From an uncultured Exiguobacterium sp. (GTDB lineage: Bacteria > Bacillota > Bacilli > Exiguobacteriales > Exiguobacteriaceae), in contig CAJYMC010000007.1 of NCBI GenBank assembly GCA_913775715.1, positions 1,550,001-1,614,000 of the forward strand: DNA of 64,000 nucleotides. Direction: 5' to 3'. Of the stretch, positions 1-64,000 are shown piece by piece. Within the stretch, counting starts at the first letter, position 1. Each line of letters starts with the position of its first letter. The notes under the pieces were generated by a model. The model did not search any database and was not told the origin of the DNA. It saw only the letters and a list, made by a program, of their open reading frames with translations. A program made the translations under genes and the position numbers.

Positions 1-1
1 A

Positions 2-1585
2 CCGGTAGAAGATGACGAGACGACAGCTATCATCTTACTCGAAGACGTCATCATCGCCTTCATCGATAGTCTATTCAAAGGCTATCGCGTGTTATCTGCC
101 ATGCCGTTTCGGATCACCCGAAATGCCGACCTTCCGTTTCACGAGGAAGGTACGCATGATTTATTAAAGCTAATTGAGAAAGAATTAAAAAAACGGCGTT
201 GGGGGGTTGCGATTCGACTTGAAGTCCAAAAAGCTGCCATTAACACCGAACTGCTCAACATGTTACGCGATGTACTGGATTTGCAGGAACGCGACATCTT
301 TGCCGTGGATGGTCCCATTGATTTAACATTCTCCTTTGCCTTCTACAGTCAAATCGGTATTGAATATGATCATTTGATCTATCAGACGATCATGCCAGTC
401 GACCCACCGGCACTCGATAGTTCAAAAAATCTGTTTAATCAATTACTGGAACGCGATTATCTTTTGCATCATCCGTATCATACGTTTGATCCCATCGTCC
501 GGTTCATCGTCCAAGCGGCGAATGATCCGAACGTTCTTGCCATCAAACAAACGCTTTATCGCGTATCTGGTGATTCACCGATCATCAAGGCCTTAAAAAC
601 GGCAGCAGAAAATGGGAAACAAGTCACCGTTCTCGTCGAACTCAAGGCTCGATTCGACGAGGCGAAGAACATCGAATGGGCAAAACAACTGGAAAAGGCT
701 GGCGCTCATGTCATTTATGGATATAGTGACTTAAAGACACACTCGAAGATTACGCTCGTCGTCCGACTCCATGAAGGCAAGATTCAGCGTTTCGTCCATC
801 TTGGTACCGGCAACTATAACGATTCGACGGCGAAGCTATACACGGACGTCGGATTATTGACCGCTCGGGAAGAGATTGCCGAAGATGCGACGAACTTCTT
901 CAACTGGTTATCTGGATACGGAGAACAACCAGAATGGAACGTCATCCAAACTTCACCGAACGCGATGCTCGAAAAGTTCCTGTCATTGATTGACGAAGAA
1001 ATTTATCATCATAAAAAACATGGAAATGGTCGAATCGTCGCTAAGATGAATAGTTTAACGGAGAAAGACATCATTTTACGTCTCTACAAGGCATCGCGCG
1101 CTGGTGTACAGGTCGAACTTATCGTTCGTGGTGTCTGTTGTCTGCGTCCTGGCATTCCAGATGTTTCAGAGAACATTCGCGTCATTTCGATCGTCGATCG
1201 TTACTTGGAACATTCACGCATCTTCTACTTCCATCATAACGGTCAGGATTTGATGTATGGGTCAAGCGCGGACTGGATGACACGCAACATGCGAAAACGG
1301 ATCGAAATCTTGTTCCCAATCATGGATGAAGAACATAAAGAGTATTTAAAGGATTGTCTCGCCCTCGCTCTTGCTGATAATGTGAAGTCGCGTGAGCAGG
1401 CAGCTGATGGATCCTATCATTACGTGAAGGATGGAAAACAGAGCTGTGAATCACAATTGCTGATTCAAGACTATACGAGCGGCAAACTAAAACAAAAACC
1501 TAGTTTTACAGCTCCATTGACACAAAAGTGGATCACGATTGAAAAGAAGGAGGACAAAGTCATTCTTGATCAAAATGCTACATGA
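2..1585 (+). CDS. ppk1: Polyphosphate kinase (5' end outside window)
   Basis: Makes inorganic polyphosphate by transferring the terminal phosphate of ATP onto a growing chain (and the reverse). The reading frame is open from base 2, so the N-terminal part lies outside the window; the first ATG at 89 is internal. About 527 codons remain, covering the C-terminal PPK1 domains. Both phospholipase-D-like histidine motifs are visible: KTHSKI (the autophosphorylated His in the family) and, about 160 residues on, LEHSRIFYFHHNG. The run of conserved arginines and the GTGNYND motif also fit. The gene ends just before a small XapX gene on the same strand. Family assignment is secure; whether an exopolyphosphatase gene precedes it cannot be seen. 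Confidence 0.95.
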   Translation, partial: PVEDDETTAIILLEDVIIAFIDSLFKGYRVLSAMPFRITRNADLPFHEEGTHDLLKLIEKELKKRRWGVAIRLEVQKAAINTELLNMLRDVLDLQERDIFAVDGPIDLTFSFAFYSQIGIEYDHLIYQTIMPVDPPALDSSKNLFNQLLERDYLLHHPYHTFDPIVRFIVQAANDPNVLAIKQTLYRVSGDSPIIKALKTAAENGKQVTVLVELKARFDEAKNIEWAKQLEKAGAHVIYGYSDLKTHSKITLVVRLHEGKIQRFVHLGTGNYNDSTAKLYTDVGLLTAREEIAEDATNFFNWLSGYGEQPEWNVIQTSPNAMLEKFLSLIDEEIYHHKKHGNGRIVAKMNSLTEKDIILRLYKASRAGVQVELIVRGVCCLRPGIPDVSENIRVISIVDRYLEHSRIFYFHHNGQDLMYGSSADWMTRNMRKRIEILFPIMDEEHKEYLKDCLALALADNVKSREQAADGSYHYVKDGKQSCESQLLIQDYTSGKLKQKPSFTAPLTQKWITIEKKEDKVILDQNAT

Positions 1586-1650
1586 TTTTGGTCATGTTTT
1601 ACCACGTATTCTACTTCAAATGCTGATTTACAGCAGAAAGGACGAAATGT

Positions 1651-1821
1651 ATGCTTCAGCAAATCTTATTATCTCTTCTCGCCGGAGTCATCTGCGGCGT
1701 CGTGTTCACCGCACTGAAACTGCCGATTCCTGCTCCACCCGTTTTTCCAGCCGTCGTCGGAATCTTTGGTGTCTTCCTTGGGATGAAAATCTATCTATTT
1801 TTAGTAGAACGCTTTTTCTAA
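1651..1821 (+). CDS. Small XapX-domain membrane protein (56 aa)
   Basis: A 56-codon gene starting with ATG, preceded by an AGAAAGGA ribosome-binding site at good spacing. The product is two hydrophobic helices joined by a Pro-rich turn (LKLPIPAPPVFPA), ending GIFGVFLGMKIYLFLVERFF. This layout, with the P-x-P-x-P-P turn and the VGIFGVFLG segment, matches the XapX (DUF1427) family. Members are about 50-60 residues and have no settled function. It follows ppk1 by 65 bp on the same strand and is closed by a bidirectional terminator, so it may be cotranscribed with ppk1. The family call rests on recall of the consensus. Confidence 0.75.
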   Translation: MLQQILLSLLAGVICGVVFTALKLPIPAPPVFPAVVGIFGVFLGMKIYLFLVERFF

Positions 1822-1828
1822 TCCAAAC

Positions 1829-1874
1829 AAAAACCGTTCTCTGACTGCCCGAAGCAGAAAAGAGAACGGTTTTT
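1829..1874. terminator. Bidirectional terminator between XapX gene and feo operon
   Basis: Perfect inverted repeat AAAAACCGTTCTCT / AGAGAACGGTTTTT around an 18-base loop, with A and T tracts on either side, so it can act for both converging units. Confidence 0.85.
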
Positions 1875-1876
1875 AA

Positions 1877-2059
1877 TTATTTTTTTAAGGCTTCTGCGAT
1901 CACACGATCCCAGTTGACCTCATCGCATGCCGTCTCACACGTCGGCTCTACTTCACATGTCGCACATTTTCCTTTTTTCGCTTTTTTCGTAAAGCGAACA
2001 AGTGAAAAACCAGCATAACTAAAGACGATCAATCCGATGAGTATATCGATGAAATGCAT
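1877..2059 (-). CDS. FeoB-associated Cys-rich membrane protein
   Basis: A 60-residue protein with one N-terminal transmembrane helix (about residues 4-22), a short Lys-rich stretch, then the cluster CATCEVEPTCETAC (four Cys). This is the arrangement of the FeoB-associated Cys-rich membrane protein family, thought to assist FeoB in ferrous-iron uptake, perhaps like FeoC. It lies 12 bp downstream of feoB and is the last gene of the feoA-feoB operon, directly before the terminator. Function is inferred from family and position; the Cys could bind iron or an Fe-S centre. Confidence 0.85.
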   Translation of the reverse strand: MHFIDILIGLIVFSYAGFSLVRFTKKAKKGKCATCEVEPTCETACDEVNWDRVIAEALKK

Positions 2060-2071
2060 CTGTTCTCCCCC

Positions 2072-4051
2072 TTAAGCGAATCCTAACCATTGTCCTGTTT
2101 GATAAATGATGAACGCCACCCCGTAAGCAACGAATAAGCCATATAAACTAGCAATCCACGTCCACTTCGCACTTCCGACTTCACGACGAATGACAGCGAC
2201 CGTTGCTAAGCACGGGACGTAAAGCAAGACGAAGACCATGAAACTATACGCGCTGAGCGGTGTGAACTGTTGCGCGATATGACGTCCTAGTTCCGATTCA
2301 TTGACAGCATAAATGATTGCCATCGTTGAGACAACGACTTCCTTCGCAAGAAATCCGGTAATGAGGGCAGCACCTGCCTGCCATGTTCCGAATCCAAGCG
2401 GTACGAGCACGGTAGCAATGATGCCACCGATCATCGCAAGAAAACTATCATTCATATTGACGTCCAGTCCACCAGGCCCAGTATAAGCAAGCAGCCAAAT
2501 GACGACCGATCCCCCAAAGATGAACGTTCCCGCCTTTCGAACAAACCCTTTTCCTTTTTGCCATGTACTCCGCCACAAAGTCAACCCTTGCGGAATCCGG
2601 TATGGTGGTTGTTCGACTAAGAACAAGCTCGTCGCATCTTCTGCAGCTAAGACTTTTGAAAAGACTTTTGCTGCAATGAGGGCTAGTACAATCCCAAGGA
2701 TATAGAGCGATAAGACGACGAGTGCCTGATTCGTCGCAAAGAAGCTTCCCGCAAAAACAGCGTAAATCGGTAAACGAGCAGAACAAGACATGAATGGCGA
2801 GATAAAAATCGTCACTAAGCGCTCTCGTTCTTCTTCTACAGAACGAGCAGCCATGATGCCCGGCACATTACAACCGAAGCCAATGATCATCGGAATGAAG
2901 CTTTTCCCGTTTAAGCCAACCATCTGCATGAATCGATCCATGACGATCGCGACACGTGCCATATAACCCGAGTCCTCCAAAAACGAGATGAAGAAGAAGA
3001 GGACGAAGATTTGCGGGACGAATACAAGTACCCCACCAACCCCAGCCACGACACCTTCAACGAGTAAATCTTGAATGAACGGTGAGGCACCAAGCGTACC
3101 TAACAGACTAATAAGCCCTTTTGAAAGTGGTCCGGCGATGAATCCGTCCAGTAAATCCGACATCGGCGATCCAATCCAGTTGAACGTCACATGGAACAAA
3201 AGATAAAGAATCGCAAAGAAAATGGGTAATCCTAAAATCGGATGTGTGACGACCGCATCAATCCGTTCCGTCCAGTTCGTTCTTGTCGTCTGTTCTTCCG
3301 TGACGACAGCAGCTCTCGTCGCCACTGCCCAGTGCCGGCGACACTCCGTGATATGCGCATGAACGAATCGTCCTAGCTGTTGTTCTAGCTGTTTACGAAT
3401 CGTTGCGATCTGTGGTGTCCGTTGCTCTAGCACATCAACAAAAACACGGTTCCCCGCTAAATATTGAACAGCCATCCATCGTTCCATCTCCGGCATGTCG
3501 ACGATTTCGAGGATATCCTCAATCGCCTGTTCGGTTTCTGAACCGTAATCGATTCGAAGGACGGGCTGTGGTTCCTGTTGTAAGGAAGATAATAATACAT
3601 CACATCCATCGCCCGTTCGGGCGACGATCGGGAAAACATCAACCTGTAATACACTTGCTAAACGTACTGGATCGACTTTCATCCCACGATGATCGGCTAC
3701 ATCCATCATGTTCAGTCCAATTTGAAGAGGTTTTCCGATTTCCAGTAACTGAGCAGTTAATTGTAGATTTCGCTCAAGCTGGGACGCATCGATGATGTTA
3801 ATCATCGAGTCAAATGAGTCCTCCATTAAAAATCGAGCAACGACTGCTTCATCTGCAGACAATGGATCTAAGTCGTATACACCCGGTAAGTCAATCAATT
3901 GCCCACGATTTCCACGCAACTGTCCGATTTTTTTGTCCACCGTGACCCCCGACCAGTTCCCGACATGAGCATAGGAATTCGTCAATCGATTGAACAAAGA
4001 CGTTTTTCCGGTATTCGGATTTCCGAGTAATGCAATGCGTTGGGTTGTCAT
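2072..4051 (-). CDS. feoB: Ferrous iron transporter FeoB
   Basis: GTP-dependent membrane permease for Fe2+. The N-terminal G domain shows GNPNTGKTS (P-loop, residues 10-18), DLPGVYDL (G3) and NMMD (G4), followed by a helical linker. From about residue 270 there are many membrane helices with two gate-type segments; the first contains the conserved FGCNVPGIMAAR and the second FLAKEVVVSTM. Length (659) is normal for the family. The start codon overlaps the feoA stop by 4 bp (ATGA), so translation is coupled. Expression should follow iron status through the Fur box upstream of feoA. No damage seen. Confidence 0.97.
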   Translation of the reverse strand: MTTQRIALLGNPNTGKTSLFNRLTNSYAHVGNWSGVTVDKKIGQLRGNRGQLIDLPGVYDLDPLSADEAVVARFLMEDSFDSMINIIDASQLERNLQLTAQLLEIGKPLQIGLNMMDVADHRGMKVDPVRLASVLQVDVFPIVARTGDGCDVLLSSLQQEPQPVLRIDYGSETEQAIEDILEIVDMPEMERWMAVQYLAGNRVFVDVLEQRTPQIATIRKQLEQQLGRFVHAHITECRRHWAVATRAAVVTEEQTTRTNWTERIDAVVTHPILGLPIFFAILYLLFHVTFNWIGSPMSDLLDGFIAGPLSKGLISLLGTLGASPFIQDLLVEGVVAGVGGVLVFVPQIFVLFFFISFLEDSGYMARVAIVMDRFMQMVGLNGKSFIPMIIGFGCNVPGIMAARSVEEERERLVTIFISPFMSCSARLPIYAVFAGSFFATNQALVVLSLYILGIVLALIAAKVFSKVLAAEDATSLFLVEQPPYRIPQGLTLWRSTWQKGKGFVRKAGTFIFGGSVVIWLLAYTGPGGLDVNMNDSFLAMIGGIIATVLVPLGFGTWQAGAALITGFLAKEVVVSTMAIIYAVNESELGRHIAQQFTPLSAYSFMVFVLLYVPCLATVAVIRREVGSAKWTWIASLYGLFVAYGVAFIIYQTGQWLGFA

Positions 4052-4284
4052 GGTACATACACCTCGATTCGTTTTGCATCACTGCGACGGATAGCAACCA
4101 TTTGGTGATGATCCTGTTGCTCAATCGTCATAGGACCTTGAAATATCGCTTTTCGTCGCACGATGATCGGACATCCTTCATAAAAACCAAGCGCGAGTAA
4201 TCGCCGACGTAATCGATCATCGATGTGATTCATGTTCGTCATCACGACAGGCTGGTTCATTGGAACCGTAGCTAAATCCACCAT
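4048..4284 (-). CDS. feoA: FeoA SH3-like iron transport protein
   Basis: A 78-residue cytoplasmic protein of the FeoA family, a small SH3-like beta-barrel that supports FeoB. The sequence LRRRLLALGFYEGCPIIVRRKA is the typical FeoA core (L-x-x-LG-x-x-x-G). The open frame continues upstream to 4323, but I place the start at the ATG at 4284 because GGGGGAG lies about 5 bases before it; the longer version would begin inside the Fur box. First gene of the feoA-feoB-FeoB-associated operon. Confidence 0.92.
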   Translation of the reverse strand: MVDLATVPMNQPVVMTNMNHIDDRLRRRLLALGFYEGCPIIVRRKAIFQGPMTIEQQDHHQMVAIRRSDAKRIEVYVP

Positions 4285-4314
4285 AGCTGCTCCCCCATTT
4301 ATCTTTACATTCAT

Positions 4315-4329
4315 TGATAACAATTATCA
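4315..4329. promoter_or_regulatory. Fur box upstream of feoA
   Basis: TGATAACAATTATCA matches the 7-1-7 Fur box TGATAATNATTATCA at all but one defined position. It sits about 30 bp before the feoA start, where a bound repressor would block transcription of the iron-uptake operon when iron is plentiful. Confidence 0.85.
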
Positions 4330-4407
4330 TTCCTGATTATAACACCATCACTTCCTTAGTTACATAGGAATTCATCAAATGAATCAACCGAATGTGTCCG
4401 TATCGAC

Positions 4408-4455
4408 AAAAAAGCTCTACTTTCCTGAACAACGTCAGTAGAAAGCAGAGCTTTT
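4408..4455 (-). terminator. Terminator after the HNH-like unknown gene
   Basis: Imperfect hairpin: AAAAGCTCT-A-CTTTC pairs with GAAAG-C-AGAGCTTTT. It lies 3 bases downstream of the stop codon of the minus-strand gene at 4458, with a U-rich tail on the minus strand. Confidence 0.75.
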
Positions 4456-4457
4456 CT

Positions 4458-5075
4458 TTATTCATGTTCTTCCGTCGCGGCCGCTATATCCACGGCATGG
4501 AGCATCTGTTGATGCAACCACCGGTGGCATGTCGGACACACCGTCTGGTACCCTTCTGGTGTCAAATGCCATTCAAGTAATGACTGCCGAGACTCCTCAC
4601 AATGAACACATTGACGCGCAATTTGTTCTTGATGATTTCGCTCCTTGAATCGTTCGATTCGACGTTGTTTAGACTGTTCGAGTGTCAGCACATCCGTTTC
4701 GAAATACCCATACTGCCATGAATCAAGCAGACGCGTGCGAAATACGCCTTCGACTGGTCCTGTTTTAAGACCGAGTTGATCGAGTGGTCGTCCAAGTAAC
4801 GGATGACGTAAATCTACACTGATGAGATCAAGACATACATAAGATCCTTCTAAATCGTCAGCAGCGGTCAACCAAAACGGATCTTCTGGACGTGTCGTAT
4901 ACTCCGTGAACAAGGCTTCTGCATACGCCATGATTCCATCAGTCGTCGCAATAAACACTTCTTCTCCCTCTGCCAGTTCTGCCGGCAAATAAAACGGTTC
5001 TTTTGTTTCATAATAGTGGACAACAGCTTGCCGTATCGCAAAACGAGTCTCATCAACGACGAGTATATGACACAT
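4458..5075 (-). CDS. Unknown protein with C-terminal HNH-like zinc finger
   Basis: I do not recognise the full-length protein. Start is set at the ATG at 5075 (205 aa), with AAAGGGG 8 bases before it, rather than the GTG at 5084, which abuts the ribosome-binding site. The N-terminal about 130 residues look like a mixed alpha/beta domain. The C-terminus has C-x2-C, then a lone His (EWHLTPEG), then CPTCHRWLH: the spacing C-x2-C-x10-H-x9-C-x2-C-H-x3-H resembles the treble-clef fold of HNH endonucleases. It stands alone between the feo operon and nfo, with its own terminator. The HNH likeness is my reading of the motif; nuclease activity is not shown and the metal site may be purely structural. 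Confidence 0.6.
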   Translation of the reverse strand: MCHILVVDETRFAIRQAVVHYYETKEPFYLPAELAEGEEVFIATTDGIMAYAEALFTEYTTRPEDPFWLTAADDLEGSYVCLDLISVDLRHPLLGRPLDQLGLKTGPVEGVFRTRLLDSWQYGYFETDVLTLEQSKQRRIERFKERNHQEQIARQCVHCEESRQSLLEWHLTPEGYQTVCPTCHRWLHQQMLHAVDIAAATEEHE

Positions 5076-5095
5076 CACAGACACCCCTTTATGAG

Positions 5096-5998
5096 TTATT
5101 CGACCGGTGCTCCTAGAATCGGTAGACGCCAGTCTGCATCAAACGCACCTGAACGTAACATATCGATTTCTTGTTTATACGGTGCCACTTTTTTCTTCGG
5201 ATCGAGCCCGATGTATGGCGTCTCTAAGATTTTTGGTAAATGTGCCAGGGCAGGATGATGCACGACACGATGTAAGGCATCAAATCCAATCTCACCGAAA
5301 CCAATATTTTCATGACGGTCCTTTCGAGCACCGCGGATATTCTTTGAGTCATTCACATGGATGACGCCAAGACGATCTAGTCCGACGATTCGGTCGAATT
5401 GTTCAAGTACACCATCTAAGTCATGTACGATATCATATCCCGCATCGTGCACGTGACATGTATCGAGACAGACGGATAAACGATCATGATGTGTGACACC
5501 TTCAATGATCTGAGCAAGTTCCTCAAAGGTTTTTCCGATTTCTGATCCTTTTCCAGCCATTGTTTCAAGTGCGATCTTGACCTGTTCGTCACCTGTCAGT
5601 ACTTCATTGAGTCCCTCGACGATCCGTTTGATTCCGACTTCTTCCCCAGCACCGACATGCGCACCTGGATGTAATACGATGTGTTGCGCCTTTTCAAGCG
5701 CTTCTGCTCGTTTAATTTCTGCTGCTAAAAACGAAACAGCGAGTTCGAATGTCTCGGGTTTCGTCGTATTCCCCAAGTTGATGATATACGGCGCGTGCAC
5801 GACGATTTCCTCTATTCCATTAGCACTCATATGTTGTAATGCTTCTGGAATCCGTAACTCTTCCATCGGCTTACGGCGTGTATTTTGAGGTGCCCCTGTA
5901 TAAACCATCATTGTCGTTGCACCATAAGATGCCGCTTCCTCACTTGCACCTAACAGCATTTTTTTCCCCGAAACGGAGACGTGTGAACCTATTTTCAT
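5096..5998 (-). CDS. nfo: Endonuclease IV (AP endonuclease)
   Basis: Cleaves DNA 5' of abasic sites in base excision repair, using a three-zinc centre in a TIM barrel. Begins [18 protein letters not shown], the standard family start; I choose the ATG at 5998 (300 aa) because AAAGGTGG sits 8 bases upstream, and the longer open frame to 6034 lacks one. Family motifs seen: [33 protein letters not shown] and [25 protein letters not shown], which hold the His, Asp and Glu zinc ligands. As in B. subtilis it follows the cshB helicase gene, here separated by a terminator. Confidence 0.96.
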
Positions 5999-6049
5999 GT
6001 TCTTTTCCACCTTTCTCTTTTTACAGTGTACCAAATCTTAAAAACGACA

Positions 6050-6089
6050 AGACACCCGAAAAATGTTTTTTCATTTTACGGGTGTCTTC
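6050..6089 (-). terminator. Terminator between cshB and nfo
   Basis: Perfect 10-bp inverted repeat AAGACACCCG / CGGGTGTCTT, 7 bases beyond the cshB stop codon, followed on the minus strand by a T-rich stretch. Confidence 0.75.
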
Positions 6090-6096
6090 GATGGTG

Positions 6097-7449
6097 TTAT
6101 TTGGATTTGCGTGCGTTTTCTTTACGTTGCGCGCGACCGACACCACGTTGTTCTTTGATGCGTTCACGTTTTGCTGTTTCTTTCAGCTTATATTGATGCT
6201 TCTTCTTATAACCTGGTTTAACGCGTTTTTTCGCTTTTGCTGCTTCACCCGACAGGCGGCTATGCGCTGTCTTCGAGACAGCAGTTTTCATGTGCGGCTT
6301 CGCACGACGACGTTCTTTGACCTCAACGATTTGACTGCCTTTGACATCGACGTTCGTGAATTGAATGCCACGGTCCTCTAAGCGATTGATCATGCCGTTC
6401 TCGTGGTCTTCAAACAGTGTGTAGGCCAATCCATCTTGATCGACTCGACCTGTCCGACCGACACGGTGGACGTAGAAGTCTAAATCTTTTGGAATACCAT
6501 GGTTGATGACGTGTGAGACGCCTGAAATATCAATTCCGCGTGCAGCAAGGTCCGTCACGATGACATATTGATACTTCGCATCGTTAATTTCCTTGATCGC
6601 TTGCTTACGACGACGAGCTGGAAGATCGCCGTGAAGAGAACCAACATTCAATCCTGCTTCTAGGAACAAAGCTTCGACTTCGATTGCTTCTGCTTTTGTA
6701 TTCGTAAAGATTAGACAGATATACGGATTCAGTGCTTTTGCGACTTTCAACGTCAATTGTGAGCGTTCACGGTGCTTGACCGGAATCGTATGGTGAACGA
6801 TTTTTTTCGCTGTCTGTTGTTTCGGATCCACATGCGCGTAACGTGGATTGTTCATGTATTTTTTCAAGAACGGTTGTAATTTCTCAGGAATCGTTGCTGA
6901 GAAGACCATCATCTGAAGCTGTTCAGGAAGAGCTTGAGCAATCCGGTCAACTTCTGGCAAGAATCCCATGTCGAGCATTTGATCCGCTTCATCGATGACG
7001 TAGTGCTTCACGAAATGCGGTTTTAAAGCCTGTTCTTTGAATAGGTCTAAAATACGTCCCGGTGTTCCGATGACGATTTGGGGTGAGACTTTCACACGAC
7101 CGATTTGACGTTCGCGATCCATTCCACCTGTGATAAGACTCGTTTTGATGAAGTCTGGTTCCTTCACGAGTAATGATTTCAGTTCTTCATGAATTTGCCA
7201 TGCAAGTTCGCGCGTTGGAGCAACGATGATTGCTTGTAATTCTTGAAGCTTTGGATCGACGTTTTGAACGATCGGAAGAAGGAACGATAACGTTTTACCG
7301 GTTCCGGTTTGTGATTGACCGATGATATCGCGTCCCTTTACTGCAGCCGGGATGATTCGCGACTGAATATCGGTCGGTTTTGTGATGCGGGCGTCATCGA
7401 GTGCTTCGATGACGAACGGGTGTAATTGATAATGGCTGAATCCATTCAT
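6097..7449 (-). CDS. cshB: DEAD-box RNA helicase, CshB-like
   Basis: ATP-dependent RNA helicase, likely acting in cold-linked RNA unfolding, ribosome assembly or decay. Two RecA-like domains are visible: SQTGTGKT (motif I), PTRELAWQ (Ia), DEAD in VIDEADQMLDMGF (II), SATIP (III), then IFTNTKAEA, DLAARGIDISGV and HRVGRTGR (VI). A basic Lys/Arg-rich tail of about 80 residues follows, typical of RNA-binding extensions. The start at 7449 (450 aa) has AAGGAAAGGACGG upstream; the longer frame to 7485 does not. Position next to nfo matches cshB (yqfR) of B. subtilis, which is why I prefer CshB to CshA. Confidence 0.92.
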   Translation of the reverse strand: MNGFSHYQLHPFVIEALDDARITKPTDIQSRIIPAAVKGRDIIGQSQTGTGKTLSFLLPIVQNVDPKLQELQAIIVAPTRELAWQIHEELKSLLVKEPDFIKTSLITGGMDRERQIGRVKVSPQIVIGTPGRILDLFKEQALKPHFVKHYVIDEADQMLDMGFLPEVDRIAQALPEQLQMMVFSATIPEKLQPFLKKYMNNPRYAHVDPKQQTAKKIVHHTIPVKHRERSQLTLKVAKALNPYICLIFTNTKAEAIEVEALFLEAGLNVGSLHGDLPARRRKQAIKEINDAKYQYVIVTDLAARGIDISGVSHVINHGIPKDLDFYVHRVGRTGRVDQDGLAYTLFEDHENGMINRLEDRGIQFTNVDVKGSQIVEVKERRRAKPHMKTAVSKTAHSRLSGEAAKAKKRVKPGYKKKHQYKLKETAKRERIKEQRGVGRAQRKENARKSK

Positions 7450-7496
7450 GAATTGACACCGTCCTTTCCTTATTTGCTGAGGCATCTGCCTCTCGA

Positions 7497-8450
7497 TTAG
7501 TTCAACATGGTTATGGGTCTACTACCGTCATACAGATAGGAGTACGTATAAAAACGAGTTGGAATCTTTTTGTTATTCGTATGAAGCTTCAATGCACTGA
7601 AGGCGACTTTCATCATCTCATCAGCACTCTGGACGACCGTCGCATCCATCGATTTCATGTCAACAGCTTCTAATATAGCACGATTCCCGTCAATGCCGAC
7701 AATTATTTTTCCTTTAATGCCTGCTTTTTTCAATGCTTCGAGAACTCCGAGCGCAATATCGTCATTGTGACAATAGACAGCATCAAACGCAATGCCCGAC
7801 TCAATGACCTGCGTCATGACCTTTTCTGAAGTAACGGGATCGTAATCTCCATTCACGGAATCAACAATCTGGATTCCTGACTCTCGCTCAATACCGTTCA
7901 AGAATCCGTGATGCCGCTCATTCGTCGTATTGACGTTTGCTGTTCCTGTAACTTCAACGACATTAGCTGTTGCGCGCCCTGTTCGTTTGATCCGTTCATG
8001 TTTGATGAACGAAGCGAGTTGTTCTCCGATTAATTGATTATTTGAGGTAATCGAACTAACGACCGCGTCGGATCGAATCAATCGATCGATGGCAAAGACA
8101 GGTATATCCGCTCGGGCCGCTTTTTCCAATGTACTAGCAATATACACGTCATCGAGCGTCGTTACGAAGATTGCGTCCACTTTCATTCGAATGAATTCTT
8201 CGATTTGTTCTCTCTCACTAATACGTGAATTATGTGATGTCGCTACTACTGCATCATATTTATTAATTTTCGCCTGCTCTTTGAAGGCGTCAACAAGCCG
8301 CTGGGCAAATTCATGCTTATCGTTAACAATCGTAAAACCAACAAGATGGCGCCGTGGACTTGAATCTGAATTCACAAACATATTCGAAATGAGAAGGACG
8401 GACGATACCCAAATGACTAAGACGAATAACCATGCCTTATTGAATTTCAT
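7497..8450 (-). CDS. Membrane-anchored sugar-binding-type (RbsB-like) protein
   Basis: A periplasmic-binding-protein type 1 fold: VGFTIVNDKHEFAQRLVDAFKEQA, AIFVTTLDD, IPVFAIDRLI and YCHNDDIALGVLEALKKAG are typical of the ribose/galactose-binding group. It starts with one hydrophobic helix (about residues 7-25) and no lipobox Cys, so it is probably held at the outer face of the membrane by an uncleaved anchor. There is no ABC ATPase or permease nearby. Instead its start overlaps by 4 bp the stop of a membrane histidine kinase. This suggests a co-sensor that presents a ligand to the kinase rather than a transport component. The ligand is unknown. Confidence 0.82.
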   Translation of the reverse strand: MKFNKAWLFVLVIWVSSVLLISNMFVNSDSSPRRHLVGFTIVNDKHEFAQRLVDAFKEQAKINKYDAVVATSHNSRISEREQIEEFIRMKVDAIFVTTLDDVYIASTLEKAARADIPVFAIDRLIRSDAVVSSITSNNQLIGEQLASFIKHERIKRTGRATANVVEVTGTANVNTTNERHHGFLNGIERESGIQIVDSVNGDYDPVTSEKVMTQVIESGIAFDAVYCHNDDIALGVLEALKKAGIKGKIIVGIDGNRAILEAVDMKSMDATVVQSADEMMKVAFSALKLHTNNKKIPTRFYTYSYLYDGSRPITMLN

Positions 8451-10210
8451 TCCGTATGCTCCTTTCGTGGTAGATGTACTTGAATCGTCGTGCCAACGCC
8501 AGGTTTGCTATCGATGATCATCTTTCCTTTATGATCACGAACGATTTGTTTCGACATGAACAGTCCTAGACCATTCCCATCGACTTTTGATGTTTTGAAT
8601 GCTTGACCAATATGATCAATCTGGTCTCCGTCTATCCCAACGCCATTGTCCTGTACAATGAAGACGACTTCTTCTGGATAAACGTGTACATGCAAATGAC
8701 AAATCCCATCTGATCCCTTAAACGCTACGGCTTGAAGTGCATTCCGCAAGCAATTTGCTAAAATTTGCAAAATCCCTTCTTCTGACGCATAAATTTTCGG
8801 CATAAAGGAAGGTGTGTAAATTTTACAGTCTGCTTCATACAGATGCGCTTCTGCTTCCAGGATATAGGTTAATTTCTTCATTAAATCATTCATATCAATC
8901 GTTGATTTTTGCAATGCATTGTTCTCACCTTTTGACAAATCGAGCATCGTCTGAATCATACCATTCGCTCGATCGAGTTCCGATAGAGCAAGGATCAACA
9001 TTTCGGTATCTCGATCTTTTTCAGCCGCTAACAACTGTAAGGTCATCTTCACCGGTGTCAACGGATTACGAATCTCGTGCGCAATTCCAGCTGCCAATTG
9101 ACCAAGCGATACTAGTTTTTCTTGATGAAGCATCGTTTGTTGTTGACTCAATTGTTCCAGTCTTGCATTTTCCATACGCTGTGAATATTCATTATAAGCG
9201 GCAACAAGTGTCTTGACCTCGTTGGACCCCGCTCGTTCAAGAACAATCGGTTTCGGAGAACTGCTTTTTTCAATTTTATGAACGAGTTCTAGCAAAGGTG
9301 CTGTCAACTGCTTCGACATCAGATAACCGACGATCAGACTAAGGACGAGCGTCAACGCAGCGATGATCAAATATTGTTGGCGTGTTGTATAAACTGGTTC
9401 ATAAAAAACATTCCGTGGAGTTCGAACAAGGATTTTCCAGTCCGTCACCTTTAAATCTTTCGCAAAATAATACATATCTTGATTCGTACTAAAGATTTCA
9501 GAAGGTTCGATGGATTGAAAGGCACGATTAATGACACTTGTAGATACAAGTCTTTCTTCATCTGTCACAAGATTACTTGATGTCGCGAGTAGCTCTTTTT
9601 TACTATTAAACAAATAGGCAATCGTCTGATCGTCGAATGACTCTAAGGATTTCCGGAAAATGATCGAATTCATCGCACTTAATCCACCTCCAAAAACCCC
9701 TACACGCTTATTCCCATCTCGAACAGGTACGAACATATACGTGACTGCATCCGACTCCATCGGATACAACTTACTCATATGAAAATCTGTACTTGTTAAT
9801 GTCTGCAAAAAATCATCATCTTGAACAATCATATCATCCGGAACTCGACGTTCTTCACTCGAGAACCATGTAATCCGCTTTGTTTCTCGATCAAAATAAA
9901 ACAGACTCTTGAATCCTGTATCTATATCCAAAAGATTGGATTCCTCAATTTTTTGATCTAGCTTTTCTAGATTTTTTACGTTCAATTGAAGACCCATGAT
10001 TTCTTCATGCAAATTACCGATATTATCACGAATCGCATTTCCAGAAACTTCGACACTTTTTTCACTCTGTTTTTCCGTTTGCTGTTCGACCCGTGAAATC
10101 GTGACTCGATCCGCAGTGAAGGCAAGCGCTGAAATGACAAGACACAACAGGATGAATAAGATAGCGGTGATCTGAAAAAAATACGACCGCATCATTTTCT
10201 TAGACTTCAT
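8447..10210 (-). CDS. Membrane sensor histidine kinase
   Basis: Layout over 587 residues: transmembrane helix about 10-32, extracellular sensor region about 33-279 (Cache-like by length and by the repeated F-x-x-S-L patterns), second helix about 280-298, HAMP about 299-347, then HisKA with GIAHEIRNPLTP (phospho-acceptor His near 378) and HATPase with NCLRNALQAV (N box), DNGVGID (G1) and GNGLGLFMSKQIV (G2). The H-box wording resembles KinB-type kinases. No response-regulator gene is next to it; the partner must be encoded elsewhere. It overlaps the downstream binding-protein gene by 4 bp. Its promoter carries a 17-bp palindrome. The start has GGGGG 7 bases ahead and AAAGG immediately before the ATG, so a slightly later start is possible. 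Confidence 0.9.
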   Translation of the reverse strand: MKSKKMMRSYFFQITAILFILLCLVISALAFTADRVTISRVEQQTEKQSEKSVEVSGNAIRDNIGNLHEEIMGLQLNVKNLEKLDQKIEESNLLDIDTGFKSLFYFDRETKRITWFSSEERRVPDDMIVQDDDFLQTLTSTDFHMSKLYPMESDAVTYMFVPVRDGNKRVGVFGGGLSAMNSIIFRKSLESFDDQTIAYLFNSKKELLATSSNLVTDEERLVSTSVINRAFQSIEPSEIFSTNQDMYYFAKDLKVTDWKILVRTPRNVFYEPVYTTRQQYLIIAALTLVLSLIVGYLMSKQLTAPLLELVHKIEKSSSPKPIVLERAGSNEVKTLVAAYNEYSQRMENARLEQLSQQQTMLHQEKLVSLGQLAAGIAHEIRNPLTPVKMTLQLLAAEKDRDTEMLILALSELDRANGMIQTMLDLSKGENNALQKSTIDMNDLMKKLTYILEAEAHLYEADCKIYTPSFMPKIYASEEGILQILANCLRNALQAVAFKGSDGICHLHVHVYPEEVVFIVQDNGVGIDGDQIDHIGQAFKTSKVDGNGLGLFMSKQIVRDHKGKMIIDSKPGVGTTIQVHLPRKEHTE

Positions 10211-10246
10211 CCTTTCGCCCCCTTATTGAATAATTGCAACTTTAAT

Positions 10247-10255
10247 AGTATACCA
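10247..10255 (-). promoter_or_regulatory. Extended -10 promoter of the kinase/binding-protein operon
   Basis: Minus-strand TGGTATACT gives an extended -10 (TGN plus TATACT) about 40 bp before the kinase start codon. The expected -35 position falls in a palindrome and reads TCTGTT, a poor -35, so the promoter may depend on an activator or be controlled at that site. Confidence 0.55.
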
Positions 10256-10258
10256 TGT

Positions 10259-10275
10259 TCTGTTTCTGAAACAGA
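10259..10275. promoter_or_regulatory. 17-bp palindrome, putative operator
   Basis: TCTGTTTCTGAAACAGA is a perfect inverted repeat with 8-bp arms. It overlaps the -35 zone of the histidine-kinase promoter and lies about 80 bp upstream of ispH on the other strand. Probable binding site of an unidentified dimeric regulator. Confidence 0.5.
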
Positions 10276-10354
10276 CTCCTCTATTTTCATTCCCGTCTAA
10301 ACAATGGTACACTCTAACTAATCATTCTTTTTCACAAAGGGAGAATCTACAACT

Positions 10355-11302
10355 ATGCTAGTAAAAAAAATCAGCCCTCGTGGCTATTGCTACGGTGTCG
10401 TCGATGCAATGAAACTTGCACAACAAGCGGCATTGAATAAAGACTTGCCACGCCCGATTCATATTCTTGGTATGATCGTTCACAATGCTCATGTCACACG
10501 TGAGTTCGAAAGTATGGGTGTCATCACAGTAGATGGTCCCGATCGCCTCGAAGCACTTGAGACAATTCAAGAAGGAACCGTCATTTTTACAGCGCATGGT
10601 ATTTCACCTGCTGTTTATGCACGCGCTGCCGAAAAAAATCTGCATGTCGTCGATGCGACGTGTCCTGATGTAACGCGTACACATGATTTGATTCGTCAAG
10701 TCGTCGCAGATGACTATGAAGTCATCTATGTCGGAAAACATGGACATCCTGAGCCTGAAGGTGCGGTTGGTGTAGCGCCGGAGCACGTCCATCTCATCGA
10801 AAAAGTCGAAGATATTGATGAGCTTCCGCCTCAGCTTGCCCACAAAAAAATCATCGTCACGAATCAGACGACGATGAGCCAGTGGGATGTCCAAGCTTTG
10901 ATGGAACACGTTCGTAAAAAGTATCCGCATGTAGAAGTACACAATGAAATCTGTAACGCAACACAAGTCCGGCAAGAAGCGGTGGCTGATCAAGCAGGAG
11001 ATTGCGATCTCGTCATCGTCGTCGGTGATCCGCGTTCGAACAACTCGAATCGCCTAGCACAGGTATCCTTCGATATTGCAGGAACTCCAGCGCATCGGAT
11101 TGGTGATTTAACAGAACTCGATCTATCATGGCTTGAAGGTGTACAGCAAGTTGGCGTCACATCAGGTGCATCGACGCCAACACCGATCACGAAAAAAGTC
11201 ATTGATTTTTTACAGCAATATGATCCAGCAGACATCAGTACACATGACAAAACACCATTCCTTGAACTACGTCGAATTTTACCAAAAGTAAAAATCCTTT
11301 AA
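10355..11302 (+). CDS. ispH: 4-hydroxy-3-methylbut-2-enyl diphosphate reductase
   Basis: Last enzyme of the MEP isoprenoid pathway, converting HMBPP to isopentenyl and dimethylallyl diphosphate with a 4Fe-4S cluster. Three conserved Cys are visible: [24 protein letters not shown] and [13 protein letters not shown]. The [14 protein letters not shown] and [13 protein letters not shown] segments hold the substrate His residues, and [12 protein letters not shown] is the family phosphate-binding run. 315 residues, normal length. Only gene on the plus strand in this stretch; it faces the kinase operon divergently and ends at a strong terminator. Confidence 0.97.
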
Positions 11303-11327
11303 TCTGAATATGCTAGAAGTAATAACA

Positions 11328-11364
11328 AACACCGGACAGCGAATCATCGCCGTCCGGTGTTTTA
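11328..11364. terminator. Terminator between ispH and yqfO
   Basis: Perfect 10-bp repeat AACACCGGAC / GTCCGGTGTT with a 14-base loop and a short T run on the plus strand. It lies between converging genes and probably serves both. Confidence 0.85.
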
Positions 11365-11388
11365 TCGTAATTTTGTCTATTTCGCATA

Positions 11389-12501
11389 TCACAAAAATTG
11401 AAAAGGATTCGTATTGGCTGTCGAGACGATGAGTTCCACATCCATCTTCTTTTCTTTGAATCGTTTGCTTAATTCGTTGACGACGCCTTTTTTCATGACT
11501 GACTCCACATGATGTCCGGGATCAACAACCGCTAGTCCAAGTGCCATCGCATCGTGCGCCACATGGAAATAGAGATCACCAGTCACAAGGACATCTGCTC
11601 CCGCAAATGCTGCAGTCGAGACGTACTTATTGCCGTCACCACCAAGGACTGCTACTTTTTGAATATGGCGTGTTTCGTCTCCGACGAAGCGTAAGTTTTG
11701 TACACCAAACGCATTGCGAACATGCTCTGCAAATTCCCGTAACGTCATTGCTTCCGGTAACCGACCAATCCGCCCAAGACCAAGTGATGTTGCCGGGCGT
11801 TCTTGACGAACGAGATCATAGGCGACTTCCTCATATGGATGAGCCTGTTTCATCGCTCGAATGACTTGTTTCTGATTCAGTTCCGTGACGATCGTCTCGA
11901 TTCGGACTTCAGATACCCGCTCGAGTTGACCCGCTTTCCCGATATAAGGTGTAGCCTCCTGCGATGGTCGAAATTGACCCATTCCATTTACGTGGAATTG
12001 ACAATCACTGTAATCTTCGTCTTTTCCTGCTCCCGCTTGTGCAAGGGCTGTTGAAACGCGCTCTACAGCCTCAGTCGGTACGAAAACACTTAGTTTATAT
12101 TGCGTATTTTCAAACGTCGGTGCTAGTACTTCACAAGACTCAAGACCAAGCGCATCTGCCATCCAGTCATTGACTCCGCCTGGTGTCACGTCAAGGTTCG
12201 TGTGCGCGGCATACACCGCAATATCGTGTTTGATACATTTTGTGACGATCCGTCCTGTTGTAGAACGATCCGTCACATTTGCTAACTTACTAAAAATCGG
12301 TGGATGATGCGCGATGATGAGATCGACCTTCTTTTCAATCGCTTCATCGACGACAGACTCCAAGACATCAAGTGTCACGAGCACACGTTTCACGTCCTTG
12401 TTCAAGGATCCAATCTGTAGACCAATCGGATCACCTTCGAGTGCGAATTTTTTCGGAGCGAATGCTTCAAACTGCTCAATGACATGGTTCCCGTTCGCCA
12501 T
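11389..12501 (-). CDS. yqfO: Nif3/YqfO family dinuclear metal protein
   Basis: Member of the Nif3-like (GTP cyclohydrolase I type 2) family, toroidal hexamers with a two-metal site; the physiological reaction is not firmly settled. The metal motif IIAHHPPIFS is near residue 63, the ADVLVTGDLYFHVAHDA motif near 305 and DPGHHVES near 330. At 370 residues it has the middle PII/CutA-like insertion that marks the long YqfO type. The start codon shares one base with the trmK stop (TAATG), so the pair is translationally coupled, as in B. subtilis. Confidence 0.92.
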   Translation of the reverse strand: MANGNHVIEQFEAFAPKKFALEGDPIGLQIGSLNKDVKRVLVTLDVLESVVDEAIEKKVDLIIAHHPPIFSKLANVTDRSTTGRIVTKCIKHDIAVYAAHTNLDVTPGGVNDWMADALGLESCEVLAPTFENTQYKLSVFVPTEAVERVSTALAQAGAGKDEDYSDCQFHVNGMGQFRPSQEATPYIGKAGQLERVSEVRIETIVTELNQKQVIRAMKQAHPYEEVAYDLVRQERPATSLGLGRIGRLPEAMTLREFAEHVRNAFGVQNLRFVGDETRHIQKVAVLGGDGNKYVSTAAFAGADVLVTGDLYFHVAHDAMALGLAVVDPGHHVESVMKKGVVNELSKRFKEKKMDVELIVSTANTNPFQFL

Positions 12502-13220
12502 TAGTTCGTCACCTCTTCCATCTTTTGAATCAATTGTTCGATGGCTTCGATTTTTTCAGATAAAACTTCCGTCGTTTGTCCTTGTTTCATCTGAGCTAGG
12601 ATATACTCCCGCTTCTGTTTTTCAATCTGCCACTTTTCGATGAATTCTGGTGCACGTTCCCGCATTAACTGTGGTCCAAAGAACAATTCCCATTGACGTG
12701 TTGTTTCGTCCTCTGAGTAAAGCCTTTCATCTCCACGTTCTGCAACGAGAATTTCATAAATCTTCCCATTCTCCTCGACGATAGCTTCAGATAATAACGC
12801 ATATGAATTCGTCAGCAACCACTTCCGAACATCGACTGCATCGACATTCGGTTGTAGAATTAAGCGTTCTTCTCCCGACAACCGATCTTTTCCTTCTTCA
12901 AGGATTGAGGCAATCAATGTTCCGCCCATTCCCGCAATCGTAATCGCTGTCGCTTCTCCCGGTTTCAATACTGATAGACCACTCCCGAGACGTACATCAA
13001 TCTGCGATTCAAGACCAACAAGCGCCACTTGTCCTTTTGCTGCTTCCATCGGTCCTTCATTTACCTCTCCCGCGATTGCGCGTTCGATTTTATGTTGTTG
13101 GATACAAAAACACGGTACGAATGCATGATCCGAACCAATATCTGCAAGGATGGCTCCTTGTGGAATATACGACACGACTTTTTGGAGTCGTTGATCCAAT
13201 ACGACGTTCATTTGCATCAT
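12501..13220 (-). CDS. trmK: tRNA (adenine-22-N1)-methyltransferase TrmK
   Basis: SAM-dependent enzyme that methylates A22 of tRNA. Motifs: ILADIGSDHAFVPCFC (SAM motif I), ERAIAGEVNEGPMEAA, TAITIAGMGGTLI (post-motif region carrying a family-specific GMGG) and LILQPNVDAVDVRKWL. C-terminal about 60 residues are charged and helical, as in the family. The start is placed at the ATG at 13220, six bases after AGGAAGG; a GTG at 13226 and another ATG at 13217 are alternatives. Coupled to yqfO. Confidence 0.93.
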   Translation of the reverse strand: MMQMNVVLDQRLQKVVSYIPQGAILADIGSDHAFVPCFCIQQHKIERAIAGEVNEGPMEAAKGQVALVGLESQIDVRLGSGLSVLKPGEATAITIAGMGGTLIASILEEGKDRLSGEERLILQPNVDAVDVRKWLLTNSYALLSEAIVEENGKIYEILVAERGDERLYSEDETTRQWELFFGPQLMRERAPEFIEKWQIEKQKREYILAQMKQGQTTEVLSEKIEAIEQLIQKMEEVTN

Positions 13221-13304
13221 CTTCACCCTTCCTATTTTCCGAAAAACTCTCTTTTAAAAATAGCGGATTTACGTTAAAAAAGAAACCATCCGCCCATAAA
13301 AAAA

Positions 13305-13329
13305 CATCCATCTCGTAACGAGATAGATG
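13305..13329 (-). terminator. Terminator of cccA
   Basis: Hairpin CATC-C-ATCTCGT / ACGAGAT-A-GATG, 10 bases past the cccA stop. An A run just left of it gives a U tract on the minus strand. Confidence 0.75.
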
Positions 13330-13338
13330 CTCTTGTTC

Positions 13339-13680
13339 TTATTTCTTAGCAGCTAACCATTTTGACAGGACTTCTGCTTCTTCGTCATTCGCAAGACCGC
13401 CAGGCATTTGCCCTTTACCGTTCATTGCGATGTTCTTGATTTCGTCTGCTTTCAGCTTCGCTCCGATTTTTGTTAAATTCGGACCAACGCCGCCTTCTAA
13501 GTTTCCACCGTGACATCCTGTACATCCTTTAGATGCAAATAAGTCTTCTGGCTTCATTTCTGCAGTTGACGGCCCTTTGCGAGCTTCCTTCACCTGATCG
13601 ACCCCAAAGTAAGACAATGAAATCATTGCGATGATGGCGATGACTGCGATCGCCGCGAACGGTACTAATGGATTACGCAT
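13339..13680 (-). CDS. cccA: Membrane-anchored cytochrome c550
   Basis: Small c-type cytochrome of the respiratory chain, held on the outside of the membrane. One N-terminal helix (LVPFAAIAVIAIIAMISLSYFG) is followed by a c-heme domain with KGCTGCHGG (CxxCH haem attachment) and a distal Met in KGQMPGGL. The start at 13680 (113 aa) follows GGGGGGAA; the longer frame to 13695 begins within that site. Between trmK and sigA, as in B. subtilis, where the gene is cccA. Confidence 0.93.
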   Translation of the reverse strand: MRNPLVPFAAIAVIAIIAMISLSYFGVDQVKEARKGPSTAEMKPEDLFASKGCTGCHGGNLEGGVGPNLTKIGAKLKADEIKNIAMNGKGQMPGGLANDEEAEVLSKWLAAKK

Positions 13681-13751
13681 TTGGATTCCCCCCATATTCT
13701 ATACCCAACCAAGTTGGTGACTGAATGGTATTCCCCGTTACTATTCTACTG

Positions 13752-13802
13752 TAAAAAAAACAGGGAAGGAAGAAAAAAACGAAACTTTTTTCTCCCTTCC
13801 CA
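13752..13802 (-). terminator. Strong terminator of the dnaG-sigA operon
   Basis: Minus strand: GGGAAGGGAGAAAAAA pairs with TTTTTTTCTTCCTTCCC around a small loop, followed by eight T. It starts 31 bases beyond the sigA stop codon. Confidence 0.88.
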
Positions 13803-13833
13803 CTAAAATTTCATATATTCTTCACACTTTGAA

Positions 13834-14919
13834 TTAATCGAGGAAGTCTTTCAAACGTTTTGAACGACTTGGATGACGAAGTTTCCGAAGTGCTTTTGCT
13901 TCGATTTGACGAATCCGTTCACGCGTGACGCCAAACACCTTACCGACTTCTTCGAGTGTCCGAGTCCGACCGTCATCAAGTCCGAAGCGAAGACGAAGGA
14001 CGTTTTCTTCACGATCTGTCAGTGTATCTAACACATCTTCGAGTTGCTCTTTTAAGAGTTCATATGCCGCAGCATCTTGTGGTGCCGTCGCATCTTGGTC
14101 CTCGATGAAATCACCGAGGTGTGAATCGTCTTCTTCTCCGATTGGTGTCTCAAGAGAAACTGGCTCTTGCGCAATTTTCAGGATTTCACGAACTTTTTCA
14201 GGCGTGATTTCCATCTCTTTTGAAATCTCTTCCGGTGAAGGTTCACGTCCGAGATCTTGCAAGAGTTGACGCTGGACACGAATCAATTTATTGATCGTCT
14301 CAACCATGTGAACCGGAATCCGGATCGTCCGCGCTTGGTCGGCGATCGCACGTGTGATCGCCTGACGAATCCACCATGTTGCATACGTCGAGAATTTATA
14401 TCCCTTCGTATAGTCGAATTTCTCGACCGCCTTGATCAGCCCCATGTTACCTTCTTGAATCAAATCAAGGAACAACATACCGCGTCCGACATAACGCTTC
14501 GCAATCGAAACGACGAGACGTAAGTTTGCTTCCGCCAATCGTTTTTTTGCTTCTTCATCGTTTTGTTCGATTCGTTTCGCGAGCTCGACTTCGTCTTCTG
14601 CATTCAACAGATCAACGCGACCGATTTCTTTTAGATACATTCGGACAGGGTCATTGATCTTGACGCCAGGAGGAACAGACAAATCGTTTAGATCCGCCTC
14701 TTCTTTCTCATCGCCTGTGCCGTCATTGTTGACCTTGATACCTTCTGTTTCAAGCAATTGAAGAAATTCCTCGAACTGCTGAGCATCCATTGATTCGAAC
14801 GAACTTAGTTTGTCTTCGATCTTTTGGTGTGACAATTCACCATTTTTATGTCCGAGCGCGATGAGTTCCTCTTTCGCGAGACGGAGTAATTCAGCTTCTG
14901 ATCTTGCTTTTTCTGCCAT
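13834..14919 (-). CDS. sigA: Primary RNA polymerase sigma factor
   Basis: Housekeeping sigma-70. Regions in order: an N-terminal 1.1-type segment; region 1.2 ([28 protein letters not shown]); 2.1-2.4 with [40 protein letters not shown] and [24 protein letters not shown]; region 3; and 4.2 with [28 protein letters not shown]. The start is the ATG at 14919 (361 aa). The GTG at 14940 reads through the GGAAGGAG ribosome-binding site and is unlikely. It follows dnaG by 34 bp in the classical macromolecular-synthesis operon. Confidence 0.97.
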
Positions 14920-14953
14920 CGAACCATACACTCCTTCCACATCATGCAGCAGG

Positions 14954-16750
14954 TCATCGATCTTTTAAACGACGCTTCCGTTCTATGATCGCCTGCATCA
15001 GCTCCGCTTGAGCACGGATATCTGTTTGTTGATTCAATCGTGACTTTTCTTCTTCGAGCAACCGACGTTGCTGTTCATTTTGGACGGCACGAATGTAGTG
15101 ACTGAGCAAGTCAGGATCATATTCAGGCATCAGCATGAATTCTAGATCCGCTACGATTCGTTGCAGGGAAGCATCATGGAGCATCGTCAAAAAACGATCT
15201 GGACTTCCTTGCGTACCTGTCCCGTAAAATTCATATAACTTGCCGGCAATCAATTGATGTGCCGGATCATTGAATTGGACACCCAGCTGCTCACGCACTT
15301 CTAGACATACTTCTTCGGAACGAATCATGTAGGCAAGCAAGAAGCGTTCTGCCTTTTTCCAGTTCGCGAACGTTCGATCAGGAGGTGCTGTCGGTACAGC
15401 GGTTGGGCGATCTGAAACGATTTGTTCTCTTTTCGGTTGTTGAACGGTTGGACGCACTTGTGTGATCAAGGAGTCTTTCGAGAGTTTAAATTCCTCAGAA
15501 AGTTTTCCTAAATAGATGTCCCGTAACAACGGATTGGATGTTCGACCAATCTCTTCAAGCATAGTTTCAATATATCGAACGCGTTCTCCTTCTAATCGCA
15601 AGTTTTTTCCTTGTCGAAAATAAAAAGATTTGAATTCAAGACTTGAAACTCGTTCCTGTTCGATCCAGTGTAAAAATGTCTCTTCTCCCTGATTCCCAAT
15701 GAAAGAGTCAGGGTCTTCGCCATCCGGTAAACGGATGACGGAACAGTCGACGGCAACGGCTTCAAGCAATTGCAAGGCTTTTAGCGTCGCAGCGCGTCCT
15801 GCTTTGTCTCCGTCATAACAAATAATGACTTCATCGACGATGCGTGCCAAGTTTTGGGCATGAACTGGTGTTAAAGCTGTTCCTAAAGAGGCTACCGTAT
15901 AAGGTATACCCGCTTGAGCTACACGCACAACATCAAGATTCCCCTCAACGAGAACGACTTGTTTGATTTTGCGCATCGCCCCTCGTGCTTGAGCGAATCC
16001 GAATAACAGTTCGCTTTTATTGAACAAAGGTGTTTCCGCTGTATTGACGTACTTCGGGTCACGACCGTCAATCGAACGACCACTAAATCCGACAATCGTG
16101 CCATCACGATCGGAGATAGGGAATACGACCCGACCGTTGAATCGATCTCGATAATCACCATCACGTCCGATTGAAATCAATCCCGCTTCGACCATCTCAT
16201 CTAAATCAAACCCACGTCGTGCCAAGGAATCCACCGTAAAACGATCTTGATCCGGTGCATATCCGAGTCGAAACTCACGCATCGCACCTTCACGAATACC
16301 GCGATTCTCTAAATAGATTCGGCCGACGTCGCCTGCTTCCGTTTGAATCAATACCTCATGATATAGCTCGGTGACGATTCGATGCGCTTCGCGCATCCGG
16401 AACTTCTTTTCCTGTTCCGGTGTCGATTCCGACTGCTCGAATCGATCCGGTTCTAGCTCTGGAAGTGTGACATCGCTTCGATCGGCTAATTTCGAAACAG
16501 CTTCCTTGAAACTCATTCCTTCTGTTTCCATGACGAAAGTGATTGCATTTCCACCTGCACCACATCCAAAACAGTAGTACATCCCTTTATCAGGAGAAAC
16601 AGAAAAGGAAGGTGATTTCTCAGAATGAAACGGGCAAAGCCCTGAATATCGATTCCCTTGTTTTTTTAATTCTACACGTTCTGAAATCAATTCGACGATG
16701 TCCGTTGCTTGGCGGACCTGATCGACGATTTCATCAGGAATTCGCTTCAT
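14954..16750 (-). CDS. dnaG: DNA primase
   Basis: Makes RNA primers at the replication fork. N-terminal zinc finger with [11 protein letters not shown] and [10 protein letters not shown] (CHC2 type), RNA-polymerase domain from about residue 120, TOPRIM core with [27 protein letters not shown] and the DGEDPDSFI acidic stretch, then a helicase-binding C-terminal domain. 598 residues is normal. AAAGGGGAGAGG precedes the ATG. Upstream, toward ppsR, lies an unusual perfect 15-bp hairpin. Confidence 0.97.
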
Positions 16751-16801
16751 TCCGTCCTCTCCCCTTTCCTTGAGAACTTATCCTTACATGACCATACCCG
16801 C

Positions 16802-16835
16802 AATGAAACGGAACGATGACTCGTTCCGTTTCATT
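16802..16835. repeat. Perfect 15-bp inverted repeat between ppsR and dnaG
   Basis: AATGAAACGGAACGA / TCGTTCCGTTTCATT with a 4-base loop, no mismatch. No U tract follows on the minus strand, so it is not a standard terminator. It lies 62 bp beyond the end of ppsR and 52 bp before dnaG. Possible mRNA processing or stability element, or an operator. Confidence 0.6.
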
Positions 16836-16896
16836 AGAAAAAGGGCATTATCTCATTTATCAGCTAAACAAGTATACTATGTTCCTGACTGCTTGA

Positions 16897-17706
16897 CTAG
16901 TCATGCGCTTTCCCGGAAATTCCGGTCAAAATCATGTTCGCTGTTTCCTCGACTGCTTTATTCGTAACGTCGATGACTTGGCAACCGATTCGTTCGTATA
17001 AATTCCGTGCGTATTCAAGTTCCCGATTGATTCGATCCATCTGTGCGTACGCTGCTTCTGGTTTAAGTCCTAATGAACGCAGACGTTCCATTCGGATATC
17101 GATCAACTTTTCTGGTGAGATAAGTAGTCCAAAACATTTTTCTTTTGGAATATCGAATAGCTCTGCCGGTGGGATCGATTCAGGTACGAGTGGTACATTC
17201 GCTACTTTATATCGCTTTAAGGCTAAATACTGCGAGAGTGGCGTTTTGGATGTACGTGAGACACCAATCAAGACGATATCCGCACGTTTAATTCCTTTCG
17301 GATCTCGTCCATCGTCATACTTAACAGCAAATTCGACCGCTTCGATTTTTCGGAAATACTCCTCATCTAGACGATAGATTAATCCTGGTTCTTCCTTTGG
17401 TTGCATCTGCAAACGATCTTCCATCGTATCAAGCAATGGACCCAGTAGATCGATTGCTTTTACACCATGCGCAAGCGCTGTATCCGCAAGTAGACGACGG
17501 TGCGTCGCATGAACGATCGTAAAGGCAATCGTCGCTTGTTCTTCTTTCGCATGAAGAACCAAGTCATAAATGACTTGTTCATCATCGACGAACGGAATGC
17601 GGACCGTTTCGATGGCTTGTTCCGGGAACTGAATAGCGGCTGCGCGGACGACGAGCTCACACGTCTCTCCGACAGAATCGCTCACGACATAAATCCGTTG
17701 ACGCAT
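16897..17706 (-). CDS. ppsR: Pyruvate phosphate dikinase / PEP synthase regulatory protein
   Basis: DUF299 bifunctional serine/threonine kinase and phosphorylase that switches PPDK or PEP synthase on and off. Typical start YVVSDSVGETCELVVRAA and P-loop-like IVLIGVSRTSKTPLSQYLA near residue 150; the C-terminal part YARNLYERIGCQVIDVTNKAVEETANMI is also family-typical. 269 residues. It lies 12 bp downstream of ccpN, as in B. subtilis (yqfL), which suggests joint control of gluconeogenesis. AAGGAGGG precedes the ATG. Which of the two dikinases it targets here is not visible. Confidence 0.92.
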   Translation of the reverse strand: MRQRIYVVSDSVGETCELVVRAAAIQFPEQAIETVRIPFVDDEQVIYDLVLHAKEEQATIAFTIVHATHRRLLADTALAHGVKAIDLLGPLLDTMEDRLQMQPKEEPGLIYRLDEEYFRKIEAVEFAVKYDDGRDPKGIKRADIVLIGVSRTSKTPLSQYLALKRYKVANVPLVPESIPPAELFDIPKEKCFGLLISPEKLIDIRMERLRSLGLKPEAAYAQMDRINRELEYARNLYERIGCQVIDVTNKAVEETANMILTGISGKAHD

Positions 17707-17718
17707 CAGGAGCCCTCC

Positions 17719-18348
17719 TTAAATTTCTTCATCACGTGCTAAAGCGACCAACACTTTCGTCATGTTCGTCTTCGTCATTCGACCGACGACTTTCAAGACG
17801 CCGTTCTCCTCTTCGACGACTGGCATTGAATCAATCTGCTTTTCAATCAGTTTCATGCCAGCACCAATCAACGTCTCCGATTTTTCACAGACCGTCAAAT
17901 TCGGCATCCGTGTCATGATGATGTTGACCGGTAACGAGTCTAACTCTTGATTACCGATTGCCGCACGTAGAAAATCCTTTCGTGACAACACACCGACCAA
18001 CGCATGGTCTTTACTGACGACGAACAGCGAACCGACATCCTCTAGGAACAAGTGAACGATCGCATCGTATACGGTCATCCCTTCATGAATGACCTTTGCC
18101 GACGACATGAATTCGCCGACGGTCAAGGTGTCGAGTTTCTCATGAAGCATGGACGCATTTTTCTTTCCAACGTACATATAGCCGACACGTGGACGTGCTT
18201 CTAACATGCCGGTCATCGTTAAAATCGACAAATCGGGACGTAGTGTCGCCCGTGTCAGGGAGAGTGCAGAAGCAATCTGCTCTCCCGTGATCGGACCGTT
18301 TTCTTTGACGATTTGGAGTATCTTTTTTTGCCGTTCATTTAACTTCAT
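17719..18348 (-). CDS. ccpN: CcpN-type repressor of gluconeogenic genes
   Basis: N-terminal winged helix (residues about 1-60: QKKILQIVKENGPITGEQIASALSLTRATLRPDLSILTMTGML) followed by two CBS domains (about 75-135 and 140-205: VYDAIVHLFLEDVGSLFVV, GVLSRKDFLRAA, VNIIMTRMPNL). This is the build of CcpN, which senses ATP/ADP and represses gapB and pckA in B. subtilis. It stands between glyS and ppsR exactly as ccpN does there. Target sites are not in this window. Confidence 0.92.
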   Translation of the reverse strand: MKLNERQKKILQIVKENGPITGEQIASALSLTRATLRPDLSILTMTGMLEARPRVGYMYVGKKNASMLHEKLDTLTVGEFMSSAKVIHEGMTVYDAIVHLFLEDVGSLFVVSKDHALVGVLSRKDFLRAAIGNQELDSLPVNIIMTRMPNLTVCEKSETLIGAGMKLIEKQIDSMPVVEEENGVLKVVGRMTKTNMTKVLVALARDEEI

Positions 18349-18369
18349 CGGCTCATCCGTCCTTTTTCT

Positions 18370-20430
18370 TTACGCTAAAGTAAGTGCATTGAACCGGGCG
18401 ACTGATTCGATGGCTTGCGCAAATCGTTTCATTTCGCTAAGGCGGTTCGTACGGACTGTTTCGTCGTCCGTCATGATCATCGTACCGTCAAAGTAGGCTG
18501 TGATCGACGGAACGGTTGCCTCAAGTGCCTCAAGCGCTCGTTCATAATCAAGTGACGCGATGGCTTGATCGACCTCTGGCAAGGTCTTCTCAATCGCCTC
18601 ATGCAACGCGCGTTCTGCATCATTTTCAAAGAGCGCTGGATTAACAGTTGTGACGTCTTCTGCTTTTTTCGAGATGTTTAAGACACGGCTGAGTTGTTCG
18701 ACCGTTTTCTTGAACGATTCTTTTTTCGTTGCACTTTCAAGCATCGCAGCACGTTGCTCATTCGCTTCGACTGTCAACGTATGATCCAGAGCGGCTTCGA
18801 CGACATCATGACGGAAGTTCATTTCCGATAGACGGTATTTCAAGCGTTGTGCAAAGAAGTCTTGTAATGCAGCTTGAACTTCTTCGGCATCCTTCGCATA
18901 AAGACCTGCTGCCACCTGTTCTGAAACGACGAAAGCAATCAGTTCAGTCAATGTCAGATTCAACTTACGATCGGATAAAATCTGAACAATCCCTTGTGCT
19001 TGACGACGCAATGCATACGGATCTGCTGATCCACTCGGAATCATACCGACACCAAAGAATCCAGCGACGCTGTCCATCTTATCAAGAATCGCATAGAGTG
19101 TTCCTGTCGGTGTCTCCGGACTTGCATCCCCCGCGAAGCGTGGCATGTAATGTTCACGAATCGCAGCCGCGACTTCCGGATCCTCATTCTTCATGTTTGC
19201 ATACCGCTCACCCATCAGACCTTGTAATTCCGTGAATTCATAGACCATTTGACTGACGAGATCGAATTTATAGATTTGTCCTGCACGTTCAACACGTGTT
19301 TTGTCTGCACCGACACGATCGGCAAGTGCGAGTGCCATCTGACGGACGCGACGGACTTTTTCACCTGTCGTTCCTAATTTTTCATGGAAGACGATTTTAT
19401 CAAGACGCTTCGCCTGTTCATCGATATCTGCTTTTTTATCTTCTTCATAGAAGAACTGCGCATCGGCTAAACGGGCACGGATGACTTTTTCGTTTCCGCG
19501 TGCGACGTTTTCAAGATGTGTTGCGTTTCCGTTTCGTACCGTGACGAAATAGTGGAGCAATGCACCGTCACGTTTGACCGGGAAGTAACGTTGGTGTTCT
19601 TTCATCGTCGTAATCAAGACTTCTTCTGGTAACTCAAGATACGCTTCATCGAATGCACCGAACAAGGCTGTCGGATACTCGACGAGGTTCGTGACTTCTT
19701 CAAGTAAAGACGCATCAATTGGCACTTCGAATTGTTCGCGTGCCGCAAGCGCTGCGATTTGTTCTTCGATCAATTGACGACGTGCTTCATAACTGACGAT
19801 GACGTTTTCTCCTGCGAGCGCTTCGACATAAGCGTTCGGACGCAGGATCGTGATGTCCTGTCCGAGGAAACGATGTCCACGTGATGTCCGACCTGTTTCG
19901 ACGGATGCGACTTCAAACGGGATGACTTGATCGTCAAGAAGCGCAATCAACCAGCGAATCGGGCGCATGTAACGCAATGATTGTGTGCTCCAACGCATGT
20001 TTTTCGGGAATGTCATCGCTTCGACGACTTGTTTTAGTCCAGGAAGTAGATCGGCTGTCGCTTGTCCGACTTCCTTCCGTGTCGCATAGAGATATTCGAC
20101 TCCTTTTTCTTCTCCAAGGAAGAGATCGTCCGTCGTTAACCCTTTACCACGCGCGAATCCTTCGGCTGCTTTCGTCCAATTCCCTGCCTCGTCCATCGCG
20201 ATGCGTTTTGCTGGTCCTTTTAGCGTCTCTTCGAGGTCACTTTGACGTGCTGCGAGACCTTTGACATACACTGCAAGACGGCGTGGTGTCGAGAAGGATT
20301 CGACACTTGTGAACTCAATCCGAGCTTCTTCAAGGAAACGCGTCACGCGTTCCTTGAGTTGTGTTTCGGATTGAAGGACGAATCGAGCCGGCATCTCTTC
20401 TAAACCGATTTCAAGTAATAATTCATGCAT
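18370..20430 (-). CDS. glyS: Glycyl-tRNA synthetase beta subunit
   Basis: Large subunit of the heterotetrameric bacterial GlyRS. Starts [17 protein letters not shown], the family hallmark, and shows [33 protein letters not shown] and [12 protein letters not shown], followed by an HD-like middle and an anticodon-binding-like tail. 686 residues with the ATG at 20430; GTG at 20439 is in the same frame but lies within the AGGTG ribosome-binding site. It overlaps glyQ by 8 bp, and both are controlled by the T-box upstream of glyQ. Confidence 0.97.
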
Positions 20431-21313
20431 GTGACTCACCTGCTTTCGACTTGATCAATGGGAAGCCAAGACGTTCCCGTTCTTCGATGAAACTTTGCGC
20501 ACAACGGCGCGACATGTTCCGGACACGATGGATGAATCCTGTACGTTCCGTGACGGAAATCGCACCCTTCGCGTCGAGAAGGTTAAAGGTATGTGAACAT
20601 TTCAAGATGTAATCATACGCTGGGAAGACGAGGTTCTCGTCCAAGGCACGATTCGCTTCTTTTTCATATTGATCGAACAACGTGAAGAGTAAGGCGACAT
20701 CTGATGTTTCAAACGTATACTTCGAATGTTCGAACTCCGGTTGATAGAAGATATCACCGTATTTGAAGCCATCCGTCCAAACGAGATCAAAGACACTCTC
20801 AACGTCTTGAATGTACGACGCAAGACGCTCGATTCCATAAGTGATCTCTACTGCGATCGGATTACACTCGATTCCACCGACTTGTTGGAAATACGTGAAT
20901 TGCGTGATTTCCATTCCGTTCAGCCATACTTCCCAGCCGAGACCTGCAGCACCGAATGTCGGGTTCTCCCAGTTATCCTCTACGAAACGGATATCATGTT
21001 CGAGTGGATTGATACCGAGCAACTCGAGACTTTGTAAGTACAATTCCTGAATGTTGTCAGGTGATGGTTTCATGATGACTTGGAATTGATGGTGTTGATA
21101 CAGACGGTTCGGGTTTTCCCCGTAACGACCGTCAGCTGGACGGCGTGATGGTTCTGTATAACAAACGTTCCATGGTTCTGGTCCGAGACTCCGTAAGAAT
21201 GTCATCGGATTCATCGTACCGGCTCCTTTTTCTACGTCGTATGCTTGCATCGTCAAGCAGCCTTGTTCTGCCCAAAATTTTTGTAATGTCAAGATCATGT
21301 CTTGTACTGTCAT
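20423..21313 (-). CDS. glyQ: Glycyl-tRNA synthetase alpha subunit
   Basis: Catalytic class II subunit of GlyRS. Starts [17 protein letters not shown] and contains [19 protein letters not shown] and [24 protein letters not shown], the family motif 1 and 2 regions, with [23 protein letters not shown]. 296 residues from the ATG at 21313. GGAGGTG is 12 bases upstream; a GTG two codons earlier has better spacing and is a possible alternative. First gene of glyQ-glyS, behind the T-box leader. Confidence 0.97.
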
Positions 21314-21350
21314 CTTCACGACTTTCACCTCCGAAATGATTAAGGAACGC

Positions 21351-21571
21351 AAAAAACGCCCCTATGTACAACAATCGTTGCACATAGGGACGAGACGAGC
21401 CCGCGGTTCCACCCTACTTGCATGCAATCGCATGCCACTCTTTTTGACAAAGAACACTCCGAAACGCCGTTCGCGCCCCTCTCACTCCCAGCTCACACCA
21501 CCCTGGAATCGCTTGATTGAGAAAAAGACGGTACTCCTTTTCGTCATCGTGTTCATTTAGTTGCTTCTTCC
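21351..21571 (-). ncRNA. T-box leader of glyQS
   Basis: tRNA-sensing riboswitch controlling the glycyl-tRNA synthetase operon. The minus strand carries the T-box sequence AGGGTGGAACCGCG (complement at 21402-21415). It is followed at once by a terminator hairpin (CCCTATGTGCAACGA / TTGTTGTACATAGGG, complement at about 21359-21389) and a run of six T (21351-21356). Upstream structured sequence, including GTGGTGTGAGCTGGGAG, fits stem I. Uncharged tRNA-Gly should pair with the T-box and open the terminator. The specifier codon was not assigned with confidence. Confidence 0.93.
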
Positions 21572-21577
21572 GCATTC

Positions 21578-21606
21578 ATTCTACCGAACCCGCTTGTTGC
21601 TGTCAA
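21578..21606 (-). promoter_or_regulatory. SigA promoter of glyQS
   Basis: Minus-strand TTGACA (21601-21606), 17-bp spacer, TAGAAT (21578-21583), which predicts a start near 21571 at the head of the T-box leader. The -35 hexamer overlaps the recO stop codon. Confidence 0.85.
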
Positions 21607-22352
21607 TCGTTGCCGAAATCAATCAACTGGTCGAGAACGCGTTTGGACCGCAGACGTAACCCGCTATAGCGTTCCATATAAGCGTCCATGATTTGACGTA
21701 GTAGACGCTTCGTTTCCGGCTTCACCGTCACGGTACCGATCCGCGAGAAATCATAGACGGAAAACACATAGAGCATCTTCGCGACTGCTTCTGACATGAA
21801 GACGGCATGTTCATCCTCATGACGGTGCCGGCGACAGAGTAGACCGCCGTGGTGTAACGAAAAAGCAAACGGTGCTTCAGCACTCCCGCAAATCGTACAA
21901 CCGTTCAAGTGTGGCGCAATCCCTAGATGACGCAACAGGCGCAACTCAATGATGAAGGAGACGACGTCGGGATCCAGTCCTTCATCCATCGCCTCCAGTC
22001 CTTCGACGAATAAATCGTACAGTGCCGGTTGCGGCACTCGTTCATCAAGCGCTTTATCTGCAAGTTCCAGTAGATACATCGCATACGCCATCAAGACGAC
22101 ATCTTGCCGGATATGCGCATGACTCGTGATGACGTCTGCCGATTTCAACTGACCGAGACCACGTGACCGTGGATAGATATAGACGGCTCGAACGAAAGGC
22201 TGGCTTGCCGCATTGAAACGACTACCCGGCTTCTTCGCTCCTCGCGCCATGACGGCGAGCTTGCCGTATTCACGTGTCAGTAGCGTGACAATCTTATTCG
22301 ATTCACCGTATACGACCGTTCGTAGTACAAGCCCTTCCGCCTTATCGATCAT
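21603..22352 (-). CDS. recO: DNA repair protein RecO
   Basis: RecFOR pathway protein that loads RecA and anneals strands. Starts KAEGLVLRTVVYGESNKIVTLLT, an OB-fold N-terminus, followed by MARGAKKPGSRF and a helical domain with a C-x2-C...C zinc site (GCTICGSA and GLLCRRH). 249 residues, normal. It follows era by 3 bp; the small yqzL gene found between them in B. subtilis is absent. Its stop codon is part of the next promoter. Confidence 0.95.
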   Translation of the reverse strand: MIDKAEGLVLRTVVYGESNKIVTLLTREYGKLAVMARGAKKPGSRFNAASQPFVRAVYIYPRSRGLGQLKSADVITSHAHIRQDVVLMAYAMYLLELADKALDERVPQPALYDLFVEGLEAMDEGLDPDVVSFIIELRLLRHLGIAPHLNGCTICGSAEAPFAFSLHHGGLLCRRHRHEDEHAVFMSEAVAKMLYVFSVYDFSRIGTVTVKPETKRLLRQIMDAYMERYSGLRLRSKRVLDQLIDFGND

Positions 22353-22355
22353 CGC

Positions 22356-24051
<1,696 letters not shown>

Positions 24052-24055
<4 letters not shown>

Positions 24056-24528
24056 AATGTGCCCCGATATAACTCGAAGTGATGCAGGATTTCCTCCTGT
24101 CGCTTCGTCATGACTTCCTCGTCTGCTTTTTCAATATGATCGTATCCGAGTAAATGGAGGAAGCCATGGACGGCGAGGAAACCGAGTTCGCGTTCAAAAT
24201 GATTGCCATACTCTGCCGCTTGTTCACGGCATCGTTCCACGGAAATGATCAAATCACCGAGGACGATTGGTTCGTCTTCCAGTAATCCAAAATCGATTTC
24301 ATCTTCACCGAGTTCTTCCATTGCGAAGGAAATCACGTCTGTCGCTTGATCCTTCCCACGCCATTCACGATTGATCTCTTGAATCTCATCGTTTGAGACG
24401 AAAGTCACGGACAACTCACTGTTCGGATCTACTTCTTCTTGTTCCGACGTATAAATCAAAATCGATTCGACAAGCTGTCGTTGTTCTTCCGTTAGACGAT
24501 TATTTTCGTCTGTCATATAAATGTTCAT
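24052..24528 (-). CDS. ybeY: Endoribonuclease YbeY (rRNA maturation)
   Basis: Metal-dependent RNase for 16S rRNA 3' maturation and ribosome quality control. The metal motif HGFLHLLGYDH (H-x3-H-x5-H) is clear, with VTFVSNDEIQEINREWRGKDQATDVISFAM before it. 158 residues. It overlaps pgpH by 4 bp and dgkA by 4 bp, so the whole run is one coupled operon. Confidence 0.95.
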
Positions 24529-26582
24529 CTCGTTGCCTCTTTCTTTAATTCTGGATACTCGATTCGTTCATGGAACAAACCGGATAAGGTATGACATGCA
24601 CTTTCACCGACGCGATAAATCTCGCGTGTCGTAATGTCACATTCCGCAAATTGGTCATCCATCATCTTTTCACGAATGATTTTCGCGACCAAGTCCCGAA
24701 TTCCTTCTTCCGAAGGAGCTTTCATCGAACGAACGGCCGCTTCAATCGAGTCGACAATCATGATGACGGCCGCTTCACGCGTTTGTGGTTTCGGACCCGT
24801 GTAACGGAACGTCTCCTCGTCGACCTCACCTTGTTCTGCTGCCTTGACATAAAAATATCGAAGCAACGATGTTCCATGGTGCTGGCGACAAATATCGATG
24901 ATCGCGGCAGGCAGTTTAGCATCCGCGAGCAATTCAACACCATCCTCCGTATGTGCCAAGATGACACGTGCCGACTCTTCCGGTGTCAATCGATCATGTG
25001 GATTACGTCCATGCTGATTTTCAATGAAATAAAGCGGTCGTCGTGTTTTCCCTAAATCATGATAGTAGGCTCCGACTCGTGCGAGCAACCCATCTGCTCC
25101 AATTGCTTCACAAGCCGTTTCCGCGAGGTTCGCGACCATCATGCTGTGATGATACGTTCCTGGCGCTTCGACCAAGAGTTTCTTCAACAAGGGATGCGTC
25201 GGATTCAATAGTTCGAGCAGACGCGTCGGTGCTAAGATACCAAACGTCATTTCAAGGAACGGCAATAGTCCAATCGCTAGGACGGCACTCAAAATTCCAC
25301 TAGCAATCGCAAAACCGACTAAAATCAATGTTTCACGTAATTCGAACGTGCCACTACGCAATAGAACGAATGCTAAGAAAATGGCGATGTTTGCTCCGGC
25401 AATCGACACACTACTCATAAAAATACGACGTCGCGACAAACTGGATCGTAAGAAAAACGTCGCAACTAAACCGCCGACTAATAAATAGATCGCGATGTTG
25501 AAGCTGAAGTTCTGATTCGTACTATAGAAGAACGTTCCGGCAAGAGCTGTGAAGAGCGAACTTGATAATGCAATCCGTTCGTTCAATAAATTACGCAGGA
25601 CAAGCGAAGCAAAAGCGGTCGGTGTGAGTAAGTAAAGAGCAGGATTGATGTCGTCTGCTAAAAAGGCCATGCCGTACATGACGAGTAATTGTAAACTGAC
25701 AACGAGGTAGACAAGACCAAATAGTCGGATACGGCCCATTTGTGCATACCGCAACTTCGAGCGTTGAATGAACCCAAATAAGAAGGCGGTCATCAATGCA
25801 CTGACAAGCATCGCCCCAAGTAACGGTTTCAACGACTGACGGTCAGAAATTAAACCGACCAGTTGTAGTTGCCGATAAGCGTCTTGCGAAATCACTTCGC
25901 CTCGTTTGACGATTACTTCCCCTTCCGAGATGATGACCGGTTCGACTTTATCACTCGTCTGTTTACGGAGTTGTTCTGTCTTTTCCGGATCATAGACGTA
26001 GTTCGTCACGATCAGTTGATCAGTCAGTGCTTTAGCGACCGCTTTTAGTGAAAAGGATAGTGGTGATCGTTCGATATCAGTCCGGGCATTCTCACGTGCC
26101 TCCGCTACTTCGCCGCCATCGGACGAGATGCGTTGACGCATTGCTTCTTCGATTGCGGTGATGACGACATCACGCGTCGTATTCCGAAGAGTCGTGGTCG
26201 ATGTCACGAGCAGTCGCAGTTCATCATCCTTGAGCAAGGATGATGCCTCTGTACCGCGAAGGCGTTGCTTGATTTTACTAATTTCATCCGCCTTTTTAAT
26301 ACCGGATAAACTCGCAAAAAGTTGTTCGACTTTATCAATTTGCTGTGCTGCATACTCTTGTTTGATCGTGTATTGACTCTCGATTGCAGCGATCGCATTT
26401 TCCTTTATTTGATTCGTCGCTGTCCGGTCCTCTATCGTCAAAGGCGACCGAATGTCTTCTTCTGCAATTGAGAATGGTTCTGCGGACAAGGCTTCTGGTC
26501 GGACACTGACATACATCATCGTTGATACGACGAGATAGAACACTACTGTCAAAAGTCCGACCCAGACCCCAACCTTGCGCAT
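24525..26582 (-). CDS. pgpH: 7TM-HD cyclic-di-AMP phosphodiesterase PgpH
   Basis: Hydrolyses c-di-AMP. The domain order is clear: an N-terminal helix, an extracellular 7TMR-HDED region (about 50-260), seven membrane helices (about 265-460), then a cytosolic HD domain with HHSMMVANLAE, YYHDLGKTRRPLYF (HD), HTEDGVEL and CRQHHGTSLLRYFY. 685 residues. Sits between phoH and ybeY as yqfF does in B. subtilis. Through c-di-AMP it links to potassium and wall homeostasis. Confidence 0.95.
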   Translation of the reverse strand: MRKVGVWVGLLTVVFYLVVSTMMYVSVRPEALSAEPFSIAEEDIRSPLTIEDRTATNQIKENAIAAIESQYTIKQEYAAQQIDKVEQLFASLSGIKKADEISKIKQRLRGTEASSLLKDDELRLLVTSTTTLRNTTRDVVITAIEEAMRQRISSDGGEVAEARENARTDIERSPLSFSLKAVAKALTDQLIVTNYVYDPEKTEQLRKQTSDKVEPVIISEGEVIVKRGEVISQDAYRQLQLVGLISDRQSLKPLLGAMLVSALMTAFLFGFIQRSKLRYAQMGRIRLFGLVYLVVSLQLLVMYGMAFLADDINPALYLLTPTAFASLVLRNLLNERIALSSSLFTALAGTFFYSTNQNFSFNIAIYLLVGGLVATFFLRSSLSRRRIFMSSVSIAGANIAIFLAFVLLRSGTFELRETLILVGFAIASGILSAVLAIGLLPFLEMTFGILAPTRLLELLNPTHPLLKKLLVEAPGTYHHSMMVANLAETACEAIGADGLLARVGAYYHDLGKTRRPLYFIENQHGRNPHDRLTPEESARVILAHTEDGVELLADAKLPAAIIDICRQHHGTSLLRYFYVKAAEQGEVDEETFRYTGPKPQTREAAVIMIVDSIEAAVRSMKAPSEEGIRDLVAKIIREKMMDDQFAECDITTREIYRVGESACHTLSGLFHERIEYPELKKEATR

Positions 26583-26618
26583 ATCATCTCCCCCTTTTCC
26601 CTCTATTTCCGTAACGGC

Positions 26619-27581
26619 TTAGGTCAATTCCTGACTGTAAGCATCAACGATTTTTCGGACAAGTGGGTGACGCACGACATCAGCTGAGCCGAAGTGTTCG
26701 AAATGAATGCCTTTGACATTTCCGAGCAGATGCAACGCTTCTTGTAGACCAGACGCTTTTCCGCGCGGAAGATCGACTTGTGTCAAATCACCTGTAACGA
26801 TCATCTTCGAATGAAATCCAAGACGCGTCAGGAACATCTTCATTTGTTCACGTGTCGTATTTTGCGCTTCATCAAGAATGACAAAAGCATGTTCCAGTGT
26901 TCGTCCACGCATATAAGCGAGCGGCGCAATTTCGATGACACCACGCTCAAGCAGACGAGCCGTATGTTCGACACCAAGCACGTCGTGTAACGCATCGTAT
27001 AGAGGACGTAGATATGGATCAACCTTTTCTTTCAGATCGCCAGGAAGAAACCCAAGATTCTCTCCTGCTTCTACTGCTGGGCGCGTCAGGACGAGCCGTT
27101 TGACGTGTCCTTCCTTCAGTGCTTTTGCAGCCATCACGACTGCGAGATATGTTTTCCCGGTCCCCGCCGGTCCGATACCGAATGTCAAATCACAGCGATC
27201 AATCCCGCGGACGTAACGCGCTTGACCGAGCGTTTTCGCACGAAGTGGTTTTCCTTTATGATTCGTGTGGATGATCGTATCGTAAAGCTCCAGTAGTTCA
27301 TCCACACGATCTTGACGCGCGAGTTGAATGGCGCTCGTCGCGTCACGTTCCGTCAAAACGGCTCCACGATTCACAAGTTGCTTTAGGACACCAACGACTT
27401 GTCCTGCTAAGATCACAGACTGTTCCTGTTCGGATTGTGCCAACAGTTCATCTCCACGATGTGTAAGCTGAACTTCGAGTTCCGCTTCCATCGTACGTAA
27501 GACTGCGTCATTCGGACCGACGAATGCTTGAATCTGTTCTGAATTCGAAAATGCAAATGGGATTCTTTCGTTGAATATCAC
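26619..27581 (-). CDS. phoH: PhoH-like ATPase
   Basis: P-loop ATPase of the PhoH family, linked to RNA metabolism. Walker A FGIGPAGTGKTYLA, Walker B AFVILDEAQNTT, RGRTLEHAF and MIVTGDLTQVDLP are all present; the N-terminal about 110 residues form the family's KH-like start. 320 residues. GTG start at 27581 with AGGAGG about 12 bases upstream. In B. subtilis this gene is preceded by yqfC and yqfD, which are absent here. Confidence 0.93.
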   Translation of the reverse strand: MIFNERIPFAFSNSEQIQAFVGPNDAVLRTMEAELEVQLTHRGDELLAQSEQEQSVILAGQVVGVLKQLVNRGAVLTERDATSAIQLARQDRVDELLELYDTIIHTNHKGKPLRAKTLGQARYVRGIDRCDLTFGIGPAGTGKTYLAVVMAAKALKEGHVKRLVLTRPAVEAGENLGFLPGDLKEKVDPYLRPLYDALHDVLGVEHTARLLERGVIEIAPLAYMRGRTLEHAFVILDEAQNTTREQMKMFLTRLGFHSKMIVTGDLTQVDLPRGKASGLQEALHLLGNVKGIHFEHFGSADVVRHPLVRKIVDAYSQELT

Positions 27582-27707
27582 GTTGTGAATGGCCTCCTAG
27601 TCATGGATAACAAGTTGTCATCGCTTCATATCTAATCTCTTCCACTTTAGCACTTCCACCGAAAAGATGGAAAGAAAAACCCGTTTCCACCTTTTAGGGA
27701 ATAAAAT

Positions 27708-27738
27708 AGTCGACCCCTTATGTTTCACGGGATCGACT
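27708..27738 (-). terminator. Terminator of the nfeD-floA unit
   Basis: Hairpin AGTCGACCC / GGG-A-TCGACT with one bulge, 14 bases downstream of the stop codon of the gene at 27752. A T-rich stretch follows on the minus strand. Confidence 0.6.
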
Positions 27739-27751
27739 TCTTATCTAATCA

Positions 27752-28222
27752 TCATCGTTTTCGTTTAGAGACAGGTGCTCCAAGAACCTCACTCCAGACG
27801 ATGGCACGTCGCATTTCGTCTTGCGAGAGTGTCGTCGCTGATGCCGAACGACTTGACGTTCCTATAGCACCGTCTGCCACGCTGTCTTTAATTTCACCAA
27901 TATTTGAAGAAGGCATCCCTTTTTTCGAATGCTGTTTTTGTCGTTGATCCAAACGTTTCTGTAACTCGGTTCGCTCATGAACCGGTCGTGCTTTCGTCTG
28001 GGTCACTCCCGGTTGTTTCTTTGCGGGTGCTTTTTTCCGAACGACAGGTGGAGGCGCTGTTTCTTGTCGCATCGTATCCACCTGTTCGACCATTTGCTTC
28101 ACATACTCCCCAAACTCTTTTGAAGGCGTCCGGTTCGTCTGATTCGGTTTTTTATCCGCTGCTTTTGAGATGACGGAGATGACACCGAATGCGATCATCA
28201 ATCCGACCCATATGATACTCAT
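27752..28222 (-). CDS. Unknown membrane-anchored protein downstream of floA
   Basis: Not recognised. 156 residues: one N-terminal transmembrane helix (SIIWVGLMIAFGVISVISKAA) and then a hydrophilic, Lys/Pro/Gln-rich tail that looks largely disordered, with APPPVVRKKAPAKKQPG near the middle. No enzyme motif. It is the third gene of the nfeD-floA unit, 13 bp after floA, in the slot held by yqfB in B. subtilis, though it is not obviously related to YqfB. It may be a partner of the flotillin membrane domains; this rests on position only. Confidence 0.65.
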   Translation of the reverse strand: MSIIWVGLMIAFGVISVISKAADKKPNQTNRTPSKEFGEYVKQMVEQVDTMRQETAPPPVVRKKAPAKKQPGVTQTKARPVHERTELQKRLDQRQKQHSKKGMPSSNIGEIKDSVADGAIGTSSRSASATTLSQDEMRRAIVWSEVLGAPVSKRKR

Positions 28223-28235
28223 ACCGTCTCACCCT

Positions 28236-29219
28236 TTACTGCGAGTCATGTGGTGATGATTGTCCACCGATTGCTTGGCGCATTTTCGTATCGGCCGTCA
28301 CGTTCAAGTAGTTCGCGTAATCCATGACGCCAAAGTTTCCGTCACGCATCGCTTCAGCGATAGCAAGCGGTACTTCCGCTTCAGCAGCGACAACCTTCGC
28401 ACGCATCTCTTCAACACGCGATTTCATCTCTTGTTCGCTTGCGATCGCCATTGCGCGACGCTCTTCCGCTTTCGCTTGGGCAATGTTCTTATCTGCTTCT
28501 GCTTGATCCGTTTGAAGGACCGCACCGATGTTCTTACCGATATCAATGTCTGCGATATCAATTGAGAGAATTTCGAACGCTGTCCCTGAATCGAGTCCTT
28601 TTGCAAGAACCGTCCGCGAGATCATTTCTGGATTCTCAAGTACTTCTTTTTGGTCATTACACGAACCGATGGTTGAGATAACACCCTCACCAACACGTGC
28701 GATGACTGTTTCTTCACCAGCACCACCGACGAGACGATCAATGTTCGCACGGACCGTGATCCGGGCTTTCGCTTTTACTTCAATCCCGTTCATCGCCACA
28801 CCAGCGATGAATGGTGTCTCGATGACTTTTGGGTTAACCGACATTTGAACAGCTTCTAAAACGTTACGACCCGCAAGATCAATTGCCGCTGCGCGTTCGA
28901 AGCTCAGCTCGATATTCGCCCGATGTGCTGCGATCAAAGCATTGACGACACGATCAACGTTACCACCTGCAAGGAAATGACTTTCCAGTTGGTTCGTATT
29001 CAAGTTCAATCCCGCTTTAACTGCCTTGATCAACGGATTGACGATTTTTGATGGTGTTACTCGACGAAGACGCATCCCGACTAATGTAAAGATTGATACG
29101 CGTACGCCTGCTGCGAGCGAGCTAATCCAGAGTGGAATCGGGACAAGCGTGAAGAAAACGGCGAGGAAAATCAAGATTCCTCCAGATATGAGTAATACGG
29201 TCAATAATTCAGGTGTCAT
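28236..29219 (-). CDS. floA: Flotillin-like protein FloA
   Basis: Membrane-microdomain scaffold. N-terminal hydrophobic hairpin (about residues 5-45), then the PHB/SPFH region with [90 protein letters not shown] and a C-terminal Ala/Glu-rich coiled coil. 327 residues, matching B. subtilis YqfA/FloA. It overlaps nfeD by 4 bp and shares its SigW-type promoter, so it is likely induced by envelope stress. Confidence 0.95.
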
Positions 29220-29725
29220 GTGTGGGACTCCTCCTTCGTATGTTGGACTCTAACAATGACGCGTCCGTGCGTCACTTCTTTTACGACGATTGTTTCCCCC
29301 GCTTGAATGAAAGTCCCTTCTGTCACGGCATCGATTCGGTTTCCATCGATTTCAATCGTTCCTGACGGACGTAACGGCGTCAGACTAACTCCTTCTTGTC
29401 CTAACAGTTGCACTTTGTCTTGATGGGAAAGGTAACCTTTTTCAGACGATGTAGAATCCGTCAAAATCAAACCTCTCCAAAGTAGTGACTGATTTGATTT
29501 GATTCTGCGATACGCCCAGAATCCGGCCGCAAGTGACAGAAAAACCGCAAGCCCAATGGCTAAACCGACTTGCCCGACGGTCGCACCTGCCATAATCAAG
29601 CTAGCAAGGACAGCACCGATTCCGAGGACGCCAAAGATTCCGAACCCTGTGACGAATATTTCGACTAGTAACATGAGGACCCCGATCATGAAGACCGTCA
29701 AAATCATCCCTAAGCTAAACGTCAT
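29216..29725 (-). CDS. nfeD: NfeD-like membrane protein, short form
   Basis: NfeD family without the ClpP-like protease domain of the long form. Four hydrophobic helices (about residues 1-85, with [26 protein letters not shown]) are followed by a cytosolic OB-fold: [51 protein letters not shown]. Start taken as ATG at 29725, 11 bases after AAGGGG; a GTG at 29737 overlaps the ribosome-binding site. B. subtilis YqeZ in the same place carries a protease domain, so this is a reduced version. Paired with floA. Confidence 0.9.
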
Positions 29726-29795
29726 GCGTACATTCACCCCTTTTCATTCGTGTCAGAAGCTACTTCTTTTGCACTTTGATTCGTTACTATAATTA

Positions 29796-29823
29796 TATAC
29801 GCTTTCAAAACAAAAAGGTTTCA
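29796..29823 (-). promoter_or_regulatory. SigW-type ECF promoter of nfeD-floA
   Basis: Minus strand TGAAAC (29818-29823), a 16-bp spacer, then CGTATA (29796-29801): an exact fit to the SigW consensus TGAAAC-N16-CGTA. The B. subtilis homologue (yqeZ-yqfA-yqfB) is a known SigW operon. Confidence 0.85.
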
Positions 29824-29877
29824 TGACTATTCTGAATTCATCAAGAAACTTAAAAAGTGTGACAGGAACGACAAAAA

Positions 29878-29899
29878 AAGGTGTCCCGAGGGACACCTT
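29878..29899 (-). terminator. Terminator of rpsU-yqeY
   Basis: AAGGTGTCCC / GGGACACCTT hairpin 7 bases past the yqeY stop, with an A run (29873-29879) that gives a U tract on the minus strand. Confidence 0.88.
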
Positions 29900-29906
29900 C
29901 CATGTA

Positions 29907-30353
29907 TTAAGCGAGACGTTGTTTGACGAGTCGATTAATCAAGGCACCGTCCGCCTTGCCCTTAAGCTGCGGCATGACGACACCCATTACTTTCCCCATA
30001 TCCGAAGGAGCAGAGGCACCCGTCTGCGCAATAGCTGCGTCGACGATTTCCTGTACTTCTTCCTCGGAAAGCTGTTTTGGCATATAAGCTTCGAGCACGA
30101 CAATCTCTGCTTGAATTTTCTCGACGAGATCGTGACGACCAGCGCTTTCGAATTCTCGGAGGGAGTCGTTGCGCTGCTTCATTTCACGTGAAAGAATAGT
30201 TAATTCTTCCTCGTCTGTCAATTCTTGCTTACCGAGTTTGATCGTTTCATTTTGCAGCGATGATTTCACCATACGAATCGTCGTGAGACGATCTTTTTCG
30301 CGAAGACGCATGGCATCTTTCATATCCGCTGTCAAACGCTCCTGAAGACTCAT
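29907..30353 (-). CDS. yqeY: YqeY/GatB-tail domain protein
   Basis: 148-residue helical protein of the YqeY family, related to the C-terminal tRNA-binding domain of GatB. Typical segments: [78 protein letters not shown] and [19 protein letters not shown]. Precise role unsettled. It lies 21 bp downstream of rpsU and is almost certainly cotranscribed with it. Confidence 0.93.
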
Positions 30354-30374
30354 GAGGATACACCCTCTCTAACG

Positions 30375-30548
30375 TTAGAACTTCTTACGCTTACGCGCAG
30401 CCTCCGATTTAAGCTTACGTTTTACACTTGGCTTTTCGTAGTGTTTACGTTTACGAACTTCTGCAAGCGTACCATCTTTTGAAACACCACGTTTGAAGCG
30501 ACGAAGTGCGTCTTCAAGTGATTCATTTTTACGTACACGAGTTTCCAC
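30375..30548 (-). CDS. rpsU: 30S ribosomal protein S21
   Basis: 57-residue basic protein of the small ribosomal subunit. After the GTG start it reads [20 protein letters not shown], continues [19 protein letters not shown] and ends in the Lys/Arg-rich tail [14 protein letters not shown], a full match to the S21 pattern. The ribosome-binding site GGAGGGAGGG precedes the GTG by 7 bases. It is transcribed with yqeY from a strong promoter, as in other Bacillales. Confidence 0.97.
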
Positions 30549-30608
30549 TAGTTTTCCCTCCCTCCGATATTACCGACTAAAGGAAACGTGTCAGACACGT
30601 CATACAAC

Positions 30609-30637
30609 ATTATAGTAGGAATATACAATTTGGTCAA
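30609..30637 (-). promoter_or_regulatory. SigA promoter of rpsU-yqeY
   Basis: Minus-strand TTGACC (30632-30637), 17-bp spacer, consensus TATAAT (30609-30614). About 60 bp from the rpsU start codon. The rest of the 300-bp gap (30549-30861) holds control elements of the divergent symporter gene and no further ORF that I can support. Confidence 0.85.
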
Positions 30638-30762
30638 CAGTTGATTCAAGCGACTTTTCTGTACCCTACGCTGTTCCTTTTTGTTCCTTTCTATCCTCTC
30701 ATGCTTGCATCCGTTTGACAACAAAATCTGGTCATTCCTGCATCAAAATTCAGAAACTTTTT

Positions 30763-30776
30763 TGTAAGCGTTACCA
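30763..30776 (+). promoter_or_regulatory. cre-like site upstream of the symporter gene
   Basis: TGTAAGCGTTACCA matches the CcpA operator TGWAANCGNTNWCA at 13 of 14 positions. About 85 bp before the symporter start, suggesting carbon-catabolite control. Confidence 0.6.
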
Positions 30777-30807
30777 TATATTTTTTAAAATGTTTTGTCA
30801 AAAAGGG

Positions 30808-30838
30808 TGATAATGTGTCAAAATATAGACAATTATCA
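30808..30838. repeat. Inverted repeat in symporter 5' region
   Basis: TGATAAT-G-TGTC / GACAATTATCA with an 8-base AT loop, 23 bases before the symporter ATG. Could be an operator or a 5'-UTR hairpin near the ribosome-binding site. Confidence 0.45.
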
Positions 30839-30861
30839 AACAAAGGAGTGTGACATCACGT

Positions 30862-32115
30862 ATGAAAGAAGCAAAACGCATCATTTGGGGCTTAATTCTC
30901 GGGGTGGTTCTCGGAATCATTCTTGCTAGCTTACCAGATAAGTCGATTTATGAGGGATTAAATAAATATGCTCTACAACCGATTGGAACGATCTTCTTGA
31001 ACCTGATCAAGATGCTCGTCGTACCTATCGTCTTCTTCTCGATCACCCTCGGCGTCATGGGGCTCGGTAATCCAAAAGAATTGGGTCGTGTGGGTGGAAA
31101 AGCGATCACTTACTTCATGACGACGACGGCTGTCGCAATTGTCATCGCTCTCGGTTTGTCATTATTGATTAAACCGGGTACGTTCGGTACGTTTGCTACA
31201 AACAATCTAAAATATGATAGCGGAAGTCTTCCCGATACGAGCTTGATTAATACAATCGTCGGTATGTTCCCGACGAACCCGATCACATCGATGGCGGAAG
31301 GCAACATGCTTCAAATCATTGTTTTCAGTGTGTTCGTTGGTTTTGGGATCACGTTCCTTGGTAAGAAAGTTTCGACGTTACGGACTTTCGTCGAACAGGG
31401 AAACGAATTGATGACGTACTTGATCACGCTCGTTATGAAGATGGCCCCACTCGGTGCGTTCGCTTTGATTGCATCAGCCGTCGGTTCACAAGGATGGAAC
31501 TCGTTAAAAGCAATGGGACTTTATATGGGCGTCGTCATTTTATCGCTGATCGTCCATTCTATGCTGACGTACGGTTCAACTGTCTCACTTCTTGGGAAGA
31601 TGAATCCGTTCTTCTTCTTTAAAAAGTTCGCACCTGTCATGTTGTTTGCTTTCTCGACGTCTTCGTCGAACGCAACACTTCCTGTCGCGATGCAAACGGC
31701 TCAAAAAGAGCTGAAAGTTCCACGCTCCGTCTCAAGTTTCGTCCAACCGCTCGGCGCGACGATCAACATGGACGGTACGGCGATCATGCAAGGGGTCGCG
31801 ACTGTCTTCATCGCGCAAGTCTATGCAGTTGACCTGACGCCAGGACAACTTGCAACGGTCGTCCTGACAGCTGTTCTCGCATCGGTCGGAACCGCCGGTG
31901 TACCAGGTGTTGGTCTTGTCATGCTGACGATGGTTCTTCAATCAGTCAATCTACCGGTCGAAGGGATTGCATTGATCATCGGTGTCGACCGTCTCCTGGA
32001 TATGATGCGGACAGCCGTCAACATCACAGGTGACGCAGCATGTGCCGTCATCGTCTCGAAATCAGAAGAAGGTAACATCAAAGAAGACGAGGAAACCGAT
32101 GAACGCTACGCGTAA
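30862..32115 (+). CDS. Dicarboxylate/amino-acid:cation symporter (SDF family)
   Basis: Na+- or H+-coupled uptake of glutamate, aspartate or C4-dicarboxylates. Eight-helix DAACS fold with re-entrant loops: FSTSSSNATLPVAMQTA (serine-rich HP1), VQPLGATINMDGTAIMQGVATVFIAQ (the NMDGT motif of helix 7), GTAGVPGVGLVMLTMVL (HP2) and DRLLDMMRTAVNITGDAACAVIV (helix 8). 417 residues. GTG at 30850 is in frame but sits on the AAAGGAG site, so ATG at 30862 is chosen. Substrate (Glu versus dicarboxylate) cannot be read with confidence. A cre-like site lies upstream; no partner genes. Confidence 0.93.
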   Translation: MKEAKRIIWGLILGVVLGIILASLPDKSIYEGLNKYALQPIGTIFLNLIKMLVVPIVFFSITLGVMGLGNPKELGRVGGKAITYFMTTTAVAIVIALGLSLLIKPGTFGTFATNNLKYDSGSLPDTSLINTIVGMFPTNPITSMAEGNMLQIIVFSVFVGFGITFLGKKVSTLRTFVEQGNELMTYLITLVMKMAPLGAFALIASAVGSQGWNSLKAMGLYMGVVILSLIVHSMLTYGSTVSLLGKMNPFFFFKKFAPVMLFAFSTSSSNATLPVAMQTAQKELKVPRSVSSFVQPLGATINMDGTAIMQGVATVFIAQVYAVDLTPGQLATVVLTAVLASVGTAGVPGVGLVMLTMVLQSVNLPVEGIALIIGVDRLLDMMRTAVNITGDAACAVIVSKSEEGNIKEDEETDERYA

Positions 32116-32133
32116 TCGTATATCCTCACTTTA

Positions 32134-32170
32134 AGAAAGGACGTTCCGCAAACTGCGGAACGTCCTTTCT
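32134..32170. terminator. Bidirectional terminator between symporter and pullulanase genes
   Basis: Perfect 17-bp arms AGAAAGGACGTTCCGCA / TGCGGAACGTCCTTTCT with a 3-base loop, between converging genes. Confidence 0.9.
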
Positions 32171-32181
32171 CGTATATTCGA

Positions 32182-35094
32182 TTATTTTGCTAAGACGAAC
32201 GAGCTAAGTCCTTCGACACGAACCGTACCTGAAACGTTACGGATCGCTTTTGTTCCCGCTTGTTTGCCATCTACGAGCAGCTTCCATTGACCTTTTGGGA
32301 GCTTCATGTCGACTGCTGTTCGATTCGCGTTGTGAATGACGTAGAGATCATCTTTTTGTTGCGGCGCAGCGTCATCTAGTCGGTACGCAACGACTTGTGC
32401 CGGCGCTGCTTCAAACGTCAGGTAACGACGAATGTCTTTTGCTGTTGCTAAATGTAGTACTGGATTTTTTTTACGTAATGCAATCAATCCAGTCATATAA
32501 TCGACATCTTGTTGACGGTCCATCTTCCGTTTCCAGTCGAGCTGGTTGACGGAATCCGGTGATTTGTACGAGTTATGATCGCCGCCCTTCGTCCGCATGA
32601 AGTCCTGTCCTGCATGGATGAACGTCGTTCCTTGTGACGTCAGCAAGATGCTTGAAGCCAGGCGATGCATCTTCGTTTTCGTCGCTTCCGTATCTTGTGG
32701 GTTCGTCAGGTTCAACTTATCCCAGAGCGTATGGTTGTCATGTGCCTCAACATACGTGATCGCTTGATCTGGTTCTTTCGTAAATCCTTGAATGTCTTTA
32801 TCATAAGCAATCTCGCCGACGATACCACGTTTGATGCGTGTCTCAAGACCCGTTTTCCCGTTGATGAATCCAGCATCCGTGTCTTCGAAGACACTACCTT
32901 TGAGTGCGTCACGCAAATTATCATTGAAATGTCCAATTCCTGGCATTTGTTTTGTATTCGTTTGGTTCGCCTTCTCTGAATCCGGAAGTGGTGTTCCAAG
33001 GCTCCATCCTTCTCCGAACACAAGAATCGACGGATCGATTCGCTTCGTCGCCTGTTTAACGGCGTTCATCGTCTTGACGTCGTGAATGCCCATTAAGTCA
33101 AAGCGGAATCCATCCCAGTGGTATTCTTTCGCCCAGTAGGAAACCGAGTCCACGATCAATTTGTGCATCATTTGACGCTCAGACGCTGTATCGTTTCCGA
33201 CACCTGTTCCGTTCGCTAAATCGCCGCCTTCTGTATAGCGGTAGTAGTAACCCGGTACGATCTTATCGAGATTCGAAGCCTTTGCGTCAAACATGTGGTT
33301 ATAAACGACATCCATGACGGCACGTAGACCATTGTCATGTAATCCTTGAATCATCTGTTTCATTTCCGTGATCCGGACTTTTGGATCATACGGATTTGTC
33401 GCATACGATCCTTCTGGTGCATTGTAGTTCTTCGGATCATAACCCCAGTTGTATGATTTAAGCGGATTCGTCTCATCGACGGATGCTGTGTTGAAATCAT
33501 AGACCGGAATGAACTGAACGTGTGTGATACCAAGTTCTTTCAGATGATCAAGACCCGTTTTCGTCTTCGTTTTCTTGCCATCCTTCGTTAAACGTGTACC
33601 CGGCTCGATGACGCCAAGGTACTTGCCTTTTTGTTTGATGCCGGAATCGTAACCTGAATTCGTCACATCAAACATTGATAAATCACGGACGTGTGATTCA
33701 TAGATGATTGCGTCTGTCGCATGACGAAGTGGCATTTTCCCGTTCGTCCAACGCTTCGGATTTGTCTCGCGTAAGTCGACGACGACTCCTTGGTCGCCAT
33801 TGACGGCGACTGCTGTCGCATATGGATCCACCGCACGTGTCGATTCTTTTGCGTGCTTGACTTCATACGTGTAACCGACACCGTCAAGGTCACCCTTGAC
33901 CGTCACTTGATACACACCACGATCCGTTCGCTTCATCTCGATTTCTCGCGTGATATCTTTTGTCGTAGCTGCTTGCTGTTTCGGTAAGCGATATAGTTCA
34001 AGCTCAACGGCTTGCGCTGTCGGCGCCCAGACCTTGAATGTCGTCTTCGATTTCTGATAGTCGACACCAAGCTTGCCATCGTAGGCATACTTTTGATCAA
34101 ATGCTTTCGAACGCAATACCTTCCCGGCTTCAAGAACTGCTTCTCCAAAAACAGGGTGCGTCACGCGGACGACTTTTGCTAAATCGATATCAGAAGCGAC
34201 CTCGACTTTCGCTGTCTTAGCATCGATTGCTGACACGACTGGATTCGTCACGCCCTCAAACGTGAATGTCTTTAGGTCTTCTGCCGTCATCGGTGCGTTC
34301 GTTTTTAACGTCATCGTCCGGAAATCATCCGCTAAAAAGCTCGTGATTTTCGGTGTACGATCGATTTCCGGTTTACTATAGTAAATCGTTTGGTCCCCTT
34401 CGATCAACCAGATGTCTTTCGCCCCTGCATAGAAGAAACGATCAGCCCCGTCTTTTTCTGACCAGCCCTCCAGATGAGGAATGACGCCTGCAAGACGTGC
34501 TTTCGTTGGGTTATCAAGCGTTACTTTCGCAATGGCACCGAACGCATCCTGCTGATCGAATTCGAATCGTTTGCCATCTTGCGCTTCCGGCCAAGACCAG
34601 ACGCCGTATTTGTCATAATCATTGTCATATCGATAATAGTGGATGTTCGTGTCGATTTTTTCGACATCTGTTCCGTTACTCGGATTGACCGTCGAGATGT
34701 CCTTGCTTCCCGACTCGATCCAGATTTCGGCAACTCCGTTTTTAATCATATCTTTCGTGATGAAACGATCGTTCTCAGATCCCCCATCCTTGTTCCAGTT
34801 ATCATCTCGCACGATGAAGCCGACTTTTTCCGGCTGATCGACTGGAAATTCATAAGCTGCGATTTTTCCGTAAGCATCTTCACCATTAAAGGCATGTGCT
34901 TTATTCGGAAAATAATCCGGACCATTTGTCCATAACCACAGGTTCCAATCCTTCGTGGCATTCGGGTCTTCCTTGTAGTGAATGATGACCAATGTAGACT
35001 TTCCTTTTTCCAGTGCTTGACCGGATAAAGACAGTCCACTAAATATTAGTGCAAACGTTAGCGCAACGATACAAACGGATCTTATGCGTTTCAT
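32182..35094 (-). CDS. pulA: Secreted type I pullulanase
   Basis: Cuts alpha-1,6 branches of pullulan and starch outside the cell. Signal peptide about 1-27 (cleavage after SGQA). Two pullulanase-associated starch-binding modules (CBM41/PUD type) about 33-128 and 150-240, each with WLWTNGPD- or YGVWSWPE-like Trp runs, a linker domain, a CBM48-like domain about 345-430, then a GH13 barrel. The type I marker YNWGYDP is at 548-554. GH13 regions: VVYNH (597-600), DGFRFD (nucleophile Asp 666), FGEGW (acid/base Glu 695) and EAHDNH (Asp 786). No LPXTG or S-layer motif, so it is probably released. A perfect cre site predicts glucose repression. Confidence 0.95.
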   Translation of the reverse strand: MKRIRSVCIVALTFALIFSGLSLSGQALEKGKSTLVIIHYKEDPNATKDWNLWLWTNGPDYFPNKAHAFNGEDAYGKIAAYEFPVDQPEKVGFIVRDDNWNKDGGSENDRFITKDMIKNGVAEIWIESGSKDISTVNPSNGTDVEKIDTNIHYYRYDNDYDKYGVWSWPEAQDGKRFEFDQQDAFGAIAKVTLDNPTKARLAGVIPHLEGWSEKDGADRFFYAGAKDIWLIEGDQTIYYSKPEIDRTPKITSFLADDFRTMTLKTNAPMTAEDLKTFTFEGVTNPVVSAIDAKTAKVEVASDIDLAKVVRVTHPVFGEAVLEAGKVLRSKAFDQKYAYDGKLGVDYQKSKTTFKVWAPTAQAVELELYRLPKQQAATTKDITREIEMKRTDRGVYQVTVKGDLDGVGYTYEVKHAKESTRAVDPYATAVAVNGDQGVVVDLRETNPKRWTNGKMPLRHATDAIIYESHVRDLSMFDVTNSGYDSGIKQKGKYLGVIEPGTRLTKDGKKTKTKTGLDHLKELGITHVQFIPVYDFNTASVDETNPLKSYNWGYDPKNYNAPEGSYATNPYDPKVRITEMKQMIQGLHDNGLRAVMDVVYNHMFDAKASNLDKIVPGYYYRYTEGGDLANGTGVGNDTASERQMMHKLIVDSVSYWAKEYHWDGFRFDLMGIHDVKTMNAVKQATKRIDPSILVFGEGWSLGTPLPDSEKANQTNTKQMPGIGHFNDNLRDALKGSVFEDTDAGFINGKTGLETRIKRGIVGEIAYDKDIQGFTKEPDQAITYVEAHDNHTLWDKLNLTNPQDTEATKTKMHRLASSILLTSQGTTFIHAGQDFMRTKGGDHNSYKSPDSVNQLDWKRKMDRQQDVDYMTGLIALRKKNPVLHLATAKDIRRYLTFEAAPAQVVAYRLDDAAPQQKDDLYVIHNANRTAVDMKLPKGQWKLLVDGKQAGTKAIRNVSGTVRVEGLSSFVLAK

Positions 35095-35116
35095 ACGATA
35101 GCCATCTCCCTTGTTA

Positions 35117-35130
35117 TGTAATCGTTTTCA
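35117..35130 (-). promoter_or_regulatory. Perfect cre site at the pulA promoter
   Basis: Minus strand TGAAAACGATTACA matches TGWAANCGNTNWCA at every position. It lies 23 bp before the pulA start, directly downstream of the -10, where CcpA-HPr binding would block initiation. Confidence 0.85.
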
Positions 35131-35158
35131 TTCTGCATCCGTTTACAAGTCCTGTCAA
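35130..35158 (-). promoter_or_regulatory. Candidate pulA promoter
   Basis: Minus strand TTGACA (35153-35158), 17-bp spacer, CAGAAT (35130-35135). Good -35, weak -10. The cre site begins at the last base of the -10. Confidence 0.6.
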
Positions 35159-35226
35159 AGCCTATTTGATGATTCGAACAGAAAATAAGACTTTTGAACC
35201 AAAGTGATTCGGTTGGATGAAACACG

Positions 35227-35266
35227 ACAAAAAAGAACCGTCCGTTTGGTAGACAGTTCTTTTTTG
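35227..35266 (-). terminator. Terminator of the glycopolymer locus
   Basis: ACAAAAAAGAAC / GTTCTTTTTTGT hairpin 5 bases past the stop codon of the LCP gene, with an inner GTC/GAC pair. Confidence 0.8.
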
Positions 35267-35271
35267 TACTT

Positions 35272-36198
35272 TTAAGAAGACGTGAGGATGGCGTGAAGTT
35301 TAGCTTTCGTTTGTCTCATGGATTCATCCGATGCAAAGAAGTACCATACCCCGTCGTTTGCGATATAGCCTTCTCCGTCTAGCTTTAATGGTTTCAGCTG
35401 TTTGAATCCCGGCTGATTTTCTTGAGCAAGTTGTGCCGCCACGTCAAAACCGATGTTCGTCGCGAAATTGTGCTTCATGACATTCGTGATTTCTTCCATC
35501 TTGGTCAGTAAACGAGGTCCCGCCAGTTTAGCACCGACGGCTTCTAAAACTTGACGTTGTCGAATCTGTCTGCCCATATCGCCGAGTGGATCCTGTTTTC
35601 GCATACGTGCGTAACCACTCGCTTCTAGACCGGTCAAATGAATTTTGCCTTTCTCATACTCCTTTTGTAGACGGCGGTCGTTCCAGCTGAAGGCGGATGG
35701 ATTATCCACTGTGACACCGCCTACAGCATCAACCAATTCAATCAAACCATCCATATTAATCTTAGCGTAATATGGAATATCGACATCAAACGTCTGTTCC
35801 ACCGTTTCGACCGTTTCCTTCACCCCACCATAGGCATACGTATGATTGATCTTCGTCTTTTCACCCGTCGGTATTGTGACTTGCATGTCGCGTGGAATGG
35901 ACAACGAAGTCGCTTGCTTCGTTTTCGGATTAAACGAGAGTAGCATGATCGCATCTGCCCGTCCCTTATCATTCTTACGCTCATCCACACCAATCAAAAG
36001 GACATTGACTGGCTTCATCGATGCGAGCGGCTTTGCTTGTTTTCCATCCAACGGCTGTAAAAAGGAATGTGCCGTTTGTTGGATTTTTAAAAATGCCAGT
36101 CCCGTCGAAGCGCTAGCAATCAGGACGACCACGAGCAGAAGCGCACTGATGACGCGCCATATGATCGGAGGTCTTCGTTTATCGATGCGTGATTTCAT
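35272..36198 (-). CDS. LytR-CpsA-Psr family wall-polymer ligase
   Basis: Transfers lipid-linked glycopolymers to peptidoglycan at the outer face of the membrane. One N-terminal helix (about 15-35), then the LCP domain: NVLLIGVDERKNDKGRADAIMLLSFNP, SIPRDMQVTIP (the Arg/Asp pyrophosphate site), KINHTYAYGG, DGLIELVDAVGGVTVDNP and GYARMRKQDPLGDMGRQIRQRQVL. 308 residues. Last gene of the wecC-to-LCP unit, 13 bp after the DHHW gene. The context makes it the likely enzyme that fixes this locus's polymer to the wall. Confidence 0.93.
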   Translation of the reverse strand: MKSRIDKRRPPIIWRVISALLLVVVLIASASTGLAFLKIQQTAHSFLQPLDGKQAKPLASMKPVNVLLIGVDERKNDKGRADAIMLLSFNPKTKQATSLSIPRDMQVTIPTGEKTKINHTYAYGGVKETVETVEQTFDVDIPYYAKINMDGLIELVDAVGGVTVDNPSAFSWNDRRLQKEYEKGKIHLTGLEASGYARMRKQDPLGDMGRQIRQRQVLEAVGAKLAGPRLLTKMEEITNVMKHNFATNIGFDVAAQLAQENQPGFKQLKPLKLDGEGYIANDGVWYFFASDESMRQTKAKLHAILTSS

Positions 36199-36211
36199 GC
36201 TCTGTTCTCCT

Positions 36212-37384
36212 TCACAATTTGTCCTCGTACGTCTTCATCAAACCAGCAATGTTCGAGTTGTGCAGAAACAGCACCGAATCGATTTGCTTTTGTTTGGCGA
36301 ATCGGGAAACGTCAAATGATTTTGGAACGTATCGGATGTCCACGACTTCTAAGTTGGCACTTTTCGCAAGCAACGGTAACACAGGATTCGCAAACGAATC
36401 CTTTAAGACCAAGATCGTCGGACGATTTTGATTCGCCGCTGATTTCATTGACATGATACCGTGATTTCCGCGAAGGAATACCTCGTACCGATCGACGTAA
36501 TCACCTTCTTGTTTGACGAATGATTCATCGATGACAGGACGTCCACATTTCCCTTCATAACAAACATCAATGCCGTTGAAAAACGCAGGAGCATAGTAAT
36601 CCAGACGATCACCGGACGCTGCATAGGAGAGCGTCGTTTTTCGAGCTAAAGATCCGTAGTAAGCATGTTGATCCTCTTTCCGCCACTTCGTCTCAGGTAA
36701 CGCTGTTGACAGCCTCATCCCTTTTGTGATGACTCGGTAAGCTTCTGTTGCACCATCGATGTTCCAGTGATGATCCGTCTTGAAGTAGTCATTTAACTTC
36801 AGTTCCTGCAAAGAAAGATTGGTCATCCCCGCTGCTTTAAAGTCTCGTACCATTCCTTCGTAACGTACCCTCGCATTGGAAGCGACATAAGACGGAATTA
36901 GTTTGTCCCGTTCCGCGATGACGGTTTTAGACGGTGCTAACGCCATATAGACCGGACGATCGACTTCTTCAACGAATTGCTTGAATGCTAGCGGAATTTT
37001 TACGTTTCCTGATGCACTCGGTTCAATCATATAATCGTTTTTTGCCGTATAAATGCCATTGCGAAACGGCTGTCGAAAGACATCTTTTGATAAAAGCGCC
37101 TGTATCTCGACGAACGTTCCTCGCAACAGTAACTGATCCGTGAAATAGGTCTCCATCTTGAGCATATCTTTCCCCGTGGCGATTCCCTCGACGGTCGGAT
37201 CGACCGATTGGGCAAGTGTCCGGTTCTCAAGCTGGGACCGGACACGGTCTTCCCGGACAATCGTTCCGAGTCCGATCGCCAGTAACACAACAATGAAACT
37301 GATACTCGTCACCCACATCATGATTCGTTCGAAAGAAGGTTTTTTATTCGTGTGCTGTTGCGTTTTCATCAATGGCTGTTCCAT
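36212..37384 (-). CDS. DHHW/AlgX-type acyl-transfer accessory protein
   Basis: Single N-terminal helix (about 22-42) and an extracellular SGNH-hydrolase-like domain. Family signs: FTDQLLLRGTFVEIQALLSKDVFRQPF, KTDHHWNIDGATEAYRVI (the DHHW motif, about residue 190) and TILVLKDSFANPVLPLLA (the Ser nucleophile block). This family includes AlgX/AlgJ and works with an MBOAT membrane protein to put acetyl groups on polysaccharides. It is encoded right after the MBOAT gene (15-bp gap), which supports this job. The acyl group and acceptor are not known. Confidence 0.88.
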   Translation of the reverse strand: MEQPLMKTQQHTNKKPSFERIMMWVTSISFIVVLLAIGLGTIVREDRVRSQLENRTLAQSVDPTVEGIATGKDMLKMETYFTDQLLLRGTFVEIQALLSKDVFRQPFRNGIYTAKNDYMIEPSASGNVKIPLAFKQFVEEVDRPVYMALAPSKTVIAERDKLIPSYVASNARVRYEGMVRDFKAAGMTNLSLQELKLNDYFKTDHHWNIDGATEAYRVITKGMRLSTALPETKWRKEDQHAYYGSLARKTTLSYAASGDRLDYYAPAFFNGIDVCYEGKCGRPVIDESFVKQEGDYVDRYEVFLRGNHGIMSMKSAANQNRPTILVLKDSFANPVLPLLAKSANLEVVDIRYVPKSFDVSRFAKQKQIDSVLFLHNSNIAGLMKTYEDKL

Positions 37385-37399
37385 GAATAGACCTCCTTA

Positions 37400-38788
37400 T
37401 TAGAACCGGAAATAGATGAACGGATTAAACGTACTCGCAACGAGCGCCGATGTCGCAAGGAACAACATTAACATGGCGTACCCATACTGCATCGTCGTTC
37501 CGACTTTCCCGAGAGAGACGACGACACGTTCTCCGAGATATTTTGGAATCGGTGTCGCAGCGATACACGCGACAAGGAGCAGGACACCATTTTGAACGAG
37601 TTGGTAACTCGCCCGATCATCCCATAGCACATCGGGTACAAACATCGCTTGAATATACGTAACGGCCTCCGGGAACGTCTCTGAACGGAAGAATACCCAA
37701 CCGACGAGCACGAGGACCAGCGTCCAGACTGTCGAGACGACTGGCATGCGCTCCAGCCATTTCCCGAGAAATGCTTTCTCAAGCATGATCCAAATTCCGT
37801 AATATGCCCCCCAGGCGACGAATGTCCAACTCGCACCATGCCAAAGGCCTGTCAACATCCAGACGATTGCCAGATTTCGATATTGCCGCCACGGCGAAAC
37901 GCGATTCCCTCCTAGCGGAATATAAACATAGTCGCGGAACCAGGATCCGAGTGAGATATGCCAACGACGCCAAAATTCTGACACGGATTTTGAAATATAC
38001 GGGTAGTTGAAGTTCTCTAGGAAATGGAATCCGAACATCAGTGCTAACCCGATCGCCATATCGCTATATCCAGAGAAATCAAAATAGATCTGTAAGGCAT
38101 AAGCAATGATTCCAATCCATGCTAGTCCCATCGAAAGGTCTTTCATATTAAAGACAGCGTCTGCGACTTGACCACATCCGTTCGCAAGAATCAATTTTTT
38201 CGATAGTCCGATCGTAAAGCGACGAACACCCCGCGCAAAATCCGATACCGTCTCTTGACGCGATTCGATCTGACTTGCAATCGTGTTGTAGCGGACAATC
38301 GGACCTGCGACAAGTTGCGGGAAAAACGCGATATAAAGGGCAAGGTCGAGCGGATTCTTTTGCACCGCTTCCTTCCCTTTATAAATATCGATGACGTAAC
38401 TCATCGCATGAAATGTATAAAAGGAAATCCCGAGCGGTAAGACGACTTCCGGAACGAACCAACTCAGTCCAAATGATTCATTAACGGAGCGGACGAAAAA
38501 TCCGCTGTACTTAAACCAGCCAAGCAATCCGAGATTGACGACAATCATGCTGAACATGATCCATTTCACTCCGACACGTTGCCGGTAAAGATCAACGAAT
38601 AGGGCAAAGAAGTAATTGATCGCGACGCTGAGTAGCATCAGTAAGGCGAAGCGTGGTTCTCCGAACGCATAAAAGAACAGGCTGGCAACTAACAGCCAGC
38701 CGTTACGGAATGTCCGAGGTAGCACATAGTACACGAGCAGTACTGCCGGCAAGAACAAAAATAAAAAAATCGTCGAACTAAACAGCAT
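37400..38788 (-). CDS. MBOAT O-acyltransferase (AlgI-like)
   Basis: Multi-span membrane protein that passes an acyl group from the cytosol to an outer acceptor. Starts MLFSSTIFLFLFLPAVLLVYY as AlgI-type proteins do, shows SISFYTFHAMSYVIDIY-like segment (LGISFYTFHAMSYVIDIYKG), WRRWHISLGSWFRDYVYIPLGG and the catalytic His in MLTGLWHGASWTFVAWGAYYG. 462 residues, full length. It overlaps the upstream 161-residue unknown gene by 11 bp, and the DHHW partner follows. Together they form an O-acylation module for the locus polymer. Confidence 0.94.
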   Translation of the reverse strand: MLFSSTIFLFLFLPAVLLVYYVLPRTFRNGWLLVASLFFYAFGEPRFALLMLLSVAINYFFALFVDLYRQRVGVKWIMFSMIVVNLGLLGWFKYSGFFVRSVNESFGLSWFVPEVVLPLGISFYTFHAMSYVIDIYKGKEAVQKNPLDLALYIAFFPQLVAGPIVRYNTIASQIESRQETVSDFARGVRRFTIGLSKKLILANGCGQVADAVFNMKDLSMGLAWIGIIAYALQIYFDFSGYSDMAIGLALMFGFHFLENFNYPYISKSVSEFWRRWHISLGSWFRDYVYIPLGGNRVSPWRQYRNLAIVWMLTGLWHGASWTFVAWGAYYGIWIMLEKAFLGKWLERMPVVSTVWTLVLVLVGWVFFRSETFPEAVTYIQAMFVPDVLWDDRASYQLVQNGVLLLVACIAATPIPKYLGERVVVSLGKVGTTMQYGYAMLMLFLATSALVASTFNPFIYFRF

Positions 38789-39263
38789 AGGTTGCTTCCT
38801 CCTCTGCCTTGACGTATTGCGCGATGGCGAGTTCGCGGAGATGGACCCGGAAGCTCCCTTCGTTTAAGAACTTCCAGGCGATTTTGAAATAAGCCGCTCC
38901 TGGCACACGCTCCATCTCGAGCTGTACGATCGTTTCATTCGTCAACGTCAGCTGCTCTGTCTCAGAAACCATCCGCTTCTTCTGTCCATACTGCATCTTG
39001 AATACTTGAACGACACATGGTTCCTCCACTTCAAAGCGGCACGTCACTTGAATGATGTCCCCTGTTAGTTCAGCGTCTTTTCGATACAGTTTTGAAGGCG
39101 GATGTTGAAAGCCTTGATCGAATAGTTGCAGATACAGTTTGTCAGTCGCTATCGCATCCTGAAAATCAAAACACACCCCTGGCGCTGCATCTTCGAGCAA
39201 AATCTTTTCCTGCGTACCGAACGGAAAAAACTGATAGCTCGCGACAGTCAGCTCCTTATTCAT
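38778..39263 (-). CDS. Unknown beta-rich protein in the glycopolymer locus
   Basis: Not recognised. 161 residues, no signal peptide and no membrane helix, predicted mostly beta-strand from the alternating pattern (IIQVTCRFEVEEPCVVQVFKMQYG, IVQLEMERVPGAAYFKIAWKFLNEG, FRVHLRELAIAQYV). It looks like a small carbohydrate-binding or beta-sandwich fold. Its start overlaps the wecB stop by 4 bp and its end overlaps the MBOAT start by 11 bp, so it is tightly coupled to both. Possible roles include recognising the nascent polymer or helping the acylation module; both are guesses from place and fold. Confidence 0.7.
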   Translation of the reverse strand: MNKELTVASYQFFPFGTQEKILLEDAAPGVCFDFQDAIATDKLYLQLFDQGFQHPPSKLYRKDAELTGDIIQVTCRFEVEEPCVVQVFKMQYGQKKRMVSETEQLTLTNETIVQLEMERVPGAAYFKIAWKFLNEGSFRVHLRELAIAQYVKAEEEATYAV

Positions 39264-40360
39264 ACCGGTACCTCACTCATGATCGCATCGACGATTCGCT
39301 CTGCTGCCTGTCCATCACCATACGGATTCGCAGCTTGCGCCATCGATTGATAGAAGGCTTCGTCCGTCAATAATTGATGGCTCATCGCATAGATGCGCTC
39401 TGGATTCGTACCGACCAGTTTCAAGGTTCCAGCCTCGACGCCTTCAGGTCGTTCCGTCGTCTCCCGTAAGACAAGAACGGGAACGCCGAGTGAAGGTGCT
39501 TCTTCTTGAATCCCACCTGAATCTGTCAGGATGAAGGAAGCACGCGCTGCCAGGTTATGGAAATCAAAGACATCGAGCGGATCAATCAACTGAATCCTCG
39601 GATGATGTTCCAAGCGAGCTGCTGCTTCTAGCACGACTGGATTCGGATGGACTGGATAAACGATTTCGATTTCCGGATGATCATTTGCCAACCGTTCAAT
39701 GGCATCAAAAATCGTCGCCAGTTGTAAATGATTCTCACGGCGATGTAACGTCAGCAAGACGAGTTTTCGTCCTGACTTCTCAAGTCGCGTCAGAACAGGA
39801 TGCGTGTAGCTAGTAGAAACGGTTGTTTTGAGTGCATCAATGACCGTATTGCCCGTTACAATGATTGGTGTCTGTTTATTCTCAGCACGTAAATTCATCG
39901 CCGCTTGTTCGGTTGGAGCAAAATGATAATCCGCCAACACCCCTGTCAATTGACGGTTCATCTCTTCCGGAAACGGCGCATACTTTTCATACGTCCGCAG
40001 TCCTGCTTCAACATGACCGACTGGAATCTGTTGATAGAACGCCGCTAAAGAAGCAGCGAGCGTCGTCGTCGTATCCCCATGGACAAGGACGAGATCCGGC
40101 TGTTCCTTTTCGAGAACTCGACGCATCGCATTGAGGATACGCGCTGTCATTTCCTCTAACGTTTGACGCGGACGCATCAAATCCAAGTCATGGTCCGGAG
40201 TGATCTGGAACAATTCAAGTACTTGATCAAGCATTTCTCGGTGTTGCGCCGTTACGACGACGATTGGTTCGACGTCTGAGCGGTTTTCAAGTGCTTTTAC
40301 GACGGGGGCCATCTTAATGGCCTCAGGTCGTGTTCCGAATACAAGCATGACACGTTTCAT
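39260..40360 (-). CDS. wecB: UDP-N-acetylglucosamine 2-epimerase
   Basis: Interconverts UDP-GlcNAc and UDP-ManNAc (also called MnaA). Typical features: FGTRPEAIKMAPVVKAL at the start, VVVTAQHREMLDQVLELF, LVHGDTTTTLAASLAAFY, HVEAGLRTYEKYAPFPEEMNR, TLHRRENH and LTDSGGIQEEAPSLGVPVLVLRETTERPE. 366 residues. It supplies UDP-ManNAc to WecC, encoded three genes upstream in the same unit. Confidence 0.96.
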   Translation of the reverse strand: MKRVMLVFGTRPEAIKMAPVVKALENRSDVEPIVVVTAQHREMLDQVLELFQITPDHDLDLMRPRQTLEEMTARILNAMRRVLEKEQPDLVLVHGDTTTTLAASLAAFYQQIPVGHVEAGLRTYEKYAPFPEEMNRQLTGVLADYHFAPTEQAAMNLRAENKQTPIIVTGNTVIDALKTTVSTSYTHPVLTRLEKSGRKLVLLTLHRRENHLQLATIFDAIERLANDHPEIEIVYPVHPNPVVLEAAARLEHHPRIQLIDPLDVFDFHNLAARASFILTDSGGIQEEAPSLGVPVLVLRETTERPEGVEAGTLKLVGTNPERIYAMSHQLLTDEAFYQSMAQAANPYGDGQAAERIVDAIMSEVPV

Positions 40361-40382
40361 CTACTTCATCCCCTATCTCATT

Positions 40383-41213
40383 TCATGACGATCGTTCGAT
40401 CGTCTCGCCTCTCATCTGTTGCTCAATGTCACCAATTCGACCGGTTCGTTTTTTCGAAACATAGTGAGTGGCTTGCTTTTTAGATAACTGTTTGTACCAA
40501 TATAAATATTTGTTGTATTCCGCGAGTGTTTCATTTGTTGGACCAAATAAGCGCACTTCGCCGTATTCCAGCCAAAGAATCTTCGTACAAAAGCTTTTGA
40601 CTTGATTCAAGGAATGGCTGACGAAAAAAATCGTTTTTCCTTGATCCCGGAATTCGCGCATCTTATCGAGACATTTCTCAGTGAATGTTTGATCGCCAAC
40701 GGATAAGGCCTCATCGATAATCAAGATATCTGGATTGATATTGATCGAGATGGCAAAACCAAGACGTGCCCGCATCCCACTCGAATAGGTTTTGACTGGC
40801 TGATCGATGAACTCTCCGATATCCGCGAACTCTAGAATTTCCGGTGTGATCTCCTCGATTTGCCGTTTAGTCAGTCCCATCATCAATCCTTTGAGTTCGA
40901 TGTTATCGCGACCTGTCAGTTGACTGTTCAATCCACTCGAGATGGCAATCAGTGCTGATTTTCCTCCTAACGTGACCCGTCCATATGTAGGCGGTGTGAC
41001 GTTAGCAAGTAAATGGGATAATGTTGATTTCCCACTGCCATTGATTCCTACAACTCCCACGATTTCTCCCTCTTCAACAGAGAAGGAGACGTTTTTGAGC
41101 GCATAAAAGGATTTTCCGCTCACTTTTCCAAATAGTACTTCCTTTAATTTATCGATTGGACGCTCATAGAGCATGTACCGTTTTGAAACGTTCTCAAACA
41201 CGACGTGACTCAT
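40383..41213 (-). CDS. tagH: Polysaccharide ABC exporter ATPase (TagH-like)
   Basis: ATP-binding subunit of a type-5 (teichoic acid/O-antigen) ABC exporter. VVGINGSGKSTLSHLLANVTPPTYG (Walker A), IAISSGLNSQLTGRDNIELKGLMMGL (the conserved aromatic-poor Wzt/TagH stretch), TYSSGMRARLGFAI (signature) and PDILIIDEALSVGD (Walker B), H-loop FVSHS. 276 residues, so it has only a short C-terminal tail, without the long extension of B. subtilis TagH or the carbohydrate-binding domain of some Wzt. Pairs with the permease gene 17 bp upstream. Confidence 0.92.
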   Translation of the reverse strand: MSHVVFENVSKRYMLYERPIDKLKEVLFGKVSGKSFYALKNVSFSVEEGEIVGVVGINGSGKSTLSHLLANVTPPTYGRVTLGGKSALIAISSGLNSQLTGRDNIELKGLMMGLTKRQIEEITPEILEFADIGEFIDQPVKTYSSGMRARLGFAISININPDILIIDEALSVGDQTFTEKCLDKMREFRDQGKTIFFVSHSLNQVKSFCTKILWLEYGEVRLFGPTNETLAEYNKYLYWYKQLSKKQATHYVSKKRTGRIGDIEQQMRGETIERSS

Positions 41214-41230
41214 CGTCTTTCCTCCTATAC

Positions 41231-42031
41231 CTATACATAATCAATGAAGTAGCGTCGGAAACGAATATGGACCGCTGCTCCGACGAGCAGGATACCAAGT
41301 GTCACACTCCAAAAATAAGCGCCATACCAGATGTGATCCATCAAGTAACCGGTTCCGATCAAGGCGGAGCGGTACCCCTCAATCAAATAGACGAGCGGAT
41401 TCAACATCAACAGCATCTTAAACAGTGAATGTTCTGGTGGAATCCACATGATCGGTGTTAAATACATCAGCATCCTTATCGCGGATGTCACCATGTTCTG
41501 GACGTCTCGTATCATCGTAGCAAGAGCAGACAATAACAACGAGACGGCATAGAGAAAGATGACGCCGGCTGGAACGATATAAAATAGCTCGAGTGTATGC
41601 CACCCTGGGAAGTAACCAAACGCACTCCCTAAAATGATCGTCAAGGCAATCATCGCAAGGTGTCGATAAAATTGCGCCAAAATGACATATGCCGGAATCG
41701 TACTTAACGGAAAATGCATTTTGGAGACGAGCGCGACACGACCGTAAATCGACCTTGATCCACTTGGAATCGTACTTCCGATGAAAAACCATGCGATCAG
41801 GCCACTAACGAGCCAAAAGACGAACGGAATTCCGTCAACAGGATGTCCACCACGGATACCAAAGCCAAAGACGACCCAGTACACCCCAATCTGAAGGAGT
41901 GGCGTCATGATCTCCCAGAACCAACCTAGATACTGCATGCTATACTGACTTTTTGTTTCATAGAGTGACAGCCGAAAGATCAGATACAGATGATCTTTCA
42001 GCTCCCCTCCGATCGTTCGCAACGCATTCAT
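41231..42031 (-). CDS. tagG: Polysaccharide ABC exporter permease (TagG-like)
   Basis: Six-helix ABC-2 permease. The start (LIFRLSLYETKSQYSMQYLGWFWEIMTPLLQIGVYWVVFG) is typical of TagG/Wzm, and MIRDVQNMVTSAIRMLMYLTPIMW and LNPLVYLIEGYRSALIG close the family pattern. 266 residues. Overlaps the wecC stop by 4 bp and is followed by its ATPase. Would carry the finished lipid-linked chain across the membrane, so no Wzx/Wzy is needed. Confidence 0.92.
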   Translation of the reverse strand: MNALRTIGGELKDHLYLIFRLSLYETKSQYSMQYLGWFWEIMTPLLQIGVYWVVFGFGIRGGHPVDGIPFVFWLVSGLIAWFFIGSTIPSGSRSIYGRVALVSKMHFPLSTIPAYVILAQFYRHLAMIALTIILGSAFGYFPGWHTLELFYIVPAGVIFLYAVSLLLSALATMIRDVQNMVTSAIRMLMYLTPIMWIPPEHSLFKMLLMLNPLVYLIEGYRSALIGTGYLMDHIWYGAYFWSVTLGILLVGAAVHIRFRRYFIDYV

Positions 42032-43320
42032 ATTGCTTTCGCATCCACTTCCGTCACGCGGTGCGTATGCAAGTTACCGAAGTTGAGGACCTTGACCGCA
42101 TCGAGTTCACGGACAATTCCTTTTGTATCGAAAAGTAACGGTGTCCGCATATAGTTTGCGAGACGACGTGAATCGAATTGTTTGAATTCATCGTGGTCGA
42201 CTAAGACGAGTGCTAAATCAGCGCCTTGGATTGCTTCCAGCTCATCGACGAGTTCGAATCGTGTCGAGATCGAACGTTCGACGTGTGGATCACAGACAGC
42301 GACATCGAGCCCACGATCGAGCAATTGTTCAATGACTTCGACAGCTGGACTCTCGCGCATGTCGTCAACATTTCCTTTATACGTCACACCGAAGACGGCG
42401 ATTTTCGGACGAACACGTGAACCGACGAGACGAGCCGCTTGTTCAGCGACGAATTGTGGCATCTGGACATTCGTTTGTCGTGCCGTATGAATGATGCGTG
42501 CAAGCGATGGGGCTTTTGCGACAATGAAGTACGGATCGACTGCGAGACAGTGACCACCCACTCCCGGTCCCGGATGATGCAAGTTCACTCGTGGATGCAT
42601 ATTTGCCATCTCGATGACGTCTAAGACGTTGATCTCAAGCTGATGACATACTTGCGTCAATTCATTCGCGAGAGCAATGTTGACATCACGGAACGTATTC
42701 TCCATCAATTTCGACATTTCAGCTGTCTTCGCGTCCGTCCGAACGATTTCCCCTTGAACGAATGTTTCGTAGACGGCTGCTCCCGCCTCTGCACATGCTG
42801 GCGTCAATCCTCCGACGATCCGGTTGTTATGAACAAGCTCGTGTAAGATTTGCCCTGGTAACACACGCTCTGGGCAATGAACGACATAAACGTCTTCACC
42901 AATCGTAAAGCCGGCTTCTTCAATCAGTGGACGAACATGGTCATCCATCGTGCGTGGCGCGATCGTTGATTCGACGATGACGACGTTTCCTTTTTCAAGG
43001 AACGGCAACATGTTGTTGACCGCTGAAATAACATATTTTAAATCACATGATTTATACGTATCATTCAAGTTCGGTGTCGGGACGGCGATTAAAAACACAT
43101 CGGCTCGTTCTGGCGTAAGTGTCGCTCGGAATTTTCCGTTGGCGACGACCCGTTTGATGACATCCTCGAGTCCTGGTTCTTCAATATGAATCGTTCCCGT
43201 GTTCAGAAGGTTGACGATTTGTGGATCGATGTCGACACCCACGACCTCCGTGCCGTGATCCGCGAACATCGCAGAAGAAGGTAATCCAATATATCCTAGT
43301 CCGATTGTACAAAGTTTCAT
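42028..43320 (-). CDS. wecC: UDP-N-acetyl-D-mannosamine dehydrogenase
   Basis: NAD-dependent oxidation of UDP-ManNAc to UDP-ManNAcA. N-terminal Rossmann motif GLGYIGLPSSAMFADHGTEVVGVDID, then FLIAVPTPN, VVIVESTIAPRT, CPERVLPGQILHELVHNNRIVGG, EMSKLMENTFRDVNIALANEL, the catalytic Cys in GPGVGGHCLAVDPYF, and KIAVFGVTYKGNVDDMRESPAVE. 430 residues. The VGGHCLAVDPYF wording fits WecC rather than UDP-glucose dehydrogenase. First gene of the second transcription unit, with a 278-bp leader region. Confidence 0.94.
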   Translation of the reverse strand: MKLCTIGLGYIGLPSSAMFADHGTEVVGVDIDPQIVNLLNTGTIHIEEPGLEDVIKRVVANGKFRATLTPERADVFLIAVPTPNLNDTYKSCDLKYVISAVNNMLPFLEKGNVVIVESTIAPRTMDDHVRPLIEEAGFTIGEDVYVVHCPERVLPGQILHELVHNNRIVGGLTPACAEAGAAVYETFVQGEIVRTDAKTAEMSKLMENTFRDVNIALANELTQVCHQLEINVLDVIEMANMHPRVNLHHPGPGVGGHCLAVDPYFIVAKAPSLARIIHTARQTNVQMPQFVAEQAARLVGSRVRPKIAVFGVTYKGNVDDMRESPAVEVIEQLLDRGLDVAVCDPHVERSISTRFELVDELEAIQGADLALVLVDHDEFKQFDSRRLANYMRTPLLFDTKGIVRELDAVKVLNFGNLHTHRVTEVDAKAI

Positions 43321-43458
43321 TTTGTCATTCCTCCATCGAGTTAGTCATACTAGCCAACAAACGGTCTGTGGCTTGGCTGTAACTAGACCATAACGACATT
43401 TCCTTTGCTTTCCAATGCTTCTAACCATCTCTTAAACCATTCTTCACAGACCTTACAT

Positions 43459-43499
43459 TTGAAGCGTTTTCTATTGTTTTTGTAAATCTTATAAAGCTT
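43459..43499 (-). promoter_or_regulatory. Shared upstream element, copy 2 (before wecC)
   Basis: Minus strand: AAGCTT, TATAAGA, then TTTACAAAAAC, then CTTCAA, in 41 bp. The same order with the exact 11-mer TTTACAAAAAC occurs at 49747-49788 before the other operon of the locus. About 140 bp before wecC. No convincing -35/-10 could be fixed; the 43321-43598 gap holds no supported ORF. Confidence 0.5.
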
Positions 43500-43533
43500 T
43501 CACGAAAACTTCGGTGCCATTTGTACCAAACAA

Positions 43534-43587
43534 AACGACCCGTCAAGAATCCACCTGCATTCCACGTGGATTTCCTTTCGAGTCGTT
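43534..43587 (-). terminator. Possible terminator after the first glycosyltransferase unit
   Basis: Outer arms AACGAC / GTCGTT and inner arms AATCCAC / GTGGATT with a large internal loop, 12 bases past the stop codon of the gene at 43599. T-rich minus-strand sequence follows. Weaker than the other terminators. Confidence 0.45.
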
Positions 43588-43598
43588 GACTGTTTTTC

Positions 43599-44852
43599 TT
43601 ATTTTGTCCCAGATTCCATGAAAACCGAGTCATATACGGCTAACAATCGTCCTTTTTCTTGCTCCCAGTTGTATTGTCTCCTTGCTACGCTTGCTCGCTC
43701 CTGCATCGCCTGTCGCAAGCTCTCATCCTTTACTAAACGGTTGACCGCCTCAGCGATACTGTGCGGCGATTCGACATCGACGATTAATCCGATTCCTTCC
43801 GAATCGACGACACGACGAATTTCTGGTAAGTCTGCCGCGATAACAGGAATCAATGCCGCCATGTATTCGAATAGTTTATTCGAAGAAGCGGAATAATGAT
43901 TGAAACAGACGTTTTGGAGGACTTGAAAGCCGACGGTCGCCGCTGCAGTGTAGCTTGGTAGTTCAGCAAGCGGAACCTTCTCAACGAAGCGGATTCGAGA
44001 CTTTTCTGATGATTGCGCAGCCATTTGCATCAGCTTTCCTTTTAACTTTCCATCCCCAACGAAAATCAATGTTCCTCGATTGATGAACGGCATCGCTTCA
44101 ATGAGCCGCTCCAGTCCACGACCTTCTTGGATCCCGCCTTGATACAACAAAATCGGCTCGTCTGATGCAAGTGCTAATTCTTCTCGTAACGGTCGCGGTT
44201 GCGGAACAACCGGTTCGTAAAACGGATAATTGTGCAAGACGGACGGTCGTGTTCCGTATAACTTTTGATGGTAATCCGCACGCGTGTCATTTTCAACGAT
44301 TGTCTGATCGACGAAATGAAGCAACCAGCGCTCTAGTTTCCCCTGCATGCTACCATAGCCTGTCCGATCGGTCTGGACTTCATGTGAGTCATAGACGATT
44401 TTCGTACCACGCGCCGCCCCAATCGCTTGTGGTAACGTATTGACATCGTTCGCATGCATGACGTCGTACTCATGCTTCCGGGCAGCACGTGTCATACGAA
44501 GAATCCCAAAACTGTTGTAGAGGGCGTAACGGATGAATCGACTTCGCATCAGTAAAAAGAACACGAGCATCACGGGAACGAGCCATGGCGCAAGAAGCGC
44601 ACCCATCAATCCAATAGCAAGAGTCCGCTTTTTTCGTTTGCGAAAGAACGGGAGCCACCTTGCAAAAGGTGGCGTCCGGTCGATTCGAATGACGCGAAAA
44701 CCAGGCATCGGATATTCGACTTCTGGAAGTGTGCCGTCATTTAAGCAGTATAGGTCCACACGGTGTCCTGCTTCGACGAGTGCCGTACATTCACGTAAGA
44801 CACGGGCGTCATTCGTAAAAGGATTCCAAACAAACATTCCAATGCGCTTCAT
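43599..44852 (-). CDS. GT4-family glycosyltransferase with internal membrane segment
   Basis: GT-B fold enzyme. Begins RIGMFVWNPFTNDARVLRECTALVEAGHRVDLYC, and the C-terminal half has PILLYQGGIQEGRGLERLIEAM, IRFVEKVPLAELPSYTAAATVGF and SSNKLFEYMAALIPVIAADLPEIRRVV (EX7E-like acceptor/donor region). Between the N-terminal strands lies a clear hydrophobic stretch (about residues 78-102, LAIGLMGALLAPWLVPVMLVFFLLM) flanked by basic residues, probably a membrane dip. 417 residues. Overlaps the previous gene by 4 bp. Sugar specificity unknown. Confidence 0.88.
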   Translation of the reverse strand: MKRIGMFVWNPFTNDARVLRECTALVEAGHRVDLYCLNDGTLPEVEYPMPGFRVIRIDRTPPFARWLPFFRKRKKRTLAIGLMGALLAPWLVPVMLVFFLLMRSRFIRYALYNSFGILRMTRAARKHEYDVMHANDVNTLPQAIGAARGTKIVYDSHEVQTDRTGYGSMQGKLERWLLHFVDQTIVENDTRADYHQKLYGTRPSVLHNYPFYEPVVPQPRPLREELALASDEPILLYQGGIQEGRGLERLIEAMPFINRGTLIFVGDGKLKGKLMQMAAQSSEKSRIRFVEKVPLAELPSYTAAATVGFQVLQNVCFNHYSASSNKLFEYMAALIPVIAADLPEIRRVVDSEGIGLIVDVESPHSIAEAVNRLVKDESLRQAMQERASVARRQYNWEQEKGRLLAVYDSVFMESGTK

Positions 44853-46063
44853 TCTGCGACCGCCTTTCGTGACTGCGTTTGTTCGATGGCTTCAAACAAG
44901 CGCTGTTCATTTTGTTCCCAATCAAAATGGCGTTGGACGTAATCCACACCCGCCCGTCCCATCGCTGCACGTTTCTCTGGATTTCGCGATAACTCGAGAA
45001 TATGATCAACGATCTCTTCTTTTTTCCGCTCGATCGAGACATACCCAGCTCCTGCCTCTTCGATGACATGCGCCGCGTGTCCAGATACCGCACCGACGAT
45101 GGCACATCCCATCGCCATGTAGTCGATGATTTTGCCTGGTGTCACTGTATCGAATGCTGTACTTTCAACAAGTGTCGCAAAGGCAATATCACTTTTTGCG
45201 AGTTGTTTCAACGCATCCCAGCGTGGCATCGCATCAAGAAACTCGATGTTCGTCAATCCGCGTTCCTTAACGAGTCGTTCGAACGTTTGCTTATGGTAAC
45301 CGTAACCAACGACTTGAAAACAGATATCCTGCTCTTGTTGAAGTTCCTGTGCAACATCAAGCAACAAAAACACATCTTGTGCAAGTCCAATATTTCCGGT
45401 GTACACAACGCGAACTTGTTCTGATACTTTTCGACGTTTGATCAACCACTCGTTTTCCTCGATGGAGTTCGGGATGTAATGAATTTTTTCCGGTGCAATG
45501 CCTCGTCCCTCGATATACGATCGAAAACCCTCACTATTGATGACCAATTGATCTGCCTGGCGATACATCCATTTCTCAAGCCAGTAGAGCGGAGTGAGTA
45601 ACAAACGTGATTTCGTGATGCCGACACCAATCAACGATTCCGGCCATAAGTCACGTACATCAAGAATCAAGGGAGCCTTCTTGACGTGTTTTGCGACGAC
45701 CCCGACGAGTCCCATGAAGATAGATGGCGTCGTCGCATAGATGTAGGCATAGGATTTCGGATCATTCCGCACTTCTTTTATCGCAAGCACGAATTGTTCC
45801 ACGAACAAGCGAAGACGTCGCCATAAATTATTCGTTGCCCGGACATCACGCGGCTGAATACGGGTCACATGTGCCGTATCGAGGCTCGGTTCATCCCAGA
45901 ACATCGAGTCCGTATAGAGTTCTGCCGTCGGATAGAGCGGTTCTGACGTCAGCACATGGACGTCATTTCCCGCTTGTTCCATCCGTTTGAAAATATTCTT
46001 CATTCGGTTTGCCGCACTACCGATTTCTGGATAGAAATTTTGACAAATCATCAAGACGTTCAT
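44849..46063 (-). CDS. GT4-family glycosyltransferase (WbuB-like)
   Basis: Starts NVLMICQNFYPEIGSAANRMKNIFKRMEQAGNDVHVLTSEPLYPT, the usual WbuB-type opening, and has LILDVRDLWPESLIGVGI, VYTGNIGLAQDVFLLLDVA and TPGKIIDYMAMGCAIVGAVSGHAAHVIEEAGAG. The start at 46063 (404 aa) is chosen because GGAG lies 6 bases ahead and it overlaps the methyltransferase stop by 4 bp (ATGA); the open frame to 46165 would run deep into that gene. Likely uses a UDP-HexNAc donor, as family members often do; not proven. Confidence 0.9.
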   Translation of the reverse strand: MNVLMICQNFYPEIGSAANRMKNIFKRMEQAGNDVHVLTSEPLYPTAELYTDSMFWDEPSLDTAHVTRIQPRDVRATNNLWRRLRLFVEQFVLAIKEVRNDPKSYAYIYATTPSIFMGLVGVVAKHVKKAPLILDVRDLWPESLIGVGITKSRLLLTPLYWLEKWMYRQADQLVINSEGFRSYIEGRGIAPEKIHYIPNSIEENEWLIKRRKVSEQVRVVYTGNIGLAQDVFLLLDVAQELQQEQDICFQVVGYGYHKQTFERLVKERGLTNIEFLDAMPRWDALKQLAKSDIAFATLVESTAFDTVTPGKIIDYMAMGCAIVGAVSGHAAHVIEEAGAGYVSIERKKEEIVDHILELSRNPEKRAAMGRAGVDYVQRHFDWEQNEQRLFEAIEQTQSRKAVAE

Positions 46064-47064
46064 CGACGACTCCGGCGTTGTTTGAGTTGACGTCGGAACT
46101 TCCAGTAGCGGACGACGACTTTTCCGAGTTTTGAGCGCGCGAGTGAGCGGTACTTTGATTTCCATGACGCATTCGCCTCCAGCAATTCTAGATTTGACAT
46201 CAGTGATCCTTCAAATCGGTCAAGCAATACGGCATATTGTTCTTCGAGCATCTTGTATTGTTCATGCTGTTCCTGCAGTTGCTGTTCATGACGTAGCGAT
46301 TCTGCTCGAATATGTTCCAATTCTTCCGTTTGTTCTCCTAACCGTTGAACTTTCCGTTCTAGATTCTGTTGTTTACGCTTTAAATCAATGATCGTCGCAA
46401 GATGCAATCGTTCCACCTCTTCAAAGGCATCCTCGAGCCATTCGACTTCCGCTGGTAAAATCGATCGACTGTCTTGTGGTTCTGGATAGACTTGGATCGT
46501 GACTCCGAGCCACTTATCAATCCGCTCGACCGTCTCGATTTTACCAAAAGGTGTCAACTGCTCAAGCAATTGATTTAAATAGTATGTCCGTTTATGATCC
46601 GCATAATCGTTTACTCCGAATGGGACTGTGATGACGAGTCGTCCTTCTGGTGCGATGAACGAGACGGCTCGGGCGATAAAGCGCTCGGGCTCTCCGATAT
46701 GTTCCAGTACTTCCGTCATCAAGACTGTATCGAATTGAATGTCAGGTGTGTACGTCATGACATTTGCTTCATGTAATTCTACTTTTTCTTTTACGGATGC
46801 TGGTTCTTCAAGTAAGGCTTGTTTGGCCTCGATGATCGCTTCCGGTAGTACATCGATTCCGACGACATGTTTCCCTTCCCGTCCAAGTAAAATCGGAACG
46901 ACTCCACCCGAACACCCGATATCTAAAATGTGCTCCCCTTTTGCTTGTCGAACGATCCAGTGAACACGCGCGCGGACTTTTTTACCGAATCCACCACCTA
47001 ACTGATCGTAGTAGGCAGCTCGGATTTGATCTTTGGGGCGTGCTGTTTTCATCGATGCCGTCAT
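46060..47064 (-). CDS. SAM methyltransferase with C-terminal coiled coil
   Basis: Class I methyltransferase (residues about 30-190): HILDIGCSGGVVPILLGREG (motif I), VVGIDVLPEAI, FDTVLMTEVLEHIGEPERFI and PEGRLVITVPFG. Then about 95 residues (205-300) form a strong predicted coiled coil (LKRKQQNLERKVQRLGEQ and following), ending in a very basic tail (RYWKFRRQLKQRRSRR). The start has GAGGAGG 7 bases ahead and overlaps the previous stop by 4 bp. The combination of methyltransferase and coiled coil beside an ABC exporter recalls WbdD-type chain terminators, but there is no kinase domain. Substrate unknown. Confidence 0.88.
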   Translation of the reverse strand: MTASMKTARPKDQIRAAYYDQLGGGFGKKVRARVHWIVRQAKGEHILDIGCSGGVVPILLGREGKHVVGIDVLPEAIIEAKQALLEEPASVKEKVELHEANVMTYTPDIQFDTVLMTEVLEHIGEPERFIARAVSFIAPEGRLVITVPFGVNDYADHKRTYYLNQLLEQLTPFGKIETVERIDKWLGVTIQVYPEPQDSRSILPAEVEWLEDAFEEVERLHLATIIDLKRKQQNLERKVQRLGEQTEELEHIRAESLRHEQQLQEQHEQYKMLEEQYAVLLDRFEGSLMSNLELLEANASWKSKYRSLARSKLGKVVVRYWKFRRQLKQRRSRR

Positions 47065-49685
47065 TTCTGCACCTCCTCGAGTAATAAGTGTTGGAGTCGA
47101 TCTGTTTCCTGTCGATCTGCAAGTTCTATGAACTGACGGATCAATGGGTTCGTCAACGTGATGGGTTCATAGAAACTGATGATCGTGCGTAACAATGCGA
47201 CACTCGGTGCGAAATCCTTATCACTGCAGTAGCGCAATTTAACGAGATACCAATGCTCGAAGAAATGCTCGAATCGTGTTTCCTTGTATTCCTCCAGTAT
47301 TCCATAACGAGCGAATTTCTCAGCTCGTGCCCGCTCTCGGACGACACTTCGTTCGAAGAACTTCACCGTCAATGCATTCACGGTCGATCCGGCAACTGCC
47401 GCATAATAATAATGGATGACTCGATTGACGAGTAAGACACGATTCGCGCGAAGCATCAATTCTTGGAAGAACAAGGAGTCCTGACCGACCGCACCGACGA
47501 CCTGTTCCAATTGATGTTCGAGCAGGAACGTGCGACGGACGACGAGTGCTTGAATGCTTTGTACCGCAAACCGATGTTTCAATAGAAAAGCTTTCGGATC
47601 CTCGCAAACCGTTCGTCCTTGTTTACGAATCGTCGGTAAGGCGATGATACTCGTCTTCTCAGCCAGCTTTTTCATATGCCCTGCCACAAAATCAAGTGAT
47701 GGATCATTTTCTAGTTCTTGAAGCAAAAAGGCGTAACGATCACTGAGTACCTCGTTATCCGGATCAAGGAACGTCACATACTCAGCCCGCGCCATCTCGA
47801 CTCCTTTGTTACGCGGACGTGAAGCACTGCCGCTTCCGCCTGTCTCGAAGAAATAGGTTCTGACATTTCCATAGCGTCGTGCGAGACGCTCTACGGCTTG
47901 ACGTGTCGCTATGTCCGTCGATCCATCATCTACGAGTAAAATCTCCGACTCCATGAATCGATCCATTCGCGTGAGACTGGCGAAACATTTATACGCGAGG
48001 TGTTTTCCATTGTTATAGATCGGAACGACGACCGACAGTTGTGGGGTCTGATTCGTCGGTACTACTACCTGTTCATTCCATTCAAATTGATCGAGCAACA
48101 GTGTTTTTCCGTTCAATTCATCTGCCTGGAACATGTCATATCCGATATCTGACCTCCAGATAATTGCACCGTTTCGACTACCACTCATCTCTTTTAGATA
48201 ATACGGATGCTCGCTTCCCTTTCGAACGATGCTGGCGTCGCTATATTTAAAGCCATTCACGAGGTCCTCTAAATAAAATTCGCCGTAGGATTCCTCTCCA
48301 TCCATCCAAGCAACGAGATCGGCTTGATTATAGGTTTGCTCCGTCAACATATCCGCTGAGACGATTTCGTCTGGTGTGAGACTTTGGCGATCAATCACGT
48401 CACGAATGGATTCTCCGTCCTGAGCGACAACGACTAATAAACGATGTTTTCGTGTCTCAGGTATGCGCCCGATGAACGCTAGAATCTGATCCATCCGCTC
48501 GAAGACTGTATGTCCCGTCATGACGGCACGAAGTCCTTCTGCTCGGAAACGCTCGATTTCTTCTTGCGACGTGCGCTCCACGATCGCTGTCGCCTCTTGT
48601 GCGTCATGCACGGTAAAAATGTTTGGAAACTCATTATTGACCGCGATACTGTAATTCGACAGAATCAAATTCCCGAGTGCTTGTGATTCATAAACGCGTC
48701 TGGCGCACATCGTTTTACTGTATTTAATGCTGTTCAAGTTCAAGACCCAGTCATAACATTTACTGACTTGTTGTAAGGCATCATAAGGAATCGCTGGTGC
48801 GACCCGTGATTGATAGCGTTCCGGGAACTGGTAAGCTGGTAAATCTAGGTGATAATTCCGGTCCACGATATCGAGTTCGTGCGAGGATTGCATCACCCCA
48901 TCAAATAACATTTCCGTGTCTTTCACACGCTCCGGATATTTTGCCATCCAGCTACCGGCAAATAAGACGCTCTGCTTTCGACTACGTGTCGCCCCGATTG
49001 GATTATGAATTAATGGATTGACACCAAACGGCATCGCCATGATGCGATTGTGTCCACATAAGACACGGTATTCAGGGATCATCGCTTCATCTGAAGTCAG
49101 AACGTAATCCGCAGCTTGCGCCACATCTTGAAAACGTTCATGATTGCTCGGGTCTTCTGTCGATTGAAAAACAACTGGAATGCCTTTATCTCTCACTTCT
49201 TGCATCATCGCAAGTAATCGGTGTCGCTTCTTGGAGTTCGGTGTGGCGACACCTTTCCAATCATCATTTTGTAGTCCCTTCCAAGACGAAATAACTAAAA
49301 ATAGATCAATTGGTCGTTTGAAGACATCTTCAAACGTATCAGAATTAACATAATGAAGATGAGCTGCATCTTCATAGTAGGCATACATGAATTCCGAACA
49401 GACGATGGCTATCTCGATTGGTCGTTTTTCATAGTAACGCGTCGTCGTCCGGACCGGTATAGGTGAGACATCCAATTGATCTAAAAGTGATGCTTGGCTA
49501 TTTTGTCGATAACGTGTCGTCGTGTTTTTTGAAGTTCGAACCGATGGCAGATGCAAGACGTCCAGTTGACGAAGTCTTCCGAGTGACTCTTTACTTGCTG
49601 CCGTTTCGCTTGTGAGCCGCTTCTTCTCTTCGCGAACCCAGTTCAGTTGCTGCATGATTTGTCGTTTCCATTTTTGATCACTCAC
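47061..49685 (-). CDS. Two-domain glycosyltransferase (CgeB-like plus GT2)
   Basis: 874 residues. An N-terminal helical stretch (1-45) leads into a GT-B-like, CgeB/spore-maturation-type domain about 90-410 (IAIVCSEFMYAYYEDAAHLHYV, VVFQSTEDPSNHERFQD, ADYVLTSDEAMIPEYR, SVLFAGSWMAKYPERVKD, KTMCARRVYESQALGNLILS). A linker follows, then a GT2 domain from about 548 (QLSVVVPIYNNGKHLAYKCF, ILLVDDGSTD, ASRPRNKGVEMARAEYVTFLDPDNE with the DxD). It could transfer two sugars or a repeating pair. GTG start at 49685 after AGGAAGGG. First gene of the first transcription unit of the locus. Confidence 0.85.
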   Translation of the reverse strand: MSDQKWKRQIMQQLNWVREEKKRLTSETAASKESLGRLRQLDVLHLPSVRTSKNTTTRYRQNSQASLLDQLDVSPIPVRTTTRYYEKRPIEIAIVCSEFMYAYYEDAAHLHYVNSDTFEDVFKRPIDLFLVISSWKGLQNDDWKGVATPNSKKRHRLLAMMQEVRDKGIPVVFQSTEDPSNHERFQDVAQAADYVLTSDEAMIPEYRVLCGHNRIMAMPFGVNPLIHNPIGATRSRKQSVLFAGSWMAKYPERVKDTEMLFDGVMQSSHELDIVDRNYHLDLPAYQFPERYQSRVAPAIPYDALQQVSKCYDWVLNLNSIKYSKTMCARRVYESQALGNLILSNYSIAVNNEFPNIFTVHDAQEATAIVERTSQEEIERFRAEGLRAVMTGHTVFERMDQILAFIGRIPETRKHRLLVVVAQDGESIRDVIDRQSLTPDEIVSADMLTEQTYNQADLVAWMDGEESYGEFYLEDLVNGFKYSDASIVRKGSEHPYYLKEMSGSRNGAIIWRSDIGYDMFQADELNGKTLLLDQFEWNEQVVVPTNQTPQLSVVVPIYNNGKHLAYKCFASLTRMDRFMESEILLVDDGSTDIATRQAVERLARRYGNVRTYFFETGGSGSASRPRNKGVEMARAEYVTFLDPDNEVLSDRYAFLLQELENDPSLDFVAGHMKKLAEKTSIIALPTIRKQGRTVCEDPKAFLLKHRFAVQSIQALVVRRTFLLEHQLEQVVGAVGQDSLFFQELMLRANRVLLVNRVIHYYYAAVAGSTVNALTVKFFERSVVRERARAEKFARYGILEEYKETRFEHFFEHWYLVKLRYCSDKDFAPSVALLRTIISFYEPITLTNPLIRQFIELADRQETDRLQHLLLEEVQK

Positions 49686-49746
49686 ACGTAAACACCCTTC
49701 CTCTTTTCAACTCTTTCTTAGTCTACGGAAGCAGTTCAAAGGCTAC

Positions 49747-49788
49747 TTGAAGGACTTGCAAGGTTTTTGTAAAGACTTCATGAAGCTT
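49747..49788 (-). promoter_or_regulatory. Shared upstream element, copy 1 (before the first glycosyltransferase operon)
   Basis: Minus strand: AAGCTT, CATGAAGTC, TTTACAAAAAC, CTTGCAAG, CTTCAA in 42 bp, ending 62 bp before the GTG at 49685. CTT-type steps recur at about 10-11-bp intervals (TTTACA, CTTGCA, CTTCAA, CTTTGA). Related to 43459-43499. The 49686-49972 gap otherwise contains only the divergent promoter of the small acidic gene. Confidence 0.5.
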
Positions 49789-49912
49789 TTTTGGATTTTC
49801 CTTACATTCCAGTTCAGTCAACCTGTATTTCCTAGGAAATCGACCGGTTTCACTTTCTTGTCCGTGGAAGTCATTCACATGTTTTCAAAAACGAATCTTA
49901 TGCACTCTCATT

Positions 49913-49936
49913 GTTTTGGATTTAAAAAACGGGGAA
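49913..49936 (+). promoter_or_regulatory. SigB-like promoter of the small acidic gene
   Basis: GTTTTG, a 12-bp spacer and GGGGAA resemble the general-stress promoter GTTT-N14-GGGWAW (one mismatch in the -10). Predicted start lies about 30 bp before the gene at 49973. Confidence 0.4.
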
Positions 49937-49972
49937 ACATTACTACGTACTGATAAAAGGAGATGACTGGAC

Positions 49973-50137
49973 ATGTTAAACGAAAAAAATCATGATTTAC
50001 CAGATGAAAAGGCAGACGTTGGTCTTCATCCGGATCCTGATCCAGCTGAGACATCGGATCCCGGGATCAAGCCTGCGGAGACACAACATCCGGATCCTGA
50101 TCCAGAAGAACTCGAGCGCGATCGAAAAGATTCATGA
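49973..50137 (+). CDS. Small acidic protein with HPDPDP repeats (54 aa)
   Basis: A 54-codon ATG gene with AAAGGAG upstream. The product is hydrophilic and acidic, with two copies of HPDPDP (residues 19-24 and 39-44), and no Cys, Trp or hydrophobic core, so it is probably disordered. The repeat is also a 19-bp exact DNA duplication (50027-50045 and 50087-50105), 60 bp apart, so the protein grew by duplication. Closed by a strong terminator. A SigB-like promoter suggests a stress role. Not recognised as a known family. Confidence 0.65.
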   Translation: MLNEKNHDLPDEKADVGLHPDPDPAETSDPGIKPAETQHPDPDPEELERDRKDS

Positions 50138-50153
50138 ATCTCACGCCATAGAA

Positions 50154-50187
50154 AAAGAGGTTGCGGAAATGATTCCGCAACCTCTTT
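50154..50187. terminator. Bidirectional terminator
   Basis: Perfect 14-bp arms AAAGAGGTTGCGGA / TCCGCAACCTCTTT between the small acidic gene and the converging oxidoreductase gene. Confidence 0.88.
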
Positions 50188-50195
50188 AGGCATGT

Positions 50196-51191
50196 TTATT
50201 TCACTTTTACTAATAGTTTCCCCGTGTTCGATCCATCGAATAAGCCAAGAAAAGCATCTGGTACACGATCGAATCCTTCAAAGATTGTCTCTTCGTATTG
50301 TAACTTCCCTTCACTGACCCATTGACCGAGTTGCTCAGCTGCTTCCTTAAATCGTTTGCCGTAATCGCCCACTAGGAAACCTTGCATGCGCGCACGCGCA
50401 ATGATTAATTTTGATTGAACACGTGGACCGATGTCCTGTTGAGCGTTATACCCAGAAATAGCGCCGCAGACTGGTACCCGCGCGAATGGATTGAGTCGAT
50501 CAAGGACTGCATCCCCAATCTCCCCACCGACGTTTTCAAAATAGACATCGATGCCGTCTGGACATGTCCGGTCTAACGCTTCCCGAATGTCTTCCGTTTT
50601 GTAGTTGATGACTTCATCAAAACCAAGATCTGCTTTTAAGTGTTGTAGCTTTTCGTCACTTCCTGCGATTCCGACGACACGCGCGCCTTTGATTTTAGCG
50701 ATTTGACCGACGATCGATCCAACAGCCCCTGCTGCTGCCGATACGACGACCGTTTCCCCTGGTTGTGGATTACCGATATCAAGCAATCCGAAATACGCTG
50801 TCATCCCTGTCATTCCGAGAACACCAAGTGCTGTTGAAATCGGTGCGATCTGCTCATCGATTTTACGAACGGTTTTCGCATCGACGACTGCTTTAGTTGC
50901 CCAATCGAGCATCCCAACGACGACATCACCTGACTTGAGCCCTTCACTTTTAGACTCGATAACACGCGCTACGACACCACCGTGAATCGGTTCATCAATC
51001 TCAAATGGTTGCGAATAAGAACGTGCATCGTTCATACGACCCCGCATATATGGATCGACCGAGATATAGAGTGACTCTAGTGCGACTTGCCCTTCCTTCA
51101 GCTCTGCTAACTCAAATGATTCATAGCGGAATGTTTCCCCTGTTGGTTTTCCGTTTGGTCGTGCTGCTAATACGATACGTTGTTCTGACAT
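50196..51191 (-). CDS. NADP-dependent medium-chain reductase (YfmJ/CurA type)
   Basis: Zinc-free medium-chain dehydrogenase/reductase of the leukotriene-B4-12-hydroxydehydrogenase group, reducing C=C bonds of enones with NADPH. Signs: VALESLYISVDPYMRGRMND near the start, GMTGMTAYFGLLDIGNPQPGETVVVSAAAGAVGSIVGQIAKIKG (nucleotide site), DVYFENVGGEIGDAVLDRLNPFARVPVCGAISGYN and the end FDGSNTGKLLVKVK. 331 residues. Single gene; natural substrate unknown, probably a detoxification role. Confidence 0.92.
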   Translation of the reverse strand: MSEQRIVLAARPNGKPTGETFRYESFELAELKEGQVALESLYISVDPYMRGRMNDARSYSQPFEIDEPIHGGVVARVIESKSEGLKSGDVVVGMLDWATKAVVDAKTVRKIDEQIAPISTALGVLGMTGMTAYFGLLDIGNPQPGETVVVSAAAGAVGSIVGQIAKIKGARVVGIAGSDEKLQHLKADLGFDEVINYKTEDIREALDRTCPDGIDVYFENVGGEIGDAVLDRLNPFARVPVCGAISGYNAQQDIGPRVQSKLIIARARMQGFLVGDYGKRFKEAAEQLGQWVSEGKLQYEETIFEGFDRVPDAFLGLFDGSNTGKLLVKVK

Positions 51192-51379
51192 GATTCATGA
51201 CCTCCTCATTCAATGTACTTCTTCACTGTAACAATTCCGTTTCTGAAAGACGAATCCTTTGCTTGTTTGGAATTTTCTAACTTTTTCTTGACGTCCTTCT
51301 GTTCTTACCGTAAGATAAAACACAATTCATAACTTTTATACTGTTATGCACAAAAGCGTTACATAAGGAGAGGACTTGT

Positions 51380-52438
51380 ATGGATTCATCTATTTTGCGT
51401 CAGCCGCGTCAATTTGCCGTTCATGTTTTAAACGGACTTAGTATCGGAATTCTCGTTGCCCTTATTCCGGGAGCACTACTCGGTGAACTCGCTAAGGCAT
51501 TATTGCCATACGTGTCCGGAGCCCAACATGTTTTAGATGCCACAACACTCGCGATGCGCCTTTTACCGATGGTGATTGGTGTTGCCGTAGCCATGCAATT
51601 TAAAGTGACACCGATTGCGACCACGTCAATTGGTCTTGCGACTGTCGTTGGATCAGGTGTTGCGACACGTGCGGACGCGACGTTCGTTTTCGTCGGTACG
51701 GGTGACGTCATCAATGCCGGACTAACGGCAGCTATAGCAACGGCGATCGTCTTACTGATCGGAGATCGCTTTAAGACCTACACGGTGCTGGTCATGCCGA
51801 CGATTTTAATTGTCGGAGCAGGTGGAATCGGTGTTTTGACGTATCCATTCGTGACACGGATCACGACGGCGATTGGACATGTCATTTCAGACTTCACGGC
51901 ACTTCAACCCGTTTTAATGGGCATTTTGATTGCCATCGCCTTTTCCGTGCTGATCGTCTCTCCGCTTTCAACGGTCGGCATTGCAACAGCGATTAGTTTA
52001 TCAGGTGTTGCTGCCGGAGCTGCGAACCTAGGCGTCTGTGCCGCTGGATTTGGTCTTGCAATCGCCGGGTGGCAAGCGAATTCACGTGGAACGTCGATTG
52101 CTCATTTTCTTGGTTCTCCTAAAATTCAGATGGCGAACTTCATTCGTAATCCATTGATGATCCTACCTGTCATGTGTAGTGCCGCTATTCTTGGCGCACT
52201 AGCAGGAATGCTTGGCGTCCAAGGTACACCGTTTAGTGCCGGCTTCGGGATGTCTGGTCTAATCGGTCCGATCAATGCGTTACATCTGATGTCAGGAGGC
52301 TGGACATTGTTCAACATGACATTCGTTCTTGGATTATTCATCGTCTTACCAGTCATCCTTTGCCTATTGTTCCATCTGCTCTTCCGGAGATTCCGTCCAT
52401 GGATGAGTGCAGAACCATACCGACTGGATTTTGAGTAA
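51380..52438 (+). CDS. PTS EIIC-like membrane protein (PTS_EIIC_2 family)
   Basis: About ten hydrophobic helices with the PTS IIC-type motifs of the PF13303-like family: HVLNGLSIGILVALIPGALLGELAKAL, GVAVAMQFKVTPIATTSIGLATVVGSG, VSPLSTVGIATAISLSGVAAGAANLGVCAAGFGLAIAGWQAN and GLIGPINALHLMSGGW. 352 residues, AAGGAGAGG before the ATG. No EIIA or EIIB domain is encoded nearby, so it either borrows them or acts as a different permease. Ligand unknown. Confidence 0.82.
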   Translation: MDSSILRQPRQFAVHVLNGLSIGILVALIPGALLGELAKALLPYVSGAQHVLDATTLAMRLLPMVIGVAVAMQFKVTPIATTSIGLATVVGSGVATRADATFVFVGTGDVINAGLTAAIATAIVLLIGDRFKTYTVLVMPTILIVGAGGIGVLTYPFVTRITTAIGHVISDFTALQPVLMGILIAIAFSVLIVSPLSTVGIATAISLSGVAAGAANLGVCAAGFGLAIAGWQANSRGTSIAHFLGSPKIQMANFIRNPLMILPVMCSAAILGALAGMLGVQGTPFSAGFGMSGLIGPINALHLMSGGWTLFNMTFVLGLFIVLPVILCLLFHLLFRRFRPWMSAEPYRLDFE

Positions 52439-52464
52439 GTTCATCTTTAGTCGTTCTTTCAGCA

Positions 52465-52517
52465 CAAAAAGCCAAGCCGACCGTCTATGAAATCGACGGA
52501 TCGAGCTTGGCTTTTTG
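52465..52517. terminator. Bidirectional terminator
   Basis: CAAAAAGCCAAGC / GCTTGGCTTTTTG hairpin between the converging EIIC-like and HAD genes; inner CGA/TCG pairs extend it. Confidence 0.85.
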
Positions 52518-52522
52518 TACAT

Positions 52523-53152
52523 TTATTTGATTACTGATAGTAAGTCAAGCGGTGTTTCGATGACATGATCCGCCGAATCCCACTCGGATTTTGCACCAAA
52601 ACCATATTGGCATAAGACGACCGGCATGTTTTCCTTACGAGCCGCTTCGACATCAGAAGACCGGTCCCCGATCATCCAGTAGGATTCTTCCCCAAACTCC
52701 TCACGGTGCGCTCGTAAGATGTCCGCTTTTTCTTTCCCGTTAACGGATTCCAAGCATTTCGGACTCGTGAAGAACGAACGAATGTCTTGGCTATCCAGCA
52801 CAAGGTTTAGATAGTGGTTACCACAATTACTTGCTGTTGAAATGGTATGTCCCGCTGAAACTAGCGCTTCTAATAAAGATCGAATTCCGTCGAACAAGAC
52901 GTTCTGTTCTGCCATCGTCGCTTCTAGATGACCGTGTCTTTTTTTACGAATCAACCGAATATCCTCTTCTGAGGCTTCCGGAATCGCTTTACGCCAAAAG
53001 GCACTTCCTGCCAACCCATAACTTGCTTGTACACTCGATTGAGAAGGTTTTGGAAGATGCGGCATGTCCTCCATCGCCCGATGGATTGCTTCTGTCATCT
53101 GTTCCGTTGAATCGATCAATGTACCGTCAATATCGAATAAGATAATTGCCAT
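52523..53152 (-). CDS. HAD-family phosphatase (phosphoglycolate-phosphatase-like)
   Basis: HAD hydrolase with FDIDGTLIDSTEQMTEAIHRAM (nucleophile DxDGT, residues 7-11), helical cap, TASNCGNHYLNLVL (motif II Ser/Thr), Lys in GKEKADILR and MIGDRSSDVEAARKENMPVV (motif IV). 209 residues. The phosphate ester is unknown. It lies 13 bp downstream of the DedA gene on the same strand and is probably cotranscribed. Confidence 0.88.
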   Translation of the reverse strand: MAIILFDIDGTLIDSTEQMTEAIHRAMEDMPHLPKPSQSSVQASYGLAGSAFWRKAIPEASEEDIRLIRKKRHGHLEATMAEQNVLFDGIRSLLEALVSAGHTISTASNCGNHYLNLVLDSQDIRSFFTSPKCLESVNGKEKADILRAHREEFGEESYWMIGDRSSDVEAARKENMPVVLCQYGFGAKSEWDSADHVIETPLDLLSVIK

Positions 53153-53165
53153 GTTCCCACTCCTT

Positions 53166-53729
53166 TTAGATCTCTTTTTTTGCTTTTCTCTTTTTTTGAA
53201 TCAAGTAGCCAACCGTAATCAACACACCTAAACCAATCCAAACGATTGGATGATTGAGATGGTGCAATTTTCGCCATTCATGCCCGACGGCTTTCCCGCC
53301 CCAAATGAAGATCGCCGACCAAAGGAAAAAGGAAATCGTCGTCACGACGGTAAACGTCCAGCGTGAAACACCAGTCAGACCGGCACCAATCGCAAATCCG
53401 ATGCGCCACATTGGAGACAGAAGAAGGATATAGCGTCCCTTCGTCTCCATTTGTGTCTGAAACTGAAGCATTTTTGTTTCCGAAATCCGAAACCATTTGA
53501 ATAAACGATTCAATAACCGTTCACTACCGAACTGACCAATCGTAAAGAAGAGGTTTTGACTAATGACGAAGCTCACTACAGCGAGGAACAACATGAATAA
53601 AAGATTGGCCTGTGCCGTATGAACGAGATATCCGGCATATGCGAGCGGCACTTCGCTCGGTATGAATGGAAACATAAGCGTCATCATGATCCCGATATAA
53701 CCGTATGACTCCATCCAGTGATGTCCCAT
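53166..53729 (-). CDS. DedA/SNARE-associated family membrane protein
   Basis: DedA-type membrane protein: the start YGYIGIMMTLMFPFIPSEVPLAYAGYL carries the conserved acidic F-x-P-x-E-x-x-L motif, and LSPMWRIGFAIGAGLTGVSRWTFTVV carries the conserved Arg and G-x-x-x-G of the family. 187 residues, about four or five helices. Members flip phospholipids or undecaprenyl phosphate; the substrate here is unknown. Forms a probable two-gene unit with the HAD gene. Confidence 0.88.
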   Translation of the reverse strand: MGHHWMESYGYIGIMMTLMFPFIPSEVPLAYAGYLVHTAQANLLFMLFLAVVSFVISQNLFFTIGQFGSERLLNRLFKWFRISETKMLQFQTQMETKGRYILLLSPMWRIGFAIGAGLTGVSRWTFTVVTTISFFLWSAIFIWGGKAVGHEWRKLHHLNHPIVWIGLGVLITVGYLIQKKRKAKKEI

Positions 53730-53818
53730 ATTCGTCCCTCCTCCCGCTTTACCAACTATTTCTAGTGTATCGAACTTTCAAGAAGGCGTACAGGAAACGG
53801 CTCTTTTTACATTAGAAA

Positions 53819-53845
53819 GAGCGACTTCTTATAGTGAAGTCGCTC
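53819..53845 (-). terminator. Terminator of the DUF1232 gene
   Basis: Perfect 10-bp arms GAGCGACTTC / GAAGTCGCTC, 15 bases past the stop, with TTTCT following on the minus strand. Confidence 0.75.
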
Positions 53846-53860
53846 GGATCATCTATTTGA

Positions 53861-54295
53861 TTAATACGCATCCTCACTTTGTAATGGTTGCGTACGACGC
53901 TTTTGTTGTTCATCTTGCCAGTCACTGAAACGTGTCAATTCTTCAAAAACTGTTTTTGTGACGAAAAGGATAACCGCGATATCGTCTGCGAAACCAAAAC
54001 CGAGTACAAAATCAGGTACGAGGTCAATCGGTGATACGAGGTAAATCAACGCTCCGATTACTTTTAAGATCGTCGTACGACGAATGTTGCGATATTCACC
54101 TGACTGGTACGCGCGAATCATATCGACGAATAACGTCAGCGGTGAGAAGACGACGGACAAACGAGAGTTACTGTTTACCTTTGCAGTTGCTCGTTGTAAC
54201 AACGAATTCGTCTTTTTCGGACGATCGATATAATCTTTTGCATCTTCGGCATATTGATTTTGTTGTTTTTCTAATTGTTGATTCGAGAATTTCAT
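53861..54295 (-). CDS. DUF1232 (YkvA-like) membrane protein
   Basis: Small protein (144 aa) of the DUF1232 family. The core LFVDMIRAYQSGEYRNIRRTTILKVIGALIYLVSPIDLVPDFVLGFGFADDIAVILFVTKTV carries the YLVSPIDLVPD signature between two hydrophobic helices. The N-terminal 40 residues are hydrophilic and charged. Function unknown in the family. Stands alone, with its own terminator. Confidence 0.9.
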   Translation of the reverse strand: MKFSNQQLEKQQNQYAEDAKDYIDRPKKTNSLLQRATAKVNSNSRLSVVFSPLTLFVDMIRAYQSGEYRNIRRTTILKVIGALIYLVSPIDLVPDFVLGFGFADDIAVILFVTKTVFEELTRFSDWQDEQQKRRTQPLQSEDAY

Positions 54296-54431
54296 TCCTG
54301 TTTTCCCCCATTCTAAAGTAACTTCAACGCTCTTCTATTTCCCTGTTCCTACGGATGATAATCCTGTCAGGTTTCAGGATATGATGGAACGGTAAAAAAG
54401 GGAGAGAAGCGTTACAGAAAGGATGATTTTT

Positions 54432-55181
54432 ATGAATCATGTTAATCAAACCGTCATCATTACGGGAGCCGCGAATGGAATTGGTGCAGAACTCGCCCGC
54501 ACTTACGCTGCGCATGGCGCAAATGTCGTTCTTGCTGACATCGATCAGATGACAGGAGACGAATTAGTTCAACAAATTGAAGAAGATGGTGGGACGGCTT
54601 ACTTCTATCACCTCGATATCCAACATGAAAAAGACGTTCAACTGTTGATTGAAAAAGCGATTGAACATACTGGTCGCATTGACATCGTCATCAACAACGC
54701 TGGCATTATGATTCGAAAACCCTTAATCGAATTGTCACTTGAGGAATGGGATCGGGTTCATCATACGAACCTGCGTAGTATCTTTTTAACGACTAAGGCC
54801 GCTACACCTTATTTGAAACAAAGTAAAAGTGGTGGTCGGATCGTCAATCTCGCTTCGACCCGCGCCTTTATGTCGGAACCGCATACAGAATCTTATGCTT
54901 CGACGAAAGGTGGCATTTTTGCTCTGACCCATGCACTTGCTGTCTCACTTGGAGAAGACGGAATTCTCGTCAACGCGATTGCTCCTGGTTGGATTGAAAC
55001 CGGTGACTATCAAGAATTATCACCTGAAGACCACAGTCAGCATCCAGCTGGTCGTGTTGGAAAACCAAGTGATGTCGCTCGAGCGGCTCTCTATCTGACA
55101 CACCCAGATAACGATTTCTTGACGGGCGAAACATTGGTCCTAGACGGAGGAATGACACGAAAGATGATTTATGAAGAATGA
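54432..55181 (+). CDS. Short-chain dehydrogenase/reductase
   Basis: Classical SDR, 249 residues. NAD(P)-binding TGAANGIGAEL, Asp in VVLADIDQ (suggesting NAD rather than NADP), NNAG, Ser in LASTRAF, YASTK (catalytic Tyr and Lys) and the C-terminal DFLTGETLVLDGGM. ATG at 54432 with AAAGG nine bases ahead; an ATG at 54423 sits on that site. Resembles glucose/3-oxoacyl-reductase-type enzymes; substrate unknown. Single gene with its own terminator. Confidence 0.93.
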   Translation: MNHVNQTVIITGAANGIGAELARTYAAHGANVVLADIDQMTGDELVQQIEEDGGTAYFYHLDIQHEKDVQLLIEKAIEHTGRIDIVINNAGIMIRKPLIELSLEEWDRVHHTNLRSIFLTTKAATPYLKQSKSGGRIVNLASTRAFMSEPHTESYASTKGGIFALTHALAVSLGEDGILVNAIAPGWIETGDYQELSPEDHSQHPAGRVGKPSDVARAALYLTHPDNDFLTGETLVLDGGMTRKMIYEE

Positions 55182-55189
55182 TGCGTATG

Positions 55190-55213
55190 GAGTGCCTTTC
55201 GGGGCACTTTTTC
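55190..55213 (+). terminator. Terminator of the SDR gene
   Basis: GAGTGCC / GGCACTT hairpin 9 bases past the stop, followed by TTTTTC. Confidence 0.75.
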
Positions 55214-55515
55214 ATTTCATAAAAACTATACTTATACCTTTTTCAAACATTAATAAACCTTTTATTTATACGATGTTACAAAAATATATCTTCTGACATC
55301 ATTCGGAAATCAATCAATTACATAATGATTTTTCCTTTCATATCAACATATTCTATTTATCCTTCTGTTCACGCATCATTATTTTCATAAATTCTTCATA
55401 GTTTCTGCTAGCTTCTCTTGTATTTTTTTAAAAGAATTGTAAAGTGGATTTTCTGATTTTCTTGTTAGAGTGGGATAGGTAACACTTCACAAGGGAAAGG
55501 AATGACGCTTAGTTT
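55214..55515. other. AT-rich 300-bp non-coding gap
   Basis: Very AT-rich sequence between the SDR terminator and the M23 peptidase gene. I see no ORF above about 20 codons with a ribosome-binding site and no clear promoter hexamers. It contains TGTTAC and TGTAAA, half-sites of a WalR-type motif, but never as the required direct pair. A five-codon reading frame (55502-55519) with AAAGGA directly before it overlaps the next ATG. Confidence 0.5.
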
Positions 55516-56760
55516 ATGAAACGACCTTTCGGAAAGTCAATTGGGCTATCGCTCATGACACTCACTTTACTCGCAAGTCCGCTCATGACGACAACTCCCG
55601 TCGATGCGGCAAGTTCATATAAAGAAAAGCAACAACAAAACCAGCAACAACAATCGAAGCAACGCGAGGCGTTGTCTCAAAAAAATAATCAATTATCTAA
55701 AGCACAGCAACAAGTCTACGCACTGGATCAACAGATTAACGGGCTGACATTACAAGTCGTCGAAAATCAAAAGAAAATCGACGAAAACACGAAACAGATT
55801 GCTCGATTAGAAGATAAGATCGAGAAGCTACAAAAGAAAATCGAGAAACAAGAAAAAATGCTTGGTGATCGTCTAGCGGTCCGTCAGTCGAAAGCCGATA
55901 ACGCTCCGCTCCTTGAAGCCGTCTTCGGCGCAAAAGATGTCGGTGATATGATTAGTCGTTTCAATGCCTTCAATACGATTGCGGAAAGCGATGCTTCTTT
56001 ATTAAAAGATTACGAATCAAACAAAAAAGAACTGGCAGCTGCGAAAGAAGAACTGAAGCAGACACGCCAAAACTTGATTGAAGATCGTAATGTTTTAAAA
56101 AAGAAACAACGTGAATTGAAACAAGAAAAACAAAAGCGCACAGCACTGTTAAAACGTCTGACGTCGCAAAAGAAAAAAATCGAATCCAGCATTCTTAGCC
56201 TGAAAGAGGCATCGGCCCAACTGAAGGCACAGGAAGCAGCTGAAAAAGCGGCAGCACGAGCAGCAAAAGCAGCTGCCGCAAAAGCTGCGAAACAATCAGC
56301 ACCAGCATCAGTAAGTCAAGCTAGCACAAAAGTCATCTCAAAAGCAAAAGGTAAATTCATCAAACCTGCTCAAGGCTCTGTTTCGCAAGGAATGGGTGCA
56401 GCAAGCGGCGGCAATGGTTATGCGTACCACAATGGAACCGACTTCGCAGGTCCACTTAACTCGCCAGTCGTTGCTTCTGCTAGTGGAACAGTCATTTTAG
56501 CAAGTTCCGGTGGTCCTTACGGCAACCACGTCTATATCTCTCATAATATCGATGGGAAAACATATACGACTGTGTATGCCCATATGAATGCCTTGAACGT
56601 TAAACAAGGACAACAAGTCAAACAAGGACAACAAATCGGTGTTCTCGGAAGCACCGGCAACTCGACTGGTCCACACTTGCATTTTGAAATCCACGATGGT
56701 GGATATCAATATGATGCAAACGGACGGACGAATGAGCTCGATCCAGAAAGCTTCTTCTAA
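55516..56760 (+). CDS. Secreted coiled-coil M23 peptidase (wall hydrolase)
   Basis: Signal peptide about 1-32 (LSLMTLTLLASPLMTTTPVDAAS). Then a long coiled coil about 35-255, rich in Gln, Lys and Glu, ending in an Ala/Lys linker, then a LytM/M23 domain about 290-414: YHNGTDFAGPLNSPVVASASG (H-x3-D zinc ligands), TVYAHMNALNVKQGQQVKQGQQIG and TGPHLHFEIHDGG (HxH). Domain order matches EnvC/PcsB-like and FtsEX-linked hydrolases that cut peptide cross-links during division or growth. All three zinc ligand groups are intact, so it should be active. 414 residues. The A-rich linker at about 235-255 is low complexity. Confidence 0.92.
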   Translation: MKRPFGKSIGLSLMTLTLLASPLMTTTPVDAASSYKEKQQQNQQQQSKQREALSQKNNQLSKAQQQVYALDQQINGLTLQVVENQKKIDENTKQIARLEDKIEKLQKKIEKQEKMLGDRLAVRQSKADNAPLLEAVFGAKDVGDMISRFNAFNTIAESDASLLKDYESNKKELAAAKEELKQTRQNLIEDRNVLKKKQRELKQEKQKRTALLKRLTSQKKKIESSILSLKEASAQLKAQEAAEKAAARAAKAAAAKAAKQSAPASVSQASTKVISKAKGKFIKPAQGSVSQGMGAASGGNGYAYHNGTDFAGPLNSPVVASASGTVILASSGGPYGNHVYISHNIDGKTYTTVYAHMNALNVKQGQQVKQGQQIGVLGSTGNSTGPHLHFEIHDGGYQYDANGRTNELDPESFF

Positions 56761-56771
56761 GTCGCCTCAAG

Positions 56772-56814
56772 AAAAAGTGCACGCTTTCTCTTCCCGAGAA
56801 GGCGTGCACTTTTT
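56772..56814. terminator. Bidirectional terminator
   Basis: AAAAAGTGCACGC / GCGTGCACTTTTT hairpin, with further CTC/GAG pairing, between converging peptidase and chemoreceptor genes. Confidence 0.9.
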
Positions 56815-56821
56815 GCATTCA

Positions 56822-58471
56822 TTAAATTTTGAATTGATGTGTCTGACTGTCAAGCGATGTCGTTGTCGATTCGAGTTCTTGCATCAATTGATGAATCTGT
56901 TCGAACGAGACCTGTTGATCACGCATCGAAGCAGCAATCTCTTCATTTCCAGCTGCAAGTTCTTCCATGACGCCACTGACTGTACTGACTTGACTAACGA
57001 CATGACGGGCTTGTTGTTTCGAATGAACGAGTTGTTTCGTCACGTAATCGAGCGTTTCCGTCACACTTGCTACCTTTTGACGCGTCTCACCGAATGCTTC
57101 TTGAACGTGTGTGAAGTTCTCGACCTGATTTGTCTGCTCCCGCTCCGCTTGCACGAGTGCTTCTTGTAAGACAGCACCATCCTGACGAATCGAACGAACG
57201 AGTGAGAAGATCGAACGCGTCGCCTCATTTGTCTCATCTGCTAACTTTTTAACTTCACTTGCCACGACGGCAAATCCACGACCGGCTTCTCCAGCTCGCG
57301 CCGCCTCGATGGCCGCATTGAGTGACAATAAATTTGTCTGCGCGGAAACTCCAGCGACGAGTTGCGCCATCTGTTCGATTTGTTGCGTCTGCTCTAAGAA
57401 ACCTTCTAGTTTCTGACCAAGTTCGCGATTTTGTTCTGTTGATGCACGTAGTGATGCGGCCTGTTGTTCCATGATGGAACTACTTTGAACCATGACGTGA
57501 TCGGCCGCCTGCCCTTCTGCATAAGCGGTTTGCGCACGTTGCTCACTCTCTTCAAAGAGTTGTTGCATATCGGACATCGTACTGACTGTCGTCTGGATAT
57601 CGTCCGACACCGTTTGTGTTCCGCTCGCCATTTCATTGATCGCATGGGTCATATTACCTGAAACTTCGACGATGTTCGCATTCTCTGTCGTCGCTTCCGT
57701 ACTCATCTGACGAATCGTGTTCGACGAACGACTGATCGTTCCAATGACTTCATGTAAGGTTCCTTGCATCTGTGCAACCGCTGTCTCGAGTCGACCAATC
57801 TCATCTTTTCGACCGGATACGACTAGTTCCTGCGATAAGTCTCCGTCCGAGATTTGCTCTGCTGTCCGAACGACACGGCTGATCGGTCGCGTGATGCTAC
57901 GTGCGAAGAACCAGTTGTATAACGCAAGACCGATTAGAAGGAGGAATGTCGCGATTAGGACGGTTCGTGTCAAATTCAATGTCTCATCTTTTGCTTCACG
58001 TTGTAAGACATCATAGAACTCTCCATTTTTTGTATGTAACGTATAGAGATCACTGAGGACACCTTCAATTCGTGCTGCATGCGAGCGAATCTCAATTGGA
58101 TTCATCACGTCCGTCAGTTCCGTTCTTTTTGCAGCGAGCGTCTTATACTTCATATCCGCCCGGTTCAACTCTTCTTGAAAGGCAGGAATCAAGTATGTCT
58201 TCTGTAGCTGATTCAAGGCTTGTTCGTTCTTTTTACTAAGTGCTTGTACTTGCTCCGCCTGACTTTCAGACGGTTGACTTGCTAGTCGGTTCCATGCCGC
58301 CTGTTCATATAAGAGCTTCGTTTCAAGCTCTGAGATCTCAACGAGCTGTTTCCCGTAATCTTCGTTATAGGACTGAATTTGACGGAGTTGGAACAAGGTC
58401 CATCCCATCAAGATGACGACACTCAAAATCGTCACTAACGTTGAGAGTAAAAATCGTTTCCGTAACGTCAT
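56822..58471 (-). CDS. Methyl-accepting chemotaxis protein
   Basis: Transmembrane chemoreceptor, 549 residues. Helix about 8-28, extracellular four-helix-type sensor about 29-170, second helix about 171-190, HAMP ([26 protein letters not shown]), then the signalling domain with the conserved tip [42 protein letters not shown]. It overlaps the upstream BMP lipoprotein gene by 4 bp. The tight coupling suggests that the lipoprotein presents a ligand to this receptor. A SigD-like promoter precedes the pair. Confidence 0.95.
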
Positions 58472-59442
58472 TGGATCGTCACCTTACCTTCGAGCACGTC
58501 TTGTTGCAGCTGCTCTAATTTTTTTCGTTCCCCGTCCGTAAAGTTCGCGTTTCGGATTGGCGCCAACTGGATTGCCCCTTCTTTGACACCCAGGACGACT
58601 TGTCCGGATTGAAGTCCTTTTGCCGCTACATCTTGTCCAATTTTCGTAATCGCAAGATCAACTTGTTTTAACATTGACGTCATGACAGCGTCAGGCGCAA
58701 TCGGGGTCTGATCGCTATCGACACCAATCGCTTTTTTTCCCTTTGTTTGTGCTGCCTCAAGAACACCGCTTCCTGTCAACCCAGCAGCTGCAAATAATAC
58801 GTCTGCCTTTTTCTGCATCATTTCGTTTGCGAGCGTCCGTCCCTTTTCGGGCGCCGCAAAGTCCTCTGCGTATTCGACAAGTACTTTCGTTTTCGGATTG
58901 ACCGCTTTAGCGCCAGCTATGTATCCCTTTTCGAACTTCTCGATCAGAGGCGACTTCATTCCACCGACGAAACCAATCGTATTCGTCTTCGTTTGAATCC
59001 CTGCAGCGGCACCCGCCAAGTAGCTTCCTTCGTCCTCTTTGAACGTAACCGAGAGCACGTTCGGTAACGTTGAGACAGCATCAATCAAGGCAAATTGTTG
59101 TTTCGGATATTTTTTAGCAACGGTCTCAAGATCCGTCTGCCCCATGAATCCGAGTCCGACGATGACCGTCGGCTTCTTTTTCGCCAACGCTTCGAATGCT
59201 ACTTTATAGGTCTTCGTTTCATTCAATTCCCGGTAGTCGATCGACCAGCCTTCCTTCTCCCGTAACAACGCCATGCCGCTCATCGCCGCATCACTGAACG
59301 ATTGATCGCCAAGACCAACATCCGACAAGACGACTGCCATTTCCTTTCGCTCTTTGACTGCCCGTTCTGGATCATCGATGACACTGCCACACCCTGCGAG
59401 GCTAAGTGTCGATGCCAGTATGATTCCACTCCATCGTTTCAT
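58468..59442 (-). CDS. BMP-family substrate-binding lipoprotein
   Basis: Lipoprotein of the basic-membrane-protein (BmpA/Med) family, related to nucleoside-binding proteins. Lipobox LSLAGC with Cys at residue 18. Family signs: [119 protein letters not shown] and [11 protein letters not shown]. 324 residues. No transport genes adjoin; instead the gene is joined to a chemoreceptor. deoC lies upstream, hinting at a nucleoside ligand, but that is a guess. Confidence 0.9.
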
Positions 59443-59475
59443 TCATTCCACATCCTTCCGACATTCTACATCTGA

Positions 59476-59502
59476 TTATCGGAAGCGATGTCTGACTTCT
59501 TA
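59476..59502 (-). promoter_or_regulatory. SigD-like promoter of the BMP-MCP pair
   Basis: Minus strand TAAG (59499-59502), 15-bp spacer, TCCGATAA (59476-59483): 3/4 and 6/8 matches to the flagellar/chemotaxis promoter TAAA-N15-GCCGATAT, about 33 bp before the start codon. Confidence 0.5.
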
Positions 59503-59542
59503 ATACAAAATTTAAATTCAGAATAATTCCATAACAAAAAAA

Positions 59543-59564
59543 GTCCCTCTAAAAAAAGAGGGAC
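59543..59564 (-). terminator. Terminator of deoC
   Basis: GTCCCTCT / AGAGGGAC hairpin 13 bases past the stop, with an A run at the left giving a U tract on the minus strand. Confidence 0.88.
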
Positions 59565-59577
59565 ATGTCAGATCTTC

Positions 59578-60243
59578 TTAGTAGTCGCTATCAGATGTAC
59601 CACCTGTAACGATTGCGATTCCTGCTGATGCACCAATGCGTGATGCACCTGCATCGATCATTGCTTTTGCACCTTCGAAGTCACGAACGCCACCAGATGC
59701 TTTAACACCGATGTCAGGACCAACTGTCTCACGCATGAGACGGATGTCTTCAACTGTAGCACCACCAGTTGAGAAACCAGTCGATGTTTTCACGAAGTTA
59801 GCACCTGCTTTAACTGAAAGTTCAGCAGCTGTTTTGATTTCTTCTTTTGTTAGAAGACAGTTTTCAAAGATGACTTTAACGAGTGTACCGTTTGCCGCTT
59901 CGACAACCGCACGAATGTCACGTTCTACTAACTCAAGGTCGCCATCTTTTAATGCACCGATGTTGAGAACCATATCGATTTCTGTTGCACCGTTTTGGAT
60001 CGCATCTTTTGTTTCGAATGCTTTCACTTCTGGTGTGTTTGCTCCAAGTGGGAAGCCGATGACTGTACATACTTTGACGTCATCATCTGATTTTAAGAGT
60101 TCTGCTGCTAACGCGACATATGTTGGGTTAACACAGACGCTTGCAAATTTGTATTCTAATGCTTCTTTACAGAGTGTTTCGATCTGAGCACGTGATGTTT
60201 CTGGCTTCAGTGCCGTATGGTCGATCATTCCTGCTAAATTCAT
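59578..60243 (-). CDS. deoC: Deoxyribose-phosphate aldolase
   Basis: Class I aldolase splitting 2-deoxyribose-5-phosphate to acetaldehyde and glyceraldehyde-3-phosphate in deoxynucleoside breakdown. Motifs: [52 protein letters not shown], the Schiff-base Lys in [16 protein letters not shown], and [14 protein letters not shown]. 221 residues. AGGAGG is inside a region that also holds a palindrome. Single gene here; other deo genes are not seen. Confidence 0.96.
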
Positions 60244-60258
60244 GTTTGTTGTCCTCCT

Positions 60259-60273
60259 TAAGGGTATCCCTTA
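60259..60273. promoter_or_regulatory. 15-bp palindrome in the deoC leader
   Basis: TAAGGGTATCCCTTA is a perfect inverted repeat just upstream of the deoC ribosome-binding site. On the minus strand TAGAAT lies shortly before it, so it falls near the start of the transcript. Possible operator. Confidence 0.45.
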
Positions 60274-60319
60274 GACTCTGTATTTATTCTATCACGCAAG
60301 AGGTCAGACTTCTATCTTT

Positions 60320-61204
60320 TTAAGCGACTTTTCGGAGCTGTTTTTTCCGAATCCAGACACCATTGAGCGTAAAGACGATCGCTGCTGTCCAAATACATGT
60401 AAACGCCACCATGTGCGTTTTAGTAAATGGTTCGTGATACAGCAATACACCGAGTCCAAGCGACAAGGTTGGTGCGACGAATTGGAGGAATCCGACCCAC
60501 GTGAACGGAATCCGTTGTGCCCCGAATCCGAATAACAAAAGGGGAACAGCGGTGACAATCCCGGTCAAGATGAGTCCGGTCATCGTACCGACAGATTCGG
60601 TCATCGAAGACGTCCCTTGTACTTGCCAATAGCCGAGGAAAATCAAAGCAAGCGGAAGCGGCGCCATCGTCTCGAGCGTCAGACTGACCGTTGATTCGAG
60701 TGGACGTCGCTTTTTAACGACGCCGTAAAAGCCGAAGCTTAAGGCAAGTGCGATCGAGATCCATGGAAACTCGCCGTAGCCAATCGTCAAAATCAAGACA
60801 CCGATTGTCGCAAGAACAATCGAGATCCACTCGATTCGTGAGAGTTTTTCACGAAAGAAGAAGACACCAAAGACAATACTGACGAGTGGATTGATATAAT
60901 AGCCGAGCGATGCCTCAACGATGAATTGATGATTGACGGCCCAGATATAGATGAACCAATTCAGACTGATGATCAGTCCATTTAAGAAAAAGAGTCGACG
61001 CGTGAACGGATCGCGTAACGCCGTCTTCCACTTCCCAAGCGCTTTTTGAAACGATAATAAGATGAGCAGAAATAAGAATGACCAGATGATCCGGTGTGCC
61101 AGTATCTCTTCACTCGGTACATTGGCGAGCATCTTCCAGTAGAGCGGTAAGAGTCCCCAAATGATATACGCGACAAGTGTCGCGAAGAATCCAGGTAGAT
61201 TCAC
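60320..61204 (-). CDS. rarD: RarD-type EamA permease, copy 1
   Basis: Ten-helix drug/metabolite transporter. Start GFFATLVAYIIWGLLPLYWKMLANVPSEEILAHRIIWSFLFL is the RarD signature, with SLGYYINPLVSIVFGVFFFREKLSRIEWISI and FVAPTLSLGLGVLLYHEPFT later. 294 residues. A divergent second copy lies 16 bp upstream on the same strand. Family substrates are poorly known. Confidence 0.9.
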   Translation of the reverse strand: MNLPGFFATLVAYIIWGLLPLYWKMLANVPSEEILAHRIIWSFLFLLILLSFQKALGKWKTALRDPFTRRLFFLNGLIISLNWFIYIWAVNHQFIVEASLGYYINPLVSIVFGVFFFREKLSRIEWISIVLATIGVLILTIGYGEFPWISIALALSFGFYGVVKKRRPLESTVSLTLETMAPLPLALIFLGYWQVQGTSSMTESVGTMTGLILTGIVTAVPLLLFGFGAQRIPFTWVGFLQFVAPTLSLGLGVLLYHEPFTKTHMVAFTCIWTAAIVFTLNGVWIRKKQLRKVA

Positions 61205-61220
61205 ATAATCCCTTCTTTCA

Positions 61221-62102
61221 TTATGATACTTTCTTCATTCGCATTTTCCCTGCCGATAAACCGCTGATCGTAAAGAGAGCAACAGCAATCCAAATGAATA
61301 GGAAAGCGATGAAGTGAATCGTCGTAAAGACGTCGTTAAATAGATAAATTCCAAGGAGTAGCGTCAGCGTCGGGGCAATGTATTGAAGAATCCCGACGTA
61401 GACAAACGGGATTTTCGGCATTCCGTATCCGAATAACATCAATTGGACTGCTGTTGCGATCCCGAGCATGATGATCGCAATCAGCGCACTCGTCGGCATC
61501 GCAAGCGGTTGACTATCTGTCACACCAAGCGTCAAGAGAGCGAACGGAAGCGTGACGAGAGTCTCTAAAAATAATCCGGATAATGGTTCGGCTGCTGCCT
61601 TTTTCTTTAGTACACCGTAAAATGCGAATGAAACGGCAAGCGAAAAGGCGATAATCGGAAATTGACCATAACCGAGCGTTAAAATCATCACACCGGTGAT
61701 TGCTGATAAAATCGCGATCACTTGCGGACGCGTCAGTCGTTCCTTAAAAAAGATCAAACCGAACAAGACGCTAACGAGCGGATTGATGTAATATCCGAGT
61801 GACGACTCAACGATATATCCTTCCCCGATGGCGTACAGATAGAGTGACCAGTTCCCGCCTAATACGAGTCCTGCCGCAAGCACGGTATAGCGCTGACCTT
61901 TGTTTTGCCATAATTGACGAACGAATTGGAATTTCTTCGTCAGGCGTAACAACAGAGTCACGAAGATGAACGCACTTAATATTCGAATCGAAACGACCGT
62001 CCATGCTGGAATACCAGCAGCAAATACTTTGTAGATCGGCAACAGTCCACCAATCACGTAGGCGACGAATGTCGCACTCATACCCCGTTTATCCACGGTC
62101 AT
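61221..62102 (-). CDS. RarD-type EamA permease, copy 2
   Basis: Second ten-helix EamA protein, 293 residues. The same landmarks as the downstream copy are present: FVAYVIGGLLPIYKVFAAGIPAWTVVSIRILSAFIFV, SLGYYINPLVSVLFGLIFFKERLTR and YIAPTLTLLLGIYLFNDVFTTIHFIAF. The two are clearly homologous but well diverged, so the duplication is old. The early W-G-L-L-P-L-Y-W motif is changed to G-G-L-L-P-I-Y-K, which may alter substrate choice. Probably cotranscribed with copy 1. Confidence 0.87.
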   Translation of the reverse strand: MTVDKRGMSATFVAYVIGGLLPIYKVFAAGIPAWTVVSIRILSAFIFVTLLLRLTKKFQFVRQLWQNKGQRYTVLAAGLVLGGNWSLYLYAIGEGYIVESSLGYYINPLVSVLFGLIFFKERLTRPQVIAILSAITGVMILTLGYGQFPIIAFSLAVSFAFYGVLKKKAAAEPLSGLFLETLVTLPFALLTLGVTDSQPLAMPTSALIAIIMLGIATAVQLMLFGYGMPKIPFVYVGILQYIAPTLTLLLGIYLFNDVFTTIHFIAFLFIWIAVALFTISGLSAGKMRMKKVS

Positions 62103-62116
62103 CCTCCTTATGTAAG

Positions 62117-62143
62117 AAGAAAGCCGCCAGTGGCGACTTTCTT
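62117..62143 (-). terminator. Terminator of rluF
   Basis: AAGAAAG-C-CGCC / GGCG-A-CTTTCTT hairpin 6 bases past the rluF stop, followed by TTCTT on the minus strand. Confidence 0.7.
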
Positions 62144-62149
62144 TGAACC

Positions 62150-62845
62150 TTATTGCCCGTCAAGCGTCGTAAACAATTCACGTAATTCCGCTTCTGTCAA
62201 ATCACGCCAAGAACCGATTGGTAAATCACCAAGCTCGATATTCATGATCCGAACGCGTTGCAGACGTTTGACCCGATAGCCGAACTCTTTACACATACGG
62301 CGAATCTGACGATTTAACCCTTGCGTCAAAATGATCCGGAACGTCCGCGTCTCGAGTGGCTCAACGATGCATTCTTTTGTCGTCGTACCGAGAATGTCGA
62401 CCCCACTCGCCATGCCTTGAATGAACGTATCTGTAATTGGTGCATCGACGGTCACGATATATTCCTTATCGTGATTGTTTTCCGCTCGTAAGATCCGGTT
62501 GACGACATCACCGTCATTCGTCAAAAGAATCAAACCGTCTGAATCTTTATCAAGACGACCAATCGGGAAAATCCGCTTCGGATGGTTGACGAAATCGATG
62601 ATGTTTCCTTCGATGTCAAGCTCCGTCGTACACGTGATGCCGACTGGTTTATTTAAGACGATGTAAACAGGTTTTGGCTTCGTTTGGAGTGGTTGACCGT
62701 CGATTTCGACGACGTCCGTCTCTTCAGCTTGCGAGCCGAGTTCTGCCGTCAGACCGTTGATCGTCACCCGACCCGCTTCGACTAATTTATCGGCAGCACG
62801 CCTTGAGCAAAAGCCCGTTTCGCTAATGAATTTGTTGATTCGCAT
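62150..62845 (-). CDS. rluF: rRNA pseudouridine synthase, RluF-like
   Basis: RsuA/RluB/E/F-family enzyme. S4 RNA-binding domain (MRINKFISETGFCSRRAADKLVEAGRVTINGL, residues 1-60), then VLNKPVGITCTTE, the catalytic Asp in GRLDKDSDGLILLTNDGD, KEYIVTVDAPIT and LTQGLNRQIRRMCKEFGY. 231 residues. NKPVGITCTTE and EFGYRVKRLQRVRIMNIELGDLPIG are closest to RluF (23S U2604 in E. coli); the exact site here is inferred. Confidence 0.88.
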   Translation of the reverse strand: MRINKFISETGFCSRRAADKLVEAGRVTINGLTAELGSQAEETDVVEIDGQPLQTKPKPVYIVLNKPVGITCTTELDIEGNIIDFVNHPKRIFPIGRLDKDSDGLILLTNDGDVVNRILRAENNHDKEYIVTVDAPITDTFIQGMASGVDILGTTTKECIVEPLETRTFRIILTQGLNRQIRRMCKEFGYRVKRLQRVRIMNIELGDLPIGSWRDLTEAELRELFTTLDGQ

Positions 62846-62916
62846 GAATGGTATCCTCTTTCCTTAATTGAACTGTATTCAGTGTAGCGCATTCCTGAAA
62901 TGAAAACAAAAAAAGT

Positions 62917-62945
62917 GGCAAAGAAAACCAGAGGTTCCCTTTGCC
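62917..62945 (-). terminator. Terminator of mtaB
   Basis: GGCAAAG / CTTTGCC hairpin 7 bases past the mtaB stop, with an A run (62907-62914) giving a U tract on the minus strand. Confidence 0.75.
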
Positions 62946-62952
62946 CTTTCGA

Positions 62953-64000
62953 TTAGACTGCAGCATCTTTGAGTGTCTGCATAATACGAACGAATTGACC
63001 ATCATTCATCGGATAGCCCGCTTTCGTGATTTTGACACGAACGAGTTGTCCGATCATTGACTCATCGCCTTCGATTGCGACACGCAGATAGTTATCCGTG
63101 TAACCGACGAGACGACCACGTGCTTCTTCCGAGAATTCTTCCGGAATGATTTCAAGCAGTTCTCCCTCGTATTTCGAAGCATATTCCTTCGCGAGTTGAT
63201 CCGATAAGGCGATCAAACGCGCGACGCGTTCTTCTTTGATTGATTCCTCGACCTGATCATCCATCATCGCAGCTGGTGTACCTGTCCGTTTCGAGTACGG
63301 GAAAACATGCAGCTCACTGAACTTATGATCATTGATGAAGTTGAACGTTTCCATAAACTCTTCTTCCGTCTCACCTGGGAAACCGACGATGACATCTGAC
63401 GTGATCGCACAGTCAGGCAGGACTTCCTTCAGACGCGTGATACGTTCTCCGAATTCCGCCATCGTATACTTGCGGCGCATTCGGCGAAGGACCGTATCGG
63501 AAGCAGACTGGATCGGAACGTGCAAGTGACGAACGACGATCGGTGAGTCCTTCAGGACATCGAGTACCTCGTCCGTGATTTGACTCGCTTCGATCGACGA
63601 AATGCGTAAGCGTTCAAGTCCATTGACGGATTCGAGTGCTTTAAGTAGTTTCGCTAAGTTGTAGTCTTTCAAGTCTTCTCCGTATCCACCTGTATGGATT
63701 CCCGTCAAGACGATTTCTTTGTAACCCGCATCAACGAGCTGTTGTGCTTGCTTCAAGACATCTTCCGGTTGACGAGACCGCATGAGACCACGCGCCCATG
63801 GGATGATACAGAACGTACAGAAGTTGTTACAACCTTCTTGAATTTTCAGCGAAGCCCGTGTCCGGTCCGTAAAAGCCGGTACATCCAGTTCTTCATAGAC
63901 TTTGGCTTTCATGATGTTTCCGACCGCATTGATTGGCATGCGTTCTTCACGGAATTGTTCGATGTATCCAATCATTTTATGCCGATCTTGCGTTCCGACG
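62953..64000 (-). CDS. mtaB: tRNA t6A37 methylthiotransferase (5' end outside window)
   Basis: Radical-SAM enzyme that adds a methylthio group to t6A37 of tRNA. The frame runs open to the right edge (upstream of the ATG at 63975 it reads VGTQDRHK, family sequence), so the N-terminal MTTase domain is cut off. Seen: EGCNNFCTFCIIPWARG (Cx3Cx2C cluster), ELVLTGIHTGGYG-like (EIVLTGIHTGGYG), SDVIVGFPGETEEEF, HVFPYSKRTGTPAA and a C-terminal TRAM domain. In B. subtilis mtaB (yqeV) is a near neighbour of rpsU; here they are 32 kb apart. Confidence 0.93.
   Translation of the reverse strand, partial: VGTQDRHKMIGYIEQFREERMPINAVGNIMKAKVYEELDVPAFTDRTRASLKIQEGCNNFCTFCIIPWARGLMRSRQPEDVLKQAQQLVDAGYKEIVLTGIHTGGYGEDLKDYNLAKLLKALESVNGLERLRISSIEASQITDEVLDVLKDSPIVVRHLHVPIQSASDTVLRRMRRKYTMAEFGERITRLKEVLPDCAITSDVIVGFPGETEEEFMETFNFINDHKFSELHVFPYSKRTGTPAAMMDDQVEESIKEERVARLIALSDQLAKEYASKYEGELLEIIPEEFSEEARGRLVGYTDNYLRVAIEGDESMIGQLVRVKITKAGYPMNDGQFVRIMQTLKDAAV

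Follow-up and report, generated by a model that had tools for sequence, protein, structure and literature searches.

What does a run of twelve minus-strand genes in an uncultured Exiguobacterium make, and is the product bound to the cell wall? The genes span positions 35272–49685 of the window (the whole stretch of DNA analysed, 64,000 nucleotides), and the original prediction described them as a near-complete wall-polymer pathway. This proposal is supported by close relatives of the main enzymes and by joint conservation of the genes, and the locus is likely a dedicated pathway for a predicted ManNAcA-containing, O-acetylated wall glycopolymer. Every ORF was found at the predicted position and strand, and 11 of the 12 proteins were named by Pfam (run on all 12) or NCBIfam (run on 10 of these), in line with the gene families proposed: LytR_cpsA_psr, DHHW/ALGX, MBOAT, Epimerase_2, ABC_tran, ABC2_membrane, UDP-sugar dehydrogenase, two GT4s, a methyltransferase and one PF13524 + GT2 protein.

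The gene ends had been described as mostly overlapping, which holds for 6 of the 11 junctions; the other five are gapped, four by 13–22 bases and one, 3' of the GT417 gene, by 278 bases (43321–43598, minus strand). In this last gap, a strong terminator-like hairpin (-33.4 kcal/mol, z -3.8) directly follows the stop codon of the upstream gene, and the locus therefore probably comprises two transcription units, the second starting at wecC. A gap of 264–302 bases occurs at the same junction in all nine named loci of the genus. We rejected the idea that its hairpin is a conserved terminator, since this same strong hairpin was found in just the two nearest of these nine loci. A long, A/T-rich terminator-like hairpin with a T tail also lies 3' of the LCP gene (35227–35267, minus strand). 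Because the scans were no richer than shuffles, either for terminators (16 found, 15.6 expected) or for promoters (22 versus 20.2), it counts as positional support only. It should be noted that the GT438 ORF overlaps that of MT334 by 106 bases, so that its real start may lie downstream of the called one.

The locus encodes both a UDP-GlcNAc 2-epimerase and a UDP-ManNAc dehydrogenase, in agreement with the proposed WecB–WecC pair. WecB (39260–40360), of the non-hydrolysing type, passes the NCBIfam wecB model with 510 bits (cut-off 210). For WecC (42028–43320), the best equivalog is UDP-ManNAc dehydrogenase, at 432 bits, which is under its curated cut-off of 459. Its nearest solved relative is S. 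aureus Cap5O (E 1.4e-162), followed by an archaeal UDP-ManNAcA dehydrogenase (2e-95), and both far outscore the solved UDP-glucose dehydrogenases.

A TagGH-type exporter was likewise recognised. The TagG/TarG-type ABC permease (41231–42031) matches TarG among solved relatives (1.1e-73), and the TagH-type ABC ATPase (40383–41213) passes the TagH model PRK13546 (326 versus a cut-off of 320). Against the longer PRK13545 it scores 420, under the cut-off of 538, and aligns to positions 4–252 of this 549-position model, lacking the C-terminal extension of long TagH. The initiating TagO-type transferase, correctly reported as absent from the window, has a gene elsewhere in the genome, where we found two PF00953 proteins, presumably one TagO and one MraY.

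The predicted acylation pair is borne out by its relatives. The PatA/DltB-like MBOAT acyltransferase (37400–38788) has DltB among its close solved or characterised relatives, and the DHHW-family protein (36212–37384), a PatB1-like O-acetyltransferase, matches B. cereus PatB1 (7e-23) and carries the KDS, DxRY (here DIRY) and TDHHW blocks. The pair resembles in these respects the PatA/PatB system that O-acetylates the secondary cell wall polysaccharide of Bacillus, but it differs in sharing an operon with WecC and TagGH; B. cereus patB1 is reported to adjoin csaB and S-layer genes. The LCP protein (35272–36198), a LytR_cpsA_psr member as had been predicted, is closest to TagU (2e-52), which points to a TagU-like glycopolymer–peptidoglycan ligase.

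Three glycosyltransferases are encoded upstream. GT874 (47061–49685) carries a PF13524 (CgeB-like) domain followed by GT2 and is a probable backbone polymerase component, while the WcaI-like GT438 (44849–46165) and GT417 (43599–44852) belong to the GT4 family.

The prediction was open to refutation by relatives lacking the set, and conservation did not refute it: all 12 genes were found in each of the 18 other genomes of the genus (GT874 being cut by the end of the stretch in 11 of them). Moreover, 19/19 genomes of the genus have two TagG copies, TagA, TagB/F-type genes and a further WecB-type gene that scores above the cut-off, and the exporter of the locus is therefore a second, dedicated one.

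The sister genus offers a different picture. P161 occurs in 17 of its 19 genomes, and in all 17 the stretch read also holds WecC, TagG, TagH and WecB; MBOAT–DHHW accompany them in 15 of the 17, G012 and G019 showing no match to either in that stretch. These 17 genomes gave no match to PF03808 (TagA) or PF04464 (TagB/F) and have one TagG each, 54–60% identical to that of the window; a related polymer thus probably replaces wall teichoic acid in most of the sister genus. The two genomes without P161 are G001, with PF03808 and PF04464 matches, and G002, with a divergent WecC–TagGH–WecB set and a PF04464 protein. A GT874-like protein is the sole glycosyltransferase of the locus present in 17/17 sister-genus loci. 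GT417, MT334 and LCP had no match in any of them, and GT438 had a single weak one (26%), so that the chain structure probably differs there; judged from gene content, the polymers of the two genera could not be one structure. A coil-only relative of MT334 is kept in G016, a sister-genus genome.

The genus, with teichoic acid genes, the locus and separate exporters (19 genomes), thus stands against a sister genus with mostly the locus type only (17/19). This contrast is a natural experiment, and it is therefore testable which teichoic acid functions a ManNAcA polymer can assume.

MT334 (46060–47064), predicted to be a coiled-coil methyltransferase, fits that description. Pfam and the predicted structure place a SAM methyltransferase domain at its N-terminus, followed by a single predicted helix of 106 residues (204–309, block pLDDT 72–92), in which power at 3.5 residues was the strongest among the periods scanned (permutation p 0.002), and by a predicted basic C-terminal helix (312–333). 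This order is the layout reported for WbdD, the terminator of E. coli O8/O9a and Klebsiella O-antigens, which has a methyltransferase, a coiled-coil ruler and a terminal helix and is described beside a two-domain glycosyltransferase and an ABC exporter; MT334 likewise adjoins the two-domain GT874 and an ABC exporter. NodS, reported as one of the two structures nearest to the methyltransferase domain of WbdD, stands at ranks 7, 8, 12, 16 and 19 among the 50 Foldseek matches listed for MT334. MT334 differs from WbdD in that no homology was detected apart from the methyltransferase fold, in its Gram-positive host, and in its partner TagH, which is without a C-terminal extension. We thus tentatively regard MT334 as a candidate chain terminator or ruler, a role with somewhat less than an even chance, its capping function being suggested by architecture only. 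That MT334 is just a sugar methyltransferase of the ordinary kind, with a coil that only scaffolds the glycosyltransferases and no part in ending or measuring chains, comes close to an even chance: WbdD is absent both from the 17 solved chains matched by phmmer at E<=0.01 and from the 50 Foldseek matches listed, and two relatives keep the coil and tail with the methyltransferase absent. MT334 offers a way to test coiled-coil length rulers in Gram-positive wall polymer synthesis.

P161 (38778–39263) is the one protein left unnamed. It had no Pfam match even at E<=10 and no sequence match to any CBM family, but its fold is a jelly roll like that of known CBMs (Foldseek, best E 1.6e-5, TM about 0.5). 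We consider it a new, Pfam-unknown protein family with a clear CBM-like jelly-roll fold and suggestive fusions. Among the best 50 of 1774 Foldseek matches, 26 are carbohydrate-binding modules, 11 are Eph receptor domains and none is Wzt. Elsewhere, proteins of the Asn-synthase type carry the P161 domain as a fusion, and a Paenibacillus relative beside a PMT_2 protein has it after a membrane segment. These matches and fusions favour a sugar-binding-like module that would hold the chain for export or tailoring, a role we put forward as doubtful but plausible. It is quite possible, if short of an even chance, that P161 binds no sugar and is instead a structural component of a complex such as that of the MBOAT or the exporter: the Eph domains illustrate the use of this fold for protein binding, and no secretion signal was seen by eye, whereas PatB-type tailoring takes place outside the cell. 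Two narrower roles were weakened. A reader of a methyl mark only fits poorly, because P161 is kept in the 17 sister-genus loci in which MT334 is unmatched, and a strictly cytoplasmic location fits poorly with the N-terminal membrane segment of the Paenibacillus relative (topology by eye).

Repeats at the N-terminus of sister-genus glycosyltransferases were also compared with P161. Earlier comparisons were not significant; hhalign gave a score of 25.5, with a probability of only 14%, against a maximum of 21.2 in 100 column shuffles and 13.9 for the reversed alignment, which is only suggestive of homology. Of the alignments, A1 holds 28 rows from 35 P161 sequences, seven near-identical ones being dropped, and A2 holds 19 loci plus the window, from 22 loci (L087 and L095 dropped as near-identical, L098 as broken). 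Only the C-terminal part of each fused protein was included, and some sequences were cut back to begin at a later start codon.

Could the product be a loosely attached or released capsule or exopolysaccharide rather than a wall-bound polymer? ABC exporters serve capsules as well. LCP is unmatched in the 17 sister-genus loci, and an external capsule, with expression of capsule genes, is reported for E. sibiricum (PMC2615787). We nevertheless find this improbable, given the type of TagG and TagH and the TagU-type LCP gene at the operon end in 19/19 genomes of the genus; moreover, the locus TagG is the only one in genomes without TagA or TagB/F matches, and the window's genome has another sugar-polymer-like locus (L061) with its own LCP gene. 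It is highly improbable that the genes form a wall teichoic acid set in which ManNAc from WecB goes into the TagA linkage unit and WecC is a side branch: WecB, TagGH and LCP do belong to the teichoic-acid machinery and the genome has TagA and TagB/F-type genes, but the second TagG and WecB-type genes throughout the genus, and the WecC–TagGH–WecB set kept in 17 sister-genus genomes without TagA or TagB/F, speak against it.

A wall-bound ManNAcA polymer would resemble wall teichoic acid in its TagGH/TarGH export and LCP (TagTUV) attachment, with TagG, TagH and LCP in the locus and a TagO-type protein in the genome, but the locus encodes the enzymes for the UDP-ManNAcA precursor and lacks a polyol-phosphate polymerase; no PF03808 or PF04464 was found among the 12 genes, such genes lying elsewhere in the genome. 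With the S. aureus type 5 capsule, reported to be TagO-independent, it shares a Cap5O-like dehydrogenase and predicted ManNAcA, O-acetylation and LCP attachment, but differs in ABC export, in MBOAT and PatB1-type acetylation, and in the absence of the FucNAc pathway among the 12 genes. It is like teichuronic acids as a predicted wall polymer with uronic acid, and unlike them in its TagGH export and in the TuaD-type score of WecC (171 bits), far below its ManNAc-dehydrogenase score.

In the proposed pathway, TagO would start the lipid carrier, WecB and WecC would supply UDP-ManNAcA, and GT874, GT438 and GT417 would assemble the chain in the cytoplasm. MT334 may then modify the chain end and set its length via the long coiled coil. 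TagGH would export the finished chain, which outside would be O-acetylated by the MBOAT and PatB1-like proteins and attached to peptidoglycan by the LCP enzyme. Enzyme families, active-site motifs, gene conservation and architecture are read from sequence; we infer what MT334 and P161 do, in which order the steps run, and the substrates other than UDP-ManNAcA. Taken jointly, a Gram-positive terminator-and-checkpoint assembly can be imagined, in which MT334 caps and measures the chain, P161 is a Wzt-C-like module that either recognises sugar in trans, in partnership with a TagH that has no such module, or hands the chain to tailoring enzymes, and teichoic acid is displaced in most of the sister genus; we consider it unlikely that all these parts hold together. 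Searches for papers on Gram-positive coiled-coil rulers, a ManNAcA TagGH locus and the wall polysaccharide of Exiguobacterium, with subscription journals thinly covered, brought up no title or abstract opening that describes this locus.

Beyond the two genera, five genomes from other families also have WecC next to TagG, although the stretches read of such WecC–TagGH loci mostly lack WecB, MBOAT and DHHW. Relatives of GT438 also occur in other families, and those of GT417 reach 44–46% identity in four such genomes. In one genome of another family (G068, L151), a 17-kb stretch holds GT438, GT417, a GT874-like protein, WecB, WecC, TagG, TagH, LCP and an MBOAT. Finally, an apparent TagG–TagH fusion in E. 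flavidum (a 518-residue ORF, L045/L088) was discarded: the long ORF arises from the TagH frame running on at its 5' end, and TagG has a frame of its own.

The locus, twelve minus-strand genes at 35272-49685 of the window, encodes a pathway whose type is known and whose combination of parts is new; in a group of species its product is probably the principal wall polymer. No description of this pathway was found in paper searches that took in parts of two Exiguobacterium genome papers. The positions of the 12 open reading frames of the original prediction were confirmed on the window sequence, and Pfam and NCBIfam confirmed 11 of its 12 gene assignments; the remaining one is P161, an unnamed 161-residue protein (38778-39263). 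Genes overlap at 6 of the 11 junctions, and one junction is a 278-base gap holding a strong hairpin. They likely form two transcription units: GT874-MT334-GT438-GT417 (a two-domain glycosyltransferase, a coiled-coil methyltransferase and two GT4-family glycosyltransferases) and wecC-tagG-tagH-wecB-P161-MBOAT-DHHW-LCP. Two testable novelties stand out, namely the MT334 coil and P161.

The surrounding genome measures 3.06 Mb. After the locus lies a pullulanase gene (32182-35094) with a signal-like start, which is kept in all 18 other genomes of the genus and has no evident function in building the wall. A further sugar-polymer-like locus (L061, G000:C9:195000-214900), probably an exopolysaccharide locus, has its own LCP gene, a GT4-like protein and a UDP-sugar dehydrogenase 33% identical to WecC.

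UDP-ManNAcA is well supported as the predicted product of WecB and WecC, because WecB is a non-hydrolysing 2-epimerase (NCBIfam, 510 bits), WecC has S. aureus Cap5O as its closest relative (E 1.4e-162), and the S. aureus type 5 capsule is reported to be ManNAcA-containing, O-acetylated and handled by LCP enzymes (PMC7831098). The second relative of WecC is an archaeal UDP-ManNAcA dehydrogenase, and UDP-glucose dehydrogenases rank far below both; its NCBIfam equivalog score falls slightly below the cut-off. Moreover, the polymer is firmly predicted to be O-acetylated. The DHHW protein aligns with PatB1 of B. cereus over 51-384 (5V8D; E 7e-23) and carries counterparts of all three PatB1 blocks described in a review (KDS, DxRY and TDHHW; PMC9487903), with DIRY for DxRY, while the adjoining MBOAT acyltransferase has DltB as its closest PDB relative. 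The closest relatives of TagG and of the LCP ligase are TarG and TagU, respectively. Two PF00953 proteins are encoded outside the window, one of which is presumably TagO.

The comparison covered 38 genomes of the family, 19 from the window's genus and 19 from its sister genus, and members of both carry the name Exiguobacterium. Window proteins were sought by tblastn (E<=1e-5) in stretches of about 20 kb. Conservation of the gene set in relatives, which had been proposed as a check, was borne out, all 12 proteins being found in the 18 other genomes of the genus (19 stretches, one genome counted twice; GT874 is truncated at the stretch end in 11, and the best LCP fragment in G021 spans only residues 124-308). 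In the sister genus, P161 occurs in 17 of 19 genomes. Because these 17 all have WecC, TagG, TagH, WecB and a GT874-like glycosyltransferase, 15 of them have MBOAT and DHHW, and none has a match to GT417, MT334 or LCP, the two genera share a constant precursor-export chassis and nearly constant tailoring, with the assembly glycosyltransferases swapped. GT438 had a weak match in one of the 17; MBOAT and DHHW had no tblastn match in the G012 and G019 stretches, and the G019 contig ends nearby.

Every one of the 19 genomes of the window's genus holds a second TagG copy (44-46% identical to window TagG), PF03808 (TagA type) and 2 to 11 matches to PF04464 (TagB/F type), so that the locus polymer would there be a second polymer, served by a separate exporter in genomes that also carry a regular teichoic acid set. 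Genes for glycerol and ribitol teichoic acids have been reported in E. sibiricum (PMC2615787). In the 17 sister-genus genomes with P161, TagG is single-copy (54-60% identical to window TagG), and neither PF03808 nor PF04464 was matched in any of them (Pfam, E<=0.001). In these species a polymer of this kind probably takes the place of wall teichoic acid. Two genomes of the sister genus are exceptions: G001 has PF03808 and four PF04464 matches, and G002 has one PF04464 match, a divergent WecC-TagG-TagH-WecB set and no P161 match. In G002 this set and the PF04464 protein lie within 20 kb (L147), with no P161, MBOAT or DHHW match, possibly a hybrid of teichoic acid and ManNAcA polymer.

Outside the family, TagG matched 76 further genomes of the class (E<=1e-40), and we read 38 regions from 36 of them, chosen by hand, most of them high in the list. 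WecC directly adjoins TagG in four (L144, L148, L151, L161), and a region reached through P161 (L127, genome G342) is a fifth case; in L157 a weaker dehydrogenase (35%) lies one gene away from TagH. L151 encodes GT438 (cut), GT417, a 98-residue coil protein, a GT874-like protein, WecB, WecC, TagG, TagH and LCP, with an MBOAT (53%) at its edge.

The MT334 model (mean pLDDT 79, pTM 0.60) comprises a methyltransferase domain to about residue 192, one helix at 204-309 and a basic helix at 312-333. Hydrophobic residues in it recur most strongly every 3.5 residues (permutation p 0.002 for this period), as they do in the longer coil of a Paenibacillus homologue (0 of 5000 permutations). Coil-only proteins of 95 residues in G016 (L041:14512-14799) and 98 in G068 (L151:2051-2347) share its SxLxK...YW basic tail and adjoin a GT874-like gene. 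WbdD is described as a catalytic domain, a coiled-coil ruler and a C-terminal amphipathic helix with polymerase recruitment, the terminus being read by a CBM on the transporter ATPase (PMC11231755); its O8 form has methyltransferase activity alone, and the structures closest to the methyltransferase domain of O9a WbdD are those of NodS and RebM (PMC3482155). NodS is within the top 20 Foldseek matches of MT334, behind MtfA. By analogy, MT334 may work like WbdD, yet we do not class it as WbdD, because none was found by phmmer or among the 50 Foldseek matches listed.

Pfam gave no match for P161 even at E<=10, and sequence searches found no credible relative of known structure (a single chance-level match at E 0.92, none with a profile); the nearest named relative of P161 is from Exiguobacterium sp. 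Leaf196 (96%). Of the 38 family genomes 36 carry it, as do 37 of the 398 genomes of the class; just one of these 37 belongs to another family. In E. profundum PHM 11 (G013; L115/L098) an in-frame internal stop breaks P161, which may therefore be dispensable there. AlphaFold models P161 with confidence (pLDDT 91, pTM 0.84) as mostly beta with one short helix. Foldseek gave 124 PDB matches at E<=0.001; the 50 listed include 26 carbohydrate-binding modules (CBM61, 22, 11, 29, 4, 16 and others) at TM about 0.5, 11 Eph receptor domains, 7 phage-type tailspikes and 4 Cry proteins.

In G342, the P161 domain ends a 761-residue protein with PF00733 (L127:555-2840; E 1.5e-9) inside a WecC-TagG-TagH locus. 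In four sister-genus genomes (L036-L039) it is the C-terminus of 654-659-residue proteins; these match the G342 protein by blastp (21-22% identity, E 1e-12 to 5e-18) and on this sequence similarity are related to Asn synthase, and the one tested had no Pfam domain. By eye, G342 seems to retain the nucleotide-binding loop of the synthase, which the Exiguobacterium fusions seem to have lost. This fusion to Asn-synthase-type proteins, with a loop apparently intact in G342, is a hint that ManNAcA may be amidated in some relatives. In Paenibacillus sanguinis the domain follows a membrane segment beside PMT_2 and GtrA proteins, with a UDP-sugar dehydrogenase, an MT334-like protein and a PF13524 glycosyltransferase upstream. 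From these contexts we infer, as a common thread, a module that holds sugar chains and lies next to proteins of export or tailoring. Finally, the large PF13524 glycosyltransferases of the sister genus (L036:2899-6048 and equivalents) have an N-terminus of roughly 500 residues, unnamed in Pfam, whose two or three beta-sandwich-like repeats look similar to P161, which is suggestive of a relationship.
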